Assembly: GCF_920984665.1 (NCBI RefSeq)
Contig: NZ_CAKLBP010000001.1
Location: 276,858 to 340,857, forward strand
Length of the DNA: 64,000 nucleotides
From: Pedobacter sp. Leaf170
GTDB lineage: Bacteria; Bacteroidota; Bacteroidia; Sphingobacteriales; Sphingobacteriaceae
Direction of reading: 5' to 3'
Each line of letters starts with the position of its first letter. The first letter of the stretch is position 1. This document shows, piece by piece, positions 1-64,000 of the stretch. The position numbers and the translations under genes are program-made. A model generated the notes under the pieces. That model saw only the letters and a program-made list of their open reading frames with translations, was not told the DNA's origin and did not search any database.

Positions 1-2
1 AA

Positions 3-17
3 CTTTGAAAAACAAAG
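3..17. promoter_or_regulatory. Candidate operator palindrome upstream of the first gene
   Basis: CTTTG-N5-CAAAG inverted repeat lying 10 bases before the ATG at 28. The 22-base block at 2-23 recurs at 982-1003, in front of the DUF4173-type gene, with 19 of 22 bases identical. The two copies differ only in the central three bases, AAA here and TTT there. A winged-helix regulator gene lies between the copies, so autoregulation is a reasonable inference. The window starts too close to show a promoter. Confidence 0.5.
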
Positions 18-27
18 CACTTTCAAA

Positions 28-663
28 ATGAACACTCAGGAAGAACAATTAAATGCACTAAAAGATATCAGGCAAATGATGGATAGATCATCTAGATTTA
101 TATCCTTAAGCGGATTATCTGGTGTGTTTGCAGGAATAATTGCACTAATCGGGTCGTATTTTGCATATAATGAAATTGATAAGTTTTTTAATTACCGAGG
201 TTATGCTCCAGGTTTTCAAGGCGAAATAGATTTAAAATACAATTTAATAAAGCTTGCAATAATTATTTTGGTTGTATCATTGGCAGGGGGAGTTTTGTTT
301 ACCTACAGAAAGAGTCAGAGAAGTAATTTGCCAATTTGGGATAAAACCTCAAAATCATTGCTTATAAATCTATTTGTGCCTTTGGCAGCAGGCGGTTTAT
401 TTATCATCGCTTTATTGTTAAACCATCCAAACAGCTATATAATTATTGCCCCAACCTGCCTTATATTTTATGGTTTAGCTTTGGTTAACGCCAGTAAGTT
501 TACTTACAGCGATATTCGGTATTTAGGCTTTTGCGAAATTATTTTGGGTGTAATTTGCATGTTTTATGTTGGTTATGGTTTAATATTTTGGGCATTTGGC
601 TTCGGTGTGCTGCACATTATTTATGGGCTTTTAATGTATTTTAAATACGAGAAAGGCAAATAA
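28..663 (+). CDS. Polytopic inner-membrane protein, partner of winged-helix regulator
   Basis: A 211-residue protein with a short charged N-terminus and about six hydrophobic segments, near residues 24-46, 72-92, 108-130, 135-155 and two within 163-205. No catalytic motif is visible and I do not recognise a named family. Its stop codon is followed after one base by the start of a winged-helix regulator, so the two are almost certainly co-transcribed and translated together. Pairs of a small regulator and a membrane protein of this kind are common in Bacteroidota, often as sensors or accessory proteins, but the function here is unknown. The upstream palindrome at 3-17 suggests control by the regulator. 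Confidence 0.75.
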   Translation: MNTQEEQLNALKDIRQMMDRSSRFISLSGLSGVFAGIIALIGSYFAYNEIDKFFNYRGYAPGFQGEIDLKYNLIKLAIIILVVSLAGGVLFTYRKSQRSNLPIWDKTSKSLLINLFVPLAAGGLFIIALLLNHPNSYIIIAPTCLIFYGLALVNASKFTYSDIRYLGFCEIILGVICMFYVGYGLIFWAFGFGVLHIIYGLLMYFKYEKGK

Positions 664-664
664 A

Positions 665-961
665 ATGAAGAACCCTATAGCAGATTTAAACAAGATTTTT
701 GATAGCCGGATTAGGCTTGGCGTAATGTCTGTTCTGGTTGTTAACAATGAAATTGGTTTTAACGATTTAAAGCAAATGTTAGAACTAACTGATGGAAATT
801 TAGCATCGCATTTAAACACATTAGAGCAAGCAGAATTTATTAAAGTACACAAGGGTTTTATTGGGCGTAAAACCAGTACCACCTACTCTATTACCGAATT
901 AGGAAAACAATCTTTTAAAGCACATTTAGATGCGCTTGAAAAAATGATACGCAAACTGTAA
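665..961 (+). CDS. Winged-helix transcriptional regulator (HTH_34 / ArsR-MarR-like)
   Basis: A 98-residue protein that consists only of a winged-helix DNA-binding domain. The pattern of helices around residues 20-60 (SVLVVNNEIGFNDLKQ, then a recognition helix with NLASHLNTLE) and the wing (GRKTSTTYSIT) fit the HTH_34 family seen in many Bacteroidota. It has no ligand-binding domain. It lies one base after the preceding membrane-protein gene. The same palindrome occurs before that gene and before the next gene (983-997), which makes this protein the obvious candidate to bind both. Family call is confident; targets are inferred. Confidence 0.85.
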   Translation: MKNPIADLNKIFDSRIRLGVMSVLVVNNEIGFNDLKQMLELTDGNLASHLNTLEQAEFIKVHKGFIGRKTSTTYSITELGKQSFKAHLDALEKMIRKL

Positions 962-982
962 ACAATTTTTTTTATTCATATA

Positions 983-997
983 CTTTGAATTTCAAAG
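983..997. promoter_or_regulatory. Candidate operator palindrome upstream of DUF4173-type gene
   Basis: CTTTGAATTTCAAAG is a perfect 7+1+7 palindrome, 18 bases before the ATG at 1016. It repeats the site at 3-17, including the flanking CACTTT. It overlaps the region where a promoter would be expected, which would suit a repressor. No biochemical evidence is available from sequence alone. Confidence 0.55.
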
Positions 998-1015
998 CAC
1001 TTTTAAAAAATCACT

Positions 1016-2584
1016 ATGGAAAATAAATCCAACCTTTTATTATTATCTGCTCTGCTTGGCGGTCTGCTTTTTAGCTTCCTGTTTTGGCAAGAAAGATTAG
1101 CATTAAATCTACTCATTTACAGCACATACCTTTTAGCAATCACTTATTTAAATCCAGAAGTAATTAAAAGTAAAAAACTTAGTGTTTATGCCGCTGCACA
1201 CATTTTAGCTGCTATTCTGGTTGTAGTGAACAACTCCACTTTATCTTTAGCCAGTTATTACATTAGCCTGTTGGTTTTTATTGGTTTTGGCCATAGCCAG
1301 CAACTTAGAACAGTTTTTATGGCAATGCTCTCAACAATTTTGCAAATGCTAACTGTACCATTTAATGCGCTTAAAAACTTAAGTCAGGTATCTATTGGAA
1401 ACTTCAATCTCAAGCCTCTTTTTAAAGTCGTAAAATATGTATTTATCCCTGTAATAATCGTTGTCGCCTTCACTTGCTTATATTCAGCCGCCAACAGCGT
1501 TTTCGCCCATTATGCAGAAACGGCACTTAACAGTATTGGCAATGCATTTGAAAGTATTTTTGGCTTTATATTTAAAGATTTAAGCTTCGGCCGCTTTATG
1601 CATTTCTGCTTTGGGTTAATTTTAACCGGAGGTCTAATATTTACATTTTTTGATAAAACACTCCAAAAAATAGAACTTGAATATCAGGAGCAATTATTAA
1701 GAATTAGAAAAAGTGCCAAATATAAATCCATTTGGTTTGAATTAATTTCGACTTTTAGCGGTAACCTGCTAACAAAGAAATTAGCGCTAAAAACTGAATT
1801 TATCATTGCATTAATTTCTTTCGCTGCGCTTAATCTGTTGCTGCTTTTTTTAAATGGAATTGATATCTGGTGGTTATGGCTTGGTGGAAATCTTTTAGCC
1901 GAAACCAACTATTCAGCCGAACTTAACGATGGAACCAACACATTAATTTTCAGCATTGCACTGGCAATGGCAATTATTATTTATTTCTTCCGCGGAAACT
2001 TAAATTTTTACTCAAAAAACAAAATGCTAAAAGTATTGGCAATTGCCTGGATGATTCAAAATTTCGTTTTGATTATTTCTGTTTTTATTAGAGATGCACA
2101 TTACATTGAATTTTACGGCTTAACACATAAACGCATCGGGGTTTTAGTTTTTGCAATTCTTTGCGTAATTGGTTTAACAACAGTGTATCTAAAAGTTGCA
2201 AAGCAAAAAACTTTTTTCTATTTATTGAGGATTAATGGAAACATCTGGTTTGTACTTCTTCTTGCATTTAGTGCAATAAACTGGGATATTTTTATTGCAA
2301 AATACAATTTATCGCAGAGCGATAAAATATCAGTGGATGCAGATTACTTGCTTAATTTATCAGATAAAACCTTAGTTGTTTTAGATAAGAACCGCTCAAA
2401 ATTGCACTATACAGAAGCTAAAGATAATTACGGCATAACCATAGCCACGCCGAAAAGTTTGCAAGCTTACCAGAATAAATTAGATACACGGATTAACTTT
2501 TTTAGAGAACGATATGAAAAGGCAAGCTGGGTTTCCTGGAATTTGCCAGATTGGAAAACAGCTGAATATTTTGGAATAAAGTAA
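1016..2584 (+). CDS. DUF4173/DUF4153-type polytopic membrane protein
   Basis: A 522-residue integral membrane protein with about ten to twelve hydrophobic helices and a hydrophilic C-terminal tail of roughly 90 residues. The part around residues 300-400 (NDGTNTLIFSIALAMA, YFFRGNLNFYSKNK, YGLTHKRIGV) resembles the DUF4173 group of Bacteroidota and Firmicutes membrane proteins, whose role is not established. It follows the winged-helix regulator by 54 bases that contain the shared palindrome, so it probably belongs to the same regulon but is started from its own promoter. A REP-like inverted repeat follows its stop. The family assignment is from memory of conserved motifs and could be DUF4153 instead. 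Confidence 0.7.
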   Translation: MENKSNLLLLSALLGGLLFSFLFWQERLALNLLIYSTYLLAITYLNPEVIKSKKLSVYAAAHILAAILVVVNNSTLSLASYYISLLVFIGFGHSQQLRTVFMAMLSTILQMLTVPFNALKNLSQVSIGNFNLKPLFKVVKYVFIPVIIVVAFTCLYSAANSVFAHYAETALNSIGNAFESIFGFIFKDLSFGRFMHFCFGLILTGGLIFTFFDKTLQKIELEYQEQLLRIRKSAKYKSIWFELISTFSGNLLTKKLALKTEFIIALISFAALNLLLLFLNGIDIWWLWLGGNLLAETNYSAELNDGTNTLIFSIALAMAIIIYFFRGNLNFYSKNKMLKVLAIAWMIQNFVLIISVFIRDAHYIEFYGLTHKRIGVLVFAILCVIGLTTVYLKVAKQKTFFYLLRINGNIWFVLLLAFSAINWDIFIAKYNLSQSDKISVDADYLLNLSDKTLVVLDKNRSKLHYTEAKDNYGITIATPKSLQAYQNKLDTRINFFRERYEKASWVSWNLPDWKTAEYFGIK

Positions 2585-2607
2585 ATCAGTAGAAAGACCT
2601 ACTCTGT

Positions 2608-2683
2608 CGTCATTGCGAGGCACGAAGTAATCTAAATTAAATGACGATTTCAGTAAGAGATTGCTTCGTGCCTCGCAATGACG
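2608..2683. repeat. REP-like inverted repeat, copy 1
   Basis: Two 26-base arms, 2608-2633 and 2658-2683, form an inverted repeat with one mismatch. The core is CGTCATTGCGAGGCACGAAG. Spacer is 24 bases. The same arms recur at 5391-5467, and a decayed half copy lies near 9305-9325. This sequence type is dispersed in many Bacteroidota genomes and resembles repetitive extragenic palindromes. Confidence 0.85.
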
Positions 2684-2721
2684 GGAGTACATTTAACAAC
2701 AACACATTAATTTTAAATATC

Positions 2722-3030
2722 ATGAAAAATCAAGAAATTTTTAAACCATCACCATCCAGAATTTACATTATTCTAATCGCTGTTGCCGTAATATTAAGTA
2801 TCCCATTAATCGCCATGCAGTTTACAAGTGAAGTACAATGGGATTTAAAGGATTTTATTGCAGCAGGAGTTTTACTATTAGGTGCAGGCTTAGCGATAGA
2901 AATTGTAATTAGAAAAGTTAAAACCACAACAACGAGAACAATTTTATTCTTCATCATTCTTTTAGCTTTATTTTTAATCTGGGCAGAAATGGCTGTCGGT
3001 ATTTTCGGTTCGCCTATAGCCGGAAGTTAG
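2722..3030 (+). CDS. Small membrane protein, three predicted helices
   Basis: The frame is open from 2641, but the upstream part is encoded by the REP-like repeat, so the ATG at 2722 is chosen; it gives 102 residues starting MKNQEIFKPSPSR. Three hydrophobic segments lie near residues 13-33, 46-66 and 74-95, ending in WAEMAVGIFGSPIAGS. This C-terminal pattern is familiar from short uncharacterised Bacteroidota membrane proteins with no assigned function. It lies between the DUF4173-type gene and a lipoprotein gene on the same strand. No regulatory signal is obvious. Confidence 0.7.
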   Translation: MKNQEIFKPSPSRIYIILIAVAVILSIPLIAMQFTSEVQWDLKDFIAAGVLLLGAGLAIEIVIRKVKTTTTRTILFFIILLALFLIWAEMAVGIFGSPIAGS

Positions 3031-3076
3031 AAACAAAATCAAATTTCATTTCAAACATTTTAATTAATAAATAAAT

Positions 3077-3775
3077 ATGATAAAGATAATCTATGGAATT
3101 GCGTTAGCGATTACCTTGTTAACATTAGCCTGCTCAAATAAAGAAAGAAACATTTCTACTGATGAACCTTTAAAAAATGATGATACTGTTGAGATCGAAA
3201 TGCCTCATAGTCCTTCGATTATTATCAGTAACACAGATATTATTATTTATCCTTTAAGGTTAAATAAAGGAAATTATACGGATTACAGTAGAAATACTGG
3301 AGCTAATTATTGGAATATTATTTTCAACAATGTTATTACTGGTAAAAGTGATTTATTAACGCATAAAAAAATATTAATAAACCATTTTAAAATCGGTAAC
3401 AATGAAAATCAATCTCTTAATCGTTCCTTGCTTTCCAACCAATTTATTTATTATGAAATTACCGATTCAGATTCTGACGGCGACAAAAAACTGACTTCAA
3501 AAGATTTAAATAAGCTGTTTATTTCAAATTTAGAAGGAAAGGCATTTACCCAAATTTCTCCAAAAAACTATTCTGTTCATAGCTGGAAGATAGATAGCGA
3601 TCATAATTTAATTTTATTGGATTTGATAAAAGACACAAATGGAGATAAAGAATTTAATGACAAAGATGAAATTGAATATTTCGTTTACAATTTGAAGACG
3701 GGAGTTTCAGCAAAACCAGTTTTTGAAGATGCATTTAAAACCGAAGTTAAAGCATTAGCAAAAAAGATTTTATAA
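3077..3775 (+). CDS. Putative lipoprotein with Asp-rich EF-hand-like loops
   Basis: A 232-residue protein with a signal peptide ending in a lipobox, LTLAC, with the acylated Cys at residue 19, so it should be anchored in the envelope. Two acidic loops, around residues 130-143 (DSDSDGDKKLTSKD) and 186-197 (DTNGDKEFNDKD), look like calcium-binding EF-hand or dockerin-type loops. The middle region reads like a beta-rich WD/TolB-type strand pattern, but I cannot assign it. It lies 46 bases after the small membrane protein gene. Role unknown; calcium binding is inferred from the loops only. Confidence 0.7.
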   Translation: MIKIIYGIALAITLLTLACSNKERNISTDEPLKNDDTVEIEMPHSPSIIISNTDIIIYPLRLNKGNYTDYSRNTGANYWNIIFNNVITGKSDLLTHKKILINHFKIGNNENQSLNRSLLSNQFIYYEITDSDSDGDKKLTSKDLNKLFISNLEGKAFTQISPKNYSVHSWKIDSDHNLILLDLIKDTNGDKEFNDKDEIEYFVYNLKTGVSAKPVFEDAFKTEVKALAKKIL

Positions 3776-4092
3776 GAAACGCTAAGCTCAGTTCCCAAAG
3801 AACCACAATCGTTGTTAAATAAACCCGATAAAGTGAAAATACTTTTTGGTAAGCATGTTTTCGTTAAGCTTGTACTAACATTAACAAAAAGATTGTAACG
3901 AAAGCGGGACTGAAATTCCCGATTAACACAAAACGTTCATTTTCTAGAAAAAATCGGCAAATACTATTTGTTTAAAGGCTTTAGAATTGTAGCTTTGGGC
4001 AAATTTTGTAGCAAATGAACCCGAATACTATTAAAATATTTATTTTAATGGTAAAGGCTCCATCTGACAGGTAAACACAAAAATATAAACAG
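3776..4092 (+). other. Intergenic region upstream of sucC
   Basis: This 317-base stretch has no convincing reading frame. Its right part carries the sucC promoter (3967-3997) and a leader of about 90 bases. A small hairpin, CGGGA-N7-TCCCG, lies near 3905-3921, with no T-run after it. I see nothing else of note. Confidence 0.6.
3967..3997 (+). promoter_or_regulatory. Bacteroidota-type promoter of sucC
   Basis: TTTG at 3967-3970, a 19-base spacer, and TAGCTTTG at 3990-3997 match the known Bacteroidota consensus TTTG-N19-21-TAnnTTTG exactly. Transcription would start near 4003, giving a leader of about 90 bases before the sucC ATG. Confidence 0.75.
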
Positions 4093-5292
4093 ATGAATAT
4101 TCACGAATACCAGGGTAAACAAATATTAAAAAGTTTCGGTGTTAACGTTCAAGAAGGAATCGTTGCCGATACGCCTGAGCAAGCTGTTGAGGCTGCTAAG
4201 CAATTAAAAACCGATTATAACTCTGATTGGGTTGTAATTAAAGCGCAAATCCACGCTGGTGGTCGCGGTAAAGGTGGTGGTGTTAAATTAGCCAAAAACC
4301 TTGAAGAAGTAAAACAACGCGCTACCGATATTATTGGCATGCAGTTGGTTACGCCTCAAACCGGACCAGAAGGTAAAAAAGTGAATAAAATTTTAGTTGC
4401 TCAGGATGTTTATTATCCAGGCGCTTCTGAAACTAAAGAATATTACATCTCAGTTTTATTGGATCGTGCAAAAGGTCGCAACATTATCATGTATAGTACC
4501 GAAGGTGGTATGGATATCGAGGAAGTTGCTGAGCACACGCCACACTTAATCTTTAAAGAAGAGATTGACCCTAAAGTTGGTTTACAAGGTTTTCAGGCTC
4601 GTAAAGTTGCTTTTAACTTAGGTTTAAGCGGTGCTGCTTTTAAAGAGATGGTTAAATTTGTAACTGCACTTTACAAAGCTTATGATACTACGGATTCTTC
4701 GATGTTCGAAATTAACCCGGTATTAAAAACTTCTGATGATAAAGTTATTGCAGTTGATGCGAAGGTTGATATTGATGAAAACGCATTGTATCGCCACGCA
4801 GATTATGCAGCAATGCGTGATACTGCTGAAGAAGACCCAATGGAAGTTGAAGCAAGCGCAAGTAACTTAAACTTTGTTAACCTTGATGGTAACGTAGGTT
4901 GTATGGTTAACGGTGCTGGTTTAGCAATGGCAACTATGGATATTATTAAATTAGCTGGTGGCGAGCCTGCTAACTTCTTAGACGTAGGTGGAACTGCAAA
5001 TGCTCAAACAGTAAAAGCGGCTTTCAATATTATTTTAAAAGACCCGAACGTTAAAGCTATTTTAATTAATATTTTTGGTGGTATTGTTCGTTGCGACCGT
5101 GTTGCGCAAGGTGTTATCGATGCTTACCAGGAAATTGGAAATATTCCTGTGCCAATTATCTGCCGTTTACAAGGTACAAACGCAGAAGAGGCTAAAAAAT
5201 TAATTGATGAGTCTGGACTTAAAGTTTACTCAGCAATCGCTTTAAAAGAAGCTGCTGATTTAGTAACTAAAGTTTTGGCTGAGCAAGCATAA
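4093..5292 (+). CDS. sucC: Succinyl-CoA synthetase (ADP-forming) beta subunit
   Basis: SucC makes the nucleotide- and succinate-binding half of succinyl-CoA synthetase, which converts succinyl-CoA to succinate with substrate-level phosphorylation in the TCA cycle. The 399 residues begin MNIHEYQGKQ, the usual start, followed by an ATP-grasp domain (GGRGKGGGV near residues 54-62, FEINPV near 205) and a C-terminal ligase domain with NGAGLAMATMD and NIFGGIVRCD. Length matches the family. The alpha subunit gene sucD is not adjacent; in Bacteroidota the two genes are often apart. A strong promoter lies upstream and a hairpin terminator downstream. Confidence 0.97.
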   Translation: MNIHEYQGKQILKSFGVNVQEGIVADTPEQAVEAAKQLKTDYNSDWVVIKAQIHAGGRGKGGGVKLAKNLEEVKQRATDIIGMQLVTPQTGPEGKKVNKILVAQDVYYPGASETKEYYISVLLDRAKGRNIIMYSTEGGMDIEEVAEHTPHLIFKEEIDPKVGLQGFQARKVAFNLGLSGAAFKEMVKFVTALYKAYDTTDSSMFEINPVLKTSDDKVIAVDAKVDIDENALYRHADYAAMRDTAEEDPMEVEASASNLNFVNLDGNVGCMVNGAGLAMATMDIIKLAGGEPANFLDVGGTANAQTVKAAFNIILKDPNVKAILINIFGGIVRCDRVAQGVIDAYQEIGNIPVPIICRLQGTNAEEAKKLIDESGLKVYSAIALKEAADLVTKVLAEQA

Positions 5293-5343
5293 TAAGCTTA
5301 AAGTAGAAAGCTTAAGGCTTAAAGCTTAGCCCTATTAAAATAT

Positions 5344-5374
5344 AAAACCTTTCAGTGCAAACTGGAAGGTTTTT
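5344..5374 (+). terminator. Rho-independent terminator of sucC
   Basis: AAAACCTTTCAG, a six-base loop and CTGGAAGGTTTT form a stem of 12 pairs with one mismatch, followed by TTTGTGTTTT. It lies about 50 bases after the sucC stop. Confidence 0.8.
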
Positions 5375-5390
5375 GTGTTTTCCACAATAC

Positions 5391-5467
5391 CGTCATTGCG
5401 AGGCACGAAGCAATCTATTTAAAAATAATTTTAGTATGGAAAGATTGCTTCCAGCCTTGCAATGACG
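5391..5467. repeat. REP-like inverted repeat, copy 2
   Basis: Left arm 5391-5416 and right arm 5442-5467 repeat the copy at 2608-2683. The left arm is the intact form CGTCATTGCGAGGCACGAAG; the right arm has three changes in the centre (CTTCCAGCCTTG). It lies just after the sucC terminator. Confidence 0.85.
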
Positions 5468-5573
5468 TGATGGTTAGATTAAGCCAAAACATGTCAAAAT
5501 CATATAAATTAGAAAATCAGGTTCCTGCCTGCTTCGGTTCCGAAAGCCCTGCTATCACTTCAATCTTTTACTT

Positions 5574-5622
5574 AAACCTTATAGGTTTACTTTGCACGCT
5601 CGCTATTTAACCTATAAGGTTT
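5574..5622. repeat. Paired inverted AACCTTATAGGTT units
   Basis: AAACCTTATAGGTT (5574-5587) and AACCTATAAGGTTT (5609-5622) are reverse complements separated by 21 bases. Each unit is also nearly self-complementary, so the segment can fold as one long stem or two short ones. It looks like another dispersed palindromic element rather than a terminator, because no T-run follows. Confidence 0.7.
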
Positions 5623-5677
5623 GTAAAAGTATTTCCGTTTTATCAGGTTTATTTTAGTTAAGTAAATTGTTCTTAGG

Positions 5678-5887
5678 TTAAATTTCCGGGCGGAACTCCA
5701 GAATATCTCCAGGCTGACAATCTAAAACCTTACAAATGGATTCAAGAGTTTCTAATCGAATGGCCTTCGCTTTGCCGGTTTTTAAAATCGATAAATTAGA
5801 CATGGTAATCCCTACCCGCTCGCTTAATTCGGTAAGCGACATTTTACGCCGGGCAAGCATTACATCTAAATTTATAATAATTGGCAT
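5678..5887 (-). CDS. Small Xre-family regulator (YozG-like)
   Basis: A 69-residue protein that is a single Cro/CI-type helix-turn-helix domain: MSLTELSERVGITMSNLSILKTGKA spans the two helices in two steps, followed by LETLESICKVLDCQPGDILE. This is the YozG-like group of very short Xre regulators. Such genes are typically found beside DUF2975 membrane proteins, as here: it lies 20 bases after the 5908-6540 gene on the same strand. The regulator probably controls the operon or acts with the membrane proteins; neither is shown by the sequence. Confidence 0.9.
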   Translation of the reverse strand: MPIIINLDVMLARRKMSLTELSERVGITMSNLSILKTGKAKAIRLETLESICKVLDCQPGDILEFRPEI

Positions 5888-5907
5888 AGGATGGTTTTGA
5901 TGTAAAG

Positions 5908-6540
5908 TTAGATAGTTAAATCGTTTTCTTGTTTAAGTTTAAGGCCAAAAGCAAAAATTCCGGAAAAAATAAAATACTCTAAAGCACGAATAATCGGCTG
6001 AAAGCATTCAACATAATCTGGTACAAACTCATAATTTGAGTTTAGAACATGACTATCTTTTGTTGCCAAAACCATTAAAAATGAGAAAAGAAGTGATAGT
6101 GGAATAGTTACCAATTCTAGATATGCCACCTTATATAATTTATTGGTATTCTCTGTTGTAAATATTTGCCTATTTAATATTTTCTTCAAAAAATCTCTAA
6201 GAAGCTTTATCTGAAATAAGGATATAAATGATATAATTACTGAAGCTGAAATATAAAGTATTATAAATGTTTGAGTTATAAAACTAATTTTAAATCGACT
6301 TAAACGTAATTCTAAATGACTTGGCTTTGAAACCAAAAAATCAAAAAGTTCGCTAAACTTAGATAGGCTCAAATTTTTCTGTTGAACATCCAATTTTATA
6401 AAACCACTACTCCTCACAATTCCATCAAAGGCAATTGAAAAAATATTGATTAATAATAATACTCCAATTATTACAATGAAGCTATACCAAGTAAAATCCA
6501 GCAGAAACTTATAAATTCTAACTGGGTTAATGTATCTCAT
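5908..6540 (-). CDS. DUF2975-family membrane protein, copy 2
   Basis: A 210-residue protein with about four hydrophobic helices, near residues 15-37, 92-115, 140-162 and 184-202, and the conserved C-terminal end LKQENDLTI. Both the layout and this tail are typical of the DUF2975 family, whose function is unknown. It starts two bases after the stop of the paralogue at 6543-7058, whose last ten residues are the same. It is probably translated by coupling with that gene. The Xre gene follows. The central part between helices one and two (about 55 residues) is polar and likely external or loop sequence. Confidence 0.8.
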   Translation of the reverse strand: MRYINPVRIYKFLLDFTWYSFIVIIGVLLLINIFSIAFDGIVRSSGFIKLDVQQKNLSLSKFSELFDFLVSKPSHLELRLSRFKISFITQTFIILYISASVIISFISLFQIKLLRDFLKKILNRQIFTTENTNKLYKVAYLELVTIPLSLLFSFLMVLATKDSHVLNSNYEFVPDYVECFQPIIRALEYFIFSGIFAFGLKLKQENDLTI

Positions 6541-6542
6541 AA

Positions 6543-7058
6543 TTATATTGTTAAATCGTTTTCTTGTTTTAGTTTGCTGTTATTATCCAATACAGCCGAG
6601 ACAAAGAATATTAGAATGGTAATCATAATGAAGCTTATATTAGGAATAATTATTACCGGCGCTACATTTTTCCATAGAAACGCTGGTGTTGCGAAGCTGA
6701 TTTTTGACAATTCGTTCTGATTTATAACAACTGAAGAATACATTAAAAACACCATCATTAAAAATGGAATCCATTTAAGCAATCTCAGAGGCTTAGCCAA
6801 CTTTTCGGATAAGAGAAATGATGATGATACTTTTATCATATTATCTAAAAAGACAAAAAATGAGAGGTAGAAAATTACACTTACTGCTGTATAATAATCT
6901 TTCAATAGCTCAAAAGTTGCTGTCGCAAAAAAATTGAGCAAATACAAAAAAGTTAAGATTCCAAAAACCCTGACAAAAATTTTCAGGAATATAAGCTTCC
7001 AAAAATTTGAACTAATGTTATTCTTAGTTTTGTAGACTGGATATTTTAAAAAAGTCAT
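6543..7058 (-). CDS. DUF2975-family membrane protein, copy 1
   Basis: A 171-residue protein, first gene of a three-gene minus-strand operon. It has about four hydrophobic helices, near residues 27-48, 57-77, 92-112 and 130-158, and ends in KLKQENDLTI exactly like the next gene. It is shorter than its neighbour because the loop between the first two helices is reduced. The pair looks like a tandem duplication that has diverged except at the tail. A good promoter lies directly upstream (7081-7112). Function unknown. Confidence 0.75.
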   Translation of the reverse strand: MTFLKYPVYKTKNNISSNFWKLIFLKIFVRVFGILTFLYLLNFFATATFELLKDYYTAVSVIFYLSFFVFLDNMIKVSSSFLLSEKLAKPLRLLKWIPFLMMVFLMYSSVVINQNELSKISFATPAFLWKNVAPVIIIPNISFIMITILIFFVSAVLDNNSKLKQENDLTI

Positions 7059-7080
7059 AACTGTACAATAATTTCTACCA

Positions 7081-7112
7081 CAAACATAAAAATATTATTA
7101 TTATTAATCAAA
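7081..7112 (-). promoter_or_regulatory. Promoter of the DUF2975-Xre operon
   Basis: On the minus strand TTTG (7112-7109), 20 bases, then TATGTTTG (7088-7081) match the Bacteroidota promoter consensus. Transcription would start near 7074, some 16 bases before the ATG at 7058. Confidence 0.7.
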
Positions 7113-7266
7113 ATATTTTTATTGAATTACAATAAATAATTATTACAAAACAATTATCCAATATACTATCAGACAAATATTCATTAAAACTAAATTGGAA
7201 TGATTTTTGTTATAAGTAAAACTAGAAAAAACATGTGCAAACACTAACATTTTCAGCATTTTATCC

Positions 7267-7297
7267 TTTCGGATTGGCATACAATTTCGTAACTTTG
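7267..7297 (+). promoter_or_regulatory. Promoter of rpoD
   Basis: TAACTTTG at 7290-7297 matches the -7 consensus exactly; TTTC at 7267-7270 is one base off the -33 consensus at the normal 19-base spacing. The start would be near 7303, about 33 bases before the rpoD ATG. Confidence 0.65.
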
Positions 7298-7335
7298 CAC
7301 ACTTCAATAAAATAAAGAGCACACAAAACGTATAA

Positions 7336-8196
7336 ATGAGACAACTCAAGATAACGCAATCCATTACCAACCGTGAAAGTCAATCGTTAGATAAATACTT
7401 ACACGAAATTGGTAAAGTAGATTTAATAACAGCAGAGGAAGAGGTAATTTTAGCAAGAAAGATTCGTGAAGGCGATCAAGCTGCATTAGAGCGATTAACT
7501 AAGACTAACTTACGTTTCGTGGTATCTGTTGCAAAGCAATACCAAAACCAAGGCTTAACATTAGGCGATTTAATTAACGAAGGTAACTTAGGTTTAATTA
7601 AGGCAGCAAAACGTTTTGATGAAACTAAAGGTTTTAAATTCATCTCTTATGCTGTATGGTGGATTCGTCAATCAATTTTGCAAGCAATTGCAGAACAAAG
7701 CCGTATTGTGCGTTTACCATTAAACCAGGTTGGTTCTTTAAGTAAAATCAGCAAAGCTTTCTCCAAATTAGAGCAGGAATATGAGCGTGAGCCTTCACCA
7801 GAAGAATTGGCAGATATTTTAGAAACCACCGTTGATAAAATCTCAGATACTTTAAGTAACTCTGGTCGCCATGTATCAATGGATGCACCCTTTGTTCAAG
7901 GTGAAGAAAACACATTATTAGATGTATTAGAGAACCATGAGCCAAACACTGATAGTTCTTTAATCAACGAATCACTTTCAGAAGAAATTAAACGTTCTTT
8001 ATCTACCCTAACAGAGAGAGAAAGAGAAATTATCGTTTTATTCTTCGGTCTAGGTTCTAATCATCCTTTATCTTTAGAAGAAATTGGTGAGAAATTTAAT
8101 TTAACTCGTGAACGTGTTCGTCAGATTAAAGATAAGGCATTACAACGCCTCCGTCATACTTCAAGAAGTAAGATTTTAAAATCTTATTTAGGATAA
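7336..8196 (+). CDS. rpoD: Primary sigma factor (RpoD/SigA type, short form)
   Basis: The housekeeping sigma factor directs RNA polymerase to the bulk of promoters. The 286 residues begin [19 protein letters not shown] and have region 1.2 (residues 17-50), region 2 with [23 protein letters not shown] and [10 protein letters not shown] (about 55-125), region 3, and region 4 with a C-terminal helix-turn-helix ([20 protein letters not shown]). Region 1.1 is absent, as is usual for the Bacteroidota primary sigma factor, which reads the TAnnTTTG promoters found throughout this window. It is monocistronic, with its own promoter and a strong terminator. Confidence 0.96.
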
Positions 8197-8227
8197 GCTA
8201 CTCCATTTGGATATTAGAATATTTAAG

Positions 8228-8255
8228 AGACCGACAAATTTGTCGGTCTTTTTTT
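8228..8255 (+). terminator. Rho-independent terminator of rpoD
   Basis: AGACCGACAAA and TTTGTCGGTCT form a perfect 11-pair stem with almost no loop, followed by a run of six T. It starts 32 bases after the rpoD stop. Confidence 0.9.
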
Positions 8256-8293
8256 GTTTAAATGCTTTTGAGTTTTTTCTATATATTTAAAAT

Positions 8294-8656
8294 ATGTCTC
8301 TAACGCTATTCAAAAAATCTATGCTGGTTTATAAACCTATAATGCATTGGAATATTTTGATAAGCTTACTTATAGGTCTATTTTTCGTTATAGATGGTTA
8401 TAAAAATCCTGGACCTTATGTTATGGCATTAATTATGAAACCCATCGGATGGATGTTCTCAATAATAATAGAACGCTATTTTTTAACCAAACATTCATAT
8501 TTTTATAAAAATCAAGGATTGAGCTTCCGCAGGATTTTAAGTAACATTGTAATCTATGATATTTTACTATTATTTTCTCTAGTAATAATAATTCTTCTAT
8601 GCAGGAACTTTTTATTGACAGTGTTACCCACCAGTTTAACGGAAAAGCGATATTAA
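8294..8656 (+). CDS. Small membrane protein upstream of an ABC ATPase
   Basis: A 120-residue protein with three likely helices, near residues 19-36, 42-60 and 80-104, and a basic stretch between the second and third. I recognise no family. Its last 58 bases overlap the start of the ABC ATPase gene in another frame, which points to translational coupling and suggests that the two proteins form one transporter. With only three helices it would need to oligomerise, or a further partner would be encoded elsewhere. No signal peptide is needed. Base composition is low in G+C, like the next gene. Confidence 0.65.
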   Translation: MSLTLFKKSMLVYKPIMHWNILISLLIGLFFVIDGYKNPGPYVMALIMKPIGWMFSIIIERYFLTKHSYFYKNQGLSFRRILSNIVIYDILLLFSLVIIILLCRNFLLTVLPTSLTEKRY

Positions 8657-9258
8657 ATGGTGTATTTATTAATTGCAAAATTGGGGAAACTATTGGACTA
8701 TTAGGGAGAAATGGTAGTGGTAAATCCACATTATTGAAAATAATATTTGGCAGTTTAAAGGCTGATTTTAAATATCTAAAAATAGACAACCAGATAGCGC
8801 CTAAAGGTTATTTATCAGGGAAATTATCTTATTTACCACAAGATAATTTTATACCGCTTAAAATTACATTACGCAAAGCCATAGAAGTATTTTGCTCTTT
8901 ACATAAAGCTGAAATTTTAGCTATAGATTTTATTGCTGAAAATTTAACCAAAGAATTCAGAGAATTTTCGGGTGGTGAATACCGATTTGCAGAAGCATTG
9001 ATAATTATTTACAGCGATTGTAAGTTTATTCTTTTAGATGAACCATTTTCGCAACTCGCACCATTATTAGTTGATGAATTGAAGCGCCATATCAACTTTA
9101 TGAAAAAAAGTAAGGGGTTCATTATAACGGACCATTATTACAAATCAATAATCGATACTGCTGATAGAATTATATTGCTTTATAATGGATGTAATTACCA
9201 GATTAATACTATAGATGAATTAACCCTTTATGGCTATTTACCAGACAATAATGCATAA
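8599..9258 (+). CDS. ABC transporter ATP-binding protein
   Basis: A 219-residue nucleotide-binding subunit. Walker A GRNGSGKST is at residues 36-44, the Q-loop is at LPQDN, the signature reads FSGGE instead of LSGGE, Walker B is FILLDEP and the switch His is in TDHYY. The start MQELFIDSVTHQFNGKAIL gives the usual first beta strand of the fold. It overlaps the small membrane gene upstream by 58 bases, so the two are probably one unit. Substrate is unknown. The protein lacks the helical insert normal for importers of large families and is on the short side. The stop overlaps the A-run of a minus-strand terminator. Confidence 0.88.
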   Translation: MQELFIDSVTHQFNGKAILNGVFINCKIGETIGLLGRNGSGKSTLLKIIFGSLKADFKYLKIDNQIAPKGYLSGKLSYLPQDNFIPLKITLRKAIEVFCSLHKAEILAIDFIAENLTKEFREFSGGEYRFAEALIIIYSDCKFILLDEPFSQLAPLLVDELKRHINFMKKSKGFIITDHYYKSIIDTADRIILLYNGCNYQINTIDELTLYGYLPDNNA

Positions 9259-9281
9259 AAAAAGACCGGTAAACCGATCTT
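9257..9281 (-). terminator. Terminator of amn
   Basis: On the minus strand AAGATCGGT, a short loop and ACCGGTCTT pair with one mismatch, followed by TTTTTT. It lies about 55 bases after the amn stop and overlaps the end of the convergent ABC ATPase gene. Confidence 0.75.
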
Positions 9282-9304
9282 GAATCACAAATAATACTTG
9301 ACTA

Positions 9305-9325
9305 TATTGCTTCGTTTCTCGCAAT
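9305..9325. repeat. Decayed half of a REP-like repeat
   Basis: ATTGCTTCGTTTCTCGCAAT resembles one arm of the repeat at 2658-2683 (ATTGCTTCGTGCCTCGCAAT), with two differences, and no partner arm is visible nearby. It lies between the amn stop and its terminator. Confidence 0.5.
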
Positions 9326-9335
9326 CAATAGAAAA

Positions 9336-10199
9336 TTAAAACAACAAATGCTTTACTGTCAAGCCATTATTAATCAATTGTTTAAGCGAATCGATACCTA
9401 TTCTTAAATGCGTTTCTACATATTTTTCTGTAACGCTGCTATCGCTTTCTGCAGTTTTAACACCTTCTGGTATCATTGGCTGATCTGAAACTAACAAAAT
9501 TGCACCTGTTGGAATTTTGTTTGCAAAACCAGTTGTAAAAATGGTTGCAGTTTCCATATCAACAGCCATTGCTCTTAAGGTCTTTAAATATCTTTTAAAA
9601 TCCTTATCATGTTCCCAAACACGTCTGTTAGTGGTGTAACAAGTTCCGGTCCAGTAATCTCTGCCATGGTCGCGTATTGTTGTTGAAATTGCCTTTTGCA
9701 ATGCAAACGCCGGCAAAGCCGGAACTTCTGCTGGTAAATAATCATTCGAGGTACCTTCTCCCCTAATTGCAGCAATAGGCAAAATTAAATCACCTAATTG
9801 ATTTTTCTTTTTTAAGCCACCACACTTACCTAAAAACAAAACTGCTTTCGGTTTTATAGCGGTTAACAAGTCCATCATTGTTGCAGCCAGTGGACTACCC
9901 ATACCAAAGTTAATAATGGTGATGCCATTTGCGGTTACACTTTGCATTGGCTTATCCAAACCCATAATCGGTGCATTATCATGCCATTCAGAAAACATGG
10001 TTACATATTTACTAAAATTGGTAAGCAAAATATAATCACCAAATTGATCCAATGGTCTGCCGGTATATCTTGGCAACCAATTCTTCACAATTTCATCTTT
10101 TGATTTTAAACCTGCTTTTACAGGAGATTCTACTTCTTTAATCTTTTTAGATTTCTCTACAATCTTTTCATCTTTTTTTACGTCTTTTTCTTCGTTCAT
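9336..10199 (-). CDS. amn: AMP nucleosidase
   Basis: Hydrolyses AMP to adenine and ribose 5-phosphate, a step in purine salvage and adenylate control. The 287 residues fit the short Bacteroidota form of the nucleoside phosphorylase/AMP nucleosidase fold: FGMGSPLAATMMDLL near residue 98, FLGKCGGL near 121, the glutamate-containing MAVDMETATIF near 210 and LLVSDQPM near 235. The first 35 residues are a Lys/Glu-rich extension, MNEEKDVKKDEK onward, which is low complexity and not part of the catalytic fold. It lies 91 bases downstream of clpX and is separated from it by a terminator. Confidence 0.88.
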   Translation of the reverse strand: MNEEKDVKKDEKIVEKSKKIKEVESPVKAGLKSKDEIVKNWLPRYTGRPLDQFGDYILLTNFSKYVTMFSEWHDNAPIMGLDKPMQSVTANGITIINFGMGSPLAATMMDLLTAIKPKAVLFLGKCGGLKKKNQLGDLILPIAAIRGEGTSNDYLPAEVPALPAFALQKAISTTIRDHGRDYWTGTCYTTNRRVWEHDKDFKRYLKTLRAMAVDMETATIFTTGFANKIPTGAILLVSDQPMIPEGVKTAESDSSVTEKYVETHLRIGIDSLKQLINNGLTVKHLLF

Positions 10200-10251
10200 A
10201 TTTTACTGGTTTTAAGCAAAGCGCATGGCGCAATGCATCAATAATATTATT

Positions 10252-10283
10252 AAAAAAAATCCCTCCCGATTATCGGGAAGGAT
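10252..10283 (-). terminator. Terminator of the tig-clpP-clpX operon
   Basis: On the minus strand ATCCTTCCCGAT and ATCGGGAGGGAT form a stem of 12 positions with one mismatch, followed by a run of eight T. It lies eight bases after the clpX stop. Confidence 0.88.
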
Positions 10284-10290
10284 TTGAATT

Positions 10291-11529
10291 TTATGCAGCT
10301 TGCAACTTTTTAAAGTCGGCTTTTTCAAATTTCTCTATCGCATAATCGAGGTTAATGTGCAGCTCCTTTACATCTTTCTGCGTGGGCGTGTCAAACATTG
10401 CATCTAGCATTATGGCTTCACAAATCGACCTCAAACCACGAGCGCCCAATTTATATTCCATCGCTTTATCTACAATGAAATCTAAAACATCCTCATCAAA
10501 AACCAGCTTAACATCTTCGTAATCAAAAAGCTTTTCATACTGCTTAGTTAAGGCATTTTTAGGCGCTGTAAGAATATTTCTAAGGGTTTCTTTATCCAGC
10601 GGATTTAAATGTGAAAGAACAGGAATACGCCCGATTAATTCGGGAATTAAACCAAACGATTTTAAATCTTGTGGCGTAATGTATTTGTAAAGGTTTTTTA
10701 AGTCTAAAATGGTATCGTCTTTTTTAACTTTATAACCTACAGCTTGCGTACGCAAACGATTTGCAATTTTACGTTCTATACCGTCAAAAGCACCGCCACA
10801 TATAAATAAAATGTTATTGGTATTTACCGGAATCATTTTTTGGTCAGGGTGCTTACGTCCGCCCTGAGGTGGAACATTCACAATCGTACCTTCTAAAATC
10901 TTTAATAAAGCCTGTTGTACGCCTTCTCCAGATACATCACGGGTTATTGATGGGTTATCACTTTTACGTGCTACCTTATCAACCTCATCTATATAAACTA
11001 TACCACGTTCTGCAGCAGCAACATCATAATCAGCGGCCTGTAGTAAACGTGTTAAAATACTTTCAACATCCTCACCAACATAACCAGCTTCGGTTAACAC
11101 GGTTGCATCGCAAATACAAAACGGTACATGCAAAATCTTTGCTATGGTTTTAGCCAATAAGGTTTTACCTGTTCCGGTTTCGCCAACCAGCATAATGTTC
11201 GATTTTTCGATCTCAATTTCGTCTTTATCAATCTTTTGATTTAAACGTTTATAGTGATTGTAAACCGCTACTGATAAAACTTTTTTCGCATCATCCTGAC
11301 CAATAACATATTGATCTAGATGTTGCTTAATTTCCAACGGCTTTAACAAAGTAAGTGCCGATTGAATACCTTTGCTACTTTTTGTACCTAACTCTTGAGC
11401 AAGCAATTGATTGGCCTGGGTAACACATTTATCGCAGATAAACGCATCCATGCCCTCAATTAACATTAAAGTTTCATGCTTGCCAGAGTGGCAGAATGAG
11501 CAACGGGATTCTTTATTTTGTTTCGCCAT
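10291..11529 (-). CDS. clpX: ATP-dependent Clp protease ATP-binding subunit ClpX
   Basis: ClpX unfolds substrates and feeds them to ClpP. The frame is open further upstream, but the ATG at 11529 gives the normal start, [13 protein letters not shown], and 412 residues. The N-terminal zinc domain has Cys10, Cys13, Cys32 and Cys35. The AAA+ core has Walker A GETGTGKT, pore loop GYVG, Walker B VYIDEVDK and sensor residues downstream. The ClpP-docking tripeptide appears as VGY in place of the proteobacterial IGF. The start overlaps the end of clpP by 17 bases, so the two are translationally coupled. Confidence 0.96.
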
Positions 11530-12220
11530 CTTTTTTAGAGTTTCTCGATAATACTTCATCAACCATACCAAATCCTTTAGCTTCATCAGCAGTCATCCAG
11601 TAATCGCGGTCTGAAGCTTTTTCTACCCAGTCGTAAGACTGACCTGAATGCTCAGCAATAATATCGTAAAGTTCTTTTTTCAGTTTTAACATTTCTCTTA
11701 AGTTGATTTCCATATCAGATGCAACGCCTTGAGCGCCACCTGAAGGTTGGTGAATCATAACTCTTGAGTGTGGTAAGGCAGCACGTTTACCCTTTGCACC
11801 TGCAACCAGCAGTACAGCACCCATTGATGCTGCCATACCTGTACAGATTGTTGCAACATCTGGTTGGATGTATTGCATGGTATCATAAATACCTAAACCT
11901 GCATATACTGAACCACCAGGTGAGTTTATATAAATCTGAATATCTCTATCCGCATCGGTTGATTGTAAAAACAACAACTGCGCCTGAATGATATTCGCGT
12001 TCTGGTCATAAATTGCATCACCTAAAAAGATAATACGATCCATCATCAATCTAGAAAAAACGTCCATTTGAGCAACGTTCAACTGGCGTTCTTCTATAAT
12101 ATAGGGCGTCATGTTTTGAGGGTTAACATTAGCCTGTGCAATAAATTTATCTACGTGTAAACCGCCAATTCCCTGATGTTTAACGGCAAATTTTCTGAAT
12201 TCTTGTGAATCTATGTTCAT
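11513..12220 (-). CDS. clpP: ATP-dependent Clp protease proteolytic subunit ClpP
   Basis: Serine peptidase that forms the barrel degraded-substrate chamber with ClpX. The ATG at 12220 is chosen over the one 18 codons upstream because MNIDSQEFRKFAVKHQGIG is the usual Bacteroidota start; this gives 235 residues. The triad is visible: Ser132 in GMAASMGA, His157 in VMIHQPSGG, and probably Asp206 in SDRDYWM. Length is about 30 residues above the E. coli enzyme because of the N-terminal segment. Lies between the S23-type gene and clpX. Confidence 0.95.
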   Translation of the reverse strand: MNIDSQEFRKFAVKHQGIGGLHVDKFIAQANVNPQNMTPYIIEERQLNVAQMDVFSRLMMDRIIFLGDAIYDQNANIIQAQLLFLQSTDADRDIQIYINSPGGSVYAGLGIYDTMQYIQPDVATICTGMAASMGAVLLVAGAKGKRAALPHSRVMIHQPSGGAQGVASDMEINLREMLKLKKELYDIIAEHSGQSYDWVEKASDRDYWMTADEAKGFGMVDEVLSRNSKKDGETK

Positions 12221-12280
12221 GATTATGTATTGCGTTAGGAGTCTGGCGGTAAGCGTTTTAAATGCATAAGCCAAACTAAG

Positions 12281-12643
12281 TTATAATTTTAATAAATATT
12301 TCCTGAAGTTGGTTAATTTCCGTGCCAATTTATCCAATTCTTCCAGATAATAAAGCAGTTCTGTGTCAGAAATTATTTTTCTTCGTTCTAATACTACTAA
12401 AATGTTAGCATTTTCAAATGTAGAACGGTGCGCAATATTCAGATAATGAGCAAATTCCTTGGCAGAAGAAGAACCTGAGCCCTCCGCGATATTGTTTGAT
12501 ATGCTAAGAGCAGCCCCATTGAGCTGCTCTGCAAATCTATATTTTTTATCAACTGACAATTGGTCAGCTATGTCAAGCAGTTTATCTGTTATTTCAATGG
12601 ATAACTGCCAAACTTCGAGCGATTGAAATTTAAATTGAGCCAT
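12281..12643 (-). CDS. Four-helix bundle protein of the S23 / 23S rRNA intervening-sequence family
   Basis: A 120-residue helical protein starting MAQFKFQSLEVW (ATG at 12643; an upstream ATG is eight codons earlier). The motifs FQSLEVWQLSIEI, FAEQLNGAALSISNNIAEG and a Tyr/Leu-rich last helix are diagnostic for the S23 four-helix bundle family, found in rRNA intervening sequences, as free-standing genes in Bacteroidota, and as the Avd protein of diversity-generating retroelements. No reverse transcriptase or rRNA is present here. It sits between tig and clpP, 56 and 60 bases from them, so it is probably co-transcribed with the Clp system. Function unknown. Confidence 0.88.
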   Translation of the reverse strand: MAQFKFQSLEVWQLSIEITDKLLDIADQLSVDKKYRFAEQLNGAALSISNNIAEGSGSSSAKEFAHYLNIAHRSTFENANILVVLERRKIISDTELLYYLEELDKLARKLTNFRKYLLKL

Positions 12644-12699
12644 TGCTAAATATAAGCAAACGAACAATCAATTTAACGCCTATGGCGTAACGCCACTAT

Positions 12700-14049
12700 C
12701 TATTTCTTATTAAGCTCAGTAAACGCGTTATATTCGATGTCTTTATCTGTAATTGTTGCTACCGATTTGATGTAATCAAAAGTTTTTAAAGCTTTTACTT
12801 CCTCAAATGTACGGTTAGCATTTTCTTTATCTTGTAAAAACTGAACAGCATATTGTGCCAACTGATCTTCAGGAAGCGGACTCGGGCTGTACATTCTGAA
12901 TTGAGCATCTAATTTAGCCTTGGCAGCCGCAACAACATCTTCGTATTTGATTTCGATGTTATTATCTTTGATGATTTTGTTTTCGATTAAAGTCCATTTA
13001 AGGTTTTTAGCGAAATCATCATAACCTTCTGCCAGTTCTTCATCAGTTAATTTCTCGTTTGTTGCTTTTAACCAACGACGTAAAAACTCATCAGGTAATT
13101 CAAAAGTATGTTTCTTTAACAAATCTTCGTAAATATCATTTGATAATTGACGTTCAGCATCTTGTTTAAACATGCCTTCTACTTCTTCAGTAATTTTAGC
13201 TCTGAAACCAGCTTCGTCAGTTACAGTACCTTCGCCAAATAATTTATCAAAAAACTCCTGATTTAAATCAGATTCTTCTAAACGGTTAACATTTTTAACA
13301 GTTAACTGGAAATTTGATTTCAACTCGGCAGCATCTTCTTCAGATATATTTAATGCTTTAGCAATTGCAGCAGCATCACCTAAAGCCTTTTGAATATCGA
13401 TAGTTACAACATCATCCTTTTTTAAACCTACTAATGTTTTAAGGATTTTTTTATCGGCAATCTGATCTAAACGAAGTGTTGCAGTATTTGAAATTCCACC
13501 TTCAAAAACAGAACCATCATTCCCTAACTGAACTAATTCTGCATACAATACATCATCTTCTTCAGAAACCTCAGGATTAGTCATTTTACCGTAGCTACGG
13601 CGAATATTTTTTACACGGCTTTCTAATGTTTCGTTATCTGCCTTAACATTATAAAGGGTGTATTTATCTTTAGATGAAATTTCAACATCAAAAGCTGGCG
13701 CTAAACCTAACTCGTAATCAAATTCGAATTCATCTGTATTATCCCATTTAAATTCTTTTTCGTTGTTCTGTGCTGGTAAAGGCTGACCTAAAATTTCTAG
13801 CTTTTGCTCTGCGATGTAGTTTGAAAGCGTATCGTTTAATAAGTTATTAACTTCTTCAACCAAAATGCTTTTACCATACATTCTTTTAATGTGGGCAGCA
13901 GGAACCATTCCTTTACGGAAACCTGGTAATTGTGCTTTTTTAGCCTGTTCTTTAATTGCTTTATCTACTTTACCGGTGTAATCTGCAGGTGCAATTTTGA
14001 TTTTTACAACAGCATTTAAGTTGCCGGTTTTTTCCTGTGTAATATTCAT
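12700..14049 (-). CDS. tig: Trigger factor, ribosome-associated chaperone
   Basis: Binds the ribosome at the exit tunnel and helps nascent chains fold. The 449-residue protein has the N-terminal ribosome-binding domain with the tail signature GFRKGMVPAAHI (residues 44-55), a degenerate peptidyl-prolyl isomerase region in the middle and the helical C-terminal arms. The Bacteroidota version is only weakly similar to the E. coli protein, and length is normal. It opens the minus-strand block tig, S23-type gene, clpP, clpX, which continues a widely conserved tig-clpP-clpX order. A tRNA-Leu gene and terminator lie upstream. Confidence 0.9.
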   Translation of the reverse strand: MNITQEKTGNLNAVVKIKIAPADYTGKVDKAIKEQAKKAQLPGFRKGMVPAAHIKRMYGKSILVEEVNNLLNDTLSNYIAEQKLEILGQPLPAQNNEKEFKWDNTDEFEFDYELGLAPAFDVEISSKDKYTLYNVKADNETLESRVKNIRRSYGKMTNPEVSEEDDVLYAELVQLGNDGSVFEGGISNTATLRLDQIADKKILKTLVGLKKDDVVTIDIQKALGDAAAIAKALNISEEDAAELKSNFQLTVKNVNRLEESDLNQEFFDKLFGEGTVTDEAGFRAKITEEVEGMFKQDAERQLSNDIYEDLLKKHTFELPDEFLRRWLKATNEKLTDEELAEGYDDFAKNLKWTLIENKIIKDNNIEIKYEDVVAAAKAKLDAQFRMYSPSPLPEDQLAQYAVQFLQDKENANRTFEEVKALKTFDYIKSVATITDKDIEYNAFTELNKK

Positions 14050-14140
14050 TTCTGTTTAGATATGAGATATGAGTAATGGTATTGAGATATTCGTCTCATC
14101 CAAAAAACACATCGATTTTTCGTTTAACAATGTCTTTTTA

Positions 14141-14174
14141 AAACAAAACCGTTCCGATGTTTAAATCGAAACGG
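14141..14174 (-). terminator. Terminator after tRNA-Leu
   Basis: On the minus strand CCGTTTCGAT and ATCGGAACGG form a ten-pair stem with one wobble, followed by TTTTGTTTT. It lies 15 bases after the tRNA 3' end and separates the tRNA from tig. Confidence 0.75.
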
Positions 14175-14188
14175 CCTTTATCTTATTG

Positions 14189-14270
14189 TGCGGAAGAAGG
14201 GACTCGAACCCCCACGCCGTGAAGCGCCAGATCCTAAGTCTGGTGCGGCTACCAATTACGCCACTTCCGC
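14189..14270 (-). tRNA. tRNA-Leu (UAG)
   Basis: The minus strand folds into a class II tRNA of 82 bases: acceptor GCGGAAG/CTTCCGC, a D-arm, an anticodon stem CCAGA/TCTGG with loop CTTAGGA (anticodon UAG at 14236-14234), a long variable arm typical of tRNA-Leu, and a T-arm with GTTCGAGTC. CCA is not encoded. It has its own promoter upstream and hairpin terminator downstream. Confidence 0.95.
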
Positions 14271-14292
14271 AGTTAGGATTTATTAAGGACTG

Positions 14293-14322
14293 CAAAGATA
14301 GAAATCAGAATCAATTTTCAAA
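14293..14322 (-). promoter_or_regulatory. Promoter of tRNA-Leu
   Basis: On the minus strand TTTG (14322-14319), 18 bases, TATCTTTG (14300-14293). The start would be near 14287, leaving a leader of about 17 bases before the mature tRNA 5' end. Confidence 0.7.
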
Positions 14323-14396
14323 AAATAATTGAAATATTTTCTCAATTATTTTTACCAAAAAGTGCTAAGTATCTAAGGCTAAGCAAGAATAATTTT

Positions 14397-14699
14397 TTAT
14401 AATTTTACAAGTGTTACATCAACAAGTTCTGGCCCACCCTCTAATGGATAACCTGAAACCTTTTTACCTTTTATTGTAACTGTTTTATCTAAGTAAGGAT
14501 CTAAGCTGAAGGTGCTCTTTAAAGCATAAGTTTTATCGGCTGTTTTTAAAATATGTGTTCCGTATTGGAAGGTAGACATGCCCAGCTTTTGTATTGTTCC
14601 GGTTGCGGTTACGTGAGTTTTGGTGTTTGAATCTTTCATAGAAGTGCAACCAAACAGTATGGTAGCAAACAGCGACAACATTAGTACTAATTTTTTCAT
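14397..14699 (-). CDS. Small putative lipoprotein
   Basis: A 100-residue protein with a signal peptide and lipobox LFGC at residues 15-18, so it should be lipid-anchored. The mature part is about 80 residues of alternating beta-type sequence (THVTATGTIQKLGMSTFQYG, TVTIKGKKVSGYPLEGGPELVDV), which resembles a small OB-fold-like or beta-barrel domain; I cannot name the family. It is monocistronic, with a TAAGTTTG promoter element just upstream. Function unknown. Confidence 0.75.
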   Translation of the reverse strand: MKKLVLMLSLFATILFGCTSMKDSNTKTHVTATGTIQKLGMSTFQYGTHILKTADKTYALKSTFSLDPYLDKTVTIKGKKVSGYPLEGGPELVDVTLVKL

Positions 14700-14731
14700 G
14701 GTAATTTTTAGGTTTGATTAATTCGATATCG

Positions 14732-14739
14732 CAAACTTA
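14732..14739 (-). promoter_or_regulatory. -7 promoter element of the small lipoprotein gene
   Basis: TAAGTTTG on the minus strand matches TAnnTTTG; transcription would start near 14726, about 27 bases before the ATG at 14699. No well-spaced -33 TTTG is seen. Confidence 0.5.
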
Positions 14740-14759
14740 GCAGAAATTTTAGCAAACAA

Positions 14760-15557
14760 TTAATAAAGTTCTTTCTGAAATTCGAAAAAGTATTGAACGG
14801 CTTTTACCAACCTACTGCCATACCAACTGAACATTTCGCCATCAACTAAAATTACTTTAGCATTTGGCAACTCATTCTGTATTTCGGCAATATGTTTATC
14901 TTTAAAAGGATAAGGCTCAGAAGAGAGTAATATAAGCTTAGGATTTAATTCTACGAGTTGTGAAAGGCCTACCTCTGGGTATCGTTCTTGTTTGATAACA
15001 TTTACCATACCATTGCTAAGCAACACATCATCAATAAAAGTATTTTTCCCGGCAGCCATAAAAGGCTTTCGCCAAATTAAATAGGCTACTTTTTTATCAA
15101 TTCGATTTTGCAGCGCCAAAGCTTTTAAATCTTTAAATCCGGCAGAAATTAAGTGATTTAAATAAGAAGCTTCTGGTGCTCTATCTACCAACGCCCCTAT
15201 TTCGCTAATGGCACTCATTGCATCATCCAAGGTAAAAATATCGCTCATCCAAACCGGAAAGTAAGTTTCAAGTTCCTCTATATCGCTTTGCGTATTCTCT
15301 TCTTTATTCCCGATGATTAAATCGGGCTTTAAATCTTTTATTAAATCGATGTTGAGTTTTTTTGTCCCGCCAACTTTGGTTCGTTCTGCAAATTTTTCTA
15401 TCGGATGAATACAAAACTTGGTTAATCCGATAATTTCTGAATCAAGCCCTAAATCAAATAATAGTTCTGTTTGCGAAGGTACAATCGAAATAATCCGCTT
15501 TGGCGGAAAATTCATGATAACCTCACGCCCCATTCCATCTGTAAAAGATTTTTGCAT
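14760..15557 (-). CDS. BtuF-like metal/cobalamin-binding protein without signal peptide
   Basis: A 265-residue protein of the helical-backbone periplasmic binding protein fold used for cobalamin and iron-siderophore uptake: PPKRIISIVPSQTELLFDLGL (residues 18-38), KFCIHP, VGGTKKLNIDLIKDLKPDLIIGN, and a second lobe with LIWRKPFMAAG and LILLSSEPYPF. It starts directly with the mature fold, MQKSFTDGMGREV, and has no signal peptide or lipobox. No permease or ATPase of the BtuCD type is adjacent. Either the protein is cytoplasmic, or export depends on an unrecognised start. Cobalamin binding is a family inference. Confidence 0.78.
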   Translation of the reverse strand: MQKSFTDGMGREVIMNFPPKRIISIVPSQTELLFDLGLDSEIIGLTKFCIHPIEKFAERTKVGGTKKLNIDLIKDLKPDLIIGNKEENTQSDIEELETYFPVWMSDIFTLDDAMSAISEIGALVDRAPEASYLNHLISAGFKDLKALALQNRIDKKVAYLIWRKPFMAAGKNTFIDDVLLSNGMVNVIKQERYPEVGLSQLVELNPKLILLSSEPYPFKDKHIAEIQNELPNAKVILVDGEMFSWYGSRLVKAVQYFFEFQKELY

Positions 15558-15620
15558 GAACGAAGTTATATGTTTTAAGTTGTAAGTATTTAATTTAACT
15601 CAAAACTTATCACCAATAAT

Positions 15621-16307
15621 TTATTTAGTAAGAACAGGAATGTCTTCTTTAATCACCCCATCGGCAATGTGTAATATTCTGCTGCCGTATTCAGCATTTT
15701 TTTCTGAATGGGTAACCTGAATAATTGTTATACCTTCTTCCCTATTTAATTTTTGAAAAAGCTGCATAATTTCTTCGGCTTGTGCAGATTGTAAATTACC
15801 GGTTGGTTCATCGGCAAGAATAATGGATGGTTGTGCAGCTAATGCCCTGGCAATACCTACCAATTGCTGCTGACCGCCAGAAAGCTGATTTGGGAACAAA
15901 TCTTTTTTTGCAACGATGTTAAATTTATCAAGCAAATTAGCGATGCGGCTGGCTCTTTCCGAACTACCAATTTTCTTGTAAAGTAATGGCGCTTCTATAT
16001 TTTCATAAACCGTCATTTCATCTATTAAATGGTAAGCCTGAAACACGAACCCGATGTGATTACGATAAAGCTCAATACGCTTACGTTCGCTTAAATTCGT
16101 AACGTCTTCTTGCATAAACTCGTAACTACCATAAGTTGGTTCTTCTAACATTCCGAGAATATTCAAAAGCGTAGATTTACCGGCACCAGACGGACCCATA
16201 ATGGATACAAATTCTCCTTGTTTAATAGTTGTGCTTACATGGCGAAGTACATAATGTTTAATGCCTTTGCTAGCGTAATATTTTTCTATGTTTTTAAGTT
16301 CTATCAT
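15621..16307 (-). CDS. ABC ATP-binding protein, LolD/MacB type, with altered D-loop
   Basis: A 228-residue ATPase of the LolD/MacB/FtsE group. Walker A GPSGAGKST (near residue 39), Q-loop VFQAYHLIDE, signature LSGGQQQ, Walker [11 protein letters not shown] and switch His in VTHSEKN are present. Two normally conserved residues differ: the Arg after the signature is Leu (LSGGQQQLVGIARAL) and the D-loop Asp is Gln (TGNLQS). The other ATPase of the cluster (26358-27056) has the normal residues at both places. It is the last gene of the minus-strand permease array, 76 bases after the fourth permease. It probably energises one or more of the FtsX-type permeases. Confidence 0.9.
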   Translation of the reverse strand: MIELKNIEKYYASKGIKHYVLRHVSTTIKQGEFVSIMGPSGAGKSTLLNILGMLEEPTYGSYEFMQEDVTNLSERKRIELYRNHIGFVFQAYHLIDEMTVYENIEAPLLYKKIGSSERASRIANLLDKFNIVAKKDLFPNQLSGGQQQLVGIARALAAQPSIILADEPTGNLQSAQAEEIMQLFQKLNREEGITIIQVTHSEKNAEYGSRILHIADGVIKEDIPVLTK

Positions 16308-16383
16308 TTTGCAGTATCAAGTATTTAGTATCAAGTATCAAGATAAGTTTTCACTTTAAGCTTTAGTCTTTTAGCTCACAGCT

Positions 16384-18774
16384 TTACTCATATTTAAGTG
16401 CATCGATAGTATTGGCTTTTGCAGCCCGATAAGACCTTAAACTTACCGTAAATACTGTTATTGATATAGATGCAAGCATCGCCACGATGAATGGCCAAAT
16501 ACTTAAATCTGTTCTATATTGAAAAGAGGATAACCATTTAGAAACAAAAATGTAAGCTACTGGCCATGCAACCAAATTCGCAATAAGAACCATCCATAAA
16601 AAAGAACTGTTAAGCATTTTAACCAGTTCAAAGTTAGAAGCTCCTAAAACCTTCCTGATAGCAATTTCTTTAGTTCTTTGTGTTGCCACAAAAGAAATTA
16701 ATCCAAACAAACCAATAAACGAAATGAAGATTACAACGCCTGCAAATACCTTGAATAGGGTACCCATAATGCGCTCTGTTTCATAATAGCCTTTTAAATC
16801 TTCATCAAAAAAGTTGTTTTCGAAAACATAATCAGGATAGGTAGAATTAAAGGCTTGCTCTATTTTTTTAAGTGTTGCAACCATTTCATTTTTCTCTAAT
16901 TTAATGGCAACCGTTTCATAATTTTTTTTGCGTGAGAATATTGCAATCGGCGCTATAGCTTCATGTAAGGAATAATTATTGAAATCTTTTACAACGCCTA
17001 CAATTGGTCCGGGTTTACCCCAAAGTTTTAAGGTTTTACCTATTGCTTCTTCTGGTTTTTTGATATTTAATTTCTTGAGTAAAGTTTCATTTACTACATA
17101 TTCTTTAATTGTATCACTTATACTCAATCCTCTGCCTGCGAGCAAGCTTAAACCAAATGTTTTTATGTAGCCGTCATCAGCAGGTTTAACATTAATTTGA
17201 AAATCTGCATCTTTAGAGCTGTTATAAGAAAAATTAGTTTCGTTATTATTACCAGATGAAGGTGCGCTTGTATTGAAGCTTAAATTTTTAACGCCGTTAA
17301 TATTTAAAATTCTTTCTTTAAATGTATTGTGTTTTGTTAAGCTCAAGCTATCATAAGGCAAATTAATCAAAGCAATTGCATTGGTGTCAAAGCCTAACGA
17401 TTTATTGCGGATATAACTCATTTGCTTAATCACAACTAAGGTGCTTACGATTAAAACTGCTGTAATTGCAAATTGTACCACTACCAATGTTTTACGCAAT
17501 CCTACGCCACCTGCATTTGCCAGTACTTTATTTTTTATGGCTAACGCCGGGCTAAATCCCGACATGATTAATGCCGGATACAAACCTGCTAAAAAGCTAA
17601 CCAAAACCAATAGCGCCATCAAAAATATAAAGATTAACGGGTCGCCAAAAAGGTTAAAATTAACGTCCCCACCAAATAAATTTTCCATTTTTGGCAAGGT
17701 TAACTCAGAGATTACACAAGCTAACAAAATGGATATAGCAGTTATTAATGCCGTTTCTGATAAAAATTGCCAGATTAATTGATTTCGTCTGCTACCCATT
17801 ACCTTCCGCACACCAACTTCTTTACTTCTGCTTATTGCTTGAGCTGTAGCCAAGTTTACAAAATTTATGCATGCAGTAATTAATAAAAACAGACCAATAA
17901 TCGCTAAACCAATAATTTGTTTATATGGCGTGATGAGCCCGGAAAAATTACCATAGTCATCGTTATGATGAATGTCATTTAAGGCTTGAAAATGATGACT
18001 CTCTTTCCCCGGACCATTATCTACGTAATATTTTTTAATGAATTGTTTTAACGTATTATCCAGCTCTGATGGATTTATGCCCTTTTTAAGCAAAATGTAA
18101 CACTCAGAACTTGAAGAAACAGAACCCCAATGTTTCATATTTCTATTGTTATAACTTGCATAACTCATTACAACATGCAATGGAAAACTGCTATTCTGCG
18201 GATTATCCTTTATTACTCCCGTTACTTTAAAATCTTTTGTTGCATCAAAATTAATGCTGTTACCCAATGCTTTTTTCCAATCTCCAAAGTATTTTTTAGC
18301 CGTTTTTTCTGATAAAACAACCGTATTTGGACTCGTGAGCGCTGTTCCGGCATCACCGGCAAGCCATTTATAATTGAAAATTTTAAAAAATTCAGGCTCG
18401 GCGTAAAACAGAGTTTCAGAATCTTTAATTTCTGACTTAGTTGCCGTAGCATTAACTTTAATTATACCGCCGCTTTGCTGAATAGCAGCTACATGTTCAA
18501 ATTGCGAAAAATCGTTTCGCATTGCAGCTGCAAGCGGCAAGGGTACGCCTGCTGATTTAAAATCGTTACCATCAGCATATTTCCATGATGAAACTACACG
18601 GTAAATTCTATCGCCATTGGCATAATCCTTATCAAAGCTTAATTGATAGTTAACAAAAATAAAAATGAGAATACAACTAGCCAGGCCTATTGAAAGACCA
18701 AAAATATTAATGGCTGTATAACCTTTATATTTCCAAAGGTTTCGCAATGCGATTTTTAAATTAAGTTTGAACAT
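16384..18774 (-). CDS. MacB/FtsX-type ABC permease, array member 4
   Basis: A 796-residue inner-membrane protein with two FtsX units. A first helix (residues 21-43) and a MacB-type periplasmic domain are followed by a three-helix FtsX block near 285-410; a helix near 425-447 and second periplasmic domain are followed by a three-helix block near 670-790. Conserved pieces are LNLKIALRNLWK at the start, SKEVGVRKVMGS and TKEIAIRKVLGAS before the helix blocks, and AKANTIDALKYE at the end. Such duplicated permeases are typical of Bacteroidota; proven substrates are lacking, with lipoproteins and antimicrobial molecules as precedents for the superfamily. Confidence 0.9.
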   Translation of the reverse strand: MFKLNLKIALRNLWKYKGYTAINIFGLSIGLASCILIFIFVNYQLSFDKDYANGDRIYRVVSSWKYADGNDFKSAGVPLPLAAAMRNDFSQFEHVAAIQQSGGIIKVNATATKSEIKDSETLFYAEPEFFKIFNYKWLAGDAGTALTSPNTVVLSEKTAKKYFGDWKKALGNSINFDATKDFKVTGVIKDNPQNSSFPLHVVMSYASYNNRNMKHWGSVSSSSECYILLKKGINPSELDNTLKQFIKKYYVDNGPGKESHHFQALNDIHHNDDYGNFSGLITPYKQIIGLAIIGLFLLITACINFVNLATAQAISRSKEVGVRKVMGSRRNQLIWQFLSETALITAISILLACVISELTLPKMENLFGGDVNFNLFGDPLIFIFLMALLVLVSFLAGLYPALIMSGFSPALAIKNKVLANAGGVGLRKTLVVVQFAITAVLIVSTLVVIKQMSYIRNKSLGFDTNAIALINLPYDSLSLTKHNTFKERILNINGVKNLSFNTSAPSSGNNNETNFSYNSSKDADFQINVKPADDGYIKTFGLSLLAGRGLSISDTIKEYVVNETLLKKLNIKKPEEAIGKTLKLWGKPGPIVGVVKDFNNYSLHEAIAPIAIFSRKKNYETVAIKLEKNEMVATLKKIEQAFNSTYPDYVFENNFFDEDLKGYYETERIMGTLFKVFAGVVIFISFIGLFGLISFVATQRTKEIAIRKVLGASNFELVKMLNSSFLWMVLIANLVAWPVAYIFVSKWLSSFQYRTDLSIWPFIVAMLASISITVFTVSLRSYRAAKANTIDALKYE

Positions 18775-18802
18775 TTTTTTTTTAGTTTTACGTGGTAAGT
18801 TC

Positions 18803-18832
18803 TAAGTTGTAAGTATCAAAACTTACAACTTA
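18803..18832. repeat. Intercistronic hairpin, copy 1
   Basis: TAAGTTGTAAGT (18803-18814), six bases, ACTTACAACTTA (18821-18832): a perfect 12-pair stem between two permease genes. The whole intergenic segment is almost the same as that at 21236-21314. No T-run follows on the minus strand, so it is more likely a processing or stability element than a terminator. Confidence 0.7.
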
Positions 18833-18856
18833 AAACGTATTACTTATAACTTTGAA

Positions 18857-21235
18857 TTATTCATATTTCAAAGCGTTAACAGGATTAGCTTTTGCTGTTT
18901 TATATGCCTGAAAGCTGACTGTTAACACTGCTATTGTTAAAGTTGTTACAGCCGAAACAGGAATAATCCACCAGCTAAATTCTGTATGAAATTCAAAATT
19001 GCTTAACCATTTACCCATCGCAAAATAACTGATAGGCGAAGCAATTATAATGGCTACGATTATCATTTTTATAAAAGAAAAGGATAGTAGTTGCATTAAA
19101 TTTGCAACAGATGCACCCAAAACTTTTCTAATGCCAAACTCTTTTGTTCGCTGCTCTGCGCTATAGGTAACCAAGCCAAATAAACCAAGGCACGACACGA
19201 AAATTGCCAGTCCGCCGAAGAGATTGGATAGAATGCCCAAAGTTTTTTCTGATTTATATTTATCCTGATATAAGGAATTTATAAAGGTGATTTCTGCCGG
19301 ATAAGCCGGATTAAAAACTTTAGTAATCTTATTGATGGTTTCTACATTACTCTGCAAGCTATTTTGATTGTTCAAACGCATTGTAATTGTACCGGTTTGC
19401 GCAGGATTTAAAAACACAACCTGCGGATTGTTTGATTTGTAAGGCGAATCCCAAACGTAATCATCAAAAACCCCAATAATATATGCATTGGCACCAAAAA
19501 TCTTCACTCTTTTCCCGATTGGATTTTTGTAACCAAATACTTTGACTGCGGAGGCACTTACCAGTAACCCACTTGTATCTGAAGCGAAATTTTTAGAGAA
19601 ATCTCTGCCTTGCAATAATTTTATACCATTGGTTTTTATGAAATCATAAGTTGTGGCAACCTGATTAAACATTACTGTATTTTCAGGTTTGTTCATCCCA
19701 TCCCAGGCTACATCCATAAAATTGCGACCACGATGAGAAAGGCTAACCGATGACTGGTACATGGAAGTTACTGCACCAGATTTTAAAAGCTCAGTTTTGA
19801 ATAAATCGAATTTTGTTTTCAATTCACCATCCTGCGGAATCTCTACCAAAGTATTTACATCAAACCCTACCGGTTTATTTTTTATGTATTGAATTTGGCG
19901 ATATATAACTAATGTGGAAATAATCAGGATAATTGCGAAACAAAATTGCCCAACAACCAGCACTTGCCTTAGGCTTATATTTAAAAAACCATTTGCAGTT
20001 ATTTTTCTTTTTAGGGTTTGAATTGGATTAAAAGAAGATAAATAAAATGCCGGATAACTTCCTGCAATTAAACCTGTTGCTGTTACAATACCTAAAATTC
20101 CAATCCAACTTGGCAAGTTGAAATACGAAATTCCTAAATTTATATTTAACAAGTGGTTAAATGCCGGTAGGCAAACTTCTAATAAAGCGATTGCGAGTAT
20201 AACAGCAATCAAAGTTAACACCATCGATTCTGTTAAAAATTGAAAAATTAATGAGCTACGGTTTGCACCGATGGTTTTCTTAATACCTACCTCTTTTGCA
20301 CGCTTTTCTGATTTGGCTGTGGCCATATTCATAAAGTTGATGCAGGCAATAAGTAAAATTCCAATTGCTAAGCCAACAAATAGATAAATCTGCTCAATAT
20401 CTCCACCAACTGCTTTACCGTTTTCAAATTTGCCAAATAAATGAAGTTTACTGGCTTGATATAAAAAATTTGGCTGCGATTGTCCATTTTGTTCGGTATT
20501 AGCCTTTACCAGCGCTTCTATTTTACGATTTACTAAATCTACATTTGCATCGGCTGCTAAAGTAACAATCGTTACAAAACTGTAATTAGTCCAGTTTAAA
20601 CTTTTTGCACTCTCATCTACAATTTCGTAAAACGACCAGGGCATTAAAAAATCGAATCGATTGGAACTGTTTTCTGGCAAATCTCTAATTACACCAGTTA
20701 CTATTAAGTTTTCTTTATCTTGATAACGGACAGATTTATTTAAAACATCTGTTGTTCCGAACAAAGTTTTAGCAGTGCTTTCTGTTAAAATTACCGAAAG
20801 CGGATTATTTAATGCTGTGGTTGCATCGCCAGCAATAAACTTGTAATCGTACATTTTAAGAATGTCTGGCTCAGCGAATTTCGAATTCTTTTTATAGCTG
20901 TTTTGTCCATTAGCGATAAGGCTTTTCTTGCCATAGTCCATACGGACAACATATTTAACCTCAGGCAAATTTTGCTTTAATAGCGGACCAAGAGCCGTTG
21001 TAGAGCCATTAAATGTGGCGTTAATTTTATTGTTATCTCCAGGAACATTTGTCATAGCCATATAAACGTTCTCGTAATTCCTGGCTTGCTTATCAAAATT
21101 CCATTCGTAAGAAACGTATAGCAACAACATAAGGCAGGCTGCAAGACCAATAGCTAAACCTATCACATTAATCAATGACGAGATTTTATTCTTCCAAAGG
21201 TTTCGCAGGGCGATTTTTAAATTTAATTTAAACAT
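18857..21235 (-). CDS. MacB/FtsX-type ABC permease, array member 3
   Basis: A 792-residue paralogue with the same two-unit layout: MFKLNLKIALRNLWKNK start, first helix near residues 20-42, three-helix FtsX blocks near 280-410 and 670-785, and an end in AKANPVNALKYE. The first FtsX unit carries RAKEVGIKKTIGANRSS and the second TKEFGIRKVLGAS. It lies 82 bases upstream of member 4 and 79 bases after member 2; both gaps contain near-identical hairpin sequence. It lacks its own promoter as far as I can see, so it should be read from the adaptor promoter. Confidence 0.9.
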   Translation of the reverse strand: MFKLNLKIALRNLWKNKISSLINVIGLAIGLAACLMLLLYVSYEWNFDKQARNYENVYMAMTNVPGDNNKINATFNGSTTALGPLLKQNLPEVKYVVRMDYGKKSLIANGQNSYKKNSKFAEPDILKMYDYKFIAGDATTALNNPLSVILTESTAKTLFGTTDVLNKSVRYQDKENLIVTGVIRDLPENSSNRFDFLMPWSFYEIVDESAKSLNWTNYSFVTIVTLAADANVDLVNRKIEALVKANTEQNGQSQPNFLYQASKLHLFGKFENGKAVGGDIEQIYLFVGLAIGILLIACINFMNMATAKSEKRAKEVGIKKTIGANRSSLIFQFLTESMVLTLIAVILAIALLEVCLPAFNHLLNINLGISYFNLPSWIGILGIVTATGLIAGSYPAFYLSSFNPIQTLKRKITANGFLNISLRQVLVVGQFCFAIILIISTLVIYRQIQYIKNKPVGFDVNTLVEIPQDGELKTKFDLFKTELLKSGAVTSMYQSSVSLSHRGRNFMDVAWDGMNKPENTVMFNQVATTYDFIKTNGIKLLQGRDFSKNFASDTSGLLVSASAVKVFGYKNPIGKRVKIFGANAYIIGVFDDYVWDSPYKSNNPQVVFLNPAQTGTITMRLNNQNSLQSNVETINKITKVFNPAYPAEITFINSLYQDKYKSEKTLGILSNLFGGLAIFVSCLGLFGLVTYSAEQRTKEFGIRKVLGASVANLMQLLSFSFIKMIIVAIIIASPISYFAMGKWLSNFEFHTEFSWWIIPVSAVTTLTIAVLTVSFQAYKTAKANPVNALKYE

Positions 21236-21260
21236 TTTAAGAGTTTTACGTGGTAAGTTC

Positions 21261-21290
21261 TAAGTCGTAAGTATCAAAACTTACAACTTA
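21261..21290. repeat. Intercistronic hairpin, copy 2
   Basis: TAAGTCGTAAGT (21261-21272), six bases, ACTTACAACTTA (21279-21290); same as copy 1 apart from one base that gives a wobble pair. The identity with copy 1 continues into the last codons of the upstream permease gene. Confidence 0.7.
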
Positions 21291-21314
21291 AAACGTATTA
21301 CTTATAACTTTGAA

Positions 21315-23705
21315 TTATTCACATTTCAAAGCATTAACCGGATTAGCTTTTACGGCTTTTCTGGCTTGTACGCTTACGGTAATTACTGTTAATAAAATTG
21401 TTGCCAATGCACTGATTATAAATGGAATAATTGGCAAATCAATTCGATAAGCAAAGGTATCCAGCCATTTTTTTGTTAGGACATAAGCTATGGGCCATGA
21501 TATGATATTGGCAATCATCACCATTATAAAGAATGATGAATTGATTAATTTGAAAATCTGAATATCGCTTGCACCTAAAATTTTACGAACAGCAATTTCT
21601 TTAATTCTACCATTGGTGATGTATTTTGCAAAAGCGAACAAGCCTAAAATGGCAATGAAAATGGTAAGCAAAGCCGCAGCAAAAAACACGGATTGTAGTT
21701 GCTCCTGTTTTTTAAACAATCTGCCATAAAGCTCATCTAAAAACTCATATCTAAAATCTTCGCCATCTTTTGGATTAATTTGAGGCCATAGTGCTTTCAA
21801 AGCGGTTAATGCATCAGCCATTTTATTTTCCTCAATTTTCAACATAATTTGAGTTTTGTAATTTCCACAAGGATTTTTAATGGCATAAATAGTTGGCTGC
21901 ACAGCAGTTTCAAAACCCTGGGCTTTAAAATCTTTTGCTACACCTACAATTTTATAATCTATATTGCATCCTTTAATGGTTTTGCCTATCGGGTCTTTTA
22001 ACCCGTATTTAGCCACAGCACTCTCATTAATAACAACAGAATTTGCGGTATCGGTTTTAAAAGCAGTAGAGAAAAAACGTCCTTCTTTTAGTTTAACATC
22101 AAGGGTTTCGAAATAGTCAAATTCCACATCCACAAAATCAACATTAGCCTTAAGCCCATTAGTTGTATAGCTATTAGTACCGTTTTCGGCACCGTTAGGG
22201 ATATCGCTTGCCACTGTAGCAGATTTAATTCCCGGAATTTTCAAAACCTTATCTCTAACCGACTCAAAATTTAGCGAACCGAATTTTGAAGGATTATTAA
22301 AAAGCGTTAAATTTTTAATGTAAACGACCTGATTGGCAGAAAAACCTAAATCCTGAGAACGCATGTATTTAAGTTGCGAATTGATAATGAGTAAGCCAAT
22401 AATAAAGATTACTGCAATGCTAAACTGAAATATCAATAAGCCATTTCTTAACCATGAGCTTTGTTTACTTGTAGAAAAGTTTCCTTTTAAAACTAAGGCC
22501 GGTTTAAAGCCAGATAAAACCACTGCAGGATAAATGCCGGCTGCAAGCGTTATCAAACACAATACCATTGGCAATTGCCAGAATAGATTGTTATCAATAC
22601 GCCATATAGATAATTGCACTTGAAAAAGATTATTAAAAACTGGAAGTAGCAGTTCGGCAACAATTAAAGCTAAAGTGGTTGCTACGGTGCACTGAATAAA
22701 AATTTCTACAAGAAATTGAGTGGTAAGCTGGGCACGAAATGCACCCATAACCTTTTTAACACCAACTTCTTTTGCCCGCTTGGTAGCCTGTGCTATGCTC
22801 AAATTGGTAAAATTGATACATGCTATAACTAAAATTAAGATACCAAGAACCGAAAGCGCTACAAGGATTTTATATGGAGCATCGTTTCCGGCAAAAGGTT
22901 TTAAATGCAAATTAGCCAAAGGATCTAAAAATGTGGAAATAGCCTTAATTTCTTCAATTGTTTTTAAATCCGATTCTCCTTTTAATAATTCTGCTCTGTA
23001 TAATTTGGTAATTTTTTGCTGAAGATTATCAACATCCGTACCTGGTTTTACCTTAATATAGGTTGTATAATTATTCATTCCATAATCTTCACCCTGCCCT
23101 ATTTCATTTCCAATAGATATGCCATCGAAAGTTATATTAGAATGTGGATCGCTAATTATCGAACCATCAAACTTACTTCTTACACCGGAGTTACTTGCAC
23201 CCATACCAACCATTTCCGGTTTATTATCTTTCTTATCTGGAAATAGCGTTTTCATACTTTCAACGTTTAAATAAGAAAGCCTTTCTACATCACCAGATGG
23301 TTTTTGTAATCCACCCATTGGTTTTATGTTTAATATTTTAGCTGCATTATAATCTGCCTGCATAAAATTTTTGGCAAAAACGGTGTTCTTCCCATTTTTT
23401 AAGGTCAGCTCAAAAAAACCACTTTTGGTAATCCCGGCATTTTCAACCTCCGGGAAATTTTGTTTTAAAGCTTTATGTAGCGGCGGAGCTGTATAGTTGG
23501 TTTTAAACTCCGGATAAATACGTCCAACTACATAAATATTTTTGTAATTTGGATTCGACTTATCAAAACTGGTTTCATAAGTAAAATACATCATCACCAA
23601 AATAAAAGAGGCCAAAGCAATCGCTAAACCACCAACATTTATTAAGGTAATGCCCTTGTTTTTCCAAAGGTTTCGCAAAGCGATTTTAAGATTGAGTTTG
23701 AACAT
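21315..23705 (-). CDS. MacB/FtsX-type ABC permease, array member 2
   Basis: A 796-residue paralogue. It starts MFKLNLKIALRNLWKNKG and ends AKANPVNALKCE, with the same arrangement of helix blocks as the other members. The periplasmic domains are the most divergent of the four: the N-terminal one has extra sequence around residues 130-190 (GGLQKPSGDVERLSYLNV and following), and the second FtsX unit reads GRIKEIAVRKILGAS. This divergence in the outer domains with conserved membrane blocks suggests different partners or cargo. The gene lies 76 bases after member 1. Confidence 0.9.
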   Translation of the reverse strand: MFKLNLKIALRNLWKNKGITLINVGGLAIALASFILVMMYFTYETSFDKSNPNYKNIYVVGRIYPEFKTNYTAPPLHKALKQNFPEVENAGITKSGFFELTLKNGKNTVFAKNFMQADYNAAKILNIKPMGGLQKPSGDVERLSYLNVESMKTLFPDKKDNKPEMVGMGASNSGVRSKFDGSIISDPHSNITFDGISIGNEIGQGEDYGMNNYTTYIKVKPGTDVDNLQQKITKLYRAELLKGESDLKTIEEIKAISTFLDPLANLHLKPFAGNDAPYKILVALSVLGILILVIACINFTNLSIAQATKRAKEVGVKKVMGAFRAQLTTQFLVEIFIQCTVATTLALIVAELLLPVFNNLFQVQLSIWRIDNNLFWQLPMVLCLITLAAGIYPAVVLSGFKPALVLKGNFSTSKQSSWLRNGLLIFQFSIAVIFIIGLLIINSQLKYMRSQDLGFSANQVVYIKNLTLFNNPSKFGSLNFESVRDKVLKIPGIKSATVASDIPNGAENGTNSYTTNGLKANVDFVDVEFDYFETLDVKLKEGRFFSTAFKTDTANSVVINESAVAKYGLKDPIGKTIKGCNIDYKIVGVAKDFKAQGFETAVQPTIYAIKNPCGNYKTQIMLKIEENKMADALTALKALWPQINPKDGEDFRYEFLDELYGRLFKKQEQLQSVFFAAALLTIFIAILGLFAFAKYITNGRIKEIAVRKILGASDIQIFKLINSSFFIMVMIANIISWPIAYVLTKKWLDTFAYRIDLPIIPFIISALATILLTVITVSVQARKAVKANPVNALKCE

Positions 23706-23781
23706 TGTAGTTTCAAGGAGTTAGTATGAAGTATCAAGACCTTGCAAATAGCCTTAGGCTTTTTGCTTTAAGCTTTCAGCT

Positions 23782-26151
23782 CTATTCATATTTCAAAGCA
23801 TCAACCGGATTGGCTTTTGCAACTTTTATCGATTGAATGCTGACTGTTAAAATGGCAATAAATAGTGATAAGGAAACTGCAATAAGAAATGGTATCACAG
23901 ATATTGACACTCTATATTCAAAAGCCGATAACCATTTGTTAATGATAATATAAGCTAATGGGAAAGCGATTAAATTTGCAATTGCTACGAGCTTGATAAA
24001 ATCTTTGTTTAACAGCGTTAATATGCTTGCTGTATTAGCGCCCAAAACCTTGCGTATGCTGATTTCTTTTTTACGTTGCTCGGCCATAAATAGCGCCAAG
24101 CCTAATAAGCCTAAGCAAGAAATAAAAATTGCAAAACCACCAAACCAGTTTGATAGCGTACCTAAAAGTTTTTCATCCTGAAATTTTACTTCAAAAGACT
24201 CGTCAACAAATTTTCTTTGCACCGGATATTCTGGTTCAATTTGCTTAACCAATTCATCAATTTTTGCTACTGAAGCACTTATGTTTTGTGCCGGATTTAA
24301 GCGTACAAGAATGACCTGGATATCATCCATATAACTTGGATAAAATACCATTGGCGAAACTTTCTGATAGGCACTTTCTACTACAAAATCTTTCACAACA
24401 GCTACAATGGTTCTCTCTGTTCCCCAATATTTAATTTTAGCGCCTATCGGATTTTTAAGTCCCATCATTTTAATAGCAGATTCGTTAAACATAACCTTAT
24501 TGCTATCACTTTTTGATGTTGAAGAAATCTCTCTGCCTGCAACTAATTCTGTACCTATTGTTTTGATAAAATCATCTCCAACACCTCGATTATTGAATAA
24601 AATCGACTCACCCTTTGTTTTGCCATCCCAGTAAACATCAGTTGTATTGTTTCCACTTTCTGTTATGTCTTTACTAAACGTAGTTACATTGCTTGCTGCA
24701 CCAGATTTTAAAAGTTGCGCCTTTAACAGTTCTAATTTACTCTTCTCGCTTACTCTGCCCCTAACTGCTATTTGAACCAGATTAGATTTATCATACCCAA
24801 TTGGTTTGTTTTTTACATAGTTAAGTTGCTGATAAATAACTGATGTGCACACAATTAAACAGGCTGCAAAAACAAATTGAATTACCACTAAAATCTTTCT
24901 AATGGATACTGAAGAATCTGACTTAATTTTTAAGCCTTTTAATACTTTTATGGGTTCAAAAGAAGATAAATACAAAGCTGGATAACTACCAGCGATAAAG
25001 CCTGTAAAAATCATCAAGCCTAAAAGTGTGCTCCAAAAAGTGATGCTTTTGTAATTGATTTGAAGCTCAATATTCAATAAATTATTAAAGTATGGCAAGC
25101 TTACTTCTACCAGAATGAAAGCCAAAACGCCAGATAATAAGGTAATAAAAACTGATTCTAATAAAAACTGACCGATTAAAGATTTTCTGGTTGAGCCGAT
25201 AGCTTTTCTTATTCCAACCTCCTTAGCCCGGCGCTCTGAACGAGCGGTTGATAAGTTCATAAAATTTACGCAGGCAATTAGTAAAATACAAAATGCAAGT
25301 AGAAGGAATATTTTTAACTGTTCTATTTTGCCACCAACAGATTTTCCATTTTGAAAATCATCGTACAGATGCCATTTTGTGTAAGGATGCAATAATGCCT
25401 TAGCTGTATTACCTTGCTGGTTACGTTTATAAACATCCAATATGCTTGAATTTGCAGCATCAAAAAAGCTATTATCTTTTAATTGAGCCACCGTTAAGCA
25501 CATGTTATTTCCCCAATTTTTATCTTTTGCCCAAGGCTCTCTTTTCACAAAAAGTTCCCATGGCATTAGGCATTCAAAAATTATAGAGTTATTTGCGGGG
25601 ATGTCTTCAATTACAGCCTCAACCTTCAAAACATCCTGATTATCAAGCTTAACTGTTTTATTTATCGGGTCTTCATTTCCAAAAAGTTTTTTCGCAAATG
25701 ATTCAGTCAAAATAATTGTGTTAACGCCTTTTAAAGCCTTATCAGGATTGCCTTTAACAAACTTATAATCGAATATTTTGAGGAAAGATGGGTCAGCAAA
25801 ATTTACTCTCGAATTAATCCTTTTATCATCAACCGTAATTAATTTTGTTGATGGATAAGTAGAATGCGAGGCATATTTAACGCCAGGAATTTTAGCGGCA
25901 ACTTCATCAGCCATGGCATTCGGTGTCCAGGCCCAACTGTAAATTTTACCATTGGCCGGAGCATTTTGATAGATTACATAGGTTTTATCACTGTTAGAAA
26001 AACCCTTATCAAAACTCCATTCGTAGGCAACGTATAGCAACAAAATCAAGCAACTCGCCAAACCAATGGCCAGTCCTCCGATATTAATCAAAGAAAACCC
26101 TTTGTTTTTCCAAAGGTTTCGCAAAGCGATTTTTAAATTTATTTTGAACAT
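23782..26151 (-). CDS. MacB/FtsX-type ABC permease, array member 1
   Basis: A 789-residue paralogue and the first permease read from the operon. It starts MFKINLKIALRNLWKNKG, has a helix near residues 21-43, periplasmic domain, FtsX block near 275-405 with RAKEVGIRKAIGSTRKS, second helix near 420, second periplasmic domain, and final block with KKEISIRKVLGAN, ending AKANPVDALKYE. It is closer to member 3 than to members 2 and 4 by eye, for example in LILLLYVAYEWSFDK against LMLLLYVSYEWNFDK. It is separated from the ATPase gene upstream by 206 bases, the largest gap in the operon. Confidence 0.9.
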   Translation of the reverse strand: MFKINLKIALRNLWKNKGFSLINIGGLAIGLASCLILLLYVAYEWSFDKGFSNSDKTYVIYQNAPANGKIYSWAWTPNAMADEVAAKIPGVKYASHSTYPSTKLITVDDKRINSRVNFADPSFLKIFDYKFVKGNPDKALKGVNTIILTESFAKKLFGNEDPINKTVKLDNQDVLKVEAVIEDIPANNSIIFECLMPWELFVKREPWAKDKNWGNNMCLTVAQLKDNSFFDAANSSILDVYKRNQQGNTAKALLHPYTKWHLYDDFQNGKSVGGKIEQLKIFLLLAFCILLIACVNFMNLSTARSERRAKEVGIRKAIGSTRKSLIGQFLLESVFITLLSGVLAFILVEVSLPYFNNLLNIELQINYKSITFWSTLLGLMIFTGFIAGSYPALYLSSFEPIKVLKGLKIKSDSSVSIRKILVVIQFVFAACLIVCTSVIYQQLNYVKNKPIGYDKSNLVQIAVRGRVSEKSKLELLKAQLLKSGAASNVTTFSKDITESGNNTTDVYWDGKTKGESILFNNRGVGDDFIKTIGTELVAGREISSTSKSDSNKVMFNESAIKMMGLKNPIGAKIKYWGTERTIVAVVKDFVVESAYQKVSPMVFYPSYMDDIQVILVRLNPAQNISASVAKIDELVKQIEPEYPVQRKFVDESFEVKFQDEKLLGTLSNWFGGFAIFISCLGLLGLALFMAEQRKKEISIRKVLGANTASILTLLNKDFIKLVAIANLIAFPLAYIIINKWLSAFEYRVSISVIPFLIAVSLSLFIAILTVSIQSIKVAKANPVDALKYE

Positions 26152-26231
26152 CTTTTGAGTATTACGTGGTAAGTTTTAAGTTCTAAGTGCATTACGTAAA
26201 ACGTATCACTTATAACCTCCAAGCGCCTTAT

Positions 26232-26260
26232 CCGAATCTTCCCATCCGGGAAGATTTCGG
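26232..26260. repeat. Palindrome in the ATPase-permease gap
   Basis: CCGAATCTTCCC (26232-26243) and GGGAAGATTTCGG (26248-26260) pair with one bulged base around a four-base loop. It lies between the ATPase gene 26358-27056 and the first permease. No T-run follows in the direction of transcription, so partial attenuation or RNA processing is more likely than full termination. Confidence 0.55.
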
Positions 26261-26357
26261 TTGGCCTATCATTAACTAAAACTATTTTTTTAAGGTTAAG
26301 GGCTAATGTCACTCATGCATAACCATACGCCTTAAACCTTTCACCTTTAAATATTTT

Positions 26358-27056
26358 CTATATCAATTCCTCGTTTCTGCTTTTGTTTACTTTCTCAGAA
26401 ATCACATGGCCATCTTTAAGGTTTATGATTCTGTTAGAAAAACTGGCGTCGTGACTGGAGTGTGTAACCATTACAATTGTAGTCCCGGTTTCATTCAGTT
26501 CGCAAAGCAATTCCATTACCTCATTACCATGAGAACTATCTAGGTTTCCTGTTGGCTCATCTGCTAAAACTAACTTTGGCTTAGTAACCAAAGCCCTTGC
26601 TACAGCCACACGCTGCTGCTGTCCGCCAGAAAGTTGCTGAGGAAAATGGCCACTGCGATTAACAATGTTCATTCTTTCGATAATTTCGTTAACCAAAGCT
26701 TTGCGTTCGGCAGCAGGAACTTTATTGTAGATTAAAGGCAATTCAATGTTTTCGAAAACTGTTAATTCATCAATTAAATTAAAATTTTGGAATACGAAGC
26801 CCATATTCCGCTTGCGGAAATTTGAGCGTTCTCTATCATTTAAAGTTAAAAGCTCGGTATCAATAAATTTGTAACTTCCACTTTCGGGTTTATCTAACAA
26901 ACCCATAACATTTAATAAGGTAGATTTTCCACAACCAGATGGCCCCATTATCGAAACAAATTCACCTTCCTTAACATGAAGGTTGATTCCATTTAGTGCA
27001 GTTGTTTCAACTTCTTCGGTTTTATAAACTTTTTCAAGATTTTCTATTCTTATCAT
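26358..27056 (-). CDS. ABC ATP-binding protein, LolD/MacB type
   Basis: A 232-residue ATPase with all canonical elements: Walker [11 protein letters not shown]-loop [10 protein letters not shown], signature [15 protein letters not shown], Walker [12 protein letters not shown]-loop NLDSS and switch His VTHSSHD. It belongs to the LolD/MacB/FtsE group that drives mechanotransmission-type transporters. Its ATG overlaps the stop of the small secreted protein gene by four bases (ATGA), so they are coupled. The next gene downstream is the first of the four permeases. Likely the main motor of the system. Confidence 0.94.
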
Positions 27057-27460
27057 GAGGCAATTTTTTTGATGGTTAGTTTAATATTATTTTGTTGAGC
27101 ATGTTTCAACTCAACTTCAAAATCCTTTTCACCTAATACTTTATGGTAAATTTTAATTGTGTAAGTTCCGGGCTTTAATTCTATTTCAGTAGTTTCTGCT
27201 CTTAACGGAACATCCATTTTCAGTTTCCCATCCTGAATAAAATTAACTTTATCGAGTAAAGCTAAATCTCCGGCTAAAGTTAAATTTGCCTTCGAAAGAT
27301 TGGTAGTTGTTTTTCCGCCTGATTTACTGAATATATTCATTTCATAGCTCGCACCATTTTTATTATCGATCCAATTAGATTCTTTTTTAAAAACACTTTG
27401 GGCATTTGCCATGTACGATAAGCAGGTAATGGCAATTGTGATTAAAATTTTAGTCATCAT
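27053..27460 (-). CDS. Small secreted protein with PEGA-like C-terminus
   Basis: A 135-residue protein with a cleavable signal peptide (MMTKILITIAITCLSYMANAQ) and a beta-rich mature part. The end, ELKPGTYTIKIYHKVLGEKDFEVELK, looks like a PEGA or similar surface beta-sandwich strand pattern. I do not recognise a named family. It sits between the adaptor gene (one base gap) and the ATPase gene (four-base overlap), so it is an integral member of the operon. A periplasmic accessory role for the exporter is a reasonable inference, nothing more. Confidence 0.7.
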   Translation of the reverse strand: MMTKILITIAITCLSYMANAQSVFKKESNWIDNKNGASYEMNIFSKSGGKTTTNLSKANLTLAGDLALLDKVNFIQDGKLKMDVPLRAETTEIELKPGTYTIKIYHKVLGEKDFEVELKHAQQNNIKLTIKKIAS

Positions 27461-27461
27461 T

Positions 27462-28706
27462 TTATTTATTAATTTCTACCTGGTCATATTGATTAAATTG
27501 GTCGTAAGATGACGTGATAACCTCATCGCCTTTTTGCAAGCCTTGTAATATTTCGTAATAAAGGTAATTTTTCCTTCCGATTTTAACATTTTTCTTAGTC
27601 GCTTTACCATTGTTTACCACAAACACCCACGAGCCGCCTGTACTTTGAAAAAACTGACCTTGAGCCAGAAGTAATGATTTGCTATTATCAGATAATGTAA
27701 GTTTGGTTTGTAAAGACAAGCCTCTACGCAAATCGATTGGAGCACTACCTTTAAACACCATCTCAACCTGAAACTGACCGGCAGTTACCTCTGGTATAAC
27801 TTTGCTAACTGTTAAACTGTAAGTTTTACCATTAAATTCGCATGTAGCAGTTTGTCCCTCCTTAACGCGGTTGATGTAATATTCATCAACACCAGCTTGC
27901 AATTTATAGCCTTGCATTACATCAATCTTTCCAATCATTTCGTTAGAATTGTAAGATTTACCGATAACCGGGTCATAAGAAGATAGCTTACCCGAAACCG
28001 GTGCTTTAATTGTCATGTTTTCGATATTTGTTTTTATCATTTCTAAACTTTCGTTCATTTGGCTCATAGATTGGTCAATTTGTGAAAGTTGCATTTTACG
28101 GCTTTGATTCTCTTGCTTTATCGCTTGCCTAACAATTTTCAGTTTACCTTGATAATATTCATAATCCTGAATCGATTTATTGAATTCTTGCTGAGTAATT
28201 ACCTTTTTAGAAAACAAAGCGCTATCTAACCTATATTGGCGGGTTGCAGTGCGGAGGTTGTTCTCGACGTCTAAAACATCCTGATTTAAAATCCTTTGAT
28301 TTTGCTCTAAATCTAACCTCGATTTTCTCAATTGATTAATTTGTTCGGTGGCTGCAGTTTGCTGAGATGTGTAACCCATCATTGCATTAGAATTTTCGAT
28401 TCTTAAAAGGGGTGTACCTTTAACTACAGTAGCGCCATTCTCAGTAAAAATCTGGGCAACTGTTCCACCTTCTGAAGAGCTTACAATTACCGATGTTAAA
28501 GGAACAACACTTGCATTTAATAAAACTACATCTTCAAAGTCTCCATATTCAACTTTGCTAATGGTTAATTTATCTGCATCGGCACTGTAAGTTTTCTTTA
28601 ATGACAAGGTGTAGCCGTATATAACTACTGCTATAAAAGCAATTGCCCCGCCTATTACGATTAAGTTTTTGGTGGTGAATTTTTTCTTCTCTATTTTCTT
28701 ATCCAT
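27462..28706 (-). CDS. HlyD/RND-type periplasmic adaptor (membrane fusion protein)
   Basis: A 414-residue adaptor, counted from the ATG at 28706; a TTG twelve codons upstream is possible but less likely. One N-terminal transmembrane helix (residues ~13-34, LIVIGGAIAFIAVVIYGYTLS), a barrel-sandwich/lipoyl half near 60-110 (GTPLLRIEN), a long coiled-coil hairpin near 115-225 rich in Gln, Leu and Arg, the second lipoyl half (IKAPVSGKLSSYDPVIG) and beta-barrel and membrane-proximal domains. It is the first gene of the efflux operon. Adaptors of this type link MacB-like permeases to outer-membrane channels; no TolC-type gene is present in the window. Confidence 0.9.
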   Translation of the reverse strand: MDKKIEKKKFTTKNLIVIGGAIAFIAVVIYGYTLSLKKTYSADADKLTISKVEYGDFEDVVLLNASVVPLTSVIVSSSEGGTVAQIFTENGATVVKGTPLLRIENSNAMMGYTSQQTAATEQINQLRKSRLDLEQNQRILNQDVLDVENNLRTATRQYRLDSALFSKKVITQQEFNKSIQDYEYYQGKLKIVRQAIKQENQSRKMQLSQIDQSMSQMNESLEMIKTNIENMTIKAPVSGKLSSYDPVIGKSYNSNEMIGKIDVMQGYKLQAGVDEYYINRVKEGQTATCEFNGKTYSLTVSKVIPEVTAGQFQVEMVFKGSAPIDLRRGLSLQTKLTLSDNSKSLLLAQGQFFQSTGGSWVFVVNNGKATKKNVKIGRKNYLYYEILQGLQKGDEVITSSYDQFNQYDQVEINK

Positions 28707-28737
28707 TGTTTGGTAATGCTGTTCGGTTTCTCTAATA

Positions 28738-28752
28738 ACCAAGCTTGTGCCA
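28738..28752 (-). promoter_or_regulatory. Candidate sigma-54 (-24/-12) promoter of the efflux operon
   Basis: On the minus strand TGGCAC (28752-28747) fits the -24 element, followed by AAGC and TTGG (28742-28739). The consensus -12 element is TTGC, one base further away, so the match there is imperfect. The position, about 20-30 bases before the adaptor ATG at 28706, and the divergent sigma-54 activator gene both support the call. Confidence 0.45.
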
Positions 28753-28908
28753 AAAGACTATAGCATAATTAAATACCTGACATACAACGTTTTAAATCAA
28801 ATTAAAAAAAATTAATGTTCATTTTCGAACAGTTCATGTACGGGAGCGGACAGTTTAATTAAATTTGCTTAAAGGAGGTGGTTTAGACGGTTTAGGTTTA
28901 AGAATTTA

Positions 28909-29094
28909 TACCTCACCCCTTCATCCCCTCTCCTTGAAGAGAGGGGGGCGTGGAGCAGAAATTTAAAGTTAAACATAAATACAAATAAAATTATTAAGAT
29001 AGCTTTGAATCAATCACAATCCGAAATTTCCCTCTCTTTAAGGAGAGGGACAACACAACAGAACAAATACTACTAACTTTAATAGGGTGAGGTA
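28909..29094. mobile_element. MITE-like element, unit 1
   Basis: A 186-base unit with perfect 10-base terminal inverted repeats, TACCTCACCC and GGGTGAGGTA. Inside are two subterminal hairpin arms, CCCCTCTCCTTGAAGAGAGGGG near the left and CCCTCTCTTTAAGGAGAGGG near the right, which can also pair with each other. There is no reading frame. It is nearly the same as the unit at 29130-29314. Confidence 0.7.
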
Positions 29095-29129
29095 AATAGT
29101 ATAAGCCAAATGAGGAAGGTTAAATAAAA

Positions 29130-29314
29130 TACCTTACCCCTTCATCCCCTCTCCTTAAAGAGAGGGGGAGGGGAGCAGAAATCAAAAGTTAAACATAAAT
29201 ACAAGTAAAATTATTAAGATAGCTTTGAATCAATCACAATCCGAAATTTCCCTCTCTTTAAGGAGAGTGACAGCATAACAGAACAAATACTACTAACTTT
29301 AATAGGGTGAGGTA
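29130..29314. mobile_element. MITE-like element, unit 2
   Basis: A 185-base direct repeat of unit 1, with TACCTTACCC on the left (one change) and GGGTGAGGTA on the right. The two units are 35 bases apart. This copy ends 43 bases before the ATG of the NtrC-type gene, so it probably forms part of the activator's leader or promoter. Confidence 0.7.
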
Positions 29315-29357
29315 AAAAACAAATACGCAATACCCAAGAGCAATAAAAAAATATAAT

Positions 29358-30728
29358 ATGCTAGATGCCACAGTATTAATAATTGATGACGACGACGACA
29401 TTCTTCTGAGTGCCCGTTTATTTTTGAAGCAGCAGGTTAAACAGGTAATTACCTGCAAATCGCCGAAAGAAATTAATGTTTTACTTAGTAAAAATGAAGT
29501 AGACATTATCCTGTTGGATATGAACTATCAAAAAGGCGCAAGCGATGGCAGAGAAGGTTTATATTGGCTGGAACATATATTATCAATTGATAAAGATTAT
29601 GTTGTTATATTAATGACTGCCTTTGGAAACGTGGAGCTTGCTGTTAAAGCCATTAAAAATGGAGCAACCGATTTTATCCTTAAACCCTGGGAAAATGAAA
29701 AGCTTTTCGCCACAATTTCTGCAGCATCAAAACTTCGTGCTTCAACAAGAAAGGTTAAAAAGCTCGAAAAAATTCATACCTCGCTACAAAAAGATATGGC
29801 CAGAGGTTTTGAACACATTGTTGGCAAAGCTGATGTAATAACCAACCTTCAAAATACGCTTTTAAAAGTTGCACCAACAGACGCAAATGTTTTAATATTA
29901 GGCGAAAATGGAACGGGAAAACAGGTATTTGCCTACGAAATACATGGAAATTCGCAGCGTAAAAATCAGGTTTTTATGCATGTAGATTTAGGCTCATTAA
30001 ACGAAAACCTTTTTGAAAGCGAACTTTTCGGTTATGCTAAAGGCGCTTTTACTGATGCAAAAGAAGATAAACCCGGGAGATTTGAACTTGCAGATGGCGG
30101 AACAATATTTTTAGATGAGATTGGAAACTTAACTTTGCCCTTACAGGCTAAATTATTAAGCGTGCTACAAAATAGAACGGTTATCCGATTAGGAGAAAGC
30201 AAAGAGCGTAAAGTGAATGTTCGTTTAATTACAGCTACAAATATGCCTTTGAATGAAATGGTTGCTAAAAATACCTTCCGCCAGGATTTACTTTTTAGAA
30301 TCAATACCGTTGAATTATTATTACCGCCGCTAAGAAAACGCGGTAACGATATTTTATTGCTTTCTGAGCACTTTATGCAGGTATTTAGCACTAAGTATCA
30401 TAAAGAATCACGAAGTTTAAGCCCCAGAGCAAAAGAAGTATTACTAAATTACAATTGGCCAGGCAATGTTAGAGAACTGCAACATGTTTTGGAACGTGCT
30501 GTAATTATGAGCGATGGGAACGAAATAACCGACCAGGATTTACAGCTTAGCCCGCAGCGGTTTGCACAAAACAATAACCTGCCCGATGAAATGGCACTTG
30601 AAGATATGGAGAAGATGATGGTACAAAAAGCCATTGATAAACACAAAGGAAATATTTCTAAAGCCGCAGCAGAGCTAGGTTTAACCCGGGCAGCTTTATA
30701 CAGAAGAATAGAAAAATTTGGAATATAA
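29358..30728 (+). CDS. NtrC-family sigma-54-dependent response regulator
   Basis: A 456-residue activator. Receiver domain residues 1-120 with acidic pocket DDDD and phospho-acceptor Asp54; AAA+ domain from about 150 with Walker A GENGTGKQ (182-189), the sigma-54 contact loop as GAFTDA (229-234) where the consensus is GAFTGA, and Walker B TIFLDEIG; and a Fis-type HTH at the C-terminus (ISKAAAELGLTRAALYRRIEK). It is divergent from the efflux operon and is followed by a histidine kinase, so it very likely activates the operon through the candidate -24/-12 site. Aspartate in the GAFTGA loop is seen in other Bacteroidota members from memory. Confidence 0.93.
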   Translation: MLDATVLIIDDDDDILLSARLFLKQQVKQVITCKSPKEINVLLSKNEVDIILLDMNYQKGASDGREGLYWLEHILSIDKDYVVILMTAFGNVELAVKAIKNGATDFILKPWENEKLFATISAASKLRASTRKVKKLEKIHTSLQKDMARGFEHIVGKADVITNLQNTLLKVAPTDANVLILGENGTGKQVFAYEIHGNSQRKNQVFMHVDLGSLNENLFESELFGYAKGAFTDAKEDKPGRFELADGGTIFLDEIGNLTLPLQAKLLSVLQNRTVIRLGESKERKVNVRLITATNMPLNEMVAKNTFRQDLLFRINTVELLLPPLRKRGNDILLLSEHFMQVFSTKYHKESRSLSPRAKEVLLNYNWPGNVRELQHVLERAVIMSDGNEITDQDLQLSPQRFAQNNNLPDEMALEDMEKMMVQKAIDKHKGNISKAAAELGLTRAALYRRIEKFGI

Positions 30729-30828
30729 ATAGGGCAACAGTATAGGTTTTAAGCACAAACCGCACAAACCTTACAAATTTAAAATTTGGCCATGTACCTT
30801 AAAACTTTAGCCTAACAACGCTTAAGAA

Positions 30829-32187
30829 ATGTTTTACAAACGCTTTACCTTTCGTTTAATATCACGCTTGCTCATCATTAATTTGCTGGGCTATTTACTG
30901 TTTTATTTAATTACGACAACCGAATTATGGTTTACAATTATTGGTGTAAGCTTAATTTTATTAGGTTCGGTAATTTCGCTTTATTACTATATAAATGAAA
31001 TCCGATCGGATATTAAACGCTTTATTTTAGCCGTTAAAACCCGCGACCATACCTTAAATTTTAAGAATAAAGCCACAAAAGGTAGTTTCCCAGAATTATA
31101 TGAATCTTTTGGGGAGATACTTCAAGTGCATAAACAGATTCGTTTAGAGCAAGAGGCAATGTTTCAGCTTATTAAAACTATTTTGGAGCAGGTTCCAGTT
31201 GGTGTAATTGTGATAAATAAAACTCCGACAGCGCAAAATAACGAAGAAATCGCTTTTTTTAATCAGGCAGCCTCTAACCTATTAGGCGTACCGGCATATA
31301 AGTATTGGCATCGTTTAAAACAGCATTTACCAAACTTTACAAACGAGGTTGAACAAATATCAAGTGGTGGAAAAAGATTTCTGGAGCTTAAGATTCAAGA
31401 TAAATTGATTCAATTATCCACCGAAGTTATTCCGCTAAATCTGTATGCAAAGGATTATACCATCATAAGTTTTCAAAACATTAAGGATGAAATTGAACAG
31501 AAGGAAACTGAAGCATGGAACAGATTGATAGGTGTAATATCTCACGAAATATTAAATTCCATCACCCCTATTAGTTCATTATCTGATACCATAAACAGCA
31601 TGGTAACGGATAAAGAAAACCTCGATTTGGATGAAATGGAAGATCTGAAAACGGCACTGCAAACCATTAAACGTCGCTCTGCCGGATTACTTGATTTTGT
31701 TAAAGATTACCGCCTTATAGCTGAATTACCAACACCAAATCTCGAATCGCATACCATAGGCGAAATATTGAAACACATAAAAGTGTTGATGCAGCCTTTT
31801 GCAAAAGTTAAAAATGTTAGGTTAGATGTAGAACAAACAAGCTCTAAAATTACGATTCAGCTCGATTTAAAACTGATTGAGCAAGTTTTGATAAACCTGA
31901 TTACGAACAGTATTTACGCTGTAGAAGAACTTGAAAACCCACACATTTCGGTTAATTATAGGTTAGAACATACTAAATTATACATAGATGTTACCGATAA
32001 CGGAAAAGGCATTGAGCCCGATGATTTAGAGAAAATTTTTGTGCCTTTTTACACTACCCGAAAAAATGGTTCGGGCATTGGTTTAACCATAAGTAGAAAC
32101 ATTATGAAAATGCATCGCGGTAGTATAGAAGTTGCTTCTACACCAAATGAACAAACTACGTTTTCGATACTATTTAATTACGTTTAA
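30829..32187 (+). CDS. Sensor histidine kinase, NtrB/NtrY-like
   Basis: A 452-residue membrane kinase. Two close N-terminal helices (about residues 12-30 and 33-55) with hardly any periplasmic loop between them, a cytoplasmic linker, a PAS-like domain near 110-220, the phospho-acceptor His239 in the box SHEILNSITPISS, and a catalytic domain with N box NLITNSIYAVEE, G1 DNGKGIE, F box FVPFYTT and G2 GSGIGLTIS. Lack of an external sensor domain implies a membrane or cytoplasmic cue, perhaps envelope stress. It lies 100 bases after the response regulator and should be its cognate partner. Confidence 0.92.
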   Translation: MFYKRFTFRLISRLLIINLLGYLLFYLITTTELWFTIIGVSLILLGSVISLYYYINEIRSDIKRFILAVKTRDHTLNFKNKATKGSFPELYESFGEILQVHKQIRLEQEAMFQLIKTILEQVPVGVIVINKTPTAQNNEEIAFFNQAASNLLGVPAYKYWHRLKQHLPNFTNEVEQISSGGKRFLELKIQDKLIQLSTEVIPLNLYAKDYTIISFQNIKDEIEQKETEAWNRLIGVISHEILNSITPISSLSDTINSMVTDKENLDLDEMEDLKTALQTIKRRSAGLLDFVKDYRLIAELPTPNLESHTIGEILKHIKVLMQPFAKVKNVRLDVEQTSSKITIQLDLKLIEQVLINLITNSIYAVEELENPHISVNYRLEHTKLYIDVTDNGKGIEPDDLEKIFVPFYTTRKNGSGIGLTISRNIMKMHRGSIEVASTPNEQTTFSILFNYV

Positions 32188-32520
32188 GCTTCTGCTCTTT
32201 AAATATCCTCCTATTGATGATGCAGAAAATTTAGTTTTTAATGGCGAAACGATTATGTTAAAAAGAACCACAAAATGCCGTAAAACAAACCTGATTGAAG
32301 TGAGCATGCAGCGAAGCGAAATAAAACGTAAAGCAGGACTGCTGCAACCGAATATAACAGAAACTTGCTTTACAAAAGCTTAATAAAAATGAATAATTAC
32401 CACAAAAATATTCGTTAAAATACAATTTTAGCCAAATCATTTGAATGTTTGTTTTACAAGAAAATTGAAACAAAAACGGAATTAAGCGCTTTTATTTATG
32501 TGGATACAACAAATACAAGC
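32188..32520. other. Intergenic region before otsAB
   Basis: No gene is supported in these 333 bases. The middle (about 32292-32345) holds GATTGAAGTGAGCATGCAGC and AAAGCAGGACT, which resemble the dispersed segment near 5550-5568. The right end is the A+T-rich leader of the trehalose gene. No promoter matching the consensus was found. Confidence 0.5.
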
Positions 32521-34710
32521 ATGAAGACAGTTATAATTTCGAACAGACTACCCGTTAAAATCATAGAAGAAAACAACGAGTACACGTTTATTCCGAGTGA
32601 GGGCGGCCTTGCTACCGGACTTGGCGATGTGTACAAAAATGGCAACTCTATCTGGATTGGTTGGCCCGGAATTGAAGTGCCTGAGGAACGACAAGAGGAA
32701 GTTATCCAGAAATTGGCCGAGCTAAATCTCTACCCTGTTTTCCTTACTCAAGAAGAAATTAATTTATACTACGAAGGCTTTTCTAACGAAGTGTTATGGC
32801 CGGTGTTTCATTACCTGGTTACCTACGCACATTACGAACAAAGTTATTGGGATTGCTATAAATCGGTTAACGAAAAATTTGCAAAAAGTGCCATGCAGGT
32901 ACTTGGCATAAAAGATAAAATCTGGATTCAGGATTATCAATTACTTCTACTACCAGGAATTTTAAGAGCTAAATTTCCAAATTCAACCATCGGTTTCTTC
33001 CAGCACATTCCCTTTCCATCTTATGAGATATTCAGGCTTATTCCCTGGCGGGAAGAAATACTAAATGGATTAATTGGGGCAGATTTGATTGGTTTTCATA
33101 CCTACGATGATGTTCGCCATTTTATAAGCACGGCCACTCGCTTGCTGCCGGTAAATTCCTCATCGAACGTGTTGCATAGTAGCGAAAGGCAAATTGTTAT
33201 AGAGGCTTTCCCAATGGGGATAGATTACGAAAAATTTGCTTCGCTAACCATTTCTGAAGCCGTTAGAATGGAAATCGACTATTTTAGAAGTGGCAAAGAA
33301 AACATGAAAATTATTCTTTCTATTGATAGGTTGGATTATAGCAAAGGAATTCTGGAGCGTTTAAAAGCTATGGAATTGCTATTGCAAATGCATCCTGAGT
33401 TTATCGGTAAAATTGAACTATTTATGATTGTAGTGCCATCCAGGGATTCGGTACCGCAATATAGTGAATTAAGAGAACAAATTGACCAGTTTGTAGGAAA
33501 TTTAAACGCCAGATACCGGTCTATGGATTGGATTCCTGTAAATTACTTTTATCGCTCCTTCCCAATCGAAGTGCTCTCGGCGCTTTATTCATCGGCCGAT
33601 GTTTGCCTGGTTACGCCAATGCGTGATGGTATGAATTTAGTAAGTAAAGAATATGTTGCCAGCAGGAACAATGAAGACGGCGTACTGATTTTAAGCGAAA
33701 TGGCAGGTGCTTCAAAAGAACTTACTGATGCCATATTGGTTAACCCAAATAACCTTGGCGATATAACCGAAGCCATTTTAGTAGCGCTGAAAATGCCCCT
33801 TGAAGAGCAACAACAACGTATGAAAGCCATGCGTGCCGTTGTAGAAAAATTCAATGTTAAACATTGGGTAAATAATTTTATTTTAAGACTTAACGAAGTG
33901 AAAGACTCACAAAAATCATTACAAACAAAACATGCGGTAAATTCTGTAAATGAAATCATCGCCAAACAATACGCAAAAGCGAGCAACAGAGCTTTATTTC
34001 TGGATTACGATGGAACGCTGGTAGATTTTACCGGAAATATAGAAGATGCATCGCCAGATGATGAACTTTATGATTTAATAGAAAACCTTACATTGGATAA
34101 TGCCAATACCGTTATAATTATTAGCGGACGTAGACATGAAACATTAGAAAGCTGGTTTGGACACATGAAAGTGGATTTAATTGCAGAACATGGTGCGTGG
34201 CAAAAAACACATGGAGATAAATGGAACTGTTTACCTTTATTAACCGACCAATGGAAAGCTGAAATAAAAGCCTTGCTTGAAACCTACACAGATAGAACAC
34301 CGGGTTCATTTATAGAAGAAAAAAGCTACTCCTTAGTGTGGCATTACCGCAAAGCGGATGAAGGATTAGGCGATTTACGAGCGAATGAGATTGTTAGTCA
34401 CATGAAAATTTTAGCTGCAGATAAGGGCTTGCAGCTTATGCCCGGAAATAAGGTTATTGAATTTAAAAATATAGAAGTAAACAAAGGCAAAGCTGCACTG
34501 AATTGGTTGTATAATAAAAATCCTGATTTTGTTATGGCACTGGGCGACGACCATACAGACGAAGATATTTTTAGAGCCTTGCCCGAAGAGGCCATTACAG
34601 TTAAAGTAGGCAACAACCTATCTGAAGCGAAATACTACCTAAACGATTTTAAAGAAGTAAGAAAGATGCTTTGGAGTTTAGTTAAGGAAGAATTTGTAGA
34701 GAGAATTTAA
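32521..34710 (+). CDS. otsAB: Bifunctional trehalose-6-phosphate synthase / trehalose-phosphatase
   Basis: Makes trehalose 6-phosphate from UDP-glucose and glucose 6-phosphate and then removes the phosphate, yielding trehalose as an osmo- and stress-protectant. The ATG at 32521 gives 729 residues starting MKTVIISNRLPVKI; the upstream open frame is not needed. Residues 1-460 are a GT20 domain (SEGGLATGLG, WIGWPG, IWIQDYQLLLLPGILR, FFQHIPFPSYEIFR, SIDRLDYSKGI, RDGMNLVSKEY). From about 490 follows a HAD-type phosphatase (FLDYDGTLVDF, IISGRRHETL, ALGDDHTDEDIF). The fusion of both activities is common in Bacteroidota. Confidence 0.95.
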   Translation: MKTVIISNRLPVKIIEENNEYTFIPSEGGLATGLGDVYKNGNSIWIGWPGIEVPEERQEEVIQKLAELNLYPVFLTQEEINLYYEGFSNEVLWPVFHYLVTYAHYEQSYWDCYKSVNEKFAKSAMQVLGIKDKIWIQDYQLLLLPGILRAKFPNSTIGFFQHIPFPSYEIFRLIPWREEILNGLIGADLIGFHTYDDVRHFISTATRLLPVNSSSNVLHSSERQIVIEAFPMGIDYEKFASLTISEAVRMEIDYFRSGKENMKIILSIDRLDYSKGILERLKAMELLLQMHPEFIGKIELFMIVVPSRDSVPQYSELREQIDQFVGNLNARYRSMDWIPVNYFYRSFPIEVLSALYSSADVCLVTPMRDGMNLVSKEYVASRNNEDGVLILSEMAGASKELTDAILVNPNNLGDITEAILVALKMPLEEQQQRMKAMRAVVEKFNVKHWVNNFILRLNEVKDSQKSLQTKHAVNSVNEIIAKQYAKASNRALFLDYDGTLVDFTGNIEDASPDDELYDLIENLTLDNANTVIIISGRRHETLESWFGHMKVDLIAEHGAWQKTHGDKWNCLPLLTDQWKAEIKALLETYTDRTPGSFIEEKSYSLVWHYRKADEGLGDLRANEIVSHMKILAADKGLQLMPGNKVIEFKNIEVNKGKAALNWLYNKNPDFVMALGDDHTDEDIFRALPEEAITVKVGNNLSEAKYYLNDFKEVRKMLWSLVKEEFVERI

Positions 34711-34742
34711 CAAAATTAGAAGTCGAAACAGAAAACAAAAAT

Positions 34743-34803
34743 CCCGCAGATTAAAATGATTTACGCAAAAATTTAATTTGCGTAAATCTCTTAAATCTGC
34801 GGG
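34743..34803. repeat. Long inverted repeat after otsAB
   Basis: CCCGCAGATT at 34743 and its complement ending at 34803, plus inner arms ATTTACGCAAA and TTTGCGTAAAT, form an extended imperfect hairpin of about 27 pairs. It may terminate otsAB, since AAAATATT follows on the plus strand, and on the minus strand ATTTTTG follows. This sequence type is dispersed in Bacteroidota genomes. Confidence 0.7.
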
Positions 34804-34872
34804 AAAATATTATTTAGGTTAGAAACTTCCGCTGTTTATTGGTATTTACAGGAAAGCAATCCAACAATAAGC

Positions 34873-36537
34873 TTATAATCTTCCATCATCCTGAATGGAT
34901 TCGTTATAAGGGTTGGCATGTGAATAATCAACAGCCGAAACTTTATAATCAGTTGGTGCAAAACTTGCAGAACTGCTTAAAGCCATACCCAATTCAAACC
35001 TAGTAGGGTAAGGCGTTTGCAATAAACTTCCTGCAGGTATGTAAGGGAAACTTTCTAAATAACTTTGTATCAAATTGGCACTCACACGTCTGTTTATATA
35101 AGCTCTGCTTAACTGATGTGGCTCACGCAAACCTGCAGCACCTAATAATTCTACTGCACTGGCTACGGTTAAATTATGAAAATTCTTAACCCTTACTTTT
35201 TTATCATCCACCACAAGACCTTTCATTAAACTTTGGTCTTGCGTAGCTACACCGGTTGGGCAAGTATTGCTGTTACATTCTAAAGCCTGAATGCAGCCCA
35301 AAGCAAACATCATTCCGCGGGCAGTGTTACACATATCTGCACCCAAGGCAATGTTTTTAACCAAATCAAAGCCCGTAGCTACCTTACCCGAAGCTATAAT
35401 TTTAATATGTTTTTTAAGGTCGAAACCATTTAAAACATCGTAAACAAAGGCAACACCTTCACGTAATGGCATACCAACAGAATTAGAGAACTCTTGCGGA
35501 GCCGCACCCGTACCACCTTCACCACCGTCAACCGTAATAAAATCAGGATAGATTTTGGTCTCAATCATCGCTTTGCAAATGGCATAAAACTCGCTCCTTC
35601 TGCCAATACAAAGTTTAAAACCAACCGGTTTACCTCCAGAAAGCTCCCTTAATTTTTTGATAAACTCTAACAAACCTATCGGCGTATTAAATGCTGAATG
35701 TGCCGGAGGCGATAAAATGTCCTTTCCTTGCGGTACTAAACGGATACGAGCAACCTCGGGAGTAACTTTTTTTGCAGGCAACATACCACCATGGCCAGGC
35801 TTAGCACCTTGAGAAAGTTTAATCTCAGTCATTTTTACCTGATCAGCCTGAGCACGTTCTGCGTAAGCTTCATAATTAAAAGTACCGTCATTGTTTCTAC
35901 AGCCAAAATAACCGGTACCTATTTGCCAAATTAAATCGCCTCCAGGTTCGCGATGATAATCGCTGATACCACCTTCGCCGGTATTGTGTGCAAAATTACC
36001 CAACTTTGCACCACCATTTAAAGCCAAAATTGCATTCTGACTTAAAGAACCAAAACTCATCGCTGATATGTTATAAATACTCGAAGAATATGTTTTTTTA
36101 CAATCTGGTCCGCCAACTATAACACGGGGATCTAAATTCAATTCGTGGTGAGAAATTGCAGAAATACTGTGGCTAAGCCATTCATATCCGTTTTCGTAAA
36201 CATTTAATTGCGTACCAAATGGAATGGTATCATTATCTGTTTTAGCACGTTGATAAATTAATGAACGATTTAGGCGATTGTAAGGTGTTCCATTTGTATC
36301 ACTTTCTACAAAATACTGATAAACTTTTGGCCTTAATTCTTCCATAAAATACCGTAAACGACCAAAAACAGGGTAGTTTCTTACAATACTATGTTTAGGT
36401 TGATACAAATCGTAAATACCTAAAATAACAAATGGACCGGTGAAAAGGAATGTCCACCACAGAAATGGGTGATACAGACCTAGCATAATGGTAAGGGCAA
36501 CTAAAAATGCAGCAATTGCAACGAAAGCTTTTCTCAT
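34873..36537 (-). CDS. Membrane-anchored FMN-dependent glutamate-synthase-like protein
   Basis: A 554-residue protein counted from the ATG at 36537; MRKAFVAIAAFLVALTIMLGLYHPFLWW gives two N-terminal hydrophobic segments (about residues 3-24 and 28-45). The rest is the FMN-binding TIM barrel of glutamate synthase: MSFGSLSQNAILALNGGAKL, TGEGGISDYH, KLSQGAKPGHGGMLP, VDGGEGGTGAAP and the Cys cluster GCIQALECNSNTCPTGVATQ that would bind an iron-sulfur centre. The amidotransferase domain and the GltD small subunit are missing, so it is not a complete glutamate synthase. True substrate is unknown. Divergent from the YciO/TsaC-type gene. Confidence 0.88.
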   Translation of the reverse strand: MRKAFVAIAAFLVALTIMLGLYHPFLWWTFLFTGPFVILGIYDLYQPKHSIVRNYPVFGRLRYFMEELRPKVYQYFVESDTNGTPYNRLNRSLIYQRAKTDNDTIPFGTQLNVYENGYEWLSHSISAISHHELNLDPRVIVGGPDCKKTYSSSIYNISAMSFGSLSQNAILALNGGAKLGNFAHNTGEGGISDYHREPGGDLIWQIGTGYFGCRNNDGTFNYEAYAERAQADQVKMTEIKLSQGAKPGHGGMLPAKKVTPEVARIRLVPQGKDILSPPAHSAFNTPIGLLEFIKKLRELSGGKPVGFKLCIGRRSEFYAICKAMIETKIYPDFITVDGGEGGTGAAPQEFSNSVGMPLREGVAFVYDVLNGFDLKKHIKIIASGKVATGFDLVKNIALGADMCNTARGMMFALGCIQALECNSNTCPTGVATQDQSLMKGLVVDDKKVRVKNFHNLTVASAVELLGAAGLREPHQLSRAYINRRVSANLIQSYLESFPYIPAGSLLQTPYPTRFELGMALSSSASFAPTDYKVSAVDYSHANPYNESIQDDGRL

Positions 36538-36621
36538 AGTAAATGGGTTAGCGTATGTTTTGTTTGTACAAAGATTAAGAATATTAAACAACTGACACTA
36601 TTAAATTGTTATTTTTACGCT

Positions 36622-37242
36622 ATGCTTATTAAGATTTATCCGGAAAACCCTAACGAAAGAGCCATTGAACAAGTTGTTGAAGTATTAAAGAAGGGCGGTT
36701 TAATTATCTATCCTACCGATACAGTTTATGGGTTAGGTTGCGATATTACCAATCCAAAAGCAATTGAAAAAATTTGCCGCATACGCGGGATAAAACCTGA
36801 AAAGGCTAATTTTTCGTTCATTTGCCACGATTTAAGCCACATTGCCGATTATATTAAACCAATAGACAATACTACATTCAGAGTTGTTAAAAAAGCTTTA
36901 CCGGGCCCATTTACATTTATTTTTAATGCGAATAATAATGTTCCGAAATTATTAAGCTCTAATAAAAAAACCGTCGGTATTCGAGTACCTGATAATAACA
37001 TTGCCCGCTGCATTGTTAAAGAATTAGGTAATCCGATTTTATCTACCTCAATTAAAGATGATGATGAACTTGTTGAATACTCTACCGACCCTGAATTAAT
37101 TTACGAAAAATACCAGGATTTGGTGGATTTAGTTATTGATGGTGGCTACGGAGATAATGAAGCATCCACTGTGATTGATTGCACCACCGGAGCCTTTGAA
37201 GTAATTCGTGAAGGTAAGGGCGATATTGAACAGTTTTTGTAA
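36622..37242 (+). CDS. YrdC-domain protein, YciO/TsaC (L-threonylcarbamoyladenylate synthase) type
   Basis: A 206-residue protein made of the YrdC/Sua5 fold that makes threonylcarbamoyl-AMP for the t6A modification of tRNA. The core motifs are GGLIIYPTDTVYGLGCD (residues 25-41), KICRIRGIKPEKANFSFICHD, ALPGPFTFIF and KTVGIRVPDN. The residues KxR and SxN typical of the fully active TsaC are only partly kept (RIRGIKPEKANFSF), which puts it closer to YciO. So a TsaC-like role is probable but not certain. It is divergent from the FMN protein with 84 bases between them. Confidence 0.85.
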   Translation: MLIKIYPENPNERAIEQVVEVLKKGGLIIYPTDTVYGLGCDITNPKAIEKICRIRGIKPEKANFSFICHDLSHIADYIKPIDNTTFRVVKKALPGPFTFIFNANNNVPKLLSSNKKTVGIRVPDNNIARCIVKELGNPILSTSIKDDDELVEYSTDPELIYEKYQDLVDLVIDGGYGDNEASTVIDCTTGAFEVIREGKGDIEQFL

Positions 37243-37332
37243 ATCATTTTTCCATCTCCTTAAGGAGCTTAATTAATGATTATTACTTTCAGTTTCCCTG
37301 AGGCTACATTACAACTGGTAACAGTCACATAA

Positions 37333-39792
37333 TTAGTCTTTCTTTTTATGCTCATTCTTCGCAACATCATGCACAAATACATCATGTTGCTGAATAGGGA
37401 TTACAATATCATTTGCTGCAAAAACCTTAAGTATTTCTTCAATAACATCGCTTTTAACCGCACCGCTATCCTTTAAGCTTCTGCTCCAGAAATAGATGTT
37501 TAAATCAATTATACCACCCTTAATTTCTTCAAATTGTAATGCGTATCTAGGGTTTTTAAGTATCCTTTCATCCGCTTCCAGTAGCTCAATAATTAATGTT
37601 TTACACCGTTGCAAATCAGTTGTAGCAGCAATGCCAATACTTATTTTGCTTCGTTTACGGTTTCCGGCTAAAGTCCAGTTCATTAAATGCGAATTTAGTA
37701 AATCGCCATTTGGCATCACCAAATCTGCACCATCTGAAGTCGTTATTACACTACTTCTAAAACCTATCGATTTCATTGTTCCGCCCTGGCCATCAACGTT
37801 TACCAAATCGCCAACATTAACAGGTTTTTCAAAGGCAATTATTAATCCGCTAACCAGGTTATTTACCAAAGTTTGCAATCCAAAGCCAACGCCTACACCT
37901 AATGCACCAATAATAATTGTAATTTTATCAATGGGGATACCTGCTGCCGCGATAGCGAGAAAGAGTCCAACAGATAAAATAAAAATTCTAACCAATAATA
38001 TCCAACTGCCTAAACCTCGACTTTTGCTTTCTTCCTTTGTAGAAAGATGATCATCTGATGCAAAAAATGAAACAATTTTTGATGTAATAACCGATATGAC
38101 CATTATCAACAGAAATAAGGCTAAACCATTAATACTAAATGAATAATCGCCGATTTTACGTTGATTAGAAAAGAAAGCAAGTATTGGCCGGGAAAGATAA
38201 TCGAATAAAGGAAAATTTCTTCCTATCAAAACACACCAACCAAAAACCAGCAGCACGTATAATATCATTGGTGCCCTATCGCCTACTTTGCCAAAATTTA
38301 AATAAAATAGTTTCCTATCCTGAACGGTGTAAACATTATAAGCCAGTAAAAGTCCTTCGTTAATAAACCGCACCACCCAAAGAAAAGATATTGCTACAAC
38401 AACATTTAAATATCCTACTATCATAAAGGTTTTTCCTAAGTTATAGCGGCCATATAAATTCATCGATGCAGATAATACTTCAAAAACAACCATTCCTGCA
38501 ATAGAATAGATAATCCATTTTTCTTTCAGCTCAGTTTTTCTCTGATGATTTATAACAACCGAACCAGTCAAAATACCTACCAGTGAGAAGATTAACATAC
38601 CATATCTTTCAACTCTCGAAGGCTGTAAAATTAAGTTGCTACAAGCTGTTATAAAGAAAAACACGACCATTATCATCCAAAAAACAAACCAATACCGGGC
38701 AATAAAACCATTAAGTATGATGCTGAGGCAGATGAATGCGATAGTCCAGATAATGATATTAAATATGAATGGCGGAGAGATGAAAACAAATTGATAAAGG
38801 CTAACCACCAGCAAAATTGCCGAAAGCAAAGGAAAGCGGATTACCAACTGGCCCTGGTAAGTTTTATCGATAAGATTTTTTGATTGATATATCCTTTTTA
38901 ACGAGTTTAAGTAAATAAAAGAAAATAAAATAAGTATTGGCAGAACAATAAGCTTCGCAATATTATTGATAACATAAAATTTTAATATTAAGCCACCTTT
39001 ACTTACAGAAAAATCGAGAATTTGATTAAAAGTACCATAGTGAAGTGCAGCATTCCACAAGTATGGCAATTCTTTTTTCAAATATTCAGTACTTAAGCTA
39101 CGTTCAAAATGCTCAGCTTCATCTTTACTTATAAGCATTTGATTAATGGCCACATTATAGGAATTAAGCTGTGTTTGGATTTTTAAGTCAGCTGATTTGA
39201 GCATAGAATCTACCGGATGACTTTCTCGTGCAAGTGTTTTAAGGCTTTGCACATAACTATAAAGCAAAACAGAATCTTTAGGAAAAAGAAACAGCTCCGG
39301 AACATTTAAAAGCGAATCTAACTTGAGGCGATATTTGCTTAAAGTTTGTTGCCTGTTATCAAGCGTCAATTTGGATATTTTTGCCCCAATCAGCAACTCA
39401 TGTAAAATCTTTTTTGTGGTTGTTAAATTTCGATAGGTTTGTATACTGCCTTTGTTAACGAATACACCCTGGGCAGCAATGGCATAATCTTCACGGATAT
39501 CTTCTAACTTTTTTCTTAAACTTAGTGTATCAAGCCCTGTAGCAAGGTAACTTTTGGCTTCTTGAATAGTAATCCGAACTTGACTTATCACTCTCATTTG
39601 CATGATAGCGGCTTTATCCATAGCAAGTTCTTCAGCGCTGGTTTTTGCAGATGCTTTAGCTAAATCCTGCATTTTATCAACAAAACCAGGCTGTTTAAGA
39701 TTTTTCTTGATTGTATCTTGTCCATTTTGTGCTTTCGCACACATAAATAACACACAAAAAAATAGGGAGAATGCAAATTTTTTGATAAACAT
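37333..39792 (-). CDS. Large MscS-family mechanosensitive channel
   Basis: An 819-residue protein when started at the ATG at 39792, which gives a signal peptide (MFIKKFAFSLFFCVLFMCAKAQ). A periplasmic helical domain of about 230 residues precedes roughly ten hydrophobic helices. The MscS core lies near residues 610-800: pore helix GALGVGVGFGLQTLVNNLVSGLIIAFEKPV, then the beta domain VGDLVNVDGQGGTMKSIGFRSSVITTSDGADLVMPNGDLL. The gene resembles the MscK/YnaI-type large channels that open under hypo-osmotic shock. The position near the trehalose gene may be chance. Confidence 0.93.
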   Translation of the reverse strand: MFIKKFAFSLFFCVLFMCAKAQNGQDTIKKNLKQPGFVDKMQDLAKASAKTSAEELAMDKAAIMQMRVISQVRITIQEAKSYLATGLDTLSLRKKLEDIREDYAIAAQGVFVNKGSIQTYRNLTTTKKILHELLIGAKISKLTLDNRQQTLSKYRLKLDSLLNVPELFLFPKDSVLLYSYVQSLKTLARESHPVDSMLKSADLKIQTQLNSYNVAINQMLISKDEAEHFERSLSTEYLKKELPYLWNAALHYGTFNQILDFSVSKGGLILKFYVINNIAKLIVLPILILFSFIYLNSLKRIYQSKNLIDKTYQGQLVIRFPLLSAILLVVSLYQFVFISPPFIFNIIIWTIAFICLSIILNGFIARYWFVFWMIMVVFFFITACSNLILQPSRVERYGMLIFSLVGILTGSVVINHQRKTELKEKWIIYSIAGMVVFEVLSASMNLYGRYNLGKTFMIVGYLNVVVAISFLWVVRFINEGLLLAYNVYTVQDRKLFYLNFGKVGDRAPMILYVLLVFGWCVLIGRNFPLFDYLSRPILAFFSNQRKIGDYSFSINGLALFLLIMVISVITSKIVSFFASDDHLSTKEESKSRGLGSWILLVRIFILSVGLFLAIAAAGIPIDKITIIIGALGVGVGFGLQTLVNNLVSGLIIAFEKPVNVGDLVNVDGQGGTMKSIGFRSSVITTSDGADLVMPNGDLLNSHLMNWTLAGNRKRSKISIGIAATTDLQRCKTLIIELLEADERILKNPRYALQFEEIKGGIIDLNIYFWSRSLKDSGAVKSDVIEEILKVFAANDIVIPIQQHDVFVHDVAKNEHKKKD

Positions 39793-39943
39793 GATTATCG
39801 TGGTTTGTACACCACGTAATAATAACCAAAAGTTGGGAGCAATCCTAAATTTCAATCTACATTAATGCTTGATGTTAATGATAATATACCTTTAATAGTT
39901 TATTTAAATTATTTACGTATTTTGAACTTTAAATTCATTCCCT

Positions 39944-40792
39944 ATGAAAAAACTGTACATAATTGTGCTTCTTGCACTAATTTCCTCTTTAGGATTTTCT
40001 CAAAATCAAAGCGCTCAAACATCGGATGTTATACAAAAAACAAATGGTGAAGAATTAAAAGGAAAAATTGTAAGGGTTACTGATAAAGAAGTAACATTTG
40101 TATACAATGGGGAAACTGCCGAGTATTTGATTAATAAGTCAGATATTTCTCGTATAACTCATTCAAGCGGACGAGTAGAAACATTTACTTCATCCGGCTC
40201 ATCTGCACAAACCAGACAACAGGATGCTGTTACAATGAGCGCTACGCCAGCAGATCATCATAATAAAATTGCAATACTTCCATTTACATTTATAATGGAT
40301 AGTCAACCTGGTGCCTTAGCTATTGGCCAAAAAGCACAGCAAGATACTTATGGAATATTATCTCAACATTCAGCTGGCTACACCATACTCGATCCACGTA
40401 CCACAAATGCAACTTTAATAACAGCAGGTGCTACGCCAGATAAAATAGCAAGCTTTACGATGAAACAACTTTGTGATTTATTAGGGGTAGAGTATATTAT
40501 TGATGGGACGGTAACTCAGTCCAAAGGATACCAAACAGCCACAAATAGTAGCTATGGCAATACCAATGTAAAGAGAGACGATGCAGAAAAAGTTAAAGGT
40601 GTGTCCAGCTACGGTTCCTCAAATAGTAGTGCGGTGCAAAGATATGATGTGAGTGTAAGCCTTCAAATTTATATGGATAACAACGCCAATATCTATAACC
40701 AAAGCCATAAGGCCTTTATGAGCAATACAGATGGTTCATACAGTGGACCATTAGAATTTCTGCTAAAAAGATGTCCGTTATACAGAAAGTAG
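39944..40792 (+). CDS. Secreted protein with CsgG-like fold
   Basis: A 282-residue exported protein (signal peptide MKKLYIIVLLALISSLGFSQ). Residues ~27-80 form a short beta-rich domain of a type common in Bacteroidota (DVIQKTNGEELKGKIVRVTDKEVTFVYNG, then a strand rich in Ser/Arg). From about 105 follows KIAILPFTF, a helix (GQKAQQDTYGILSQ), TILDPRTTNATLITAG and LCDLLGVEYIIDGTVT, which looks like the CsgG/TolB-N nucleotide-free fold used by outer-membrane assembly proteins. A Ser/Asn-rich insert (~205-235) is low complexity. Role unknown; no curli genes are adjacent. Confidence 0.7.
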   Translation: MKKLYIIVLLALISSLGFSQNQSAQTSDVIQKTNGEELKGKIVRVTDKEVTFVYNGETAEYLINKSDISRITHSSGRVETFTSSGSSAQTRQQDAVTMSATPADHHNKIAILPFTFIMDSQPGALAIGQKAQQDTYGILSQHSAGYTILDPRTTNATLITAGATPDKIASFTMKQLCDLLGVEYIIDGTVTQSKGYQTATNSSYGNTNVKRDDAEKVKGVSSYGSSNSSAVQRYDVSVSLQIYMDNNANIYNQSHKAFMSNTDGSYSGPLEFLLKRCPLYRK

Positions 40793-40837
40793 ATGGTTGT
40801 TTAATAAACTACTGACTTAACTAAATTAGTGAGTTCG

Positions 40838-43552
40838 TTACAAATCGTTACTAACACGGTAACTAAAAGTTTCTCTTGCAGGTTGACCAACTTTGTTAAA
40901 TCCTTCTATCACAACTCTATAATTTCCTTTAGCATTAGCATTCTTAAATGTCACTTTTGCAAAGCCTTCGTTGTTTGGAACAATATTAGGATTCCAATAA
41001 ATTGTGCTTCTAGCTTCTTCGGCAGTGGTATTGGAAACATTATATTTCGGTACATAAAAAGTTCTTGAAGGGTATATTCCTTTTGGCTTTATAGTTAAAT
41101 GGTCAAAACTTAAATCTTTTACTTGCTTAGCTGAATATCCTAATCCTCGTTTAGAAGTTATAATTATTATACCTGGAGCTCTCATAGGGCCATAGATTAC
41201 CATTCTTGAAATGCTGGTTAATAATTCAACACACTGCACATCCATTGGATTAATCATATCCAAATTGCCGTCTGGAAGTCTTGTACCATTGTAATATACA
41301 TCTAATGAACCTTTCCCATCATCGTTTGCTAAATCTGGCATACCAGGTAAACGATAAGCACGTCCCCTGATTATTCGTACACCCCTTAACATATTTCCTA
41401 ATGATTGGCTCAGCGTGCCGTAATATGGTGGTAAATCATCAGCTGTTAAAACCTGATCTGCATTACCCGGACCGTTATAATTAGCAGAATATTGTACCGC
41501 TTTTTTAATTCTACTTGATCTAATATCTACATCTTTTAATTTAATTGATTTCTCTAACAAACCGAGTCTCGTCAGTTCACCAAAATAACGATCGCTGGCT
41601 TTAATGTACTGCATTAAGCTTGTGTTTACATTAATTTCAACATCTGCAATACTCTTATTTTTAGTTACTTTCTGATTATCAGCCGAATCGATTATCAACT
41701 CCAAAAAACTACCTTTTTTTAATGGTGTGGCCTGCACCAAAAACTGTGTGCTATCTGTAAACGCTAGATTATCAAATTTGAATTTTCCATGCACATCTGT
41801 AATGGTATCTCTAACAATATCACCACCATTTTTTGATAGCAAAAACACTGCTGAACCTTTAATAGGATTTTTACCTCTAACAACTGAACCTGAAATATAA
41901 GATGATTTTTCGACCTGAAAAGTTAGAGGCAATACTTTATCCTGAAGAATATCAATCCAACTATACCTCCGCCAACCTTGTGTAAGCATTAAGTTATCAA
42001 GTTCTTTTCGGGTTTGTTCATCAGCATTTAAAAAATAATGATTTGGCTTTTCTACATAACCACTTAAATCACCAGTTAATAAAAGTGAAGTTAAAATATT
42101 ACTTTCATTATCCAAATCGGGTTTTACAACATCAGTATTGGTTACTGAAATTGAAAAACTTCCGGTTAAATTTTCATCATTATCTGTTAAATTTATTTCT
42201 GATGAGGCTCCAGCATTTTGCGAAATTTTGTCTTTATTTACTTGTAATTTTAAATCACTTGCATTGTTTTTAACGAATATCATCCTTTCGGCAATAGGCT
42301 CATTCTGAGCAGAAAAAACCGTTATCTGAGCAATTCCTGTTGTAAATTTCTCAATTGGGATACTTTTAATTATTGTTTGACTGCTGAGTTTGGCATTAAA
42401 GGCGAAACGTAGATTGCCGTCTTGCTGCCCTACAATTCTTACGTCATCGGTATTAATTAAATCAGAACTAGCTGTAAGCCTTATGGCGATTTTACTTGCA
42501 TCATTATTATTAACCGTTAAAGTATAGCCTGATGGTTTAACAGTGGGCAAGTCGAATGTTTTTTCAGAGCCATCACCAAAATTAATTACTGCTGAATATT
42601 TTTTGCCAGATTTTAAATTTGTAGAAAAACTACCCATTCCGGCAAAATCTGTATTAAAATTACCGATTACAGCATTCCCATCTAAAATTTTACCTTTTAC
42701 ATAAATACCTAAACCATTTGAACCAGTTGCCTTAAAGGCAATTTTTTGTGGTTGATCCTCTACGAGATACCCACCCTCAGGAAAGAACTGTACATCTGCC
42801 AGATTTGAAAAAGAACTAACCGGAATTACTTTTTTTACAATTTCTTGTCCGCTTAAATTAATGGTTGATACGATTTTGGCAATTTTATTTCGAATATCTG
42901 GAGAGGTAAAACTAATGGTTACTTTCCCATCTGCATCAGTTTTAGAACGTTCCTTCGTATAAGATTTTTCATCAACCAAAACATCAAACAAAACATTTTT
43001 ATTAGCGTAAGGGAGGTCGTTTTTATCCCTAAATTGAACGGTTGCATTTACTTTATTGGCAGAAGTAAAATCAAAAACTGTGTTTATGAATACGTTATTA
43101 GACCAACTATTGCCTATTTTAATCACCTTATCATAAAAAAAATCTGAAGAAAAATTACGCATGTAGTTAGTATATGCTCTCAATCTATAATTTCCTTCCC
43201 TCAACGAGTCAGGCAATTTAAAATCTCCCCATGCCACACCTTCGTTTGCATTTAATTTGATTTGATTTTTTATCTCATTATTTTCATCAATCAATTCTAC
43301 ATATAATATTTTGCTGATTTTTGAAGGTGCCTGAGTTTTAGTATTTAGGATATATGCTTTTAACCAAATATCATCTCCAACTGCATAATACGGCTTATCA
43401 GACTGAACATAAACCTTTTCATTTGCATAATTTGAGGTAAATTTTTCCAGTTGATTTAAAAGTTTCAGTAACGGATCATCTTCTACTTTAAAAGCAAAAA
43501 CCAAAGCAATAAATAAAGAAAAGAGAACAAATAGCGAGAATTTAGACTTCAT
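40838..43552 (-). CDS. Surface/periplasmic protein with macroglobulin-like repeats and a TonB-plug domain
   Basis: A 904-residue exported protein (signal peptide to about residue 20). The N-terminal part begins YVQSDKPYYAVGDDIWLKAYI, the macroglobulin MG2-type motif, and continues with several beta-sandwich domains. Near residues 530-620 is a carboxypeptidase-regulatory-like segment. From about 700 follows a TonB-receptor plug domain (LPPYYGTLSQSLGNMLRGVRIIRG and later RMVIYGPMRAPGIIIITSKRG). There is no outer-membrane beta-barrel after it; the rest is about 90 residues. The architecture recurs in Bacteroidota, but its function is not established. Divergent from 43640-44863. Confidence 0.85.
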   Translation of the reverse strand: MKSKFSLFVLFSLFIALVFAFKVEDDPLLKLLNQLEKFTSNYANEKVYVQSDKPYYAVGDDIWLKAYILNTKTQAPSKISKILYVELIDENNEIKNQIKLNANEGVAWGDFKLPDSLREGNYRLRAYTNYMRNFSSDFFYDKVIKIGNSWSNNVFINTVFDFTSANKVNATVQFRDKNDLPYANKNVLFDVLVDEKSYTKERSKTDADGKVTISFTSPDIRNKIAKIVSTINLSGQEIVKKVIPVSSFSNLADVQFFPEGGYLVEDQPQKIAFKATGSNGLGIYVKGKILDGNAVIGNFNTDFAGMGSFSTNLKSGKKYSAVINFGDGSEKTFDLPTVKPSGYTLTVNNNDASKIAIRLTASSDLINTDDVRIVGQQDGNLRFAFNAKLSSQTIIKSIPIEKFTTGIAQITVFSAQNEPIAERMIFVKNNASDLKLQVNKDKISQNAGASSEINLTDNDENLTGSFSISVTNTDVVKPDLDNESNILTSLLLTGDLSGYVEKPNHYFLNADEQTRKELDNLMLTQGWRRYSWIDILQDKVLPLTFQVEKSSYISGSVVRGKNPIKGSAVFLLSKNGGDIVRDTITDVHGKFKFDNLAFTDSTQFLVQATPLKKGSFLELIIDSADNQKVTKNKSIADVEINVNTSLMQYIKASDRYFGELTRLGLLEKSIKLKDVDIRSSRIKKAVQYSANYNGPGNADQVLTADDLPPYYGTLSQSLGNMLRGVRIIRGRAYRLPGMPDLANDDGKGSLDVYYNGTRLPDGNLDMINPMDVQCVELLTSISRMVIYGPMRAPGIIIITSKRGLGYSAKQVKDLSFDHLTIKPKGIYPSRTFYVPKYNVSNTTAEEARSTIYWNPNIVPNNEGFAKVTFKNANAKGNYRVVIEGFNKVGQPARETFSYRVSNDL

Positions 43553-43639
43553 AATTTTTAGATGAACTCTAAAATACTATTTTTTCGATATATTGGATTT
43601 TAATTTATCATTAATTACGCTCACAATCTTTTTTAACAC

Positions 43640-44863
43640 ATGCGATTTATATCTACACTTTTATTGCTTATCGTTATCGTTCAATTTTCGTTTGCACAAC
43701 AAATATTTAGTATAAATGGTAAAGTAGTTGATCAAAAAAGTGAGCCTTTGGCCGGTGTATCCGTGTATGTTAGTGGAAGTAAAATAGCTACCGTTACAGA
43801 TAATGATGGAAAGTATAACCTCAAATTAGAGCCAGGAAACTACGATTTACTGTTTAAATCCATCGGTTATAAATCGCTCACCAAAAAAGTTATCTTGCAA
43901 AATGAAGATGTTAGTGTAGACATTAGATTGTTAGAATCTACAACTAAACTAGCTGATGTAAATATTAAATCCAATCCTTATAGAGATAAAGATTTAGAAC
44001 GATTTAAAGCATTGTTTATCGGAGTTTCGCCTAACGCCAAATATTGTAAGATACAAAACCCATCGGTTTTAGATTTCGTACGCAACCAAAAGAACAACAA
44101 TTTAACAGTTTACACATCAGATTTTTTGATAATTGAAAATAACGCTTTAGGTTACAAACTAAATTGTTTGTTGCAATCATTTGAATATGATGAAGAACGC
44201 AGAAGAGTTTCTTATAAAGGTTCTATTTATTTTGAGGATTTAGCAGGCACCGATAAAGACAAAAAAAGGTGGAATGAAAACAGAGTTTTAGCATACAAGG
44301 GTTCATCCAGACATTTTTTTAATGCACTATTTAAGAAAGAGCTGGAGAAAGAAGGTTTTTTATTGGTCAAAATCGTAAACCAGCAGAATTCTAAACGTCC
44401 ATCAGATAGTGTTTTGAAGGCCAATATTGCAAGGTTAATGCTTAAGCAACAACAAGAAACAGGTTTAATCAACATCAAAGAAAATGATTCTCTAACTTAT
44501 TGGCTTAACCTAAAAAAAATGCCAGTATTGTTACCTAAATTAAATGCTCAAGCGGTTCAAATTGATACGTTAGTGCACAAAACAGGTAAAAATTTTAAAG
44601 CGATAACGAGTAGAGATAATATGTTTGTGGTTTACACAAAAGCTGATGAGGAAGCCGGCTATATAAATTCATTTAATCCGATGGTAAAAGATGTACTTAA
44701 TTCAAAAAATGCACAGGTTTCGCAAATAAAAGTACTTACAGATCAATGTGAGTTTTCGTCAAATGGAATATTGGTAGATCCACAATCTATTTATTTTTCG
44801 GGTTATTGGGGTTGGAAAAACATGTCGGATAATTTACCCATCGACTATATTGTACCGCAATAA
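43640..44863 (+). CDS. Secreted protein with CarboxypepD-regulatory-like domain
   Basis: A 407-residue exported protein. Signal peptide (MRFISTLLLLIVIVQFSFAQ), then residues ~24-105 are a CarboxypepD_reg-like beta-sandwich (SINGKVVDQKSEPLAGVSVYVSG, GKYNLKLEPGNYDLLFKSIGYKSLTKKV), the same module found at the N-terminus of SusC-type TonB receptors. The remaining 300 residues form an unassigned, mostly beta domain without a plug or barrel. Divergent from the MG2/plug protein, with only 87 bases between the start codons, so the two genes may act together on the cell surface. Confidence 0.78.
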   Translation: MRFISTLLLLIVIVQFSFAQQIFSINGKVVDQKSEPLAGVSVYVSGSKIATVTDNDGKYNLKLEPGNYDLLFKSIGYKSLTKKVILQNEDVSVDIRLLESTTKLADVNIKSNPYRDKDLERFKALFIGVSPNAKYCKIQNPSVLDFVRNQKNNNLTVYTSDFLIIENNALGYKLNCLLQSFEYDEERRRVSYKGSIYFEDLAGTDKDKKRWNENRVLAYKGSSRHFFNALFKKELEKEGFLLVKIVNQQNSKRPSDSVLKANIARLMLKQQQETGLINIKENDSLTYWLNLKKMPVLLPKLNAQAVQIDTLVHKTGKNFKAITSRDNMFVVYTKADEEAGYINSFNPMVKDVLNSKNAQVSQIKVLTDQCEFSSNGILVDPQSIYFSGYWGWKNMSDNLPIDYIVPQ

Positions 44864-45049
44864 CAGCAACAAAAAGCAGCTTTTTTCAAAACTGCTTTAC
44901 TCAACAATCACGCGAAGTTTTATAACAACTTTAGCCATGTTGGGCGAAAAATAAGTTGAAGAATAACAACAAAATCAGGCTTACAATTACGGAAAGCCTC
45001 CATAATTGCCAAAAATTCTACTTTACACTTTTACATACTCTATCCGCCA

Positions 45050-45110
45050 AGCGCTTGCACCGTACCAATGACTATTTCTATCTATTTTTTCGTTGATTTT
45101 TGTATTAGAA
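45050..45110 (-). pseudogene. Remnant of a cupin-type gene (C-terminal tail)
   Basis: On the minus strand the block 45072-45050 is the same as 45680-45658 inside the cupin gene at 22 of 23 bases. It reads DRNSHWYGASAWRIEYVKV followed by a stop in the frame of the cupin motif. The N-terminal half of that gene is absent. It lies right after the monooxygenase stop at 45111. The best explanation is a decayed second cupin gene or the tail of a deleted duplicate. Confidence 0.5.
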
Positions 45111-45548
45111 TTATTTACCAGAAAATTTCTTGAAAATCACCTTCATCATTTCTGTATCCAAACTATTCATATCTATCAGTTTTAAATTCTTTACCATTTT
45201 TAAAGTGGCGGTTTTGTAATGTTTAAAATGTGGTGTTGTTAAATGCGATTGGTACGAATGTTTATTTTTGTAGATTTCTATAATTCTTATTTGCGTTGGA
45301 TTTTCTTTGATAAACATCGGAAAAATGGCAATTACGCCTGGTTCAATTTTTACCGATGCAGCCGCTTCTTCCTTTAAAATAGTATTATATTCTTCTAAAT
45401 ACGCTGGTAGAATTTCAATTTCAGAAATTCGAACCATCAGCTCATCTTTGGTTGTTGATTGGTTCTGTTTTTCCTGTGCTTTGATAGAATTTATACTCAA
45501 AATAAACATAAGAATAAAAACAATTTTTAGGATTTTATGGGTTCTCAT
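45111..45548 (-). CDS. Exported antibiotic-biosynthesis-monooxygenase (ABM) domain protein
   Basis: A 145-residue protein with a signal peptide (MRTHKILKIVFILMFILSINSIKAQ); an ATG five codons upstream, overlapping the cupin stop, is also possible. The mature part is a ferredoxin-like ABM domain: LMVRISEIEILPAYLEEYNTILKEEAAASVKIEPGVIAIFP, followed by IRIIEIYKNKHSYQSHLTTPHFKHYK, a pattern typical of putative quinol monooxygenases and YgiN-like proteins. Third gene of the acetyltransferase-cupin-ABM operon, divergent from an AraC regulator. Such sets are often linked to quinone or aldehyde stress; the substrate is unknown. Confidence 0.82.
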   Translation of the reverse strand: MRTHKILKIVFILMFILSINSIKAQEKQNQSTTKDELMVRISEIEILPAYLEEYNTILKEEAAASVKIEPGVIAIFPMFIKENPTQIRIIEIYKNKHSYQSHLTTPHFKHYKTATLKMVKNLKLIDMNSLDTEMMKVIFKKFSGK

Positions 45549-45552
45549 AATT

Positions 45553-46044
45553 TTATTTATCATTAATTAAATACTGTGCATCTGTAACAGGTTCGTCCCA
45601 ATTTACAATTCCTTTCTCAATATTTGGAACGATATATAATTGCTGTAAACCAACATCAGCGCTTGCACCGTGCCAATGACGAACATTTGGCGGACATTTT
45701 ACAATGCTTCCTTTTTTGATGATTTCAATTTTTTTTCCTTCTATTTGATGATAACCAACCCCATCGGTAATAATTAAAATTTGACCAGCAGGATGACTGT
45801 GCCAATTGCTTCTTGCACCGGGCTCAAAATATACATTTCCAACAATGGTATTGTAAACGCTGTCTGCTTCTACCAAAGCTGTTGGATAAGCATTTCCGGT
45901 AAATGTTTCGCTTGAACCTTTTTCACCTTTAGGGAAAATTTCGGCCAACTTATTTTTATCTGTTTTCATCTGTTTTTGATTTTTATTGCAAGACAACATT
46001 ATTGTTGATGTGATAATTGCAAATGCGATTTGGCCTATTTTCAT
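45553..46044 (-). CDS. Cupin-domain lipoprotein
   Basis: A 163-residue lipoprotein: lipobox MLSC at residues 16-19 and then a single cupin domain. The first cupin motif is GARSNWHSHPAGQILIITDGVGYHQIEG with two His and a Gln replacing the usual Glu position; the second is PPNVRHWHGAS with its conserved His. It probably binds one metal ion. The sequence fits the group often fused to or encoded beside carboxymuconolactone decarboxylase-like enzymes. It lies nine bases after the acetyltransferase gene. A short duplicate of its second motif is preserved downstream at 45050-45072. Confidence 0.87.
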   Translation of the reverse strand: MKIGQIAFAIITSTIMLSCNKNQKQMKTDKNKLAEIFPKGEKGSSETFTGNAYPTALVEADSVYNTIVGNVYFEPGARSNWHSHPAGQILIITDGVGYHQIEGKKIEIIKKGSIVKCPPNVRHWHGASADVGLQQLYIVPNIEKGIVNWDEPVTDAQYLINDK

Positions 46045-46053
46045 TTTTAAGTA

Positions 46054-46614
46054 TTAAATTTCTTTAATAATTTTTGCCGGAATTCCCCCCACTATTACAT
46101 TATTAGGAACATCTTTAGAAACCACAGAACCTGCTGCAACAATGGCATTTTCGCCAATCGTTACGTCTTGCAAAATGGTAGCATTCGCACCAATCCACGC
46201 ATTTTTTTTGATGTGAATGCGCTTTGGAATTAAGGAATGTCTTTCATTAGCATTAATGGGATGACCTTCACTTAGCAAACTCACTTTTGGTGCAATCAGT
46301 ACGTTGTCATCAATGGTTATGCCACCTAAATCCAGAAATACACAATCGAAATTTATGAATACATTTTTGCCTATTTTGGTGTGCTTCCCGTAATTAATGT
46401 GAAACGGCGTGAAAACGGTAACGCTTTCGTGAATTTTGGTTGCTGTAATTTGGCTTAAAAAGTTTCTAACCTCACCAGGGTTTGCAGTGTTGTTCATTTT
46501 TAACAGCAAGGCTTTTGTAGCAAAAGAAGCTTCACGCATTTTGTACGCTTCTGCATCATTGGAAGAAATGGTTTCTCCAGCTAAAAGTCTTTCAAAAATA
46601 TTTGATGTTCTCAT
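46054..46614 (-). CDS. Hexapeptide-repeat acyltransferase (maltose/galactoside O-acetyltransferase type)
   Basis: A 186-residue left-handed beta-helix enzyme, counted from the ATG at 46614 (MRTSNIFERLLAGETIS), where the N-terminal Mac domain begins; an upstream open frame is not part of the family. Hexapeptide repeats run from about residue 85 to 180 (IGKNVFINFDCVFLDLGGITIDDNVLIAPKVSLLSEGHP, IGANATILQDVTIGENAIVAAGSVVSKDVP). The catalytic His is in SEGHPI. Likely acetylates a sugar or other small hydroxyl compound with acetyl-CoA. It leads the operon controlled by the divergent AraC gene. Confidence 0.9.
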   Translation of the reverse strand: MRTSNIFERLLAGETISSNDAEAYKMREASFATKALLLKMNNTANPGEVRNFLSQITATKIHESVTVFTPFHINYGKHTKIGKNVFINFDCVFLDLGGITIDDNVLIAPKVSLLSEGHPINANERHSLIPKRIHIKKNAWIGANATILQDVTIGENAIVAAGSVVSKDVPNNVIVGGIPAKIIKEI

Positions 46615-46631
46615 TGTCTTATCCTTGAAGA

Positions 46632-46639
46632 CAAAGTTA
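46632..46639 (-). promoter_or_regulatory. -7 promoter element of the acetyltransferase operon
   Basis: TAACTTTG on the minus strand matches TAnnTTTG; start predicted near 46626, 12 bases before the ATG at 46614. No good -33 element, which would fit an activator-dependent promoter. Confidence 0.55.
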
Positions 46640-46696
46640 GCCTGATAACAAGTGTGTTTTGTTACATTTATCTCGCTGAAAATGTCAAATATCACG

Positions 46697-46704
46697 TATT
46701 TTTG
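46697..46704 (+). promoter_or_regulatory. -7 promoter element of the AraC-type gene
   Basis: TATTTTTG matches TAnnTTTG; start near 46711, ten bases before the ATG at 46721. The two divergent -7 elements are 57 bases apart, leaving room for a regulator site. Confidence 0.5.
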
Positions 46705-46720
46705 AGAACAAATATTTACG

Positions 46721-47545
46721 ATGCAGAAAAATACGCTTCCTAAAATCATTTTTCTTGAAATTAATGGCGTTACGGCTTTTACTGAAAGCATTCTTAAACA
46801 GTATCATACGCATTTGTACTGCCATCGCGGGAGTATCAAATTTTTGTTCAATGAAACGCCAATGACCTGTAAAGCCAGACAGTTTTTGTTTTGGTTTGCC
46901 GAAAGCCGGTTATCGCAAATATGGAGCAGTAAAGGATTTAAAGCCAGTGTATTGTTGGTAGAAAAAGATTTTCTAATTAATAATATTCCAGATCAAGGTT
47001 GGAGCATCAATGCACAGTTACACTCAAGGGTTTTTCCAGTAAAAAATATTGCAACTATTGAAGAAAAAGAGCGAATTCTGAATAATTTTAATTGGATGAA
47101 CCAGCGTTTTAATGAAATGAAGCACCGCTTTTACGATGAAATGCTGAATCTACAAATGCGAATTTTCATTTTGGAAATGTGGCACACTTTTGCAAACGAG
47201 TACGAGCAACGCCGCCACAGTTTGCAAACGGGAACACTATACCAGCAATTTATTAATCTGTTGCCGCAACATTGTCTCACAGAACGGGAAGTACAGTTTT
47301 ACAGCAATGTGCTGAACATTACGCCCAAATATCTCAATCACCTTTGCAAAATCCATTCAAGCATTACAGCATCAGAATGGATACAGCGTCACGTTAAAGA
47401 AAGGATATTGATTTTACTTCAAAACAAAGATTTTAATATCTCCGAAATTGCCGATGAAATGGAATTTTCGAGCCGTTCGTTTTTTACAAGGTATGTTAAG
47501 AAATTACTTGGTATTACGCCAAAAGAATATAGAGAGCGGATATAA
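46721..47545 (+). CDS. AraC-family transcriptional regulator
   Basis: A 274-residue regulator. The N-terminal half (about residues 1-170) is an AraC-type ligand-binding beta domain followed by a dimerisation helix; the C-terminal 100 residues carry two helix-turn-helix motifs (LTEREVQFYSNVLNITPKYLNHLCK and FNISEIADEMEFSSRSFFTRYVKKLLGITPKEYR). It is divergent from the acetyltransferase, cupin and monooxygenase genes, with 106 bases between them, and should control them. Effector unknown. Confidence 0.92.
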   Translation: MQKNTLPKIIFLEINGVTAFTESILKQYHTHLYCHRGSIKFLFNETPMTCKARQFLFWFAESRLSQIWSSKGFKASVLLVEKDFLINNIPDQGWSINAQLHSRVFPVKNIATIEEKERILNNFNWMNQRFNEMKHRFYDEMLNLQMRIFILEMWHTFANEYEQRRHSLQTGTLYQQFINLLPQHCLTEREVQFYSNVLNITPKYLNHLCKIHSSITASEWIQRHVKERILILLQNKDFNISEIADEMEFSSRSFFTRYVKKLLGITPKEYRERI

Positions 47546-47587
47546 AATATTATCTCTTATTTTGTGATAAGTTGAATTTATGAATTA

Positions 47588-47622
47588 TACCTTTTTAATT
47601 GCATATATGCATTAAAAAGGTA
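47588..47622. repeat. 35-base palindrome downstream of the AraC gene
   Basis: Arms TACCTTTTTAAT and ATTAAAAAGGTA enclose GCATATATGC, with one unpaired T. The palindrome is nearly perfect over its full length. No T-run follows, so a simple terminator is not obvious; a dyad-symmetric binding site or element end is also possible. Confidence 0.6.
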
Positions 47623-47786
47623 ACAGATTCTATTGCAAACTGAATATACCTATAAAGTAATTAAAGGATTGAATAACAAACCAATTGCCTGTGTTTCCAA
47701 TCCTTTGTTATTATCTCTCAAGCACATCAATTTTTTTAATCATGTTCGCTATATCAAATCGATTACATAACTTAATAAACCGCCTA

Positions 47787-48158
47787 TCAAACAATCGGGA
47801 ACATAGCGTTGCCGCTAACACTTTTTTCTGCCGGCACTTCTTCCTGCATTACATCCCAATGCTCTACCAACTTTCCATCTTTTACTTTAAAAATATCAAC
47901 AGCAATGTAGTTTTTTCCAAACCAGTTAGCGAACCGCCCATGAACCATTACAATATCTCCACTTTCAGCAATCGTAGCTGGCTCGTAATTAAAGTCGGGC
48001 GGTAAAGTAGGAATTAATTGTTTCAACCCTTCAGTACCATTGGGCATAAAGGGGTTATGCTGTATATAATTATTGCTAAAATATTGGTCGATAGCATCTA
48101 TATTTCTATTGCTGAATACTGCTGTCACGGCTTCTAATACTAATTCCTTATTACTCAT
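47787..48158 (-). CDS. SnoaL-like / NTF2-fold protein
   Basis: A 123-residue protein of the NTF2-like superfamily, SnoaL-like subgroup: VLEAVTAVFSNRNIDAIDQYFSNNYIQHNP at the start, GDIVMVHGRFANWFGKNYIAVDIFKVKDGKLVEHWDVMQ in the middle. The tail PAEKSVSGNAMF is the usual end for this group. Members include polyketide cyclases and many proteins of unknown role. It is the last gene of the HxlR-controlled oxidoreductase operon, 34 bases after the MDR gene. No signal peptide. Confidence 0.87.
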   Translation of the reverse strand: MSNKELVLEAVTAVFSNRNIDAIDQYFSNNYIQHNPFMPNGTEGLKQLIPTLPPDFNYEPATIAESGDIVMVHGRFANWFGKNYIAVDIFKVKDGKLVEHWDVMQEEVPAEKSVSGNAMFPIV

Positions 48159-48192
48159 ATTTTATTAATTGTTACGTTTAAATATTTTCTAA

Positions 48193-49194
48193 CTATTTCA
48201 CCCGAACCACCACTTTTCCTTTAGCCCTACCACTATTCACATAATCCAGCGCATCATTCAGTTCCTTAAACCTAAATACTTTATCTAAAACAGGCTTTAA
48301 AGCACCTGCTTCAACCAATTTAGTAACCTCAGCTAACTGTTTTCCGCTTGCCTTCATAAAAAGAAAATTGTAAGTGATGCCTGCTTTTTTAGCCTGGTTA
48401 CGCACTTTCTTACTAATAAGATTAAACACAAATTTTAAAAACCATGACAAGCCCATTTCTTTAGCAAAACTGGGGTCTGGCGGACCCGAAATAGAAACCG
48501 CTTTACCACCACGCTTTAGAATACGTATTGATTTTTCAAGTGTTTTTGCATCCTGACTGTTTAGTACCAAATCATAATCTTTCAATTCATTTTCAAAATC
48601 CTGGCTCTTGTAATCAATTGCAACATCTGCACCGAGATTTTTAACCAGTTCAAAATTACCTTTACTGGTTGTAGTGGCAACGAAAGCTCCCAAATGTTTA
48701 GCCAATTGAATAGCAATTGTACCTACCCCACCAGAGCCAGCCTGGATAAAAACTTTTTGACCTTTTTTCAAATTTCCTTTCTCAAAAAAAGCTTGCCATA
48801 CCGTGAGTGCAACTAATGGCAGAGATGCAGCTTCATCCATCGAAATGTTTTTTGGTTTTAGTGCAACATCACTTTCATCAACCGCTATAAATTCTGCAAA
48901 ACCTCCAATGTTGTAATCTGCCGGACGACTATACACTTCATCACCTATTTTGAATCTTTTTACATTAGAACCAACTTCAGTAACAACACCGGCCACATCG
49001 TGCCCTAAAATTAGTGGCATTTTATACTTCAGCATCATTTTAAATTCGCCGGTTTTTATTTTGGCATCCAGCTGATTGATACCGGCTGAGTGGATTTCTA
49101 TTAAAACCTCATTTGGCTTTACTGTAGGTTTGGCAACCTCGCCAAAATTTAAAGGCTCAGTTTTACTATATCGGTTAAGGGTATATGCTTTCAT
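48193..49194 (-). CDS. Medium-chain NAD(P)-dependent oxidoreductase (quinone reductase type)
   Basis: A 333-residue enzyme of the zinc-independent MDR family (quinone oxidoreductase or enoyl reductase group). GroES-like N-terminal domain with ILGHDVAGVVTEVGSNVKRFKIGDEVY, then a Rossmann domain with VFIQAGSGGVGTIAIQLAKHLGAFVATTTS. The Cys and His ligands of catalytic zinc are missing. Length is normal. It follows two SDR genes and precedes a SnoaL-like gene in one minus-strand operon with a divergent HxlR regulator; such sets often respond to quinones or reactive electrophiles. Substrate not known. Confidence 0.9.
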   Translation of the reverse strand: MKAYTLNRYSKTEPLNFGEVAKPTVKPNEVLIEIHSAGINQLDAKIKTGEFKMMLKYKMPLILGHDVAGVVTEVGSNVKRFKIGDEVYSRPADYNIGGFAEFIAVDESDVALKPKNISMDEAASLPLVALTVWQAFFEKGNLKKGQKVFIQAGSGGVGTIAIQLAKHLGAFVATTTSKGNFELVKNLGADVAIDYKSQDFENELKDYDLVLNSQDAKTLEKSIRILKRGGKAVSISGPPDPSFAKEMGLSWFLKFVFNLISKKVRNQAKKAGITYNFLFMKASGKQLAEVTKLVEAGALKPVLDKVFRFKELNDALDYVNSGRAKGKVVVRVK

Positions 49195-49270
49195 TATTTT
49201 TTTTTAATAGAGTTAAACTGGGTTCAGGAAAACAAATTAAGATAAATTCGCTCCGACTTTTTTATATGAA

Positions 49271-50038
49271 TTACAGAAGCAATAGTTTATCTGCTTTCTT
49301 TTTGTTTATCAATCCATAAGCAAATTTTGGCAACATTTTATTGATTAGGTAAACTGCTTTACTATCGCCAACACGGATGGTTAGCACATCTTTTTTAATT
49401 CCTTCGAGCAAGCCATTTATCAATTCCTGCGGACTGATTTTTTTATCGTCTCTATCTGCAACCATATCAGTATCTACCAAGGGCGGCAAAAGTTCAAAAA
49501 CTTTAACGCTGCTATTTAGAACCTGTAAATGTTTGCGAAGTGAGATGGTGTAGAATGCCAATGCCACTTTTGATGCAGAATACGTTGCTTCAACTGCGGA
49601 TGGAATTATACTTAAAATGGAAGTGGTGTGAATGATGGCCGCTTCTGGTCTTGATTTTAACATATCTAAAAATAGATTATTCAGCCTGATAACACCATAG
49701 TAATTAACATCCATTTCATGCATAGCACCCTCTAAATGTTTTTCATTGGGGTTGCCCAGGTTAGTCGATGGAATCATAATCCCGGCATTATGATACAAAA
49801 TATCGATACCGCCTAAAGCCTCTACTTTTTTGTAAAGCTGATTTGCATCTTGCTCATTTGAGGCATCACTTTGGATAATCGTTAACTCTGGATACAAATT
49901 CTTTGCAGCAGCTAATTTATCCAAATTTCTTCCAGTGATAATTACCTTATTTCCGAGCTTTAAAAATTGTTTTGCAGCTTCTAATCCTATACCTGAACCT
50001 CCACCGGTAATAAGAATTGTTTTTCCTTTTAAATTCAT
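49271..50038 (-). CDS. Short-chain dehydrogenase/reductase (SDR), copy 2
   Basis: A 255-residue SDR: cofactor site TGGGSGIG (residues 10-17), NAG motif YHNAGIMIPS, catalytic Ser (HTTSILSI) and YSASK with catalytic Tyr and Lys. It resembles the DltE-like group. It starts ten bases after the stop of the related SDR upstream, so the two are translated in tandem. The pair shares the layout but differs clearly in sequence. The C-terminal segment (KAVYLINKMLPKFAYGLINKKKADKLLLL) is extended relative to the neighbour and may contact a membrane or partner. Confidence 0.92.
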   Translation of the reverse strand: MNLKGKTILITGGGSGIGLEAAKQFLKLGNKVIITGRNLDKLAAAKNLYPELTIIQSDASNEQDANQLYKKVEALGGIDILYHNAGIMIPSTNLGNPNEKHLEGAMHEMDVNYYGVIRLNNLFLDMLKSRPEAAIIHTTSILSIIPSAVEATYSASKVALAFYTISLRKHLQVLNSSVKVFELLPPLVDTDMVADRDDKKISPQELINGLLEGIKKDVLTIRVGDSKAVYLINKMLPKFAYGLINKKKADKLLLL

Positions 50039-50048
50039 TTTTTAAAAA

Positions 50049-50777
50049 TTAATGAGGCACATTTTCGGTAACCGGAACTACTAACTCGTGTATTTTTTTG
50101 GTATTACCAACCGGAACTTCAAATTGGTTATTTGCGAAGGCTATAAATAGCTCATCGGCTACTTCTGATGGAGGAATTCCATTTGCACCGCCAATTTCTG
50201 CCGAGAAATCTGTATTAACCAATGGTGGATAAACTTCATATACATTAAGCTTTTCGTTAGCAGCGAAAGTATCTCTTAACCCTTGCGTATAACTATGCAA
50301 GGCAGCTTTGCTGGCAGAGTAAGTTGGCAAATACTTATTCGACCTGAATACGGCTATTGAAGAAACGTTAACAACAGCCGCTTCTTCCTGTTGCAAAAGT
50401 AAAGGTAAAGTGAGCGCTGTAAAATCGATTACACTAATATAATTTGTATTCATTTCATGATAAGCCTTATCAGCAGCCTTGTTATTCTTATCGCTCAAAT
50501 CATTCATAAAAGCTGCCCCTGCATTATTTATGATAACATTTAATGAAGGATGATTCGTTTTTAATTCTTCCGCAATGCGAATTCTATCTGATGGTAAAGC
50601 TAAATCTCCCTGAATGGCAACACCATTTTCTAATTCTTTTAAAGCGCTTTGAAGTCGTTCTTTACTCCTGCCATTTATAATAACTTGATTACCCGCAGCA
50701 CTTAATTTTTTAGCAATTGCCAATCCTATCCCTGCACTTCCGCCACTTATAAATATGGTATTTCCTGATGTTTTCAT
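50049..50777 (-). CDS. Short-chain dehydrogenase/reductase (SDR), copy 1
   Basis: A 242-residue SDR and first gene of the four-gene oxidoreductase operon. Cofactor motif SGGSAGIG (residues 10-17), NNAGAAFM, catalytic Ser in VNVSSIAVF and YSASKAALHSY. DltE-like group. The divergent HxlR-family regulator starts 95 bases away and the intervening sequence carries overlapping promoters and repeated TTTTGCAAGT sites. The substrate is unknown; SDRs in HxlR-controlled operons often act on reactive carbonyls. Confidence 0.92.
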   Translation of the reverse strand: MKTSGNTIFISGGSAGIGLAIAKKLSAAGNQVIINGRSKERLQSALKELENGVAIQGDLALPSDRIRIAEELKTNHPSLNVIINNAGAAFMNDLSDKNNKAADKAYHEMNTNYISVIDFTALTLPLLLQQEEAAVVNVSSIAVFRSNKYLPTYSASKAALHSYTQGLRDTFAANEKLNVYEVYPPLVNTDFSAEIGGANGIPPSEVADELFIAFANNQFEVPVGNTKKIHELVVPVTENVPH

Positions 50778-50806
50778 TGTATGTATAATTTAATTTCGTA
50801 AATTTG
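50777..50806 (+). promoter_or_regulatory. Promoter of the HxlR-type gene
   Basis: TTG at 50777-50779, 19 bases, TAAATTTG at 50799-50806. Start near 50812, placing the first TTTTGCAAGT site (50813-50822) at the transcription start, where a bound repressor would block it. Confidence 0.6.
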
Positions 50807-50812
50807 CTTGCG

Positions 50813-50854
50813 TTTTGCAAGTGCAAATATAAAAACAACTTTCATTTTGCAAGT
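50813..50854. promoter_or_regulatory. Candidate HxlR operator: repeated TTTTGCAAGT and TTTGCA-AG-TGCAAA palindrome
   Basis: TTTTGCAAGT occurs at 50813-50822 and again at 50845-50854, 32 bases apart, close to three helical turns. The first copy is part of the inverted repeat TTTGCAAGTGCAAA (50814-50827). The sites overlap the plus-strand start region and both the -7 and -33 positions of the minus-strand promoter. Confidence 0.6.
50824..50852 (-). promoter_or_regulatory. Promoter of the SDR-MDR operon
   Basis: On the minus strand TTG (50852-50850), 18 bases, TATATTTG (50831-50824). Start near 50818, about 40 bases before the ATG at 50777. Overlaps the candidate operator. Confidence 0.55.
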
Positions 50855-50872
50855 AATTTTTTAATTTATTTT

Positions 50873-51289
50873 ATGAAAAATTTAAAAAAGCGTTCTGAAT
50901 GCCCAATAAGCAGCTCTTTAGATATATGGGGAGATAAGTGGTCTTTATTAATTGTTAGGGATTTGATGCTCCTAAAAGCGTGTACTTATGGCGATTTTCT
51001 AAAATCAGAGGAAAAAATAGCAACTAATATTTTAGCATCAAGATTACAAATGCTGGAAGATAATGAGGTGATTTTAAAGCAGGAGCATCCTGATAGTAAG
51101 GCTAAAGTTTTATATAAACTGAGCCAAAAAGGAATTGATTTATTCCCCCTTATGGTTGAAATAAATTTATGGGCGGATAAATATTTCACGCTACCGGCAG
51201 AACGAAAAAAAATGGTGGAAGCGGTAAAAAGAGATAAACAAGGTTTTATAGAAGAAGCTATTGCCAGCATGCAAGAACAACCAAAATAG
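50873..51289 (+). CDS. HxlR-family transcriptional regulator
   Basis: A 138-residue winged-helix regulator, counted from the ATG at 50873 (MKNLKKRSECPISSSLD). The hallmark is the Cys near the N-terminus (residue 9, in ECPIS) followed by WGDKWSLLIVRDLMLLKACTYGDFLKS and a recognition helix ILASRLQMLEDNEVI. In HodR/YodB-type relatives this Cys senses diamide, quinones or other electrophiles; whether this one does is inference. Divergent from the SDR-MDR operon and probably represses both itself and that operon. Confidence 0.93.
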   Translation: MKNLKKRSECPISSSLDIWGDKWSLLIVRDLMLLKACTYGDFLKSEEKIATNILASRLQMLEDNEVILKQEHPDSKAKVLYKLSQKGIDLFPLMVEINLWADKYFTLPAERKKMVEAVKRDKQGFIEEAIASMQEQPK

Positions 51290-51296
51290 TTGATAC

Positions 51297-51328
51297 AAAA
51301 AAAGCAGTTCTAAAAAAGAACTGCTTTA
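51297..51328 (-). terminator. Terminator after tRNA-His (possibly bidirectional)
   Basis: AAAGCAGTTCT and AGAACTGCTTT form a perfect 11-pair stem around AAAAA. On the minus strand seven T follow, fitting the tRNA transcript. On the plus strand it lies just after the HxlR-type stop but is followed by a weaker TTTAAAAATTT. Confidence 0.82.
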
Positions 51329-51338
51329 AAAATTTCGG

Positions 51339-51412
51339 GGTGGCTGATGGGGCTCGAACCCACGACCCTCGGCACCACAAACCAATACTCTAACCAACTG
51401 AGCTACAACCAC
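51339..51412 (-). tRNA. tRNA-His (GUG)
   Basis: A minus-strand cloverleaf of 74 bases: acceptor GTGGTTG/CAGCCAC with discriminator C, D-arm GCTCAGTTGGTTAGAGT, anticodon loop TTGTGGT with anticodon GUG at 51378-51376, T-arm GTGGGTTCGAGCCCCAT. A G precedes the 5' end at 51413, which would supply G-1 required for histidyl-tRNA charging. CCA is not encoded. Promoter and terminator are both visible. Confidence 0.95.
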
Positions 51413-51428
51413 CGTGTTTTTAGTGTCA

Positions 51429-51459
51429 CAAAAGTACAAATTATAATATTCCTTGCAAA
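51429..51459 (-). promoter_or_regulatory. Promoter of tRNA-His
   Basis: On the minus strand TTTG (51459-51456), exactly 19 bases, TACTTTTG (51436-51429). The start falls near 51423, about ten bases before the tRNA. Confidence 0.75.
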
Positions 51460-51575
51460 TATTTTTTTCCAAAGATTTAATTGCTTTAATTAAACACCTA
51501 TTACTCAATTAATTTAATTTTAAAATATTGTTAAATAATACTTTTAAAAGCTAAAAACCTACCTTTATACTGTTT

Positions 51576-52049
51576 ATGATTGAAATTTATACAGACGGTG
51601 CGGCAAGCGGAAACCCTGGTCCGGGTGGTTATGGAACCATTTTAAGAGCAGGACAACATTATAAAGAACTAAGCGGTGGTTTCAGGATGACCACCAATAA
51701 CCGTATGGAATTACTGGCGGTAATTAAAGGTCTTGAAGCACTGAAAAGTCTTAATCAGCAAGTAACTGTTTATTCAGATTCTAAATATGTGGTAGATGCA
51801 GTTGAAAAAAAGTGGGTATTTGGCTGGGTAACCAAAAATTTCAAGGATAAAAAAAATAAAGACCTTTGGCTTCGATTTTTAGAACTTTATAAACTGCACA
51901 AGGTAAAGTTTGTTTGGATAAAGGGCCACAACGACCATCCAGAAAATGAGCGTTGCGACCGGCTAGCTGTAGCTGCATCACATGATAAGCAAAATTTGGC
52001 AATTGATACTTTTTTTGAAGCGGAAAAAAATAAACCTACGCTACTTTAA
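51576..52049 (+). CDS. rnhA: Ribonuclease HI
   Basis: Cleaves the RNA strand of RNA-DNA hybrids in the cytoplasm, for example Okazaki primers. The 157 residues show the active site: Asp in IEIYTDGAASGNPGPGGYG (residue 7), Glu in NNRMELLAVIKGL, Asp in YSDSKYVVDAV and the last Asp in NERCDRLAVAA. The His-containing loop WIKGHNDHPENERCD is typical. Its stop lies one base from the stop of fbp on the other strand, so the two genes meet tail to tail without a visible terminator. Near-consensus TACCTTTA lies upstream. Confidence 0.95.
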   Translation: MIEIYTDGAASGNPGPGGYGTILRAGQHYKELSGGFRMTTNNRMELLAVIKGLEALKSLNQQVTVYSDSKYVVDAVEKKWVFGWVTKNFKDKKNKDLWLRFLELYKLHKVKFVWIKGHNDHPENERCDRLAVAASHDKQNLAIDTFFEAEKNKPTLL

Positions 52050-52050
52050 A

Positions 52051-53130
52051 TTAGTCAATACCACCAACTACACCCAAGTCGTTAAGCTTTGCATCAGCAA
52101 CTTTATTTTCTGCAGGTGATTTTTCAGTATACATTAACATCATTTCTTCGGCTTTTTCAACCATTTTTTTAGAGCCTATAAATATCGGAACCCTTTGATG
52201 CAATTCCGTTGGTTCAATATCAAGAATCCTTTCAAAACCTGTGGTAGCCTTCCCTCCTGCCTGTTCAATTATTAAGGCCATTGGGTTACATTCGTAAAGC
52301 AACCTAAGCTTACCATTTGGAGAGCGTGAGGTAGTTGGGTAAATGTAAATACCACCTTTTATTAAATTTCTGTGAATATCTCCAACCATAGAGCCAATAT
52401 ACCTCGATGTATATGGCCTTTTGGTGCTTTCATCTTCTACCTGGCAATACTTAATGTATTTTTTTACACCATCAGGAAAATGGCCGTAATTCCCTTCGTT
52501 AACAGAATACATATATCCGCATTCAGGGATACGCATATTTGGGTGCGATAAACAAAATTCGCCGATTGACGGATCTAAAGTAAAGCCATTAACACCTTTC
52601 CCGGTTGTATAAACTAACATAGTTGATGAGCCGTAAATAACATAACCTGCTGCCACTTGTTGAGTTCCTTTCTGCAAAACATCTTCTAAAACTGCTCTAC
52701 CATCAATCGTTTTCCTGCGGTAGATAGAAAATATGGTTCCTACGGCCACATTTACATCAGTATTTGATGAACCATCAAGCGGATCGATACAAACAATGTA
52801 TTTTGCATTCTGAGAAACCGGAGATTCTATATGAATAATTTCATCCTCTTCTTCTGTAGCTACAATACAACATTCTCCACCACTAGTTAAAGCAGCTATA
52901 AATTGCTCGTTTGCATAAACATCTAATTTTTTCTGTTCTTCACCCTGGATATTTGTTGTACCCATATCTCCCAATATATCAACTAAACCTGCTTTATTTA
53001 CTTCGCGGTTTACAATTTTGGAAGCGATACCGATATCCCTCAAAAGCCTTGATAATTCTCCCTTGGCATAAGGAAAATCTGATTGTTTTTCAATGATAAA
53101 TTGACCGAGTGTTTTAACGCCACAAACCAT
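52051..53130 (-). CDS. fbp: Fructose-1,6-bisphosphatase, class 1
   Basis: Removes the 1-phosphate from fructose 1,6-bisphosphate in gluconeogenesis. The 359 residues begin [19 protein letters not shown] and carry the metal and phosphate sites of class 1 enzymes: EEDEIIHI in the Glu-rich loop, [48 protein letters not shown] and [22 protein letters not shown]. Length is slightly over the E. coli enzyme because of the C-terminal tail. Cytosolic. It lies 19 bases downstream of the phosphoesterase gene on the same strand. Confidence 0.96.
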
Positions 53131-53149
53131 ACTTAGTGTACTTTCTACA

Positions 53150-53641
53150 TTATCTACCTGATAACTCTATAACCTCTAAGGTATGAATATTTTCTTCAGT
53201 TACACTAAAACGAATCAAAGTTCTTACTTTATGCCAGCCATGTTTACCAGCTGCTCCGGGGTTTATATGCAAACATTTTAACTTTTCATCATATATTACC
53301 TTCAAAATATGGGAGTGCCCGGCAATGAATAATTTAGGCGGGTTAGTGTATATTTCTTCTTTTATATATGATGAATATTTACCTGGATATCCGCCTATAT
53401 GCGTCATTAAGACGTTTATTCCTTCGCAGCTGAACCTGTTTTGCTCAGGAAAGGCCGATCTGATTAGCGCATCATCAATATTTCCAAACACACCTTTAAG
53501 GGGTTTAAATGCAGCAAGGGGCTCGGCAACATTCGGACCGAAATCGCCTGCATGCCAGATTTCATCTACAGCATCAAAATGTTTATAAACCGCATCATCC
53601 AAATAGCCATGCGTATCAGAAATTAGCCCAATTTTTTTCAT
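53150..53641 (-). CDS. YfcE-type metallophosphoesterase
   Basis: A 163-residue phosphodiesterase of the calcineurin-like YfcE/MJ0936 family. All metal-binding blocks are present: LISDTHG (Asp and His at residues 8-10), HAGDFG, VFGNID (N-containing block), MTHIGG and AGHSHI. The protein is cytosolic. It overlaps no neighbour: 19 bases to fbp downstream and 49 bases from trmN6 upstream, all on the same strand, so co-transcription is likely. Natural substrate unknown. Confidence 0.93.
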
Positions 53642-53690
53642 TAATTATATTGATAGTTTTTATAATAAGTCATTTTTCGAATAAACAAAA

Positions 53691-54407
53691 TCAGAAGGCA
53701 AGAAAGAAATCCTTCAATAATTCCTTATACTCATCAGTATGTTCTTTATAACTTTTGTAGATGTAAAACGCTTTAATGTTTAGTTCCTCAATTCCAAATG
53801 TTAAACTGATTATTACTCTAAAAGTTTTCTTAGTGCTATCAGAATGAAGATTAACCTGCTCGCTAACTTTCAAGTGATATTTCCTTGCAATTTCTTCAAC
53901 AAGTTTTGCCTGCTTTACCGGTAAAATAAAACAGACTTTTCCGTTTTTATTTAGAAGATGAGCAGACTTTTGCACCAGCATCTCGAAAAAATCAACACTT
54001 GCATGTCGGGCTAAGCCTTTACGCTGCTCCTCATTTTTTAAATCGTTAATAAAGAAAGGCGGATTGGAAACAATCAAATCGAATTTTTGAGGGGATTGGA
54101 ATGTTTCTATTGTTGTATGATGACAAAAAAGCCGGCTATTAAAACTAGAATTTCTAAAATTTTTATTAGCCGTTTCGGAGGCATCTTTATCAATTTCAAC
54201 TGCATGGACTTGTGCATTAGGAAAACGCTGTGCCAGCATCATAGCTATTACACCAGTACCGGTACCAATATCTAACACATATTTCGGCTCATTATGCTTA
54301 ACCATTGCCGCAATCAACACGCCATCAGTATTAATTTTCATAGCGCAATTGGTTTGATCAACATCAAATTTTTTAAACTTAAAAATCTGCTTATTTTCTT
54401 TATCCAA
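53691..54407 (-). CDS. trmN6: tRNA1(Val) (adenine(37)-N6)-methyltransferase, YfiC/TrmN6 type
   Basis: A 238-residue SAM-dependent methyltransferase. Motif I VLDIGTGTGVIAMMLAQRFP (residues ~41-60), acidic end of strand two VHAVEIDKDA and the catalytic NPPFF in LIVSNPPFFIND are present; NPPFF and the length match YfiC, which modifies A37 of tRNA-Val(UAC) in E. coli. The following KGLARHASVDFFEML is also typical. First gene of a run to the YfcE-type gene and fbp. The call to this exact tRNA is family inference. Confidence 0.9.
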   Translation of the reverse strand: MDKENKQIFKFKKFDVDQTNCAMKINTDGVLIAAMVKHNEPKYVLDIGTGTGVIAMMLAQRFPNAQVHAVEIDKDASETANKNFRNSSFNSRLFCHHTTIETFQSPQKFDLIVSNPPFFINDLKNEEQRKGLARHASVDFFEMLVQKSAHLLNKNGKVCFILPVKQAKLVEEIARKYHLKVSEQVNLHSDSTKKTFRVIISLTFGIEELNIKAFYIYKSYKEHTDEYKELLKDFFLAF

Positions 54408-54578
54408 AATATTTAAACTTAAAACAACAACACAAATCTTCGATTATCAACATTGTAAAAATATACAAAACACTAAAAGTCAATTAATTATAAATAAATA
54501 AACTTATTTAATCTTTCATTTCAGAAAGCTGTTAATAAATAAATCAAACGTTTGTTTTACAAATTAATAATCATAACA

Positions 54579-54586
54579 TAAGTTTG
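54579..54586 (+). promoter_or_regulatory. Orphan -7 promoter element
   Basis: TAAGTTTG matches TAnnTTTG; TTTG at 54551-54554 lies 24 bases upstream, longer than normal spacing. Start would be near 54592. No gene of normal size follows; the 12-pair hairpin at 54662-54690 lies about 70 bases downstream. Confidence 0.4.
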
Positions 54587-54591
54587 TATTA

Positions 54592-54697
54592 GCAATTTGA
54601 ATGAATCGCGTTTCGACCGGGCTTTGAATTGTTAAAGTAATTAATACTCGATCGGTATCTAAATAGCCAACAACAAAATTGTTGGCTATTTTGTATT
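54592..54697 (+). ncRNA. Candidate small RNA between trmN6 and the VOC gene
   Basis: A promoter-like element upstream and a 12-pair hairpin downstream bound about 105 bases without a normal gene. The stretch is richer in G and C around 54607-54622 (CGCGTTTCGACCGGGC) than its surroundings. It contains an eight-codon frame starting at 54601 (MNRVSTGL). I cannot assign it to a known RNA family. The hairpin may instead serve the VOC gene on the other strand, so the call is tentative. Confidence 0.3.
54662..54697. terminator. Hairpin terminator near the VOC gene
   Basis: AATAGCCAACAA (54662-54673), loop CAAAA, TTGTTGGCTATT (54679-54690): a perfect 12-pair stem, followed on the plus strand by TTGTATTATT. 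It is placed nine bases after the VOC stop on the minus strand, where only TTT follows. It could act in both directions. Confidence 0.65.
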
Positions 54698-54698
54698 A

Positions 54699-55082
54699 TT
54701 ACTTTTCGTAAATTTCTAAAGGTAAGCCATCCGGATCGGTAAAAAAAGTAAACCTCTTATTTGTAAGTTCGTCAATACTAATGGGCTCTGTTGCAATATT
54801 CAGCCGATTTAAACGCCCTGCCTCAAGCTCAACATCATCCACTTCAAAAGCTAAATGACGCAAACCTAAAGCTTCTGGTCGGGATGGTCTTTCGGGTGGA
54901 TTTTCAAAAGAAAATAATTCAATCTGATAAAGTTCATTTACAGCCAAATCTAACTTATAAGATTTTCGTTCAGCCCGGTAAAACTCACTAATAACTTTTA
55001 AACCTAATTTATTAACGTAAAAATCTTTCGATTTTTGATAATCAGAACAGATAATGGCGATATGATGAATACGATTAAACAT
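54699..55082 (-). CDS. VOC-family protein (glyoxalase-like, YaeR type)
   Basis: A 127-residue vicinal-oxygen-chelate protein: HHIAIICSDYQKSKDFYVNKLGLKVISE at the start and FFTDPDGLPLEIYEK at the end, with the metal ligands His (HHIAI), Glu (QIELF), His (LRHLAFEV) and Glu (LEIYE). It matches the YaeR/SMU1112c-like group better than lactoylglutathione lyase I proper, since it is shorter. No neighbour on the same strand within 290 bases. Substrate unknown. Confidence 0.88.
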   Translation of the reverse strand: MFNRIHHIAIICSDYQKSKDFYVNKLGLKVISEFYRAERKSYKLDLAVNELYQIELFSFENPPERPSRPEALGLRHLAFEVDDVELEAGRLNRLNIATEPISIDELTNKRFTFFTDPDGLPLEIYEK

Positions 55083-55229
55083 GTTTTAAATTACGATTTT
55101 AGATTTTCGGATTACGATTAGATGCCTCAAATATCCACTAACTTTCTAACATTTCAACCTCTCAATTTTCAACAGCTAAAAAGCATTACGAATAAACCGA
55201 AAACCTTAACCTTTTTCACTTAAAAAAGC

Positions 55230-55237
55230 TAAATTTG
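55230..55237 (+). promoter_or_regulatory. -7 promoter element of purL
   Basis: TAAATTTG matches TAnnTTTG, with start near 55243 and only about 13 bases of leader before the ATG at 55256. No clear -33 TTTG at 19 bases. Confidence 0.5.
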
Positions 55238-55255
55238 CATCTTCAAAAAAAAAGC

Positions 55256-58200
55256 ATGATTCATTTCTTCTTAAATCAATCCGATACGGTTTTTGTTTTA
55301 CAGACAGACCATCCCATATCTTCAACTGATATTACTAAACTTGAATGGTTATTTGGCAACGCCAAGCTACAAAATGAAACTGCGCTAAGCGGTTTTTTTG
55401 TTGGCCCAAGGGCTGCAATGATAACCCCATGGAGTACTAATGCGGTTGAAATTACCCAAAATATGGACATCCATGGGATAATAAGAATAGAAGAATTTAA
55501 AAAGGTTGAAGAAGATTTTACGGCTTTCGACCCAATGCTTTCACAAAAGTATGATGGACTTAATCAAGAGGTTTACACCATCAATATTAAACCTGAGCCA
55601 ATTTTAGAGATTACTGACATTGCCGCATTTAATAAACATGAAGGTTTATCTTTAAGCGATGATGAAGTTAATTACCTAACTGAGCTTGCAACAAGGTTAG
55701 AAAGACCCTTAACAGATTCTGAAGTTTTTGGCTTTTCTCAGGTAAATTCGGAGCATTGCCGCCACAAAATATTTAACGGAACCTTTGTTATCGATGGTGA
55801 AGAAAAACCAACATCATTATTCAAACTTATCCGTAAAACATCAGAAGAAAATCCGAACGATATTGTTTCGGCATATAAAGATAACGTAGCTTTTATTAAA
55901 GGTCCGCTTGTACAGCAATTTGCACCAAAACGTGCCGATGTGCCCGATTATTATGAAACGAGCAATTTCGAATCGGTAATTTCTATAAAAGCAGAAACGC
56001 ATAATTTCCCAACAACTGTAGAGCCTTTTAATGGTGCCGCTACAGGTTCTGGTGGTGAAATTAGAGACAGGTTAGCTGGCGGACAAGGTTCATTACCTTT
56101 GGCAGGAACTGCAGTTTACATGACAGCACTTTCCCGTTTAGAAGAAAATCGCGATTGGGAAAAAGGTGTTGAAGAAAGAGCATGGCTTTATCAAAAGCCA
56201 ATGGATATTTTAATTAAAGCCTCTAATGGTGCAACTGATTTTGGAAATAAATTCGGTCAGCCACTTATTACGGGTTCTGTTTTAACTTTCGAACATGAGC
56301 ACTTCGACAAGCTCAGCATGACAAGCAGAAAGTTAGGTTTTGATAAGGTGATTATGCTTGCCGGCGGTGTTGGATATGGTAAGGCAAGTCAGGCTAAAAA
56401 ACAAAAACCGCAAGAAGGCGATAATATTGTTGTTTTAGGTGGAGAAAATTATAGAATCGGGATGGGCGGTGCTGCGGTATCATCTGCAGATACAGGCGCA
56501 TTTGGAACGGGCATTGAATTAAATGCTATCCAACGCTCAAACCCCGAAATGCAAAAAAGAGCTGCAAATGCAGTTCGAGGCATGGTAGAAAGTGAGCACA
56601 ACACGATCATATCTATACATGATCATGGTGCTGGCGGACATTTAAATTGTTTATCTGAATTGGTTGAAGAAACAGGTGGATTAATCAACCTGGATAAACT
56701 TCCGGTTGGCGACCCTACCCTTTCCGCCAAAGAAATTATTGGTAACGAATCTCAGGAACGCATGGGATTGGTCATTAGTAACGAAAATATCGAAACCCTC
56801 CAGAAGATTGCGGATAGAGAACGTGCTCCAATGTATACAGTTGGTAAAGTAACAGGTAATCATCGTTTTACATTCAAATCGGAAACTACAGGTGCAAAAC
56901 CTATGGATTTTGAACTGAAAGACATGTTTGGCAGCTCACCAAAGGTGGTAATGGAAGATAAAACTATCGATAGAAAATATGAAGAACTAAGCTACCAGGC
57001 AGATAAACTGAATGATTATCTTAATCAGGTACTTCAGTTAGAAGCCGTGGCATGTAAAGATTGGTTAACCAACAAAGTTGATAGATGTGTTGGTGGTCGT
57101 GTGGCTAAACAGCAGAATGCTGGTCCGCTGCAATTGCCCCTAAACAACTGCGGTGTAATGGCTTTAGATTTTCTTGGAAAAGAAGGTATTGCAACATCAG
57201 TAGGACATGCACCAATTTCAGCATTAATTGACCCGGCAGCAGGAAGTAGAAATGCAATCGCAGAATCGCTTTCCAACATTGTATGGGCTCCACTTAAAGA
57301 TGGTTTAAAAAGTGTTTCACTTTCTGCAAACTGGATGTGGGCTTGTAAAAATGAAGGTGAAGATGCTCGTTTGTACAATGCGGTTAAGGCTTGCTCGGAT
57401 TTTGCTATAGACCTAGGCATCAATATCCCTACAGGAAAAGATTCGCTTTCGATGAAGCAAAAATATAAAGATGGTGATGTAATTGCTCCGGGTACGGTTA
57501 TTATTTCTGCTGGCGGAAATTGCGATGATATTACTAATGTTGTTGAACCCGTTCTGAAAAAAGATGGTGGCTCAATTTATTATATCAACCTTTCTAATGA
57601 TGGCTACAAATTAGGCGGTTCTTCTTTCGCACAGATTTTAAACAAGGTTGGAACAGAAACACCGGATATTAAAAACGCTGAGGCTTTCAAAACAACTTTT
57701 AATACAATACAGCAACTAATTAAAGAAGGAAAAATTCAAGCCGGCCATGATATAGGTAGCGGTGGTTTAATTACCACCTTACTGGAGATGTGTTTTGCGG
57801 ATATTGACCTGGCTGCAAAAATTGATTTATCTGCCCTGAAAGAGGCCGACTTAATTAAAGTTTTATTTGCTGAAAATATTGGTATCGTTTTTCAGGCAGA
57901 TGCTTCCGCTGAAGAAATTTTGAAGGCAAATGGTGTAGAATTCTACAATATTGGAAATCCGATAAATGGAAATACGTTGACCATAAATCACGCAGATGTA
58001 GATTACAAATTTAATATTTCTGAATTACGTGATACCTGGTTCAAAACTTCTTACTTATTAGATATAAAGCAAAGCGGCGATGTTAAGGCTAAAGAACGTT
58101 TTGATAATTATAAAAATCAGCCTTTAAAATACAACTTCCCTGCACAGTTTGATGGTAAAAAACCTTTAATTGACAATAACAAACCACGACCAAAAGCGGC

Positions 58201-58933
58201 TATTATCCGTGAAAAAGGAAGTAACTCTGAGCGTGAATTAGCAAATGCAATGTACCTTGCAGGATTTGATGTTAAGGATGTACACATGACGGATTTAATT
58301 AGCGGACGTGAAACTTTAGAAGACATTCAATTTATTGGTGCAGTTGGCGGTTTCTCAAACTCTGATGTTTTAGGTTCGGCGAAAGGTTGGGCTGGAGCAT
58401 TTATGTACAATGACAAAGCCAGAATCGCATTAGAAAAATTCTTCAGCAGAGCTGATACACTTTCTGTAGGGATTTGCAACGGTTGCCAGTTATTTATTGA
58501 GCTTGGCTTGATAAATAAAGACCATGCAGAAAAACCAAAAATGCTGCATAATGAAAGTCATAAGCACGAAAGTATTTTTACCTCTTTAACAATAGCTAAA
58601 AACAAATCGGTAATGCTTTCTACTTTAGAAGGTGCAACTTTGGGCGTTTGGGTATCGCATGGCGAAGGAAAATTCAGCCTGCCTTATGCAGAAGATAAAT
58701 ATCAGATTGTATCTAAATATGCGTATGAGCAATATCCGGCTAGCCCGAATGGCTCTGATTACAATACAGCAATGATGTGCGATGAAACTGGCCGCCATTT
58801 GGTAATGATGCCACACATTGAACGCTCACTATTTCAGTGGCACTGGGCAAATTATCCGGCAGGCAGAAAAGAAGAAGTTTCTCCATGGATGGAGGCTTTT
58901 GTAAACGCCAGAAAATGGATTGAAAACAAGTAA
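55256..58933 (+). CDS. purL: Phosphoribosylformylglycinamidine synthase, large single-chain form
   Basis: Fourth step of de novo purine synthesis: FGAR plus glutamine and ATP to FGAM. The ATG at 55256 (MIHFFLNQSDTVFV) gives 1225 residues; an upstream TTG is less likely. Domains are in the usual order: N-terminal PurS-like part, linker with GFSQVNSEHCRHKIFNG, first AIRS-type half (KAETHNFPTTVEPFNGAATGSGGEIRDR), second half (GHDIGSGGLITTLLEMCFAD) and a C-terminal class I glutaminase with the nucleophile Cys in VGICNGCQLFIELG and His in VSHGEGKF. A perfect-stem terminator follows. purM lies 4.3 kb downstream. Confidence 0.97.
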   Translation: MIHFFLNQSDTVFVLQTDHPISSTDITKLEWLFGNAKLQNETALSGFFVGPRAAMITPWSTNAVEITQNMDIHGIIRIEEFKKVEEDFTAFDPMLSQKYDGLNQEVYTINIKPEPILEITDIAAFNKHEGLSLSDDEVNYLTELATRLERPLTDSEVFGFSQVNSEHCRHKIFNGTFVIDGEEKPTSLFKLIRKTSEENPNDIVSAYKDNVAFIKGPLVQQFAPKRADVPDYYETSNFESVISIKAETHNFPTTVEPFNGAATGSGGEIRDRLAGGQGSLPLAGTAVYMTALSRLEENRDWEKGVEERAWLYQKPMDILIKASNGATDFGNKFGQPLITGSVLTFEHEHFDKLSMTSRKLGFDKVIMLAGGVGYGKASQAKKQKPQEGDNIVVLGGENYRIGMGGAAVSSADTGAFGTGIELNAIQRSNPEMQKRAANAVRGMVESEHNTIISIHDHGAGGHLNCLSELVEETGGLINLDKLPVGDPTLSAKEIIGNESQERMGLVISNENIETLQKIADRERAPMYTVGKVTGNHRFTFKSETTGAKPMDFELKDMFGSSPKVVMEDKTIDRKYEELSYQADKLNDYLNQVLQLEAVACKDWLTNKVDRCVGGRVAKQQNAGPLQLPLNNCGVMALDFLGKEGIATSVGHAPISALIDPAAGSRNAIAESLSNIVWAPLKDGLKSVSLSANWMWACKNEGEDARLYNAVKACSDFAIDLGINIPTGKDSLSMKQKYKDGDVIAPGTVIISAGGNCDDITNVVEPVLKKDGGSIYYINLSNDGYKLGGSSFAQILNKVGTETPDIKNAEAFKTTFNTIQQLIKEGKIQAGHDIGSGGLITTLLEMCFADIDLAAKIDLSALKEADLIKVLFAENIGIVFQADASAEEILKANGVEFYNIGNPINGNTLTINHADVDYKFNISELRDTWFKTSYLLDIKQSGDVKAKERFDNYKNQPLKYNFPAQFDGKKPLIDNNKPRPKAAIIREKGSNSERELANAMYLAGFDVKDVHMTDLISGRETLEDIQFIGAVGGFSNSDVLGSAKGWAGAFMYNDKARIALEKFFSRADTLSVGICNGCQLFIELGLINKDHAEKPKMLHNESHKHESIFTSLTIAKNKSVMLSTLEGATLGVWVSHGEGKFSLPYAEDKYQIVSKYAYEQYPASPNGSDYNTAMMCDETGRHLVMMPHIERSLFQWHWANYPAGRKEEVSPWMEAFVNARKWIENK

Positions 58934-59298
58934 AATGATGGATGATGTGAGATGGATAATGGAATTCTTTCCCTCATCCATTTTACCAAAACACATATAA
59001 TACTTTTAACAACACGGCTTGAGCAAATGCTCAAGCCGTGTTGTTTTATGCTATCTCCAATTTCATCAATCCAACATCTTCCATTCCACATTTTCCATCC
59101 AACATCTTCCATTCTACATTTTTTAAAGCTGTTCGACATGTTCCGAAAGGCATGTCGAACACATAATAAAACAGGATTTTACAAATCCTAAAAACTTCAA
59201 ACCAAGCCGTTCAGATTTATGCTCTGTTCAACATCATCCATTTCACCTCACCCATCCTACATCATCCATCCAACACCTTCCATTCCACATTTTCCATC
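58934..59298. other. Intergenic region between purL and the TonB operon
   Basis: The 365 bases contain no credible gene. They hold a purine-rich GATGGA stretch directly after purL (58936-58965), the purL terminator (59008-59049), a second hairpin GTTCGACATG/CATGTCGAAC (59131-59160), and the degenerate CATCTTCCATTC-type repeats (about 59063-59120 and 59227-59320). An open minus-strand frame across the region is made of repeat sequence. Confidence 0.7.
59008..59049 (+). terminator. Terminator of purL
   Basis: AACAACACGGCTTGAGCA (59008-59025), two loop bases, and its exact complement (59028-59045) form a perfect 18-pair stem, followed by TTTTATG. It lies 74 bases after the purL stop. Confidence 0.8.
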
Positions 59299-59320
59299 TT
59301 ACATCCTTCCATCTTCCAAA
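59063..59320. repeat. Degenerate CATCTTCCATTC-type repeat tract
   Basis: Irregular tandem copies of CATC(T/C)TCCATTC and CATCCAACATC-like units, interrupted by the hairpin at 59130-59161. The related tract at about 63125-63215 uses the same words. The tract extends into the 3' end of the gene at 59299-59667 and supplies its last codons and stop. On the minus strand the unit reads GATGGAAGATG. Confidence 0.6.
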
Positions 59321-59667
59321 ATCACATCTTTTCTAACGTCTTTTCGCCAGGCTTTGCCATATTTAGCGTCCAGATAATTGGCCACAACTTTATTATAAGC
59401 GGCTAAACTAATATTTAAGGGCAAAACACATCCAAACTGATAATAGTTAACATTATACTTTTTCTCGAAGGGCTTATCACCTTCATAATGTTTTGAAGCT
59501 ATGCCACTCCAAATTAAAAACTTTATGTTTCCTCTGCTGATGTCTTTTTGAGCTAGTTCAATGCTGTACGATTGGCTGGTATCTGAGGCAAGAACATCAG
59601 CAGCTTTTAGTTGAAAGGTAAAAATCAGGCCTAGTAAAACAATCAATAAATTTTTAATAGGTAGCAT
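59299..59667 (-). CDS. Small exported protein downstream of tonB
   Basis: A 122-residue protein with a signal peptide (MLPIKNLLIVLLGLIFTFQLKA) and a short mature part with FEKKYNVNYYQFGCVLPLNISLAAYNKVVANYLDAKYGKAWRKDVR. I do not recognise a named domain, though this pattern is known to me from unannotated Bacteroidota proteins. It starts one base after the tonB stop, so it is part of that operon and may act at the envelope. The last residues (DVILEDGRM) are encoded by the degenerate repeat tract, so the original C-terminus may have been replaced. Confidence 0.72.
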   Translation of the reverse strand: MLPIKNLLIVLLGLIFTFQLKAADVLASDTSQSYSIELAQKDISRGNIKFLIWSGIASKHYEGDKPFEKKYNVNYYQFGCVLPLNISLAAYNKVVANYLDAKYGKAWRKDVRKDVILEDGRM

Positions 59668-59668
59668 T

Positions 59669-60508
59669 TTAATTATTTAAGGTAAAAGTTATAGGCAAGT
59701 TGAAGCGAACACGAACGGGATTGCCTTTATTTTTACCCGCTTTCCATGCTGGTGATTTCTTGATTACTTTTAAAGCTTCCTCATCGCAACCGAAACCAAT
59801 ACCTCTAACCAGATTAACATTTGTAATCGAACCATCTTTTTCTACAACAAAACTTATAAAAACTTTACCTTGTGTTCCGGCTTCTTGCGCTTGGTAAGGA
59901 TACCTTAAATTACGTTGTATGTATTTCGCCCAGGCTTTCATTCCACCTTCAAATTCCGGATATTCATCTACACCAGAAACATCTGTAATTTCATTACCGC
60001 TAGGCTTATCGCCTTCACCAACTTTGCTACCATTGCCATTACCTTCATCAACTTTAGCTGGCAAAACAATGTTTGGATTTATTTCACCATTCTGAGTAAT
60101 GTTACTTATAACTGCATCTTTAGTATCATCAATTGTAGGCGCAGGTTTTGCAATCGCATCATTTACCACTTCAATTTTCGAGGGCATATTAATGCTTTTC
60201 ACTTTTACAGGTTCTTCTTTCTTAATTTCCTCCTTTTTCTCAGGTTTAGGCTCTTCAATTTTAAAAATCTTATCATCAGGTATGCTCACCTGAACGCCTG
60301 TGTCAACAACTTCAGCAGGATTTAATCTGCTATAAATTAAAGGCGCAACACTTAATAGTATAAACACACCACCGGCAACAAATAAAGATTTAGTTAAAAT
60401 TGATGAAGATTGTGCCCTTAATGCGTAAGCGCCATAGTTTTTGTTTCTTCCAGAAAATACAAGATCGAGCCACTCGGTTTTGTAAATGTTAAATGATGAG
60501 TTAAACAT
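59669..60508 (-). CDS. TonB-family energy transducer
   Basis: A 279-residue inner-membrane protein that couples the proton motive force to outer-membrane receptors. Cytoplasmic N-terminus with WLDLVFSGRNKNYGAYALR, typical of Bacteroidota TonB; one transmembrane helix (about residues 40-60); a periplasmic Lys/Glu/Pro-rich linker (EEPKPEKKEEIKKEEPVKV); and a C-terminal TonB domain (LRYPYQAQEAGTQGKVFISFVVEKDGSITNVNLVRGIGFGCDEEALKVIKKSPAWKAGKNKGNPVRVRFNLPITF). ExbB/ExbD genes are not nearby. The small exported protein is co-transcribed. Its receptors are unknown; the plug protein at 40838-43552 is not a usual partner because it lacks a barrel. Confidence 0.93.
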   Translation of the reverse strand: MFNSSFNIYKTEWLDLVFSGRNKNYGAYALRAQSSSILTKSLFVAGGVFILLSVAPLIYSRLNPAEVVDTGVQVSIPDDKIFKIEEPKPEKKEEIKKEEPVKVKSINMPSKIEVVNDAIAKPAPTIDDTKDAVISNITQNGEINPNIVLPAKVDEGNGNGSKVGEGDKPSGNEITDVSGVDEYPEFEGGMKAWAKYIQRNLRYPYQAQEAGTQGKVFISFVVEKDGSITNVNLVRGIGFGCDEEALKVIKKSPAWKAGKNKGNPVRVRFNLPITFTLNN

Positions 60509-60682
60509 AGTTTTTGAGTTTTATACCATGATGTAATTAAATCATCAATTCCATAAAACTTTAAAAAATCTATATTATTTGCTAAAAATGAAATTTTAAA
60601 GAACAAAATCATTTTCATATTTCATTTTCGATAAAATTGAGATATTTCTTACAATTGTTTCATAAAAATTAATAAAATATAC

Positions 60683-60690
60683 TATTTTTG
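60683..60690 (+). promoter_or_regulatory. -7 promoter element of the glutamine synthetase gene
   Basis: TATTTTTG matches TAnnTTTG; start near 60697, about 14 bases before the ATG at 60711. TTTC at 60658-60661 is a weak -33 element with longer-than-usual spacing. Confidence 0.5.
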
Positions 60691-60710
60691 ACAAAAAACA
60701 TAACGAATTA

Positions 60711-62885
60711 ATGAAAAGCTTAAGAACCATCGCATTAAAAGAGGCTCAAAACAGAATTTCACCAGAAGTTAAATCACCATCTACAAAAATTTCTGACTTT
60801 TTTGGCGCTAATGTATTTGATAAGAAAAAAATGAGAGATTTCTTATCTAAAGACGTGTACGAAAAATTAATTTCATCTATCAACCAAGGTGAATTAATCA
60901 ATACTGAGGATGCAAACCACATTGCAACAGCTATGAAAGCTTGGGCAATGAGCGCAGGAGCAACTCACTACACACACTGGTTCCAGCCTTTAACAGGTAC
61001 TACTGCAGAAAAACACGATTCATTTTTTGAGCCAAGTGGCGAAGGTGCTATCGAGAAATTTGCTGGTAGCGCATTAGTTCAACAAGAGCCAGATGCATCT
61101 AGTTTCCCTAACGGAGGTATCCGTAATACTTTCGAGGCTCGTGGTTACACAGCTTGGGATCCATCATCTCCGGCTTTTATCATGGAAAGCAAAGCTGGTA
61201 AAACACTTTGCATCCCTACCGTATTTGTTTCTTACACAGGCGAAGCATTAGATTATAAAGCACCTTTATTAAAAGCATTAGCTGCATTAGATAAAGCTGC
61301 TGTTGATGTTTGCCAATATTTCGATAAAAGCATTACTAAAGTAAATGCGTCATTAGGTATCGAACAAGAATATTTCCTGGTTGATGAATCTTTATTTAAC
61401 GCCCGTCCGGATTTATTATTAACTGGTCGTGCTTTATTCGGACACATGTCCGCTAAAGGTCAGCAATTAGAAGATCACTATTTTGGTTCAATTCCTGAGC
61501 GTGTATTCACTTACATGGTAGATTTCGAAAATGAAGCCTTAAAATTAGGTATTCCTTTAAAAACCCGCCATAATGAGGTTGCACCTTCTCAGTTTGAGTG
61601 TGCACCTATTTACGAAGAAATCAATTTAGCAATCGATCACAATCAATTATTGATGGATTTGATGGAAAAAGTTGCTCGTCGTCACCATTTCCGTGTTCTA
61701 TTACACGAAAAACCATACGCAGGCATTAATGGTTCTGGTAAACACAATAACTGGAGTTTAATTACTGATACTGGTAAAAACTTATTAGCACCGGGCAAAA
61801 CGCCTAAAAACAACTTAATGTTCCTGGCTTTCTTTGTAAATACAATTAAAGCAGTTAGCGAGCATGCAGATTTATTACGTGCAAGTATTGCATCGGTAAG
61901 CAACGATCACCGTTTAGGTGCTAACGAAGCGCCACCTGCAATTATTTCAATCTTCTTAGGTTCTCAATTAAATGATGTTTTAGATGAAATTGAGCACTCA
62001 CGTATCAGCAAAAAAATTAAAGAAGATAACGCACTTTGGTTAGGTATCCCTAAAATTCCACAAATTTTATTAGATAATACCGACCGTAACCGGACATCTC
62101 CTTTCGCTTTTACAGGTAACAAATTTGAGTTAAGAGCAGTGGGTTCGTCAGCTAACTCATCAGCACCAATGACTATCTTAAACGCTATAATGGCAGAACA
62201 GTTAGTTAAATTCAAATCTGAGGTTGATAAATTAATTAAGAAAGGTGATAAAAAAGACATCGCTTTATTAACGGTTATCAAAAAATACATTAAAGAATCT
62301 AAATCAATTCGTTTTGAAGGAAACGGTTATAGCCAGGAGTGGGAAGATGAAGCTGCAACACGCGGTTTATCAAACATCAAAACTACGCCTAAAGCTTTAG
62401 ATGCTTATTTAACAGAAAAATCTGCTACTTTATTTGAAGCTACAGGAATTTACAGCAAACGTGAAATTCATGCCCGCCATGAAATCATGTTAGAAAACTT
62501 CTACAAGAAACTTCAAATTGAGGCTCGTGTAATGGGTGAAGTTGCAAATACTGCAATTATTCCTGCTGCTATCGCCTACCAAAATTCTTTAATTGAAAAC
62601 GTTAAAGGATTAAAAGAACTTGGTGTAAATAGTAAATCATCTTTGGATATTGTTAAGAAACTATCTGAGCATTTAGATATCGTTAAAACCAATATCGATG
62701 CCATGTTAGAAGAACGTAAAGTGACCAATAAGATTGAAGATACTCGCGAAAAAGCAATTGCTTACGACGAGAAAGTTAAATCTTACTTCGATACTATTCG
62801 TTACCATGCAGATAAATTGGAGCAAATTGTTGATGACAGCGTTTGGCCATTACCAAAATTCAGAGAATTATTATTCATGAAATAA
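60711..62885 (+). CDS. glnN: Glutamine synthetase, type III
   Basis: Makes glutamine from glutamate, ammonia and ATP. The 724-residue size and the motifs separate it from types I and II: WAMSAGATHYTHWFQPLTGTTAEKHDSFFEP (residues ~84-114), FPNGGIRNTFEARGYTAWDPSSP, ASLGIEQEYFLVD, RHNEVAPSQFE, GSGKHNNWSL and PFAFTGNKFELRAVGSSANSSAPMTILNA. It is single-gene, with no glnB/amtB neighbour. It lies head-to-head with tonB, 202 bases apart, and is followed by a terminator. Codon use looks more biased than in neighbours (Leu TTA, Ala GCA/GCT), fitting high expression. Confidence 0.96.
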   Translation: MKSLRTIALKEAQNRISPEVKSPSTKISDFFGANVFDKKKMRDFLSKDVYEKLISSINQGELINTEDANHIATAMKAWAMSAGATHYTHWFQPLTGTTAEKHDSFFEPSGEGAIEKFAGSALVQQEPDASSFPNGGIRNTFEARGYTAWDPSSPAFIMESKAGKTLCIPTVFVSYTGEALDYKAPLLKALAALDKAAVDVCQYFDKSITKVNASLGIEQEYFLVDESLFNARPDLLLTGRALFGHMSAKGQQLEDHYFGSIPERVFTYMVDFENEALKLGIPLKTRHNEVAPSQFECAPIYEEINLAIDHNQLLMDLMEKVARRHHFRVLLHEKPYAGINGSGKHNNWSLITDTGKNLLAPGKTPKNNLMFLAFFVNTIKAVSEHADLLRASIASVSNDHRLGANEAPPAIISIFLGSQLNDVLDEIEHSRISKKIKEDNALWLGIPKIPQILLDNTDRNRTSPFAFTGNKFELRAVGSSANSSAPMTILNAIMAEQLVKFKSEVDKLIKKGDKKDIALLTVIKKYIKESKSIRFEGNGYSQEWEDEAATRGLSNIKTTPKALDAYLTEKSATLFEATGIYSKREIHARHEIMLENFYKKLQIEARVMGEVANTAIIPAAIAYQNSLIENVKGLKELGVNSKSSLDIVKKLSEHLDIVKTNIDAMLEERKVTNKIEDTREKAIAYDEKVKSYFDTIRYHADKLEQIVDDSVWPLPKFRELLFMK

Positions 62886-62918
62886 GCCGCAAGCACAAAG
62901 CTGAAAGCTCAAAGATTA

Positions 62919-62952
62919 AGGCGTAAGGTAAAACTTTACGCCTTTTTTTTTG
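62919..62952 (+). terminator. Terminator of glnN
   Basis: AAGGCGTAAGG and CTTTACGCCTT pair with one mismatch around a TAAAA loop, followed by a run of nine T. Confidence 0.85.
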
Positions 62953-63124
62953 GATCATGATTTTCAGGATTAACGATTTTAAGATTCAATTGTGTTTAGC
63001 GCCAAACATAAAAGCTTACATGCTCTTAATTTCTTATATAGTAAAAAAGAAATAACATCTTATGATTATTAGAATATAAAATCATCAGACTGCTAATTCC
63101 CCCATTACCAATCCCTATAACCTA

Positions 63125-63215
63125 TTTTCCATCATCCATTTCCTATTCTTTATTTCCATATTTCCAATTACCTATTCTTTATTTCCCATCTTCCATCAAA
63201 CATCTTCCATTTCCA
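63125..63215. repeat. Second CATCTTCCAT-type repeat tract
   Basis: TTCCATCATCCATTTCC, TATTCTTTATTTCC (twice), CATCTTCCATCAAACATC and CATTTCC follow each other; the words match the tract at 59063-59320. The function is not known. Confidence 0.5.
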
Positions 63216-63235
63216 AAATCCTTTGACCTTTCAGC

Positions 63236-63266
63236 TTTAGTCTTTCAGCTTAAAAAGCTATCTTTG
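63236..63266 (+). promoter_or_regulatory. Promoter of purM
   Basis: TATCTTTG at 63259-63266 matches TAnnTTTG and TTTA at 63236-63239 is one base off TTTG at the standard 19-base spacing. Start near 63272, so the leader would be extremely short or nearly absent before the ATG at 63274. Confidence 0.6.
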
Positions 63267-63273
63267 TAGCAAC

Positions 63274-64000
63274 ATGAGTGATAATAGGTACAATCAAAGG
63301 GGTGTTTCTGCCTCAAAAGAGGATGTGCATAATGCCATCAAAAATATTGACAAAGGAATCTTCCCGAAAGCATTTTGTAAAATCATTCCGGATATTTTAG
63401 GCGGTGATGATGAATACTGTAACATCATGCATGCTGATGGTGCTGGCACGAAATCTTCACTAGCTTATGTTTACTGGAAAGAAACCAATGACTTATCGGT
63501 ATGGAAAGGCATTGCACAAGATGCCATCATCATGAATATCGACGACTTAATCTGTGTTGGTGCGACCGACAATATCCTTTTATCCTCAACAATTGGCCGT
63601 AATAAAAACCTTATTCCTGGTGAAGTACTTGCTGAAATCATTAATGGTACAGAAGAAATTTTAGCCGACTTACGCGACCAAGGCATTTCTATTTATTCTA
63701 CCGGTGGCGAAACAGCAGATGTTGGCGACTTAGTGAGAACTATAATTGTTGACTCTACGGTAACATGTCGCTTAAAGCGTGAAGATATCATCAGTAATGA
63801 TAATATTAAACCTGGCGATGTTGTAGTAGGTTTAGCATCGTACGGACAAGCAACTTACGAAACCGAATATAACGGTGGAATGGGCTCAAATGGATTAACC
63901 TCTGCCCGTCATGATGTTTTCGATAAATCAATCGCTAACAACTATCCTGAAAGTTTTGATCCTGCTGTTCCATTTGATTTAGTTTTTTCTGGAAACCAAA
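63274..64000 (+). CDS. purM: Phosphoribosylformylglycinamidine cyclo-ligase (AIR synthase), 3' end outside window
   Basis: Fifth step of purine synthesis: FGAM plus ATP to AIR. The first 242 codons are present, with no stop before the window edge. The N-terminus reads MSDNRYNQRGVSASKEDVHNAIKN; DGAGTKSSLAYVYWKE, IAQDAIIMNIDDLICVGAT, GGETADVGDLVRT and LASYGQATYE are the AIRS-family ATP-binding and active-site segments. The sequence fits the Bacteroidota-specific PurM form, in which the N-terminal motif differs from E. coli. Family length is about 390 residues, so about 150 are missing. With purL upstream this is a small purine gene neighbourhood, but the genes have separate promoters. Confidence 0.93.
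   Translation, partial: MSDNRYNQRGVSASKEDVHNAIKNIDKGIFPKAFCKIIPDILGGDDEYCNIMHADGAGTKSSLAYVYWKETNDLSVWKGIAQDAIIMNIDDLICVGATDNILLSSTIGRNKNLIPGEVLAEIINGTEEILADLRDQGISIYSTGGETADVGDLVRTIIVDSTVTCRLKREDIISNDNIKPGDVVVGLASYGQATYETEYNGGMGSNGLTSARHDVFDKSIANNYPESFDPAVPFDLVFSGNQ

Follow-up and report, generated by a model that had tools for sequence, protein, structure and literature searches.

The well-studied members of the Type VII ABC (MacB/FtsX) superfamily couple one motor to one permease or permease pair, as set out for the systems treated in PMC5985334. The locus described here resembles several of them in part. Like YbbAP(-TesA) of E. coli, it combines a separate ATPase with a permease whose single chain contains two MacB-like units and two periplasmic domains; YbbP, as described in PMC5985334, has two linking transmembrane (TM) helices between its units, whereas the model of the Pedobacter permease PA has eight long helices, and the Pedobacter locus differs further in its two distinct ATPases, its adaptor and its multiple permeases. 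With MacAB-TolC it has in common the MacB core and FtsX domain, present here in each half, and an HlyD-type adaptor, but the ATPase is a separate protein and not an N-terminal fusion, the permease is doubled, several alternative permeases are encoded and a TolC-type gene is absent from the locus. Bce-type modules share with it a whole-chain fold match (BceB) and a two-component system whose kinase lacks a periplasmic domain; BceB, however, has one periplasmic domain according to PMC5985334, where the Pedobacter permeases contain two MacB_PCD stretches, and the Pedobacter locus adds an adaptor, a second ATPase and the permease array. The best-scoring curated NCBIfam name for all four permeases is ADOP (TIGR03434), at 254.2–323.7 bits against a cut-off of 622.3 (full length in three, from residue 208 in PB), although the permeases here are flanked by ATPases and not orphan. 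The subunits of the darobactin exporter follow, yet all remain below the cut-offs of NF038007, NF038008 and NF038010: DarB is the second name for each permease (at best 168.5 of 700 bits), DarD the first for both ATPases (ABC1 287.1 and ABC2 253.7 of 375 bits) and DarC the best-scoring name for the adaptor (234.2 of 450 bits), which does exceed the cut-off of TIGR01730. In the open-licence literature, we found no description of such permease arrays.

The locus lies in a window of 64,000 nucleotides from Pedobacter sp. Leaf170 (Table 1), which we compared with its counterparts in a set of 78 Pedobacter loci, the window counted, with one genome per species. The initial annotation had described an operon consisting of an adaptor, a small secreted protein, two ATPases and four permeases of 789–796 residues; all eight ORFs were found where it had placed them, on the minus strand, and Pfam assigns the adaptor, ATPases and permeases to the same families (HlyD_3, ABC_tran and MacB_PCD/FtsX). 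The adaptor starts at the ATG at 28706, while the mechanical ORF begins earlier, at a TTG at 28742. The divergent pair of an NtrC-type regulator and a histidine kinase (HK) just beyond the end given for the operon very likely belongs to the same locus.

Table 1. Features of the permease-array locus (positions in the window).
Feature	Position	Strand	Details
ABC2, variant ATPase	15621..16307	minus	228 aa; ABC_tran (Pfam)
PD, double FtsX/MacB permease, type B	16384..18774	minus	796 aa
Hairpin spacer ahead of PD	18775..18856	minus	z -5.40
PC, double FtsX/MacB permease, type C	18857..21235	minus	792 aa
Hairpin spacer ahead of PC	21236..21314	minus	z -5.06
PB, double FtsX/MacB permease, type D	21315..23705	minus	796 aa
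PA, double FtsX/MacB permease, type A	23782..26151	minus	789 aa
ABC1, canonical ATPase	26358..27056	minus	232 aa; ABC_tran 1.2e-34 (Pfam)
Small secreted protein (SSP), accessory	27053..27460	minus	135 aa
MFP, HlyD-type periplasmic adaptor	27462..28706	minus	HlyD_3 1.6e-12 (Pfam)
Sigma-54-type -24/-12 element, TGGCACAAGCTTGGT	28738..28752	minus	46 nt upstream of adaptor ATG
Dyad TGTTCGAAAATGAACA, putative activator site	28816..28831		conserved across loci
Dyad TGTCCGCTCCCGTACA, putative activator site	28837..28852		21 bp from first dyad
NtrC-type sigma-54-activating response regulator	29358..30728	plus	Sigma54_activat 1.5e-62, Response_reg, HTH_8
Sensor histidine kinase	30829..32187	plus	PAS, HATPase; two N-terminal hydrophobic stretches

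The permeases are not half-transporters: each consists of a doubled MacB unit. All four contain two MacB_PCD and two FtsX stretches above the Pfam cut-off and carry the marks of the superfamily, i.e. the 4-TM unit, the periplasmic core and the C-terminal FtsX domain; being doubled, a single chain can make up the whole transmembrane domain. The AlphaFold model of PA (mean pLDDT 83.3) contains eight long helices, which we read as TM helices, and its fold matches include MacB, LolC/E, BceB, YbbP and FtsX, with YbbP as the top whole-chain match (Z 24.4, 674 residues, rmsd 9.8). Pairwise identity among the four window permeases is 32–46%. The initial annotation had noted shared N- and C-terminal motifs alongside divergent periplasmic domains, and the same holds across 377 array permeases from the 78 loci: conservation, in bits per 20-residue block, is 3.76 at the N-terminus, 3.84 at the C-terminus and 3.42 and 3.23 in the coupling segments, compared with 1.4–2.4 in the periplasmic domains. 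Judged by these values, the parts predicted to face the cytosol are constant and the periplasmic domains variable. Constant TM and cytosolic parts with variable periplasmic parts are usual in the Type VII ABC family, and the contrast alone is therefore no proof that a motor is shared.

The two ATPases of the window are 48% identical. ABC1 keeps the Asp of the D-loop (LDS) and the signature LSGGQQQRV in 78/78 loci, whereas in ABC2 (D-loop LQS and signature LSGGQQQLV in the window) this Asp is replaced by Gln, again in 78/78 loci; in eight loci outside Pedobacter, the ABC2 position is His or Asn without exception. In every one of the 78 loci, ABC2 is found downstream of ABC1, with the two genes on one strand; of the 16 Pedobacter genomes that appear in the search lists for both ATPases, 12 have the two together and 4 have neither. 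Two nucleotide-binding domains that always occur together, one with an altered motif, are the pattern of a heterodimeric pair, and ABC1 and ABC2 perhaps form a single asymmetric motor, one half each. With its D-loop Asp missing throughout, ABC2 points to a possible asymmetric motor in the Type VII ABC superfamily.

The adaptor is present in 78/78 loci, although in G054 only as a 142-residue match. The SSP has a signal-like N-terminal stretch, as seen by eye; it had no match in Pfam or NCBIfam and no relative among PDB sequences at E<=1, and occurs in 6 of the 78 loci, including the window (blastp E<=1e-5). As the initial annotation had observed, an outer-membrane channel is not evident at the locus: Pfam finds no OEP domain among its ten proteins, and 31 OEP matches elsewhere in the genome. 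Outside Pedobacter, an OEP/TolC-type gene immediately follows ABC2 in four of the eight loci.

Around the permeases, the adaptor and the ATPases change little (mean pairwise identity across the 78 loci 0.82 for MFP, 0.94 for ABC1 and 0.86 for ABC2), whereas the array itself is highly variable. The number of permease ORFs between ABC1 and ABC2 ranges from 0 to 10 (0 to 9 full length), there are 60 different type combinations among the 78 loci, and of 217 genome pairs with a chassis identity of at least 0.95 just 15 have the same combination. The 16 single-contig genomes vary as well, indicating that the variation is not due to assembly gaps. Types A, B, C and D occur in 63, 63, 44 and 38 loci, respectively, and none is common to all 78, where types are defined by average-linkage clustering at one arbitrary cut rather than by the FastTree tree and the labels depend on that cut, other cuts giving 10 to 116 clusters. 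The order of types is mostly kept (419 of 461 ordered pairs, for single-copy types seen at least 5 times). In other genera of the family, the permeases ahead of ABC2 can number 10 to 18 or more. ABC1 itself was detected in 99 of 119 Pedobacter genomes (E<=1e-80), and a search of 14 near-complete genomes among the 20 without ABC1 revealed no PA-like permease at E<=1e-60; this lends support to one motor for several permeases, but is also compatible with a single event that removed the entire locus.

Upstream of the adaptor, the candidate -24/-12 element has GT in place of the consensus GC in the window. It recurs in 77/77 loci, G054 left out, with the final, loose form of a pattern that was loosened stepwise (1.36 of 78 in shuffles); the first version gave 35 exact and 31 loose matches of 78, and a stricter pattern, whose search stretch missed the site in some loci, gave 62/78. 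Two dyads at 21-bp spacing are found in 76/77 loci (0.0 in shuffles), and the tandem-dyad pattern, with at most one mismatch allowed, matches this locus alone in the genome, giving no sign that the regulon of the response regulator extends further. The -24/-12 element, the upstream dyads and the adjacent activator gene are what is expected, at the sequence level, of an NtrC-type sigma-54 operon and suggest that the divergent NtrC/HK pair controls the locus. In the kinase of the window, hydropathy indicates a loop of about 6 residues between the two hydrophobic stretches and no periplasmic domain. Within the array, sigma-70 promoter-like sites are no commoner than chance (57 versus 51.0 expected) and terminator-like sites number 9 versus 9.6 expected. 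Minus-strand sigma-70-like sites lie in the ABC1-PA spacer (26312) and the PD-ABC2 spacer (16341 and 16334); the permease-array spacers have no minus-strand terminator-like site, and a single transcript is therefore possible.

We consider it likely, with a probability of about two in three, that the locus encodes a MacB-type exporter in which a fixed chassis serves exchangeable permeases on one motor. The earlier idea of one motor with several exchangeable permeases thus gains comparative support from 78 loci with fixed adaptor and ATPases, variable permeases and constant cytosol-facing motifs; its heteromeric variant is taken up below. Motor sharing is what we infer from gene content and conservation. 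The chassis would consist of the adaptor, the two ATPases and the divergent NtrC/HK pair acting at the sigma-54-type promoter, where the response regulator would bind the putative dyads. Each permease would provide a complete pseudo-dimeric transmembrane domain of two fused 4-TM units, and the working unit would most likely combine a single copy each of permease, ABC1 and ABC2 with an adaptor ring, the latter docked onto a TolC-type channel whose gene lies elsewhere. An ABC1:ABC2 heterodimer would drive the permease, and the constancy of the cytosolic ends and coupling segments of the permeases may let them take turns on this common motor. Cargo would be selected by the two differing periplasmic domains of each permease, and different permeases probably carry different cargo; the proposal would also assign a cargo class to the exporter and name envelope stress as the inducer. 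More tentatively, and at little short of even odds, the locus can be read as a combinatorial exporter in which the asymmetric ATPase pair and the adaptor serve a library of permeases gained, lost and traded like cassettes, which sets the cargo range of the species while motor and switch remain frozen. A frozen motor, adaptor and switch with reshuffled permeases would amount to a natural experiment on the part that sets the cargo: if this is the permease, swapping the permease gene should swap the cargo, and the large double-permease families of Bacteroidota would become testable.

Other readings of the locus were weighed against this one. The permeases could act mainly as receptors, with the HK monitoring their cycling, as in Bce-type sensing, and more permeases would then mean a wider detection range for antimicrobial peptides. 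Flux sensing is described for Bce modules in PMC10314905, and the short loop of the HK, the uniqueness of the tandem dyad in the genome and a BceABS structure that ranks among the top whole-chain matches of PA (Z 21.1, 478 residues, rmsd 8.5) are in line with it. The HK features, however, are those of one protein, the kinase of the window, and its cytoplasmic PAS domain could itself be the sensor. In addition, an adaptor is present here, which Bce modules are not known to have, and we regard sensing as the main role as rather unlikely. Alternatively, the proteins could handle lipids or lipoproteins, extracting them from the inner membrane in the manner of LolCDE or YbbAP-TesA, with an array that follows lipid chemistry and not an arms race. 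YbbP is the best whole-chain match, the LolCDE subunits match PA half by half, and PMC12646458 proposes that YbbAP-TesA removes hydrophobic compounds from the inner membrane; nevertheless, a housekeeping route would hardly lack ABC1 in 20 of 119 genomes at the threshold used or differ in array content between near-identical chassis, and sigma-54-type control suggests conditional use, making this reading unlikely. Export of the producer's own peptides, as of darobactin by DarBCD, would agree with the Dar names, all below cut-off, and with the diverse lipopeptides that Pedobacter makes as reported in PMC12181424, which also describes genetic tools for P. cryoconitis, but is improbable considering that the ORFs read at the locus include no recognisable biosynthetic enzyme.

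The array could also be the product of ordinary birth and death among tandem paralogues that have no common motor and are redundant or decaying. Permease fragments lie between the ATPases in G002, G009, G050 and G058, and single genomes contain 50 same-type duplicate pairs; still, the 378 full-length permeases between ABC1 and ABC2, with their strongly conserved motifs, and the preservation of whole units (3/420 half-conflicts) make such a history quite improbable. Finally, several array permeases could assemble into one complex on the motor, with a composition differing by species. This heteromeric option of the initial annotation would be compatible with a single transcript and the mostly conserved type order, but it is not needed, as both MacB halves are present in every chain (by Pfam and in the model), six loci have arrays of two permeases, and in G107 the ABC1-ABC2 gap is 32 bases, with one permease right behind and one more far away. 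Since no type occurs in all 78 loci either, we consider a heteromer very improbable.

For the exchangeable-permease exporter, array content would evolve by loss, duplication and interspecies exchange of whole permease genes, possibly with the repeated junctions taking part. Permeases C and F of G094, and weakly A, are closer to those of another clade, with a block DNA identity of 0.82–0.93 to the other clade versus 0.69–0.84 to its own, in panels of donor and own genomes chosen after the array-content comparison had been seen; the probable explanation is that a block comprising two and perhaps three permease genes was exchanged between clades. Clear discordance with the chassis is limited to 20 of 391 permeases. 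Among them, PD of the window is 81% identical to its counterpart in G102 (chassis 0.87) versus 59% in G061 (chassis 0.94, the nearest chassis with type B), and some of these permeases, PD included, may be old paralogues that were differentially lost. Mosaic permeases were considered and rejected, as the N- and C-terminal halves conflict in nearest type in 3/420 cases, all weak matches (0.36–0.51), and no different types within one genome have halves diverging by more than 0.2 in identity; given that the halves agree, exchange seems to act on whole genes. The hairpin spacers before PC and PD are 99% identical over 75 bases. Spacer pairs sharing at least 20% of 10-mers account for 84/511 pairs within a genome and, between genomes, for 89/3623 pairs of the same type and 401/23596 of different types. 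We obtained no support for the spacers containing a dedicated recombination site, although one is conceivable; the spacers differ between species, and their local resemblance is what gene conversion or copying within the locus would produce. The identity of the gene ends hardly differs within genomes (0.794 at the 5' and 0.750 at the 3' end) and between genomes (0.763 and 0.731).

The eight open reading frames of the initial annotation lie where it had placed them and read as a single minus-strand run, with an NtrC-type response regulator and a histidine kinase encoded divergently from the adaptor. By Pfam, every window permease (PA to PD) carries two MacB_PCD and two FtsX stretches, and pairwise identity among the four is 32–46%. 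The window's genome encodes another FtsX permease outside the array (G000:C1:984392-986815, 853-aa open frame, two FtsX domains). Sixty-three bases past the variant ATPase, ABC2, lies what we take to be a BtuF-like binding protein gene on the same strand (14760-15557); farther on, a 128-aa ORF (12281-12667), presumably resembling the four-helix-bundle protein of the 23S rRNA intervening sequence type, stands between what we assume to be a trigger-factor-like gene and a ClpP-like gene.

Positions of the adaptor, permeases and hairpin spacers in the window
Feature	Position	Strand	Remark
Adaptor	28706-27462	-	First gene of run; then small secreted protein, then canonical ATPase ABC1
Spacer before PC	21236-21314	-	Predicted 16-bp hairpin, z -5.06
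Spacer before PD	18775-18856	-	Predicted 16-bp hairpin, z -5.40
PA permease	23782-26151	-	First permease after ABC1
PB permease	21315-23705	-	After PA
PC permease	18857-21235	-	After PB
PD permease	16384-18774	-	After PC, before ABC2

A first look came from scanning named genome contigs with ABC2, of whose 414 relatives the best 80, mostly Pedobacter, were kept; the genes adjoining ABC2 vary between species. At E ≤ 1e-80, ABC1 was found in 99 of 119 Pedobacter genomes, its best place being 85–100% identical. The window was compared with 77 of the ABC1-bearing genomes, giving 78 loci; the other 21, some with a short contig or with ABC1 near a contig end, were omitted, and one locus (G118) was covered over 17 kb only. 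ABC2 lies downstream of ABC1 on the same strand in 78/78 loci. Counting fragments, the number of permease ORFs between them is 0 in 1 locus, 2 in 6, 3 in 10, 4 in 16, 5 in 16, 6 in 14, 7 in 8, 8 in 4, 9 in 2 and 10 in 1; full-length permeases number 0–9 per locus, and some loci have 1–3 extra double permeases after ABC2. The full-length set comprises 420 proteins, of which 378 lie between the ATPases and the other 42 beyond ABC2. In two genomes (G029 and G069) the distance from ABC1 to ABC2, 13.5 and 12.9 kb, exceeds that of other four-permease loci by about 3 kb, so something else seems inserted.

Clustering at a distance cut of 0.42 gave 14 permease types of six or more members, among them J, which occurs only after ABC2, plus many rare types; the window array reads A-D-C-B. 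Across the 78 loci, the full-length permeases between the ATPases make up 60 different combinations and 63 different strings. Relatedness predicts array content only loosely (Spearman 0.50), and the combination is identical in 15 of 217 genome pairs with at least 95% identity of the chassis, that is, the two ATPases and the adaptor. Among pairs of single-copy types with five or more observations, order was mostly conserved (419 of 461 ordered pairs). The chassis varies less than the permeases do: mean pairwise identity over loci is 0.941 for ABC1, 0.857 for ABC2 and 0.819 for the adaptor, and identity within types of two or more members is 0.58–0.92.

Discordance with the chassis was seen in 20 of the 391 permeases tested. 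The C permease of genome G094 is 0.88 identical to that of another clade (chassis 0.85), versus 0.73 to its nearest chassis relative, and its F permease 0.92 (chassis 0.82) versus 0.73; discordance is weaker for its A permease, with identities of 0.87 against the other clade (chassis 0.85), 0.76 against the nearest chassis relative and 0.84 against G088 on its own side. At the DNA level, a block at about 6.0–12.9 kb of the G094 stretch is 0.82–0.93 identical to the other clade and 0.69–0.84 to its own. Own-side matches precede it (adaptor and ABC1) and follow it (B gene); the K gene immediately before the block matches both panels poorly. The window's PD is also among the discordant permeases (0.81 identity to G102, 0.59 to G061), and here old paralogy followed by loss explains the discordance equally well. 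Permeases are kept as whole units, conflicts between N- and C-half occurring in 3 of 420. Between different types, identity within a genome versus between genomes is 0.794 versus 0.763 over the first 54 bases and 0.750 versus 0.731 over the last 36, gaps small enough to indicate mostly general conservation; the conserved gene ends could still serve as a recombination substrate.

Presence of the locus is largely all-or-nothing. Twenty Pedobacter genomes lack ABC1 at E ≤ 1e-80; 14 of them, all at least 95% complete, were searched with PA, and none had a match at E ≤ 1e-60, a threshold that returns the four permeases of the window's genome and misses more distant FtsX permeases such as its 853-aa one. 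Among 16 Pedobacter genomes listed in both the ABC1 and ABC2 searches, 12 have both and 4 neither. Loss of the entire locus in one event would yield the same pattern. In G107, ABC1 and ABC2 are 32 bases apart, with one permease directly after ABC2 and one far off.

Spacer likeness is clearly higher within a genome than between genomes. A 75-base stretch is shared at 99% identity by the spacers preceding PC and PD, although identity between the PC and PD proteins is 34%. Elsewhere in the genome, matches are either partial (up to 36 bases, 83–97%) or 73–80% identical; the partial relatives are scattered through it. Folding of two other spacers gave no such hairpin (z -0.45 and 0.27). For 131 spacers of 60–90 bases the mean z was -2.87 against mononucleotide shuffles, with 82 below -2, compared with 10 of 120 coding controls. 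Other species have different spacer sequences, and in some of these TTGATAC-like words recur.

ABC1 is canonical in 78/78 loci ([10 protein letters not shown]-loop LDS). ABC2 reads LSGGQQQLV, with D-loop LQS (GSLQS in G107), in all 78, and LHS or LNS in the D-loop at 8/8 loci outside Pedobacter. Its Walker A and Walker B glutamate are kept in every Pedobacter locus and its H-loop in 77; in the exception, G083, the ABC2 open frame ends after 175 residues, ahead of the H-loop, and five full-length permeases remain. From general NBD structure, an ABC1:ABC2 pair would have one standard composite site and another with the odd signature and D-loop of ABC2.

The AlphaFold model of PA (76 sequences; mean pLDDT 83.3, pTM 0.77) has eight long helices, interpreted as two groups of four membrane helices with one periplasmic domain per group. 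The closest whole-chain fold is that of YbbP (Z 24.4, 674 residues, rmsd 9.8); single halves are matched by MacB, LolC/E, HrtB and FtsX, and the first periplasmic domain resembles the Porphyromonas permease domain 3is6 (Z 22.8, rmsd 2.8, 220 residues). Since both halves reside in one chain, a partner permease is not needed. Over 377 array permeases, after exclusion of one with an odd start, conservation is highest at the N-terminus, both coupling segments and the C-terminus; the periplasmic domains are the least conserved parts. The consensus letters of the N- and C-half coupling segments differ at several positions, which would be consistent with the two different ATPases each having a fixed seat of its own.

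Upstream of the adaptor, two dyads (TGTYC-N6-GNACR) occur in 76/77 loci, always spaced by 21 bp, and a GG-N10-G(C/T/A) element in 77/77, lying 78–80 bases from the second dyad in 75/76; G054, with a damaged adaptor start, was omitted. Shuffled sequences gave 0.0/78 and 1.36/78, respectively. The window's genome contains a single tandem dyad. In the kinase, a linker of about six residues joins two hydrophobic stretches. Between the dyads and the response regulator gene there is a 153-base direct repeat, 95% identical (28944-29096 and 29164-29316).

Fold and parts place the locus in the Type VII ABC superfamily, and it is probably an exporter working like MacAB-type pumps; membership in DarBCD or ADOP was rejected against curated definitions of both. 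Its novelty is the layout, in which motor, adaptor and switch are frozen and the set of complete permeases varies and is at times exchanged; a search of open-licence literature found no account of it. As a first guess, its role would be defence against envelope-active compounds, the main alternatives being lipid handling and self-export.

ABC2 relatives of 62–67% identity occur in 13 more genera of the family sample. An OEP gene directly follows ABC2 in 4 of 8 non-Pedobacter loci (L072, L077, L078, L080) and a hydrolase gene in L076; no OEP gene was seen in the ORF lists of the remaining three, and the window's genome has its OEP genes elsewhere. Same-strand PA matches ahead of ABC2 number at least 10 in G174, 6 in G196 and 4 in G120. 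Very large double-permease runs occur in G119 and G207, both from other genera of the family: that of G119 has at least 18 matches, one partial, over 61 kb ahead of ABC2 (G119:C34:326436-387510, same strand), and that of G207, with at least 10 matches (G207:C1:554745-585610), lies about 200 kb from its ABC2.
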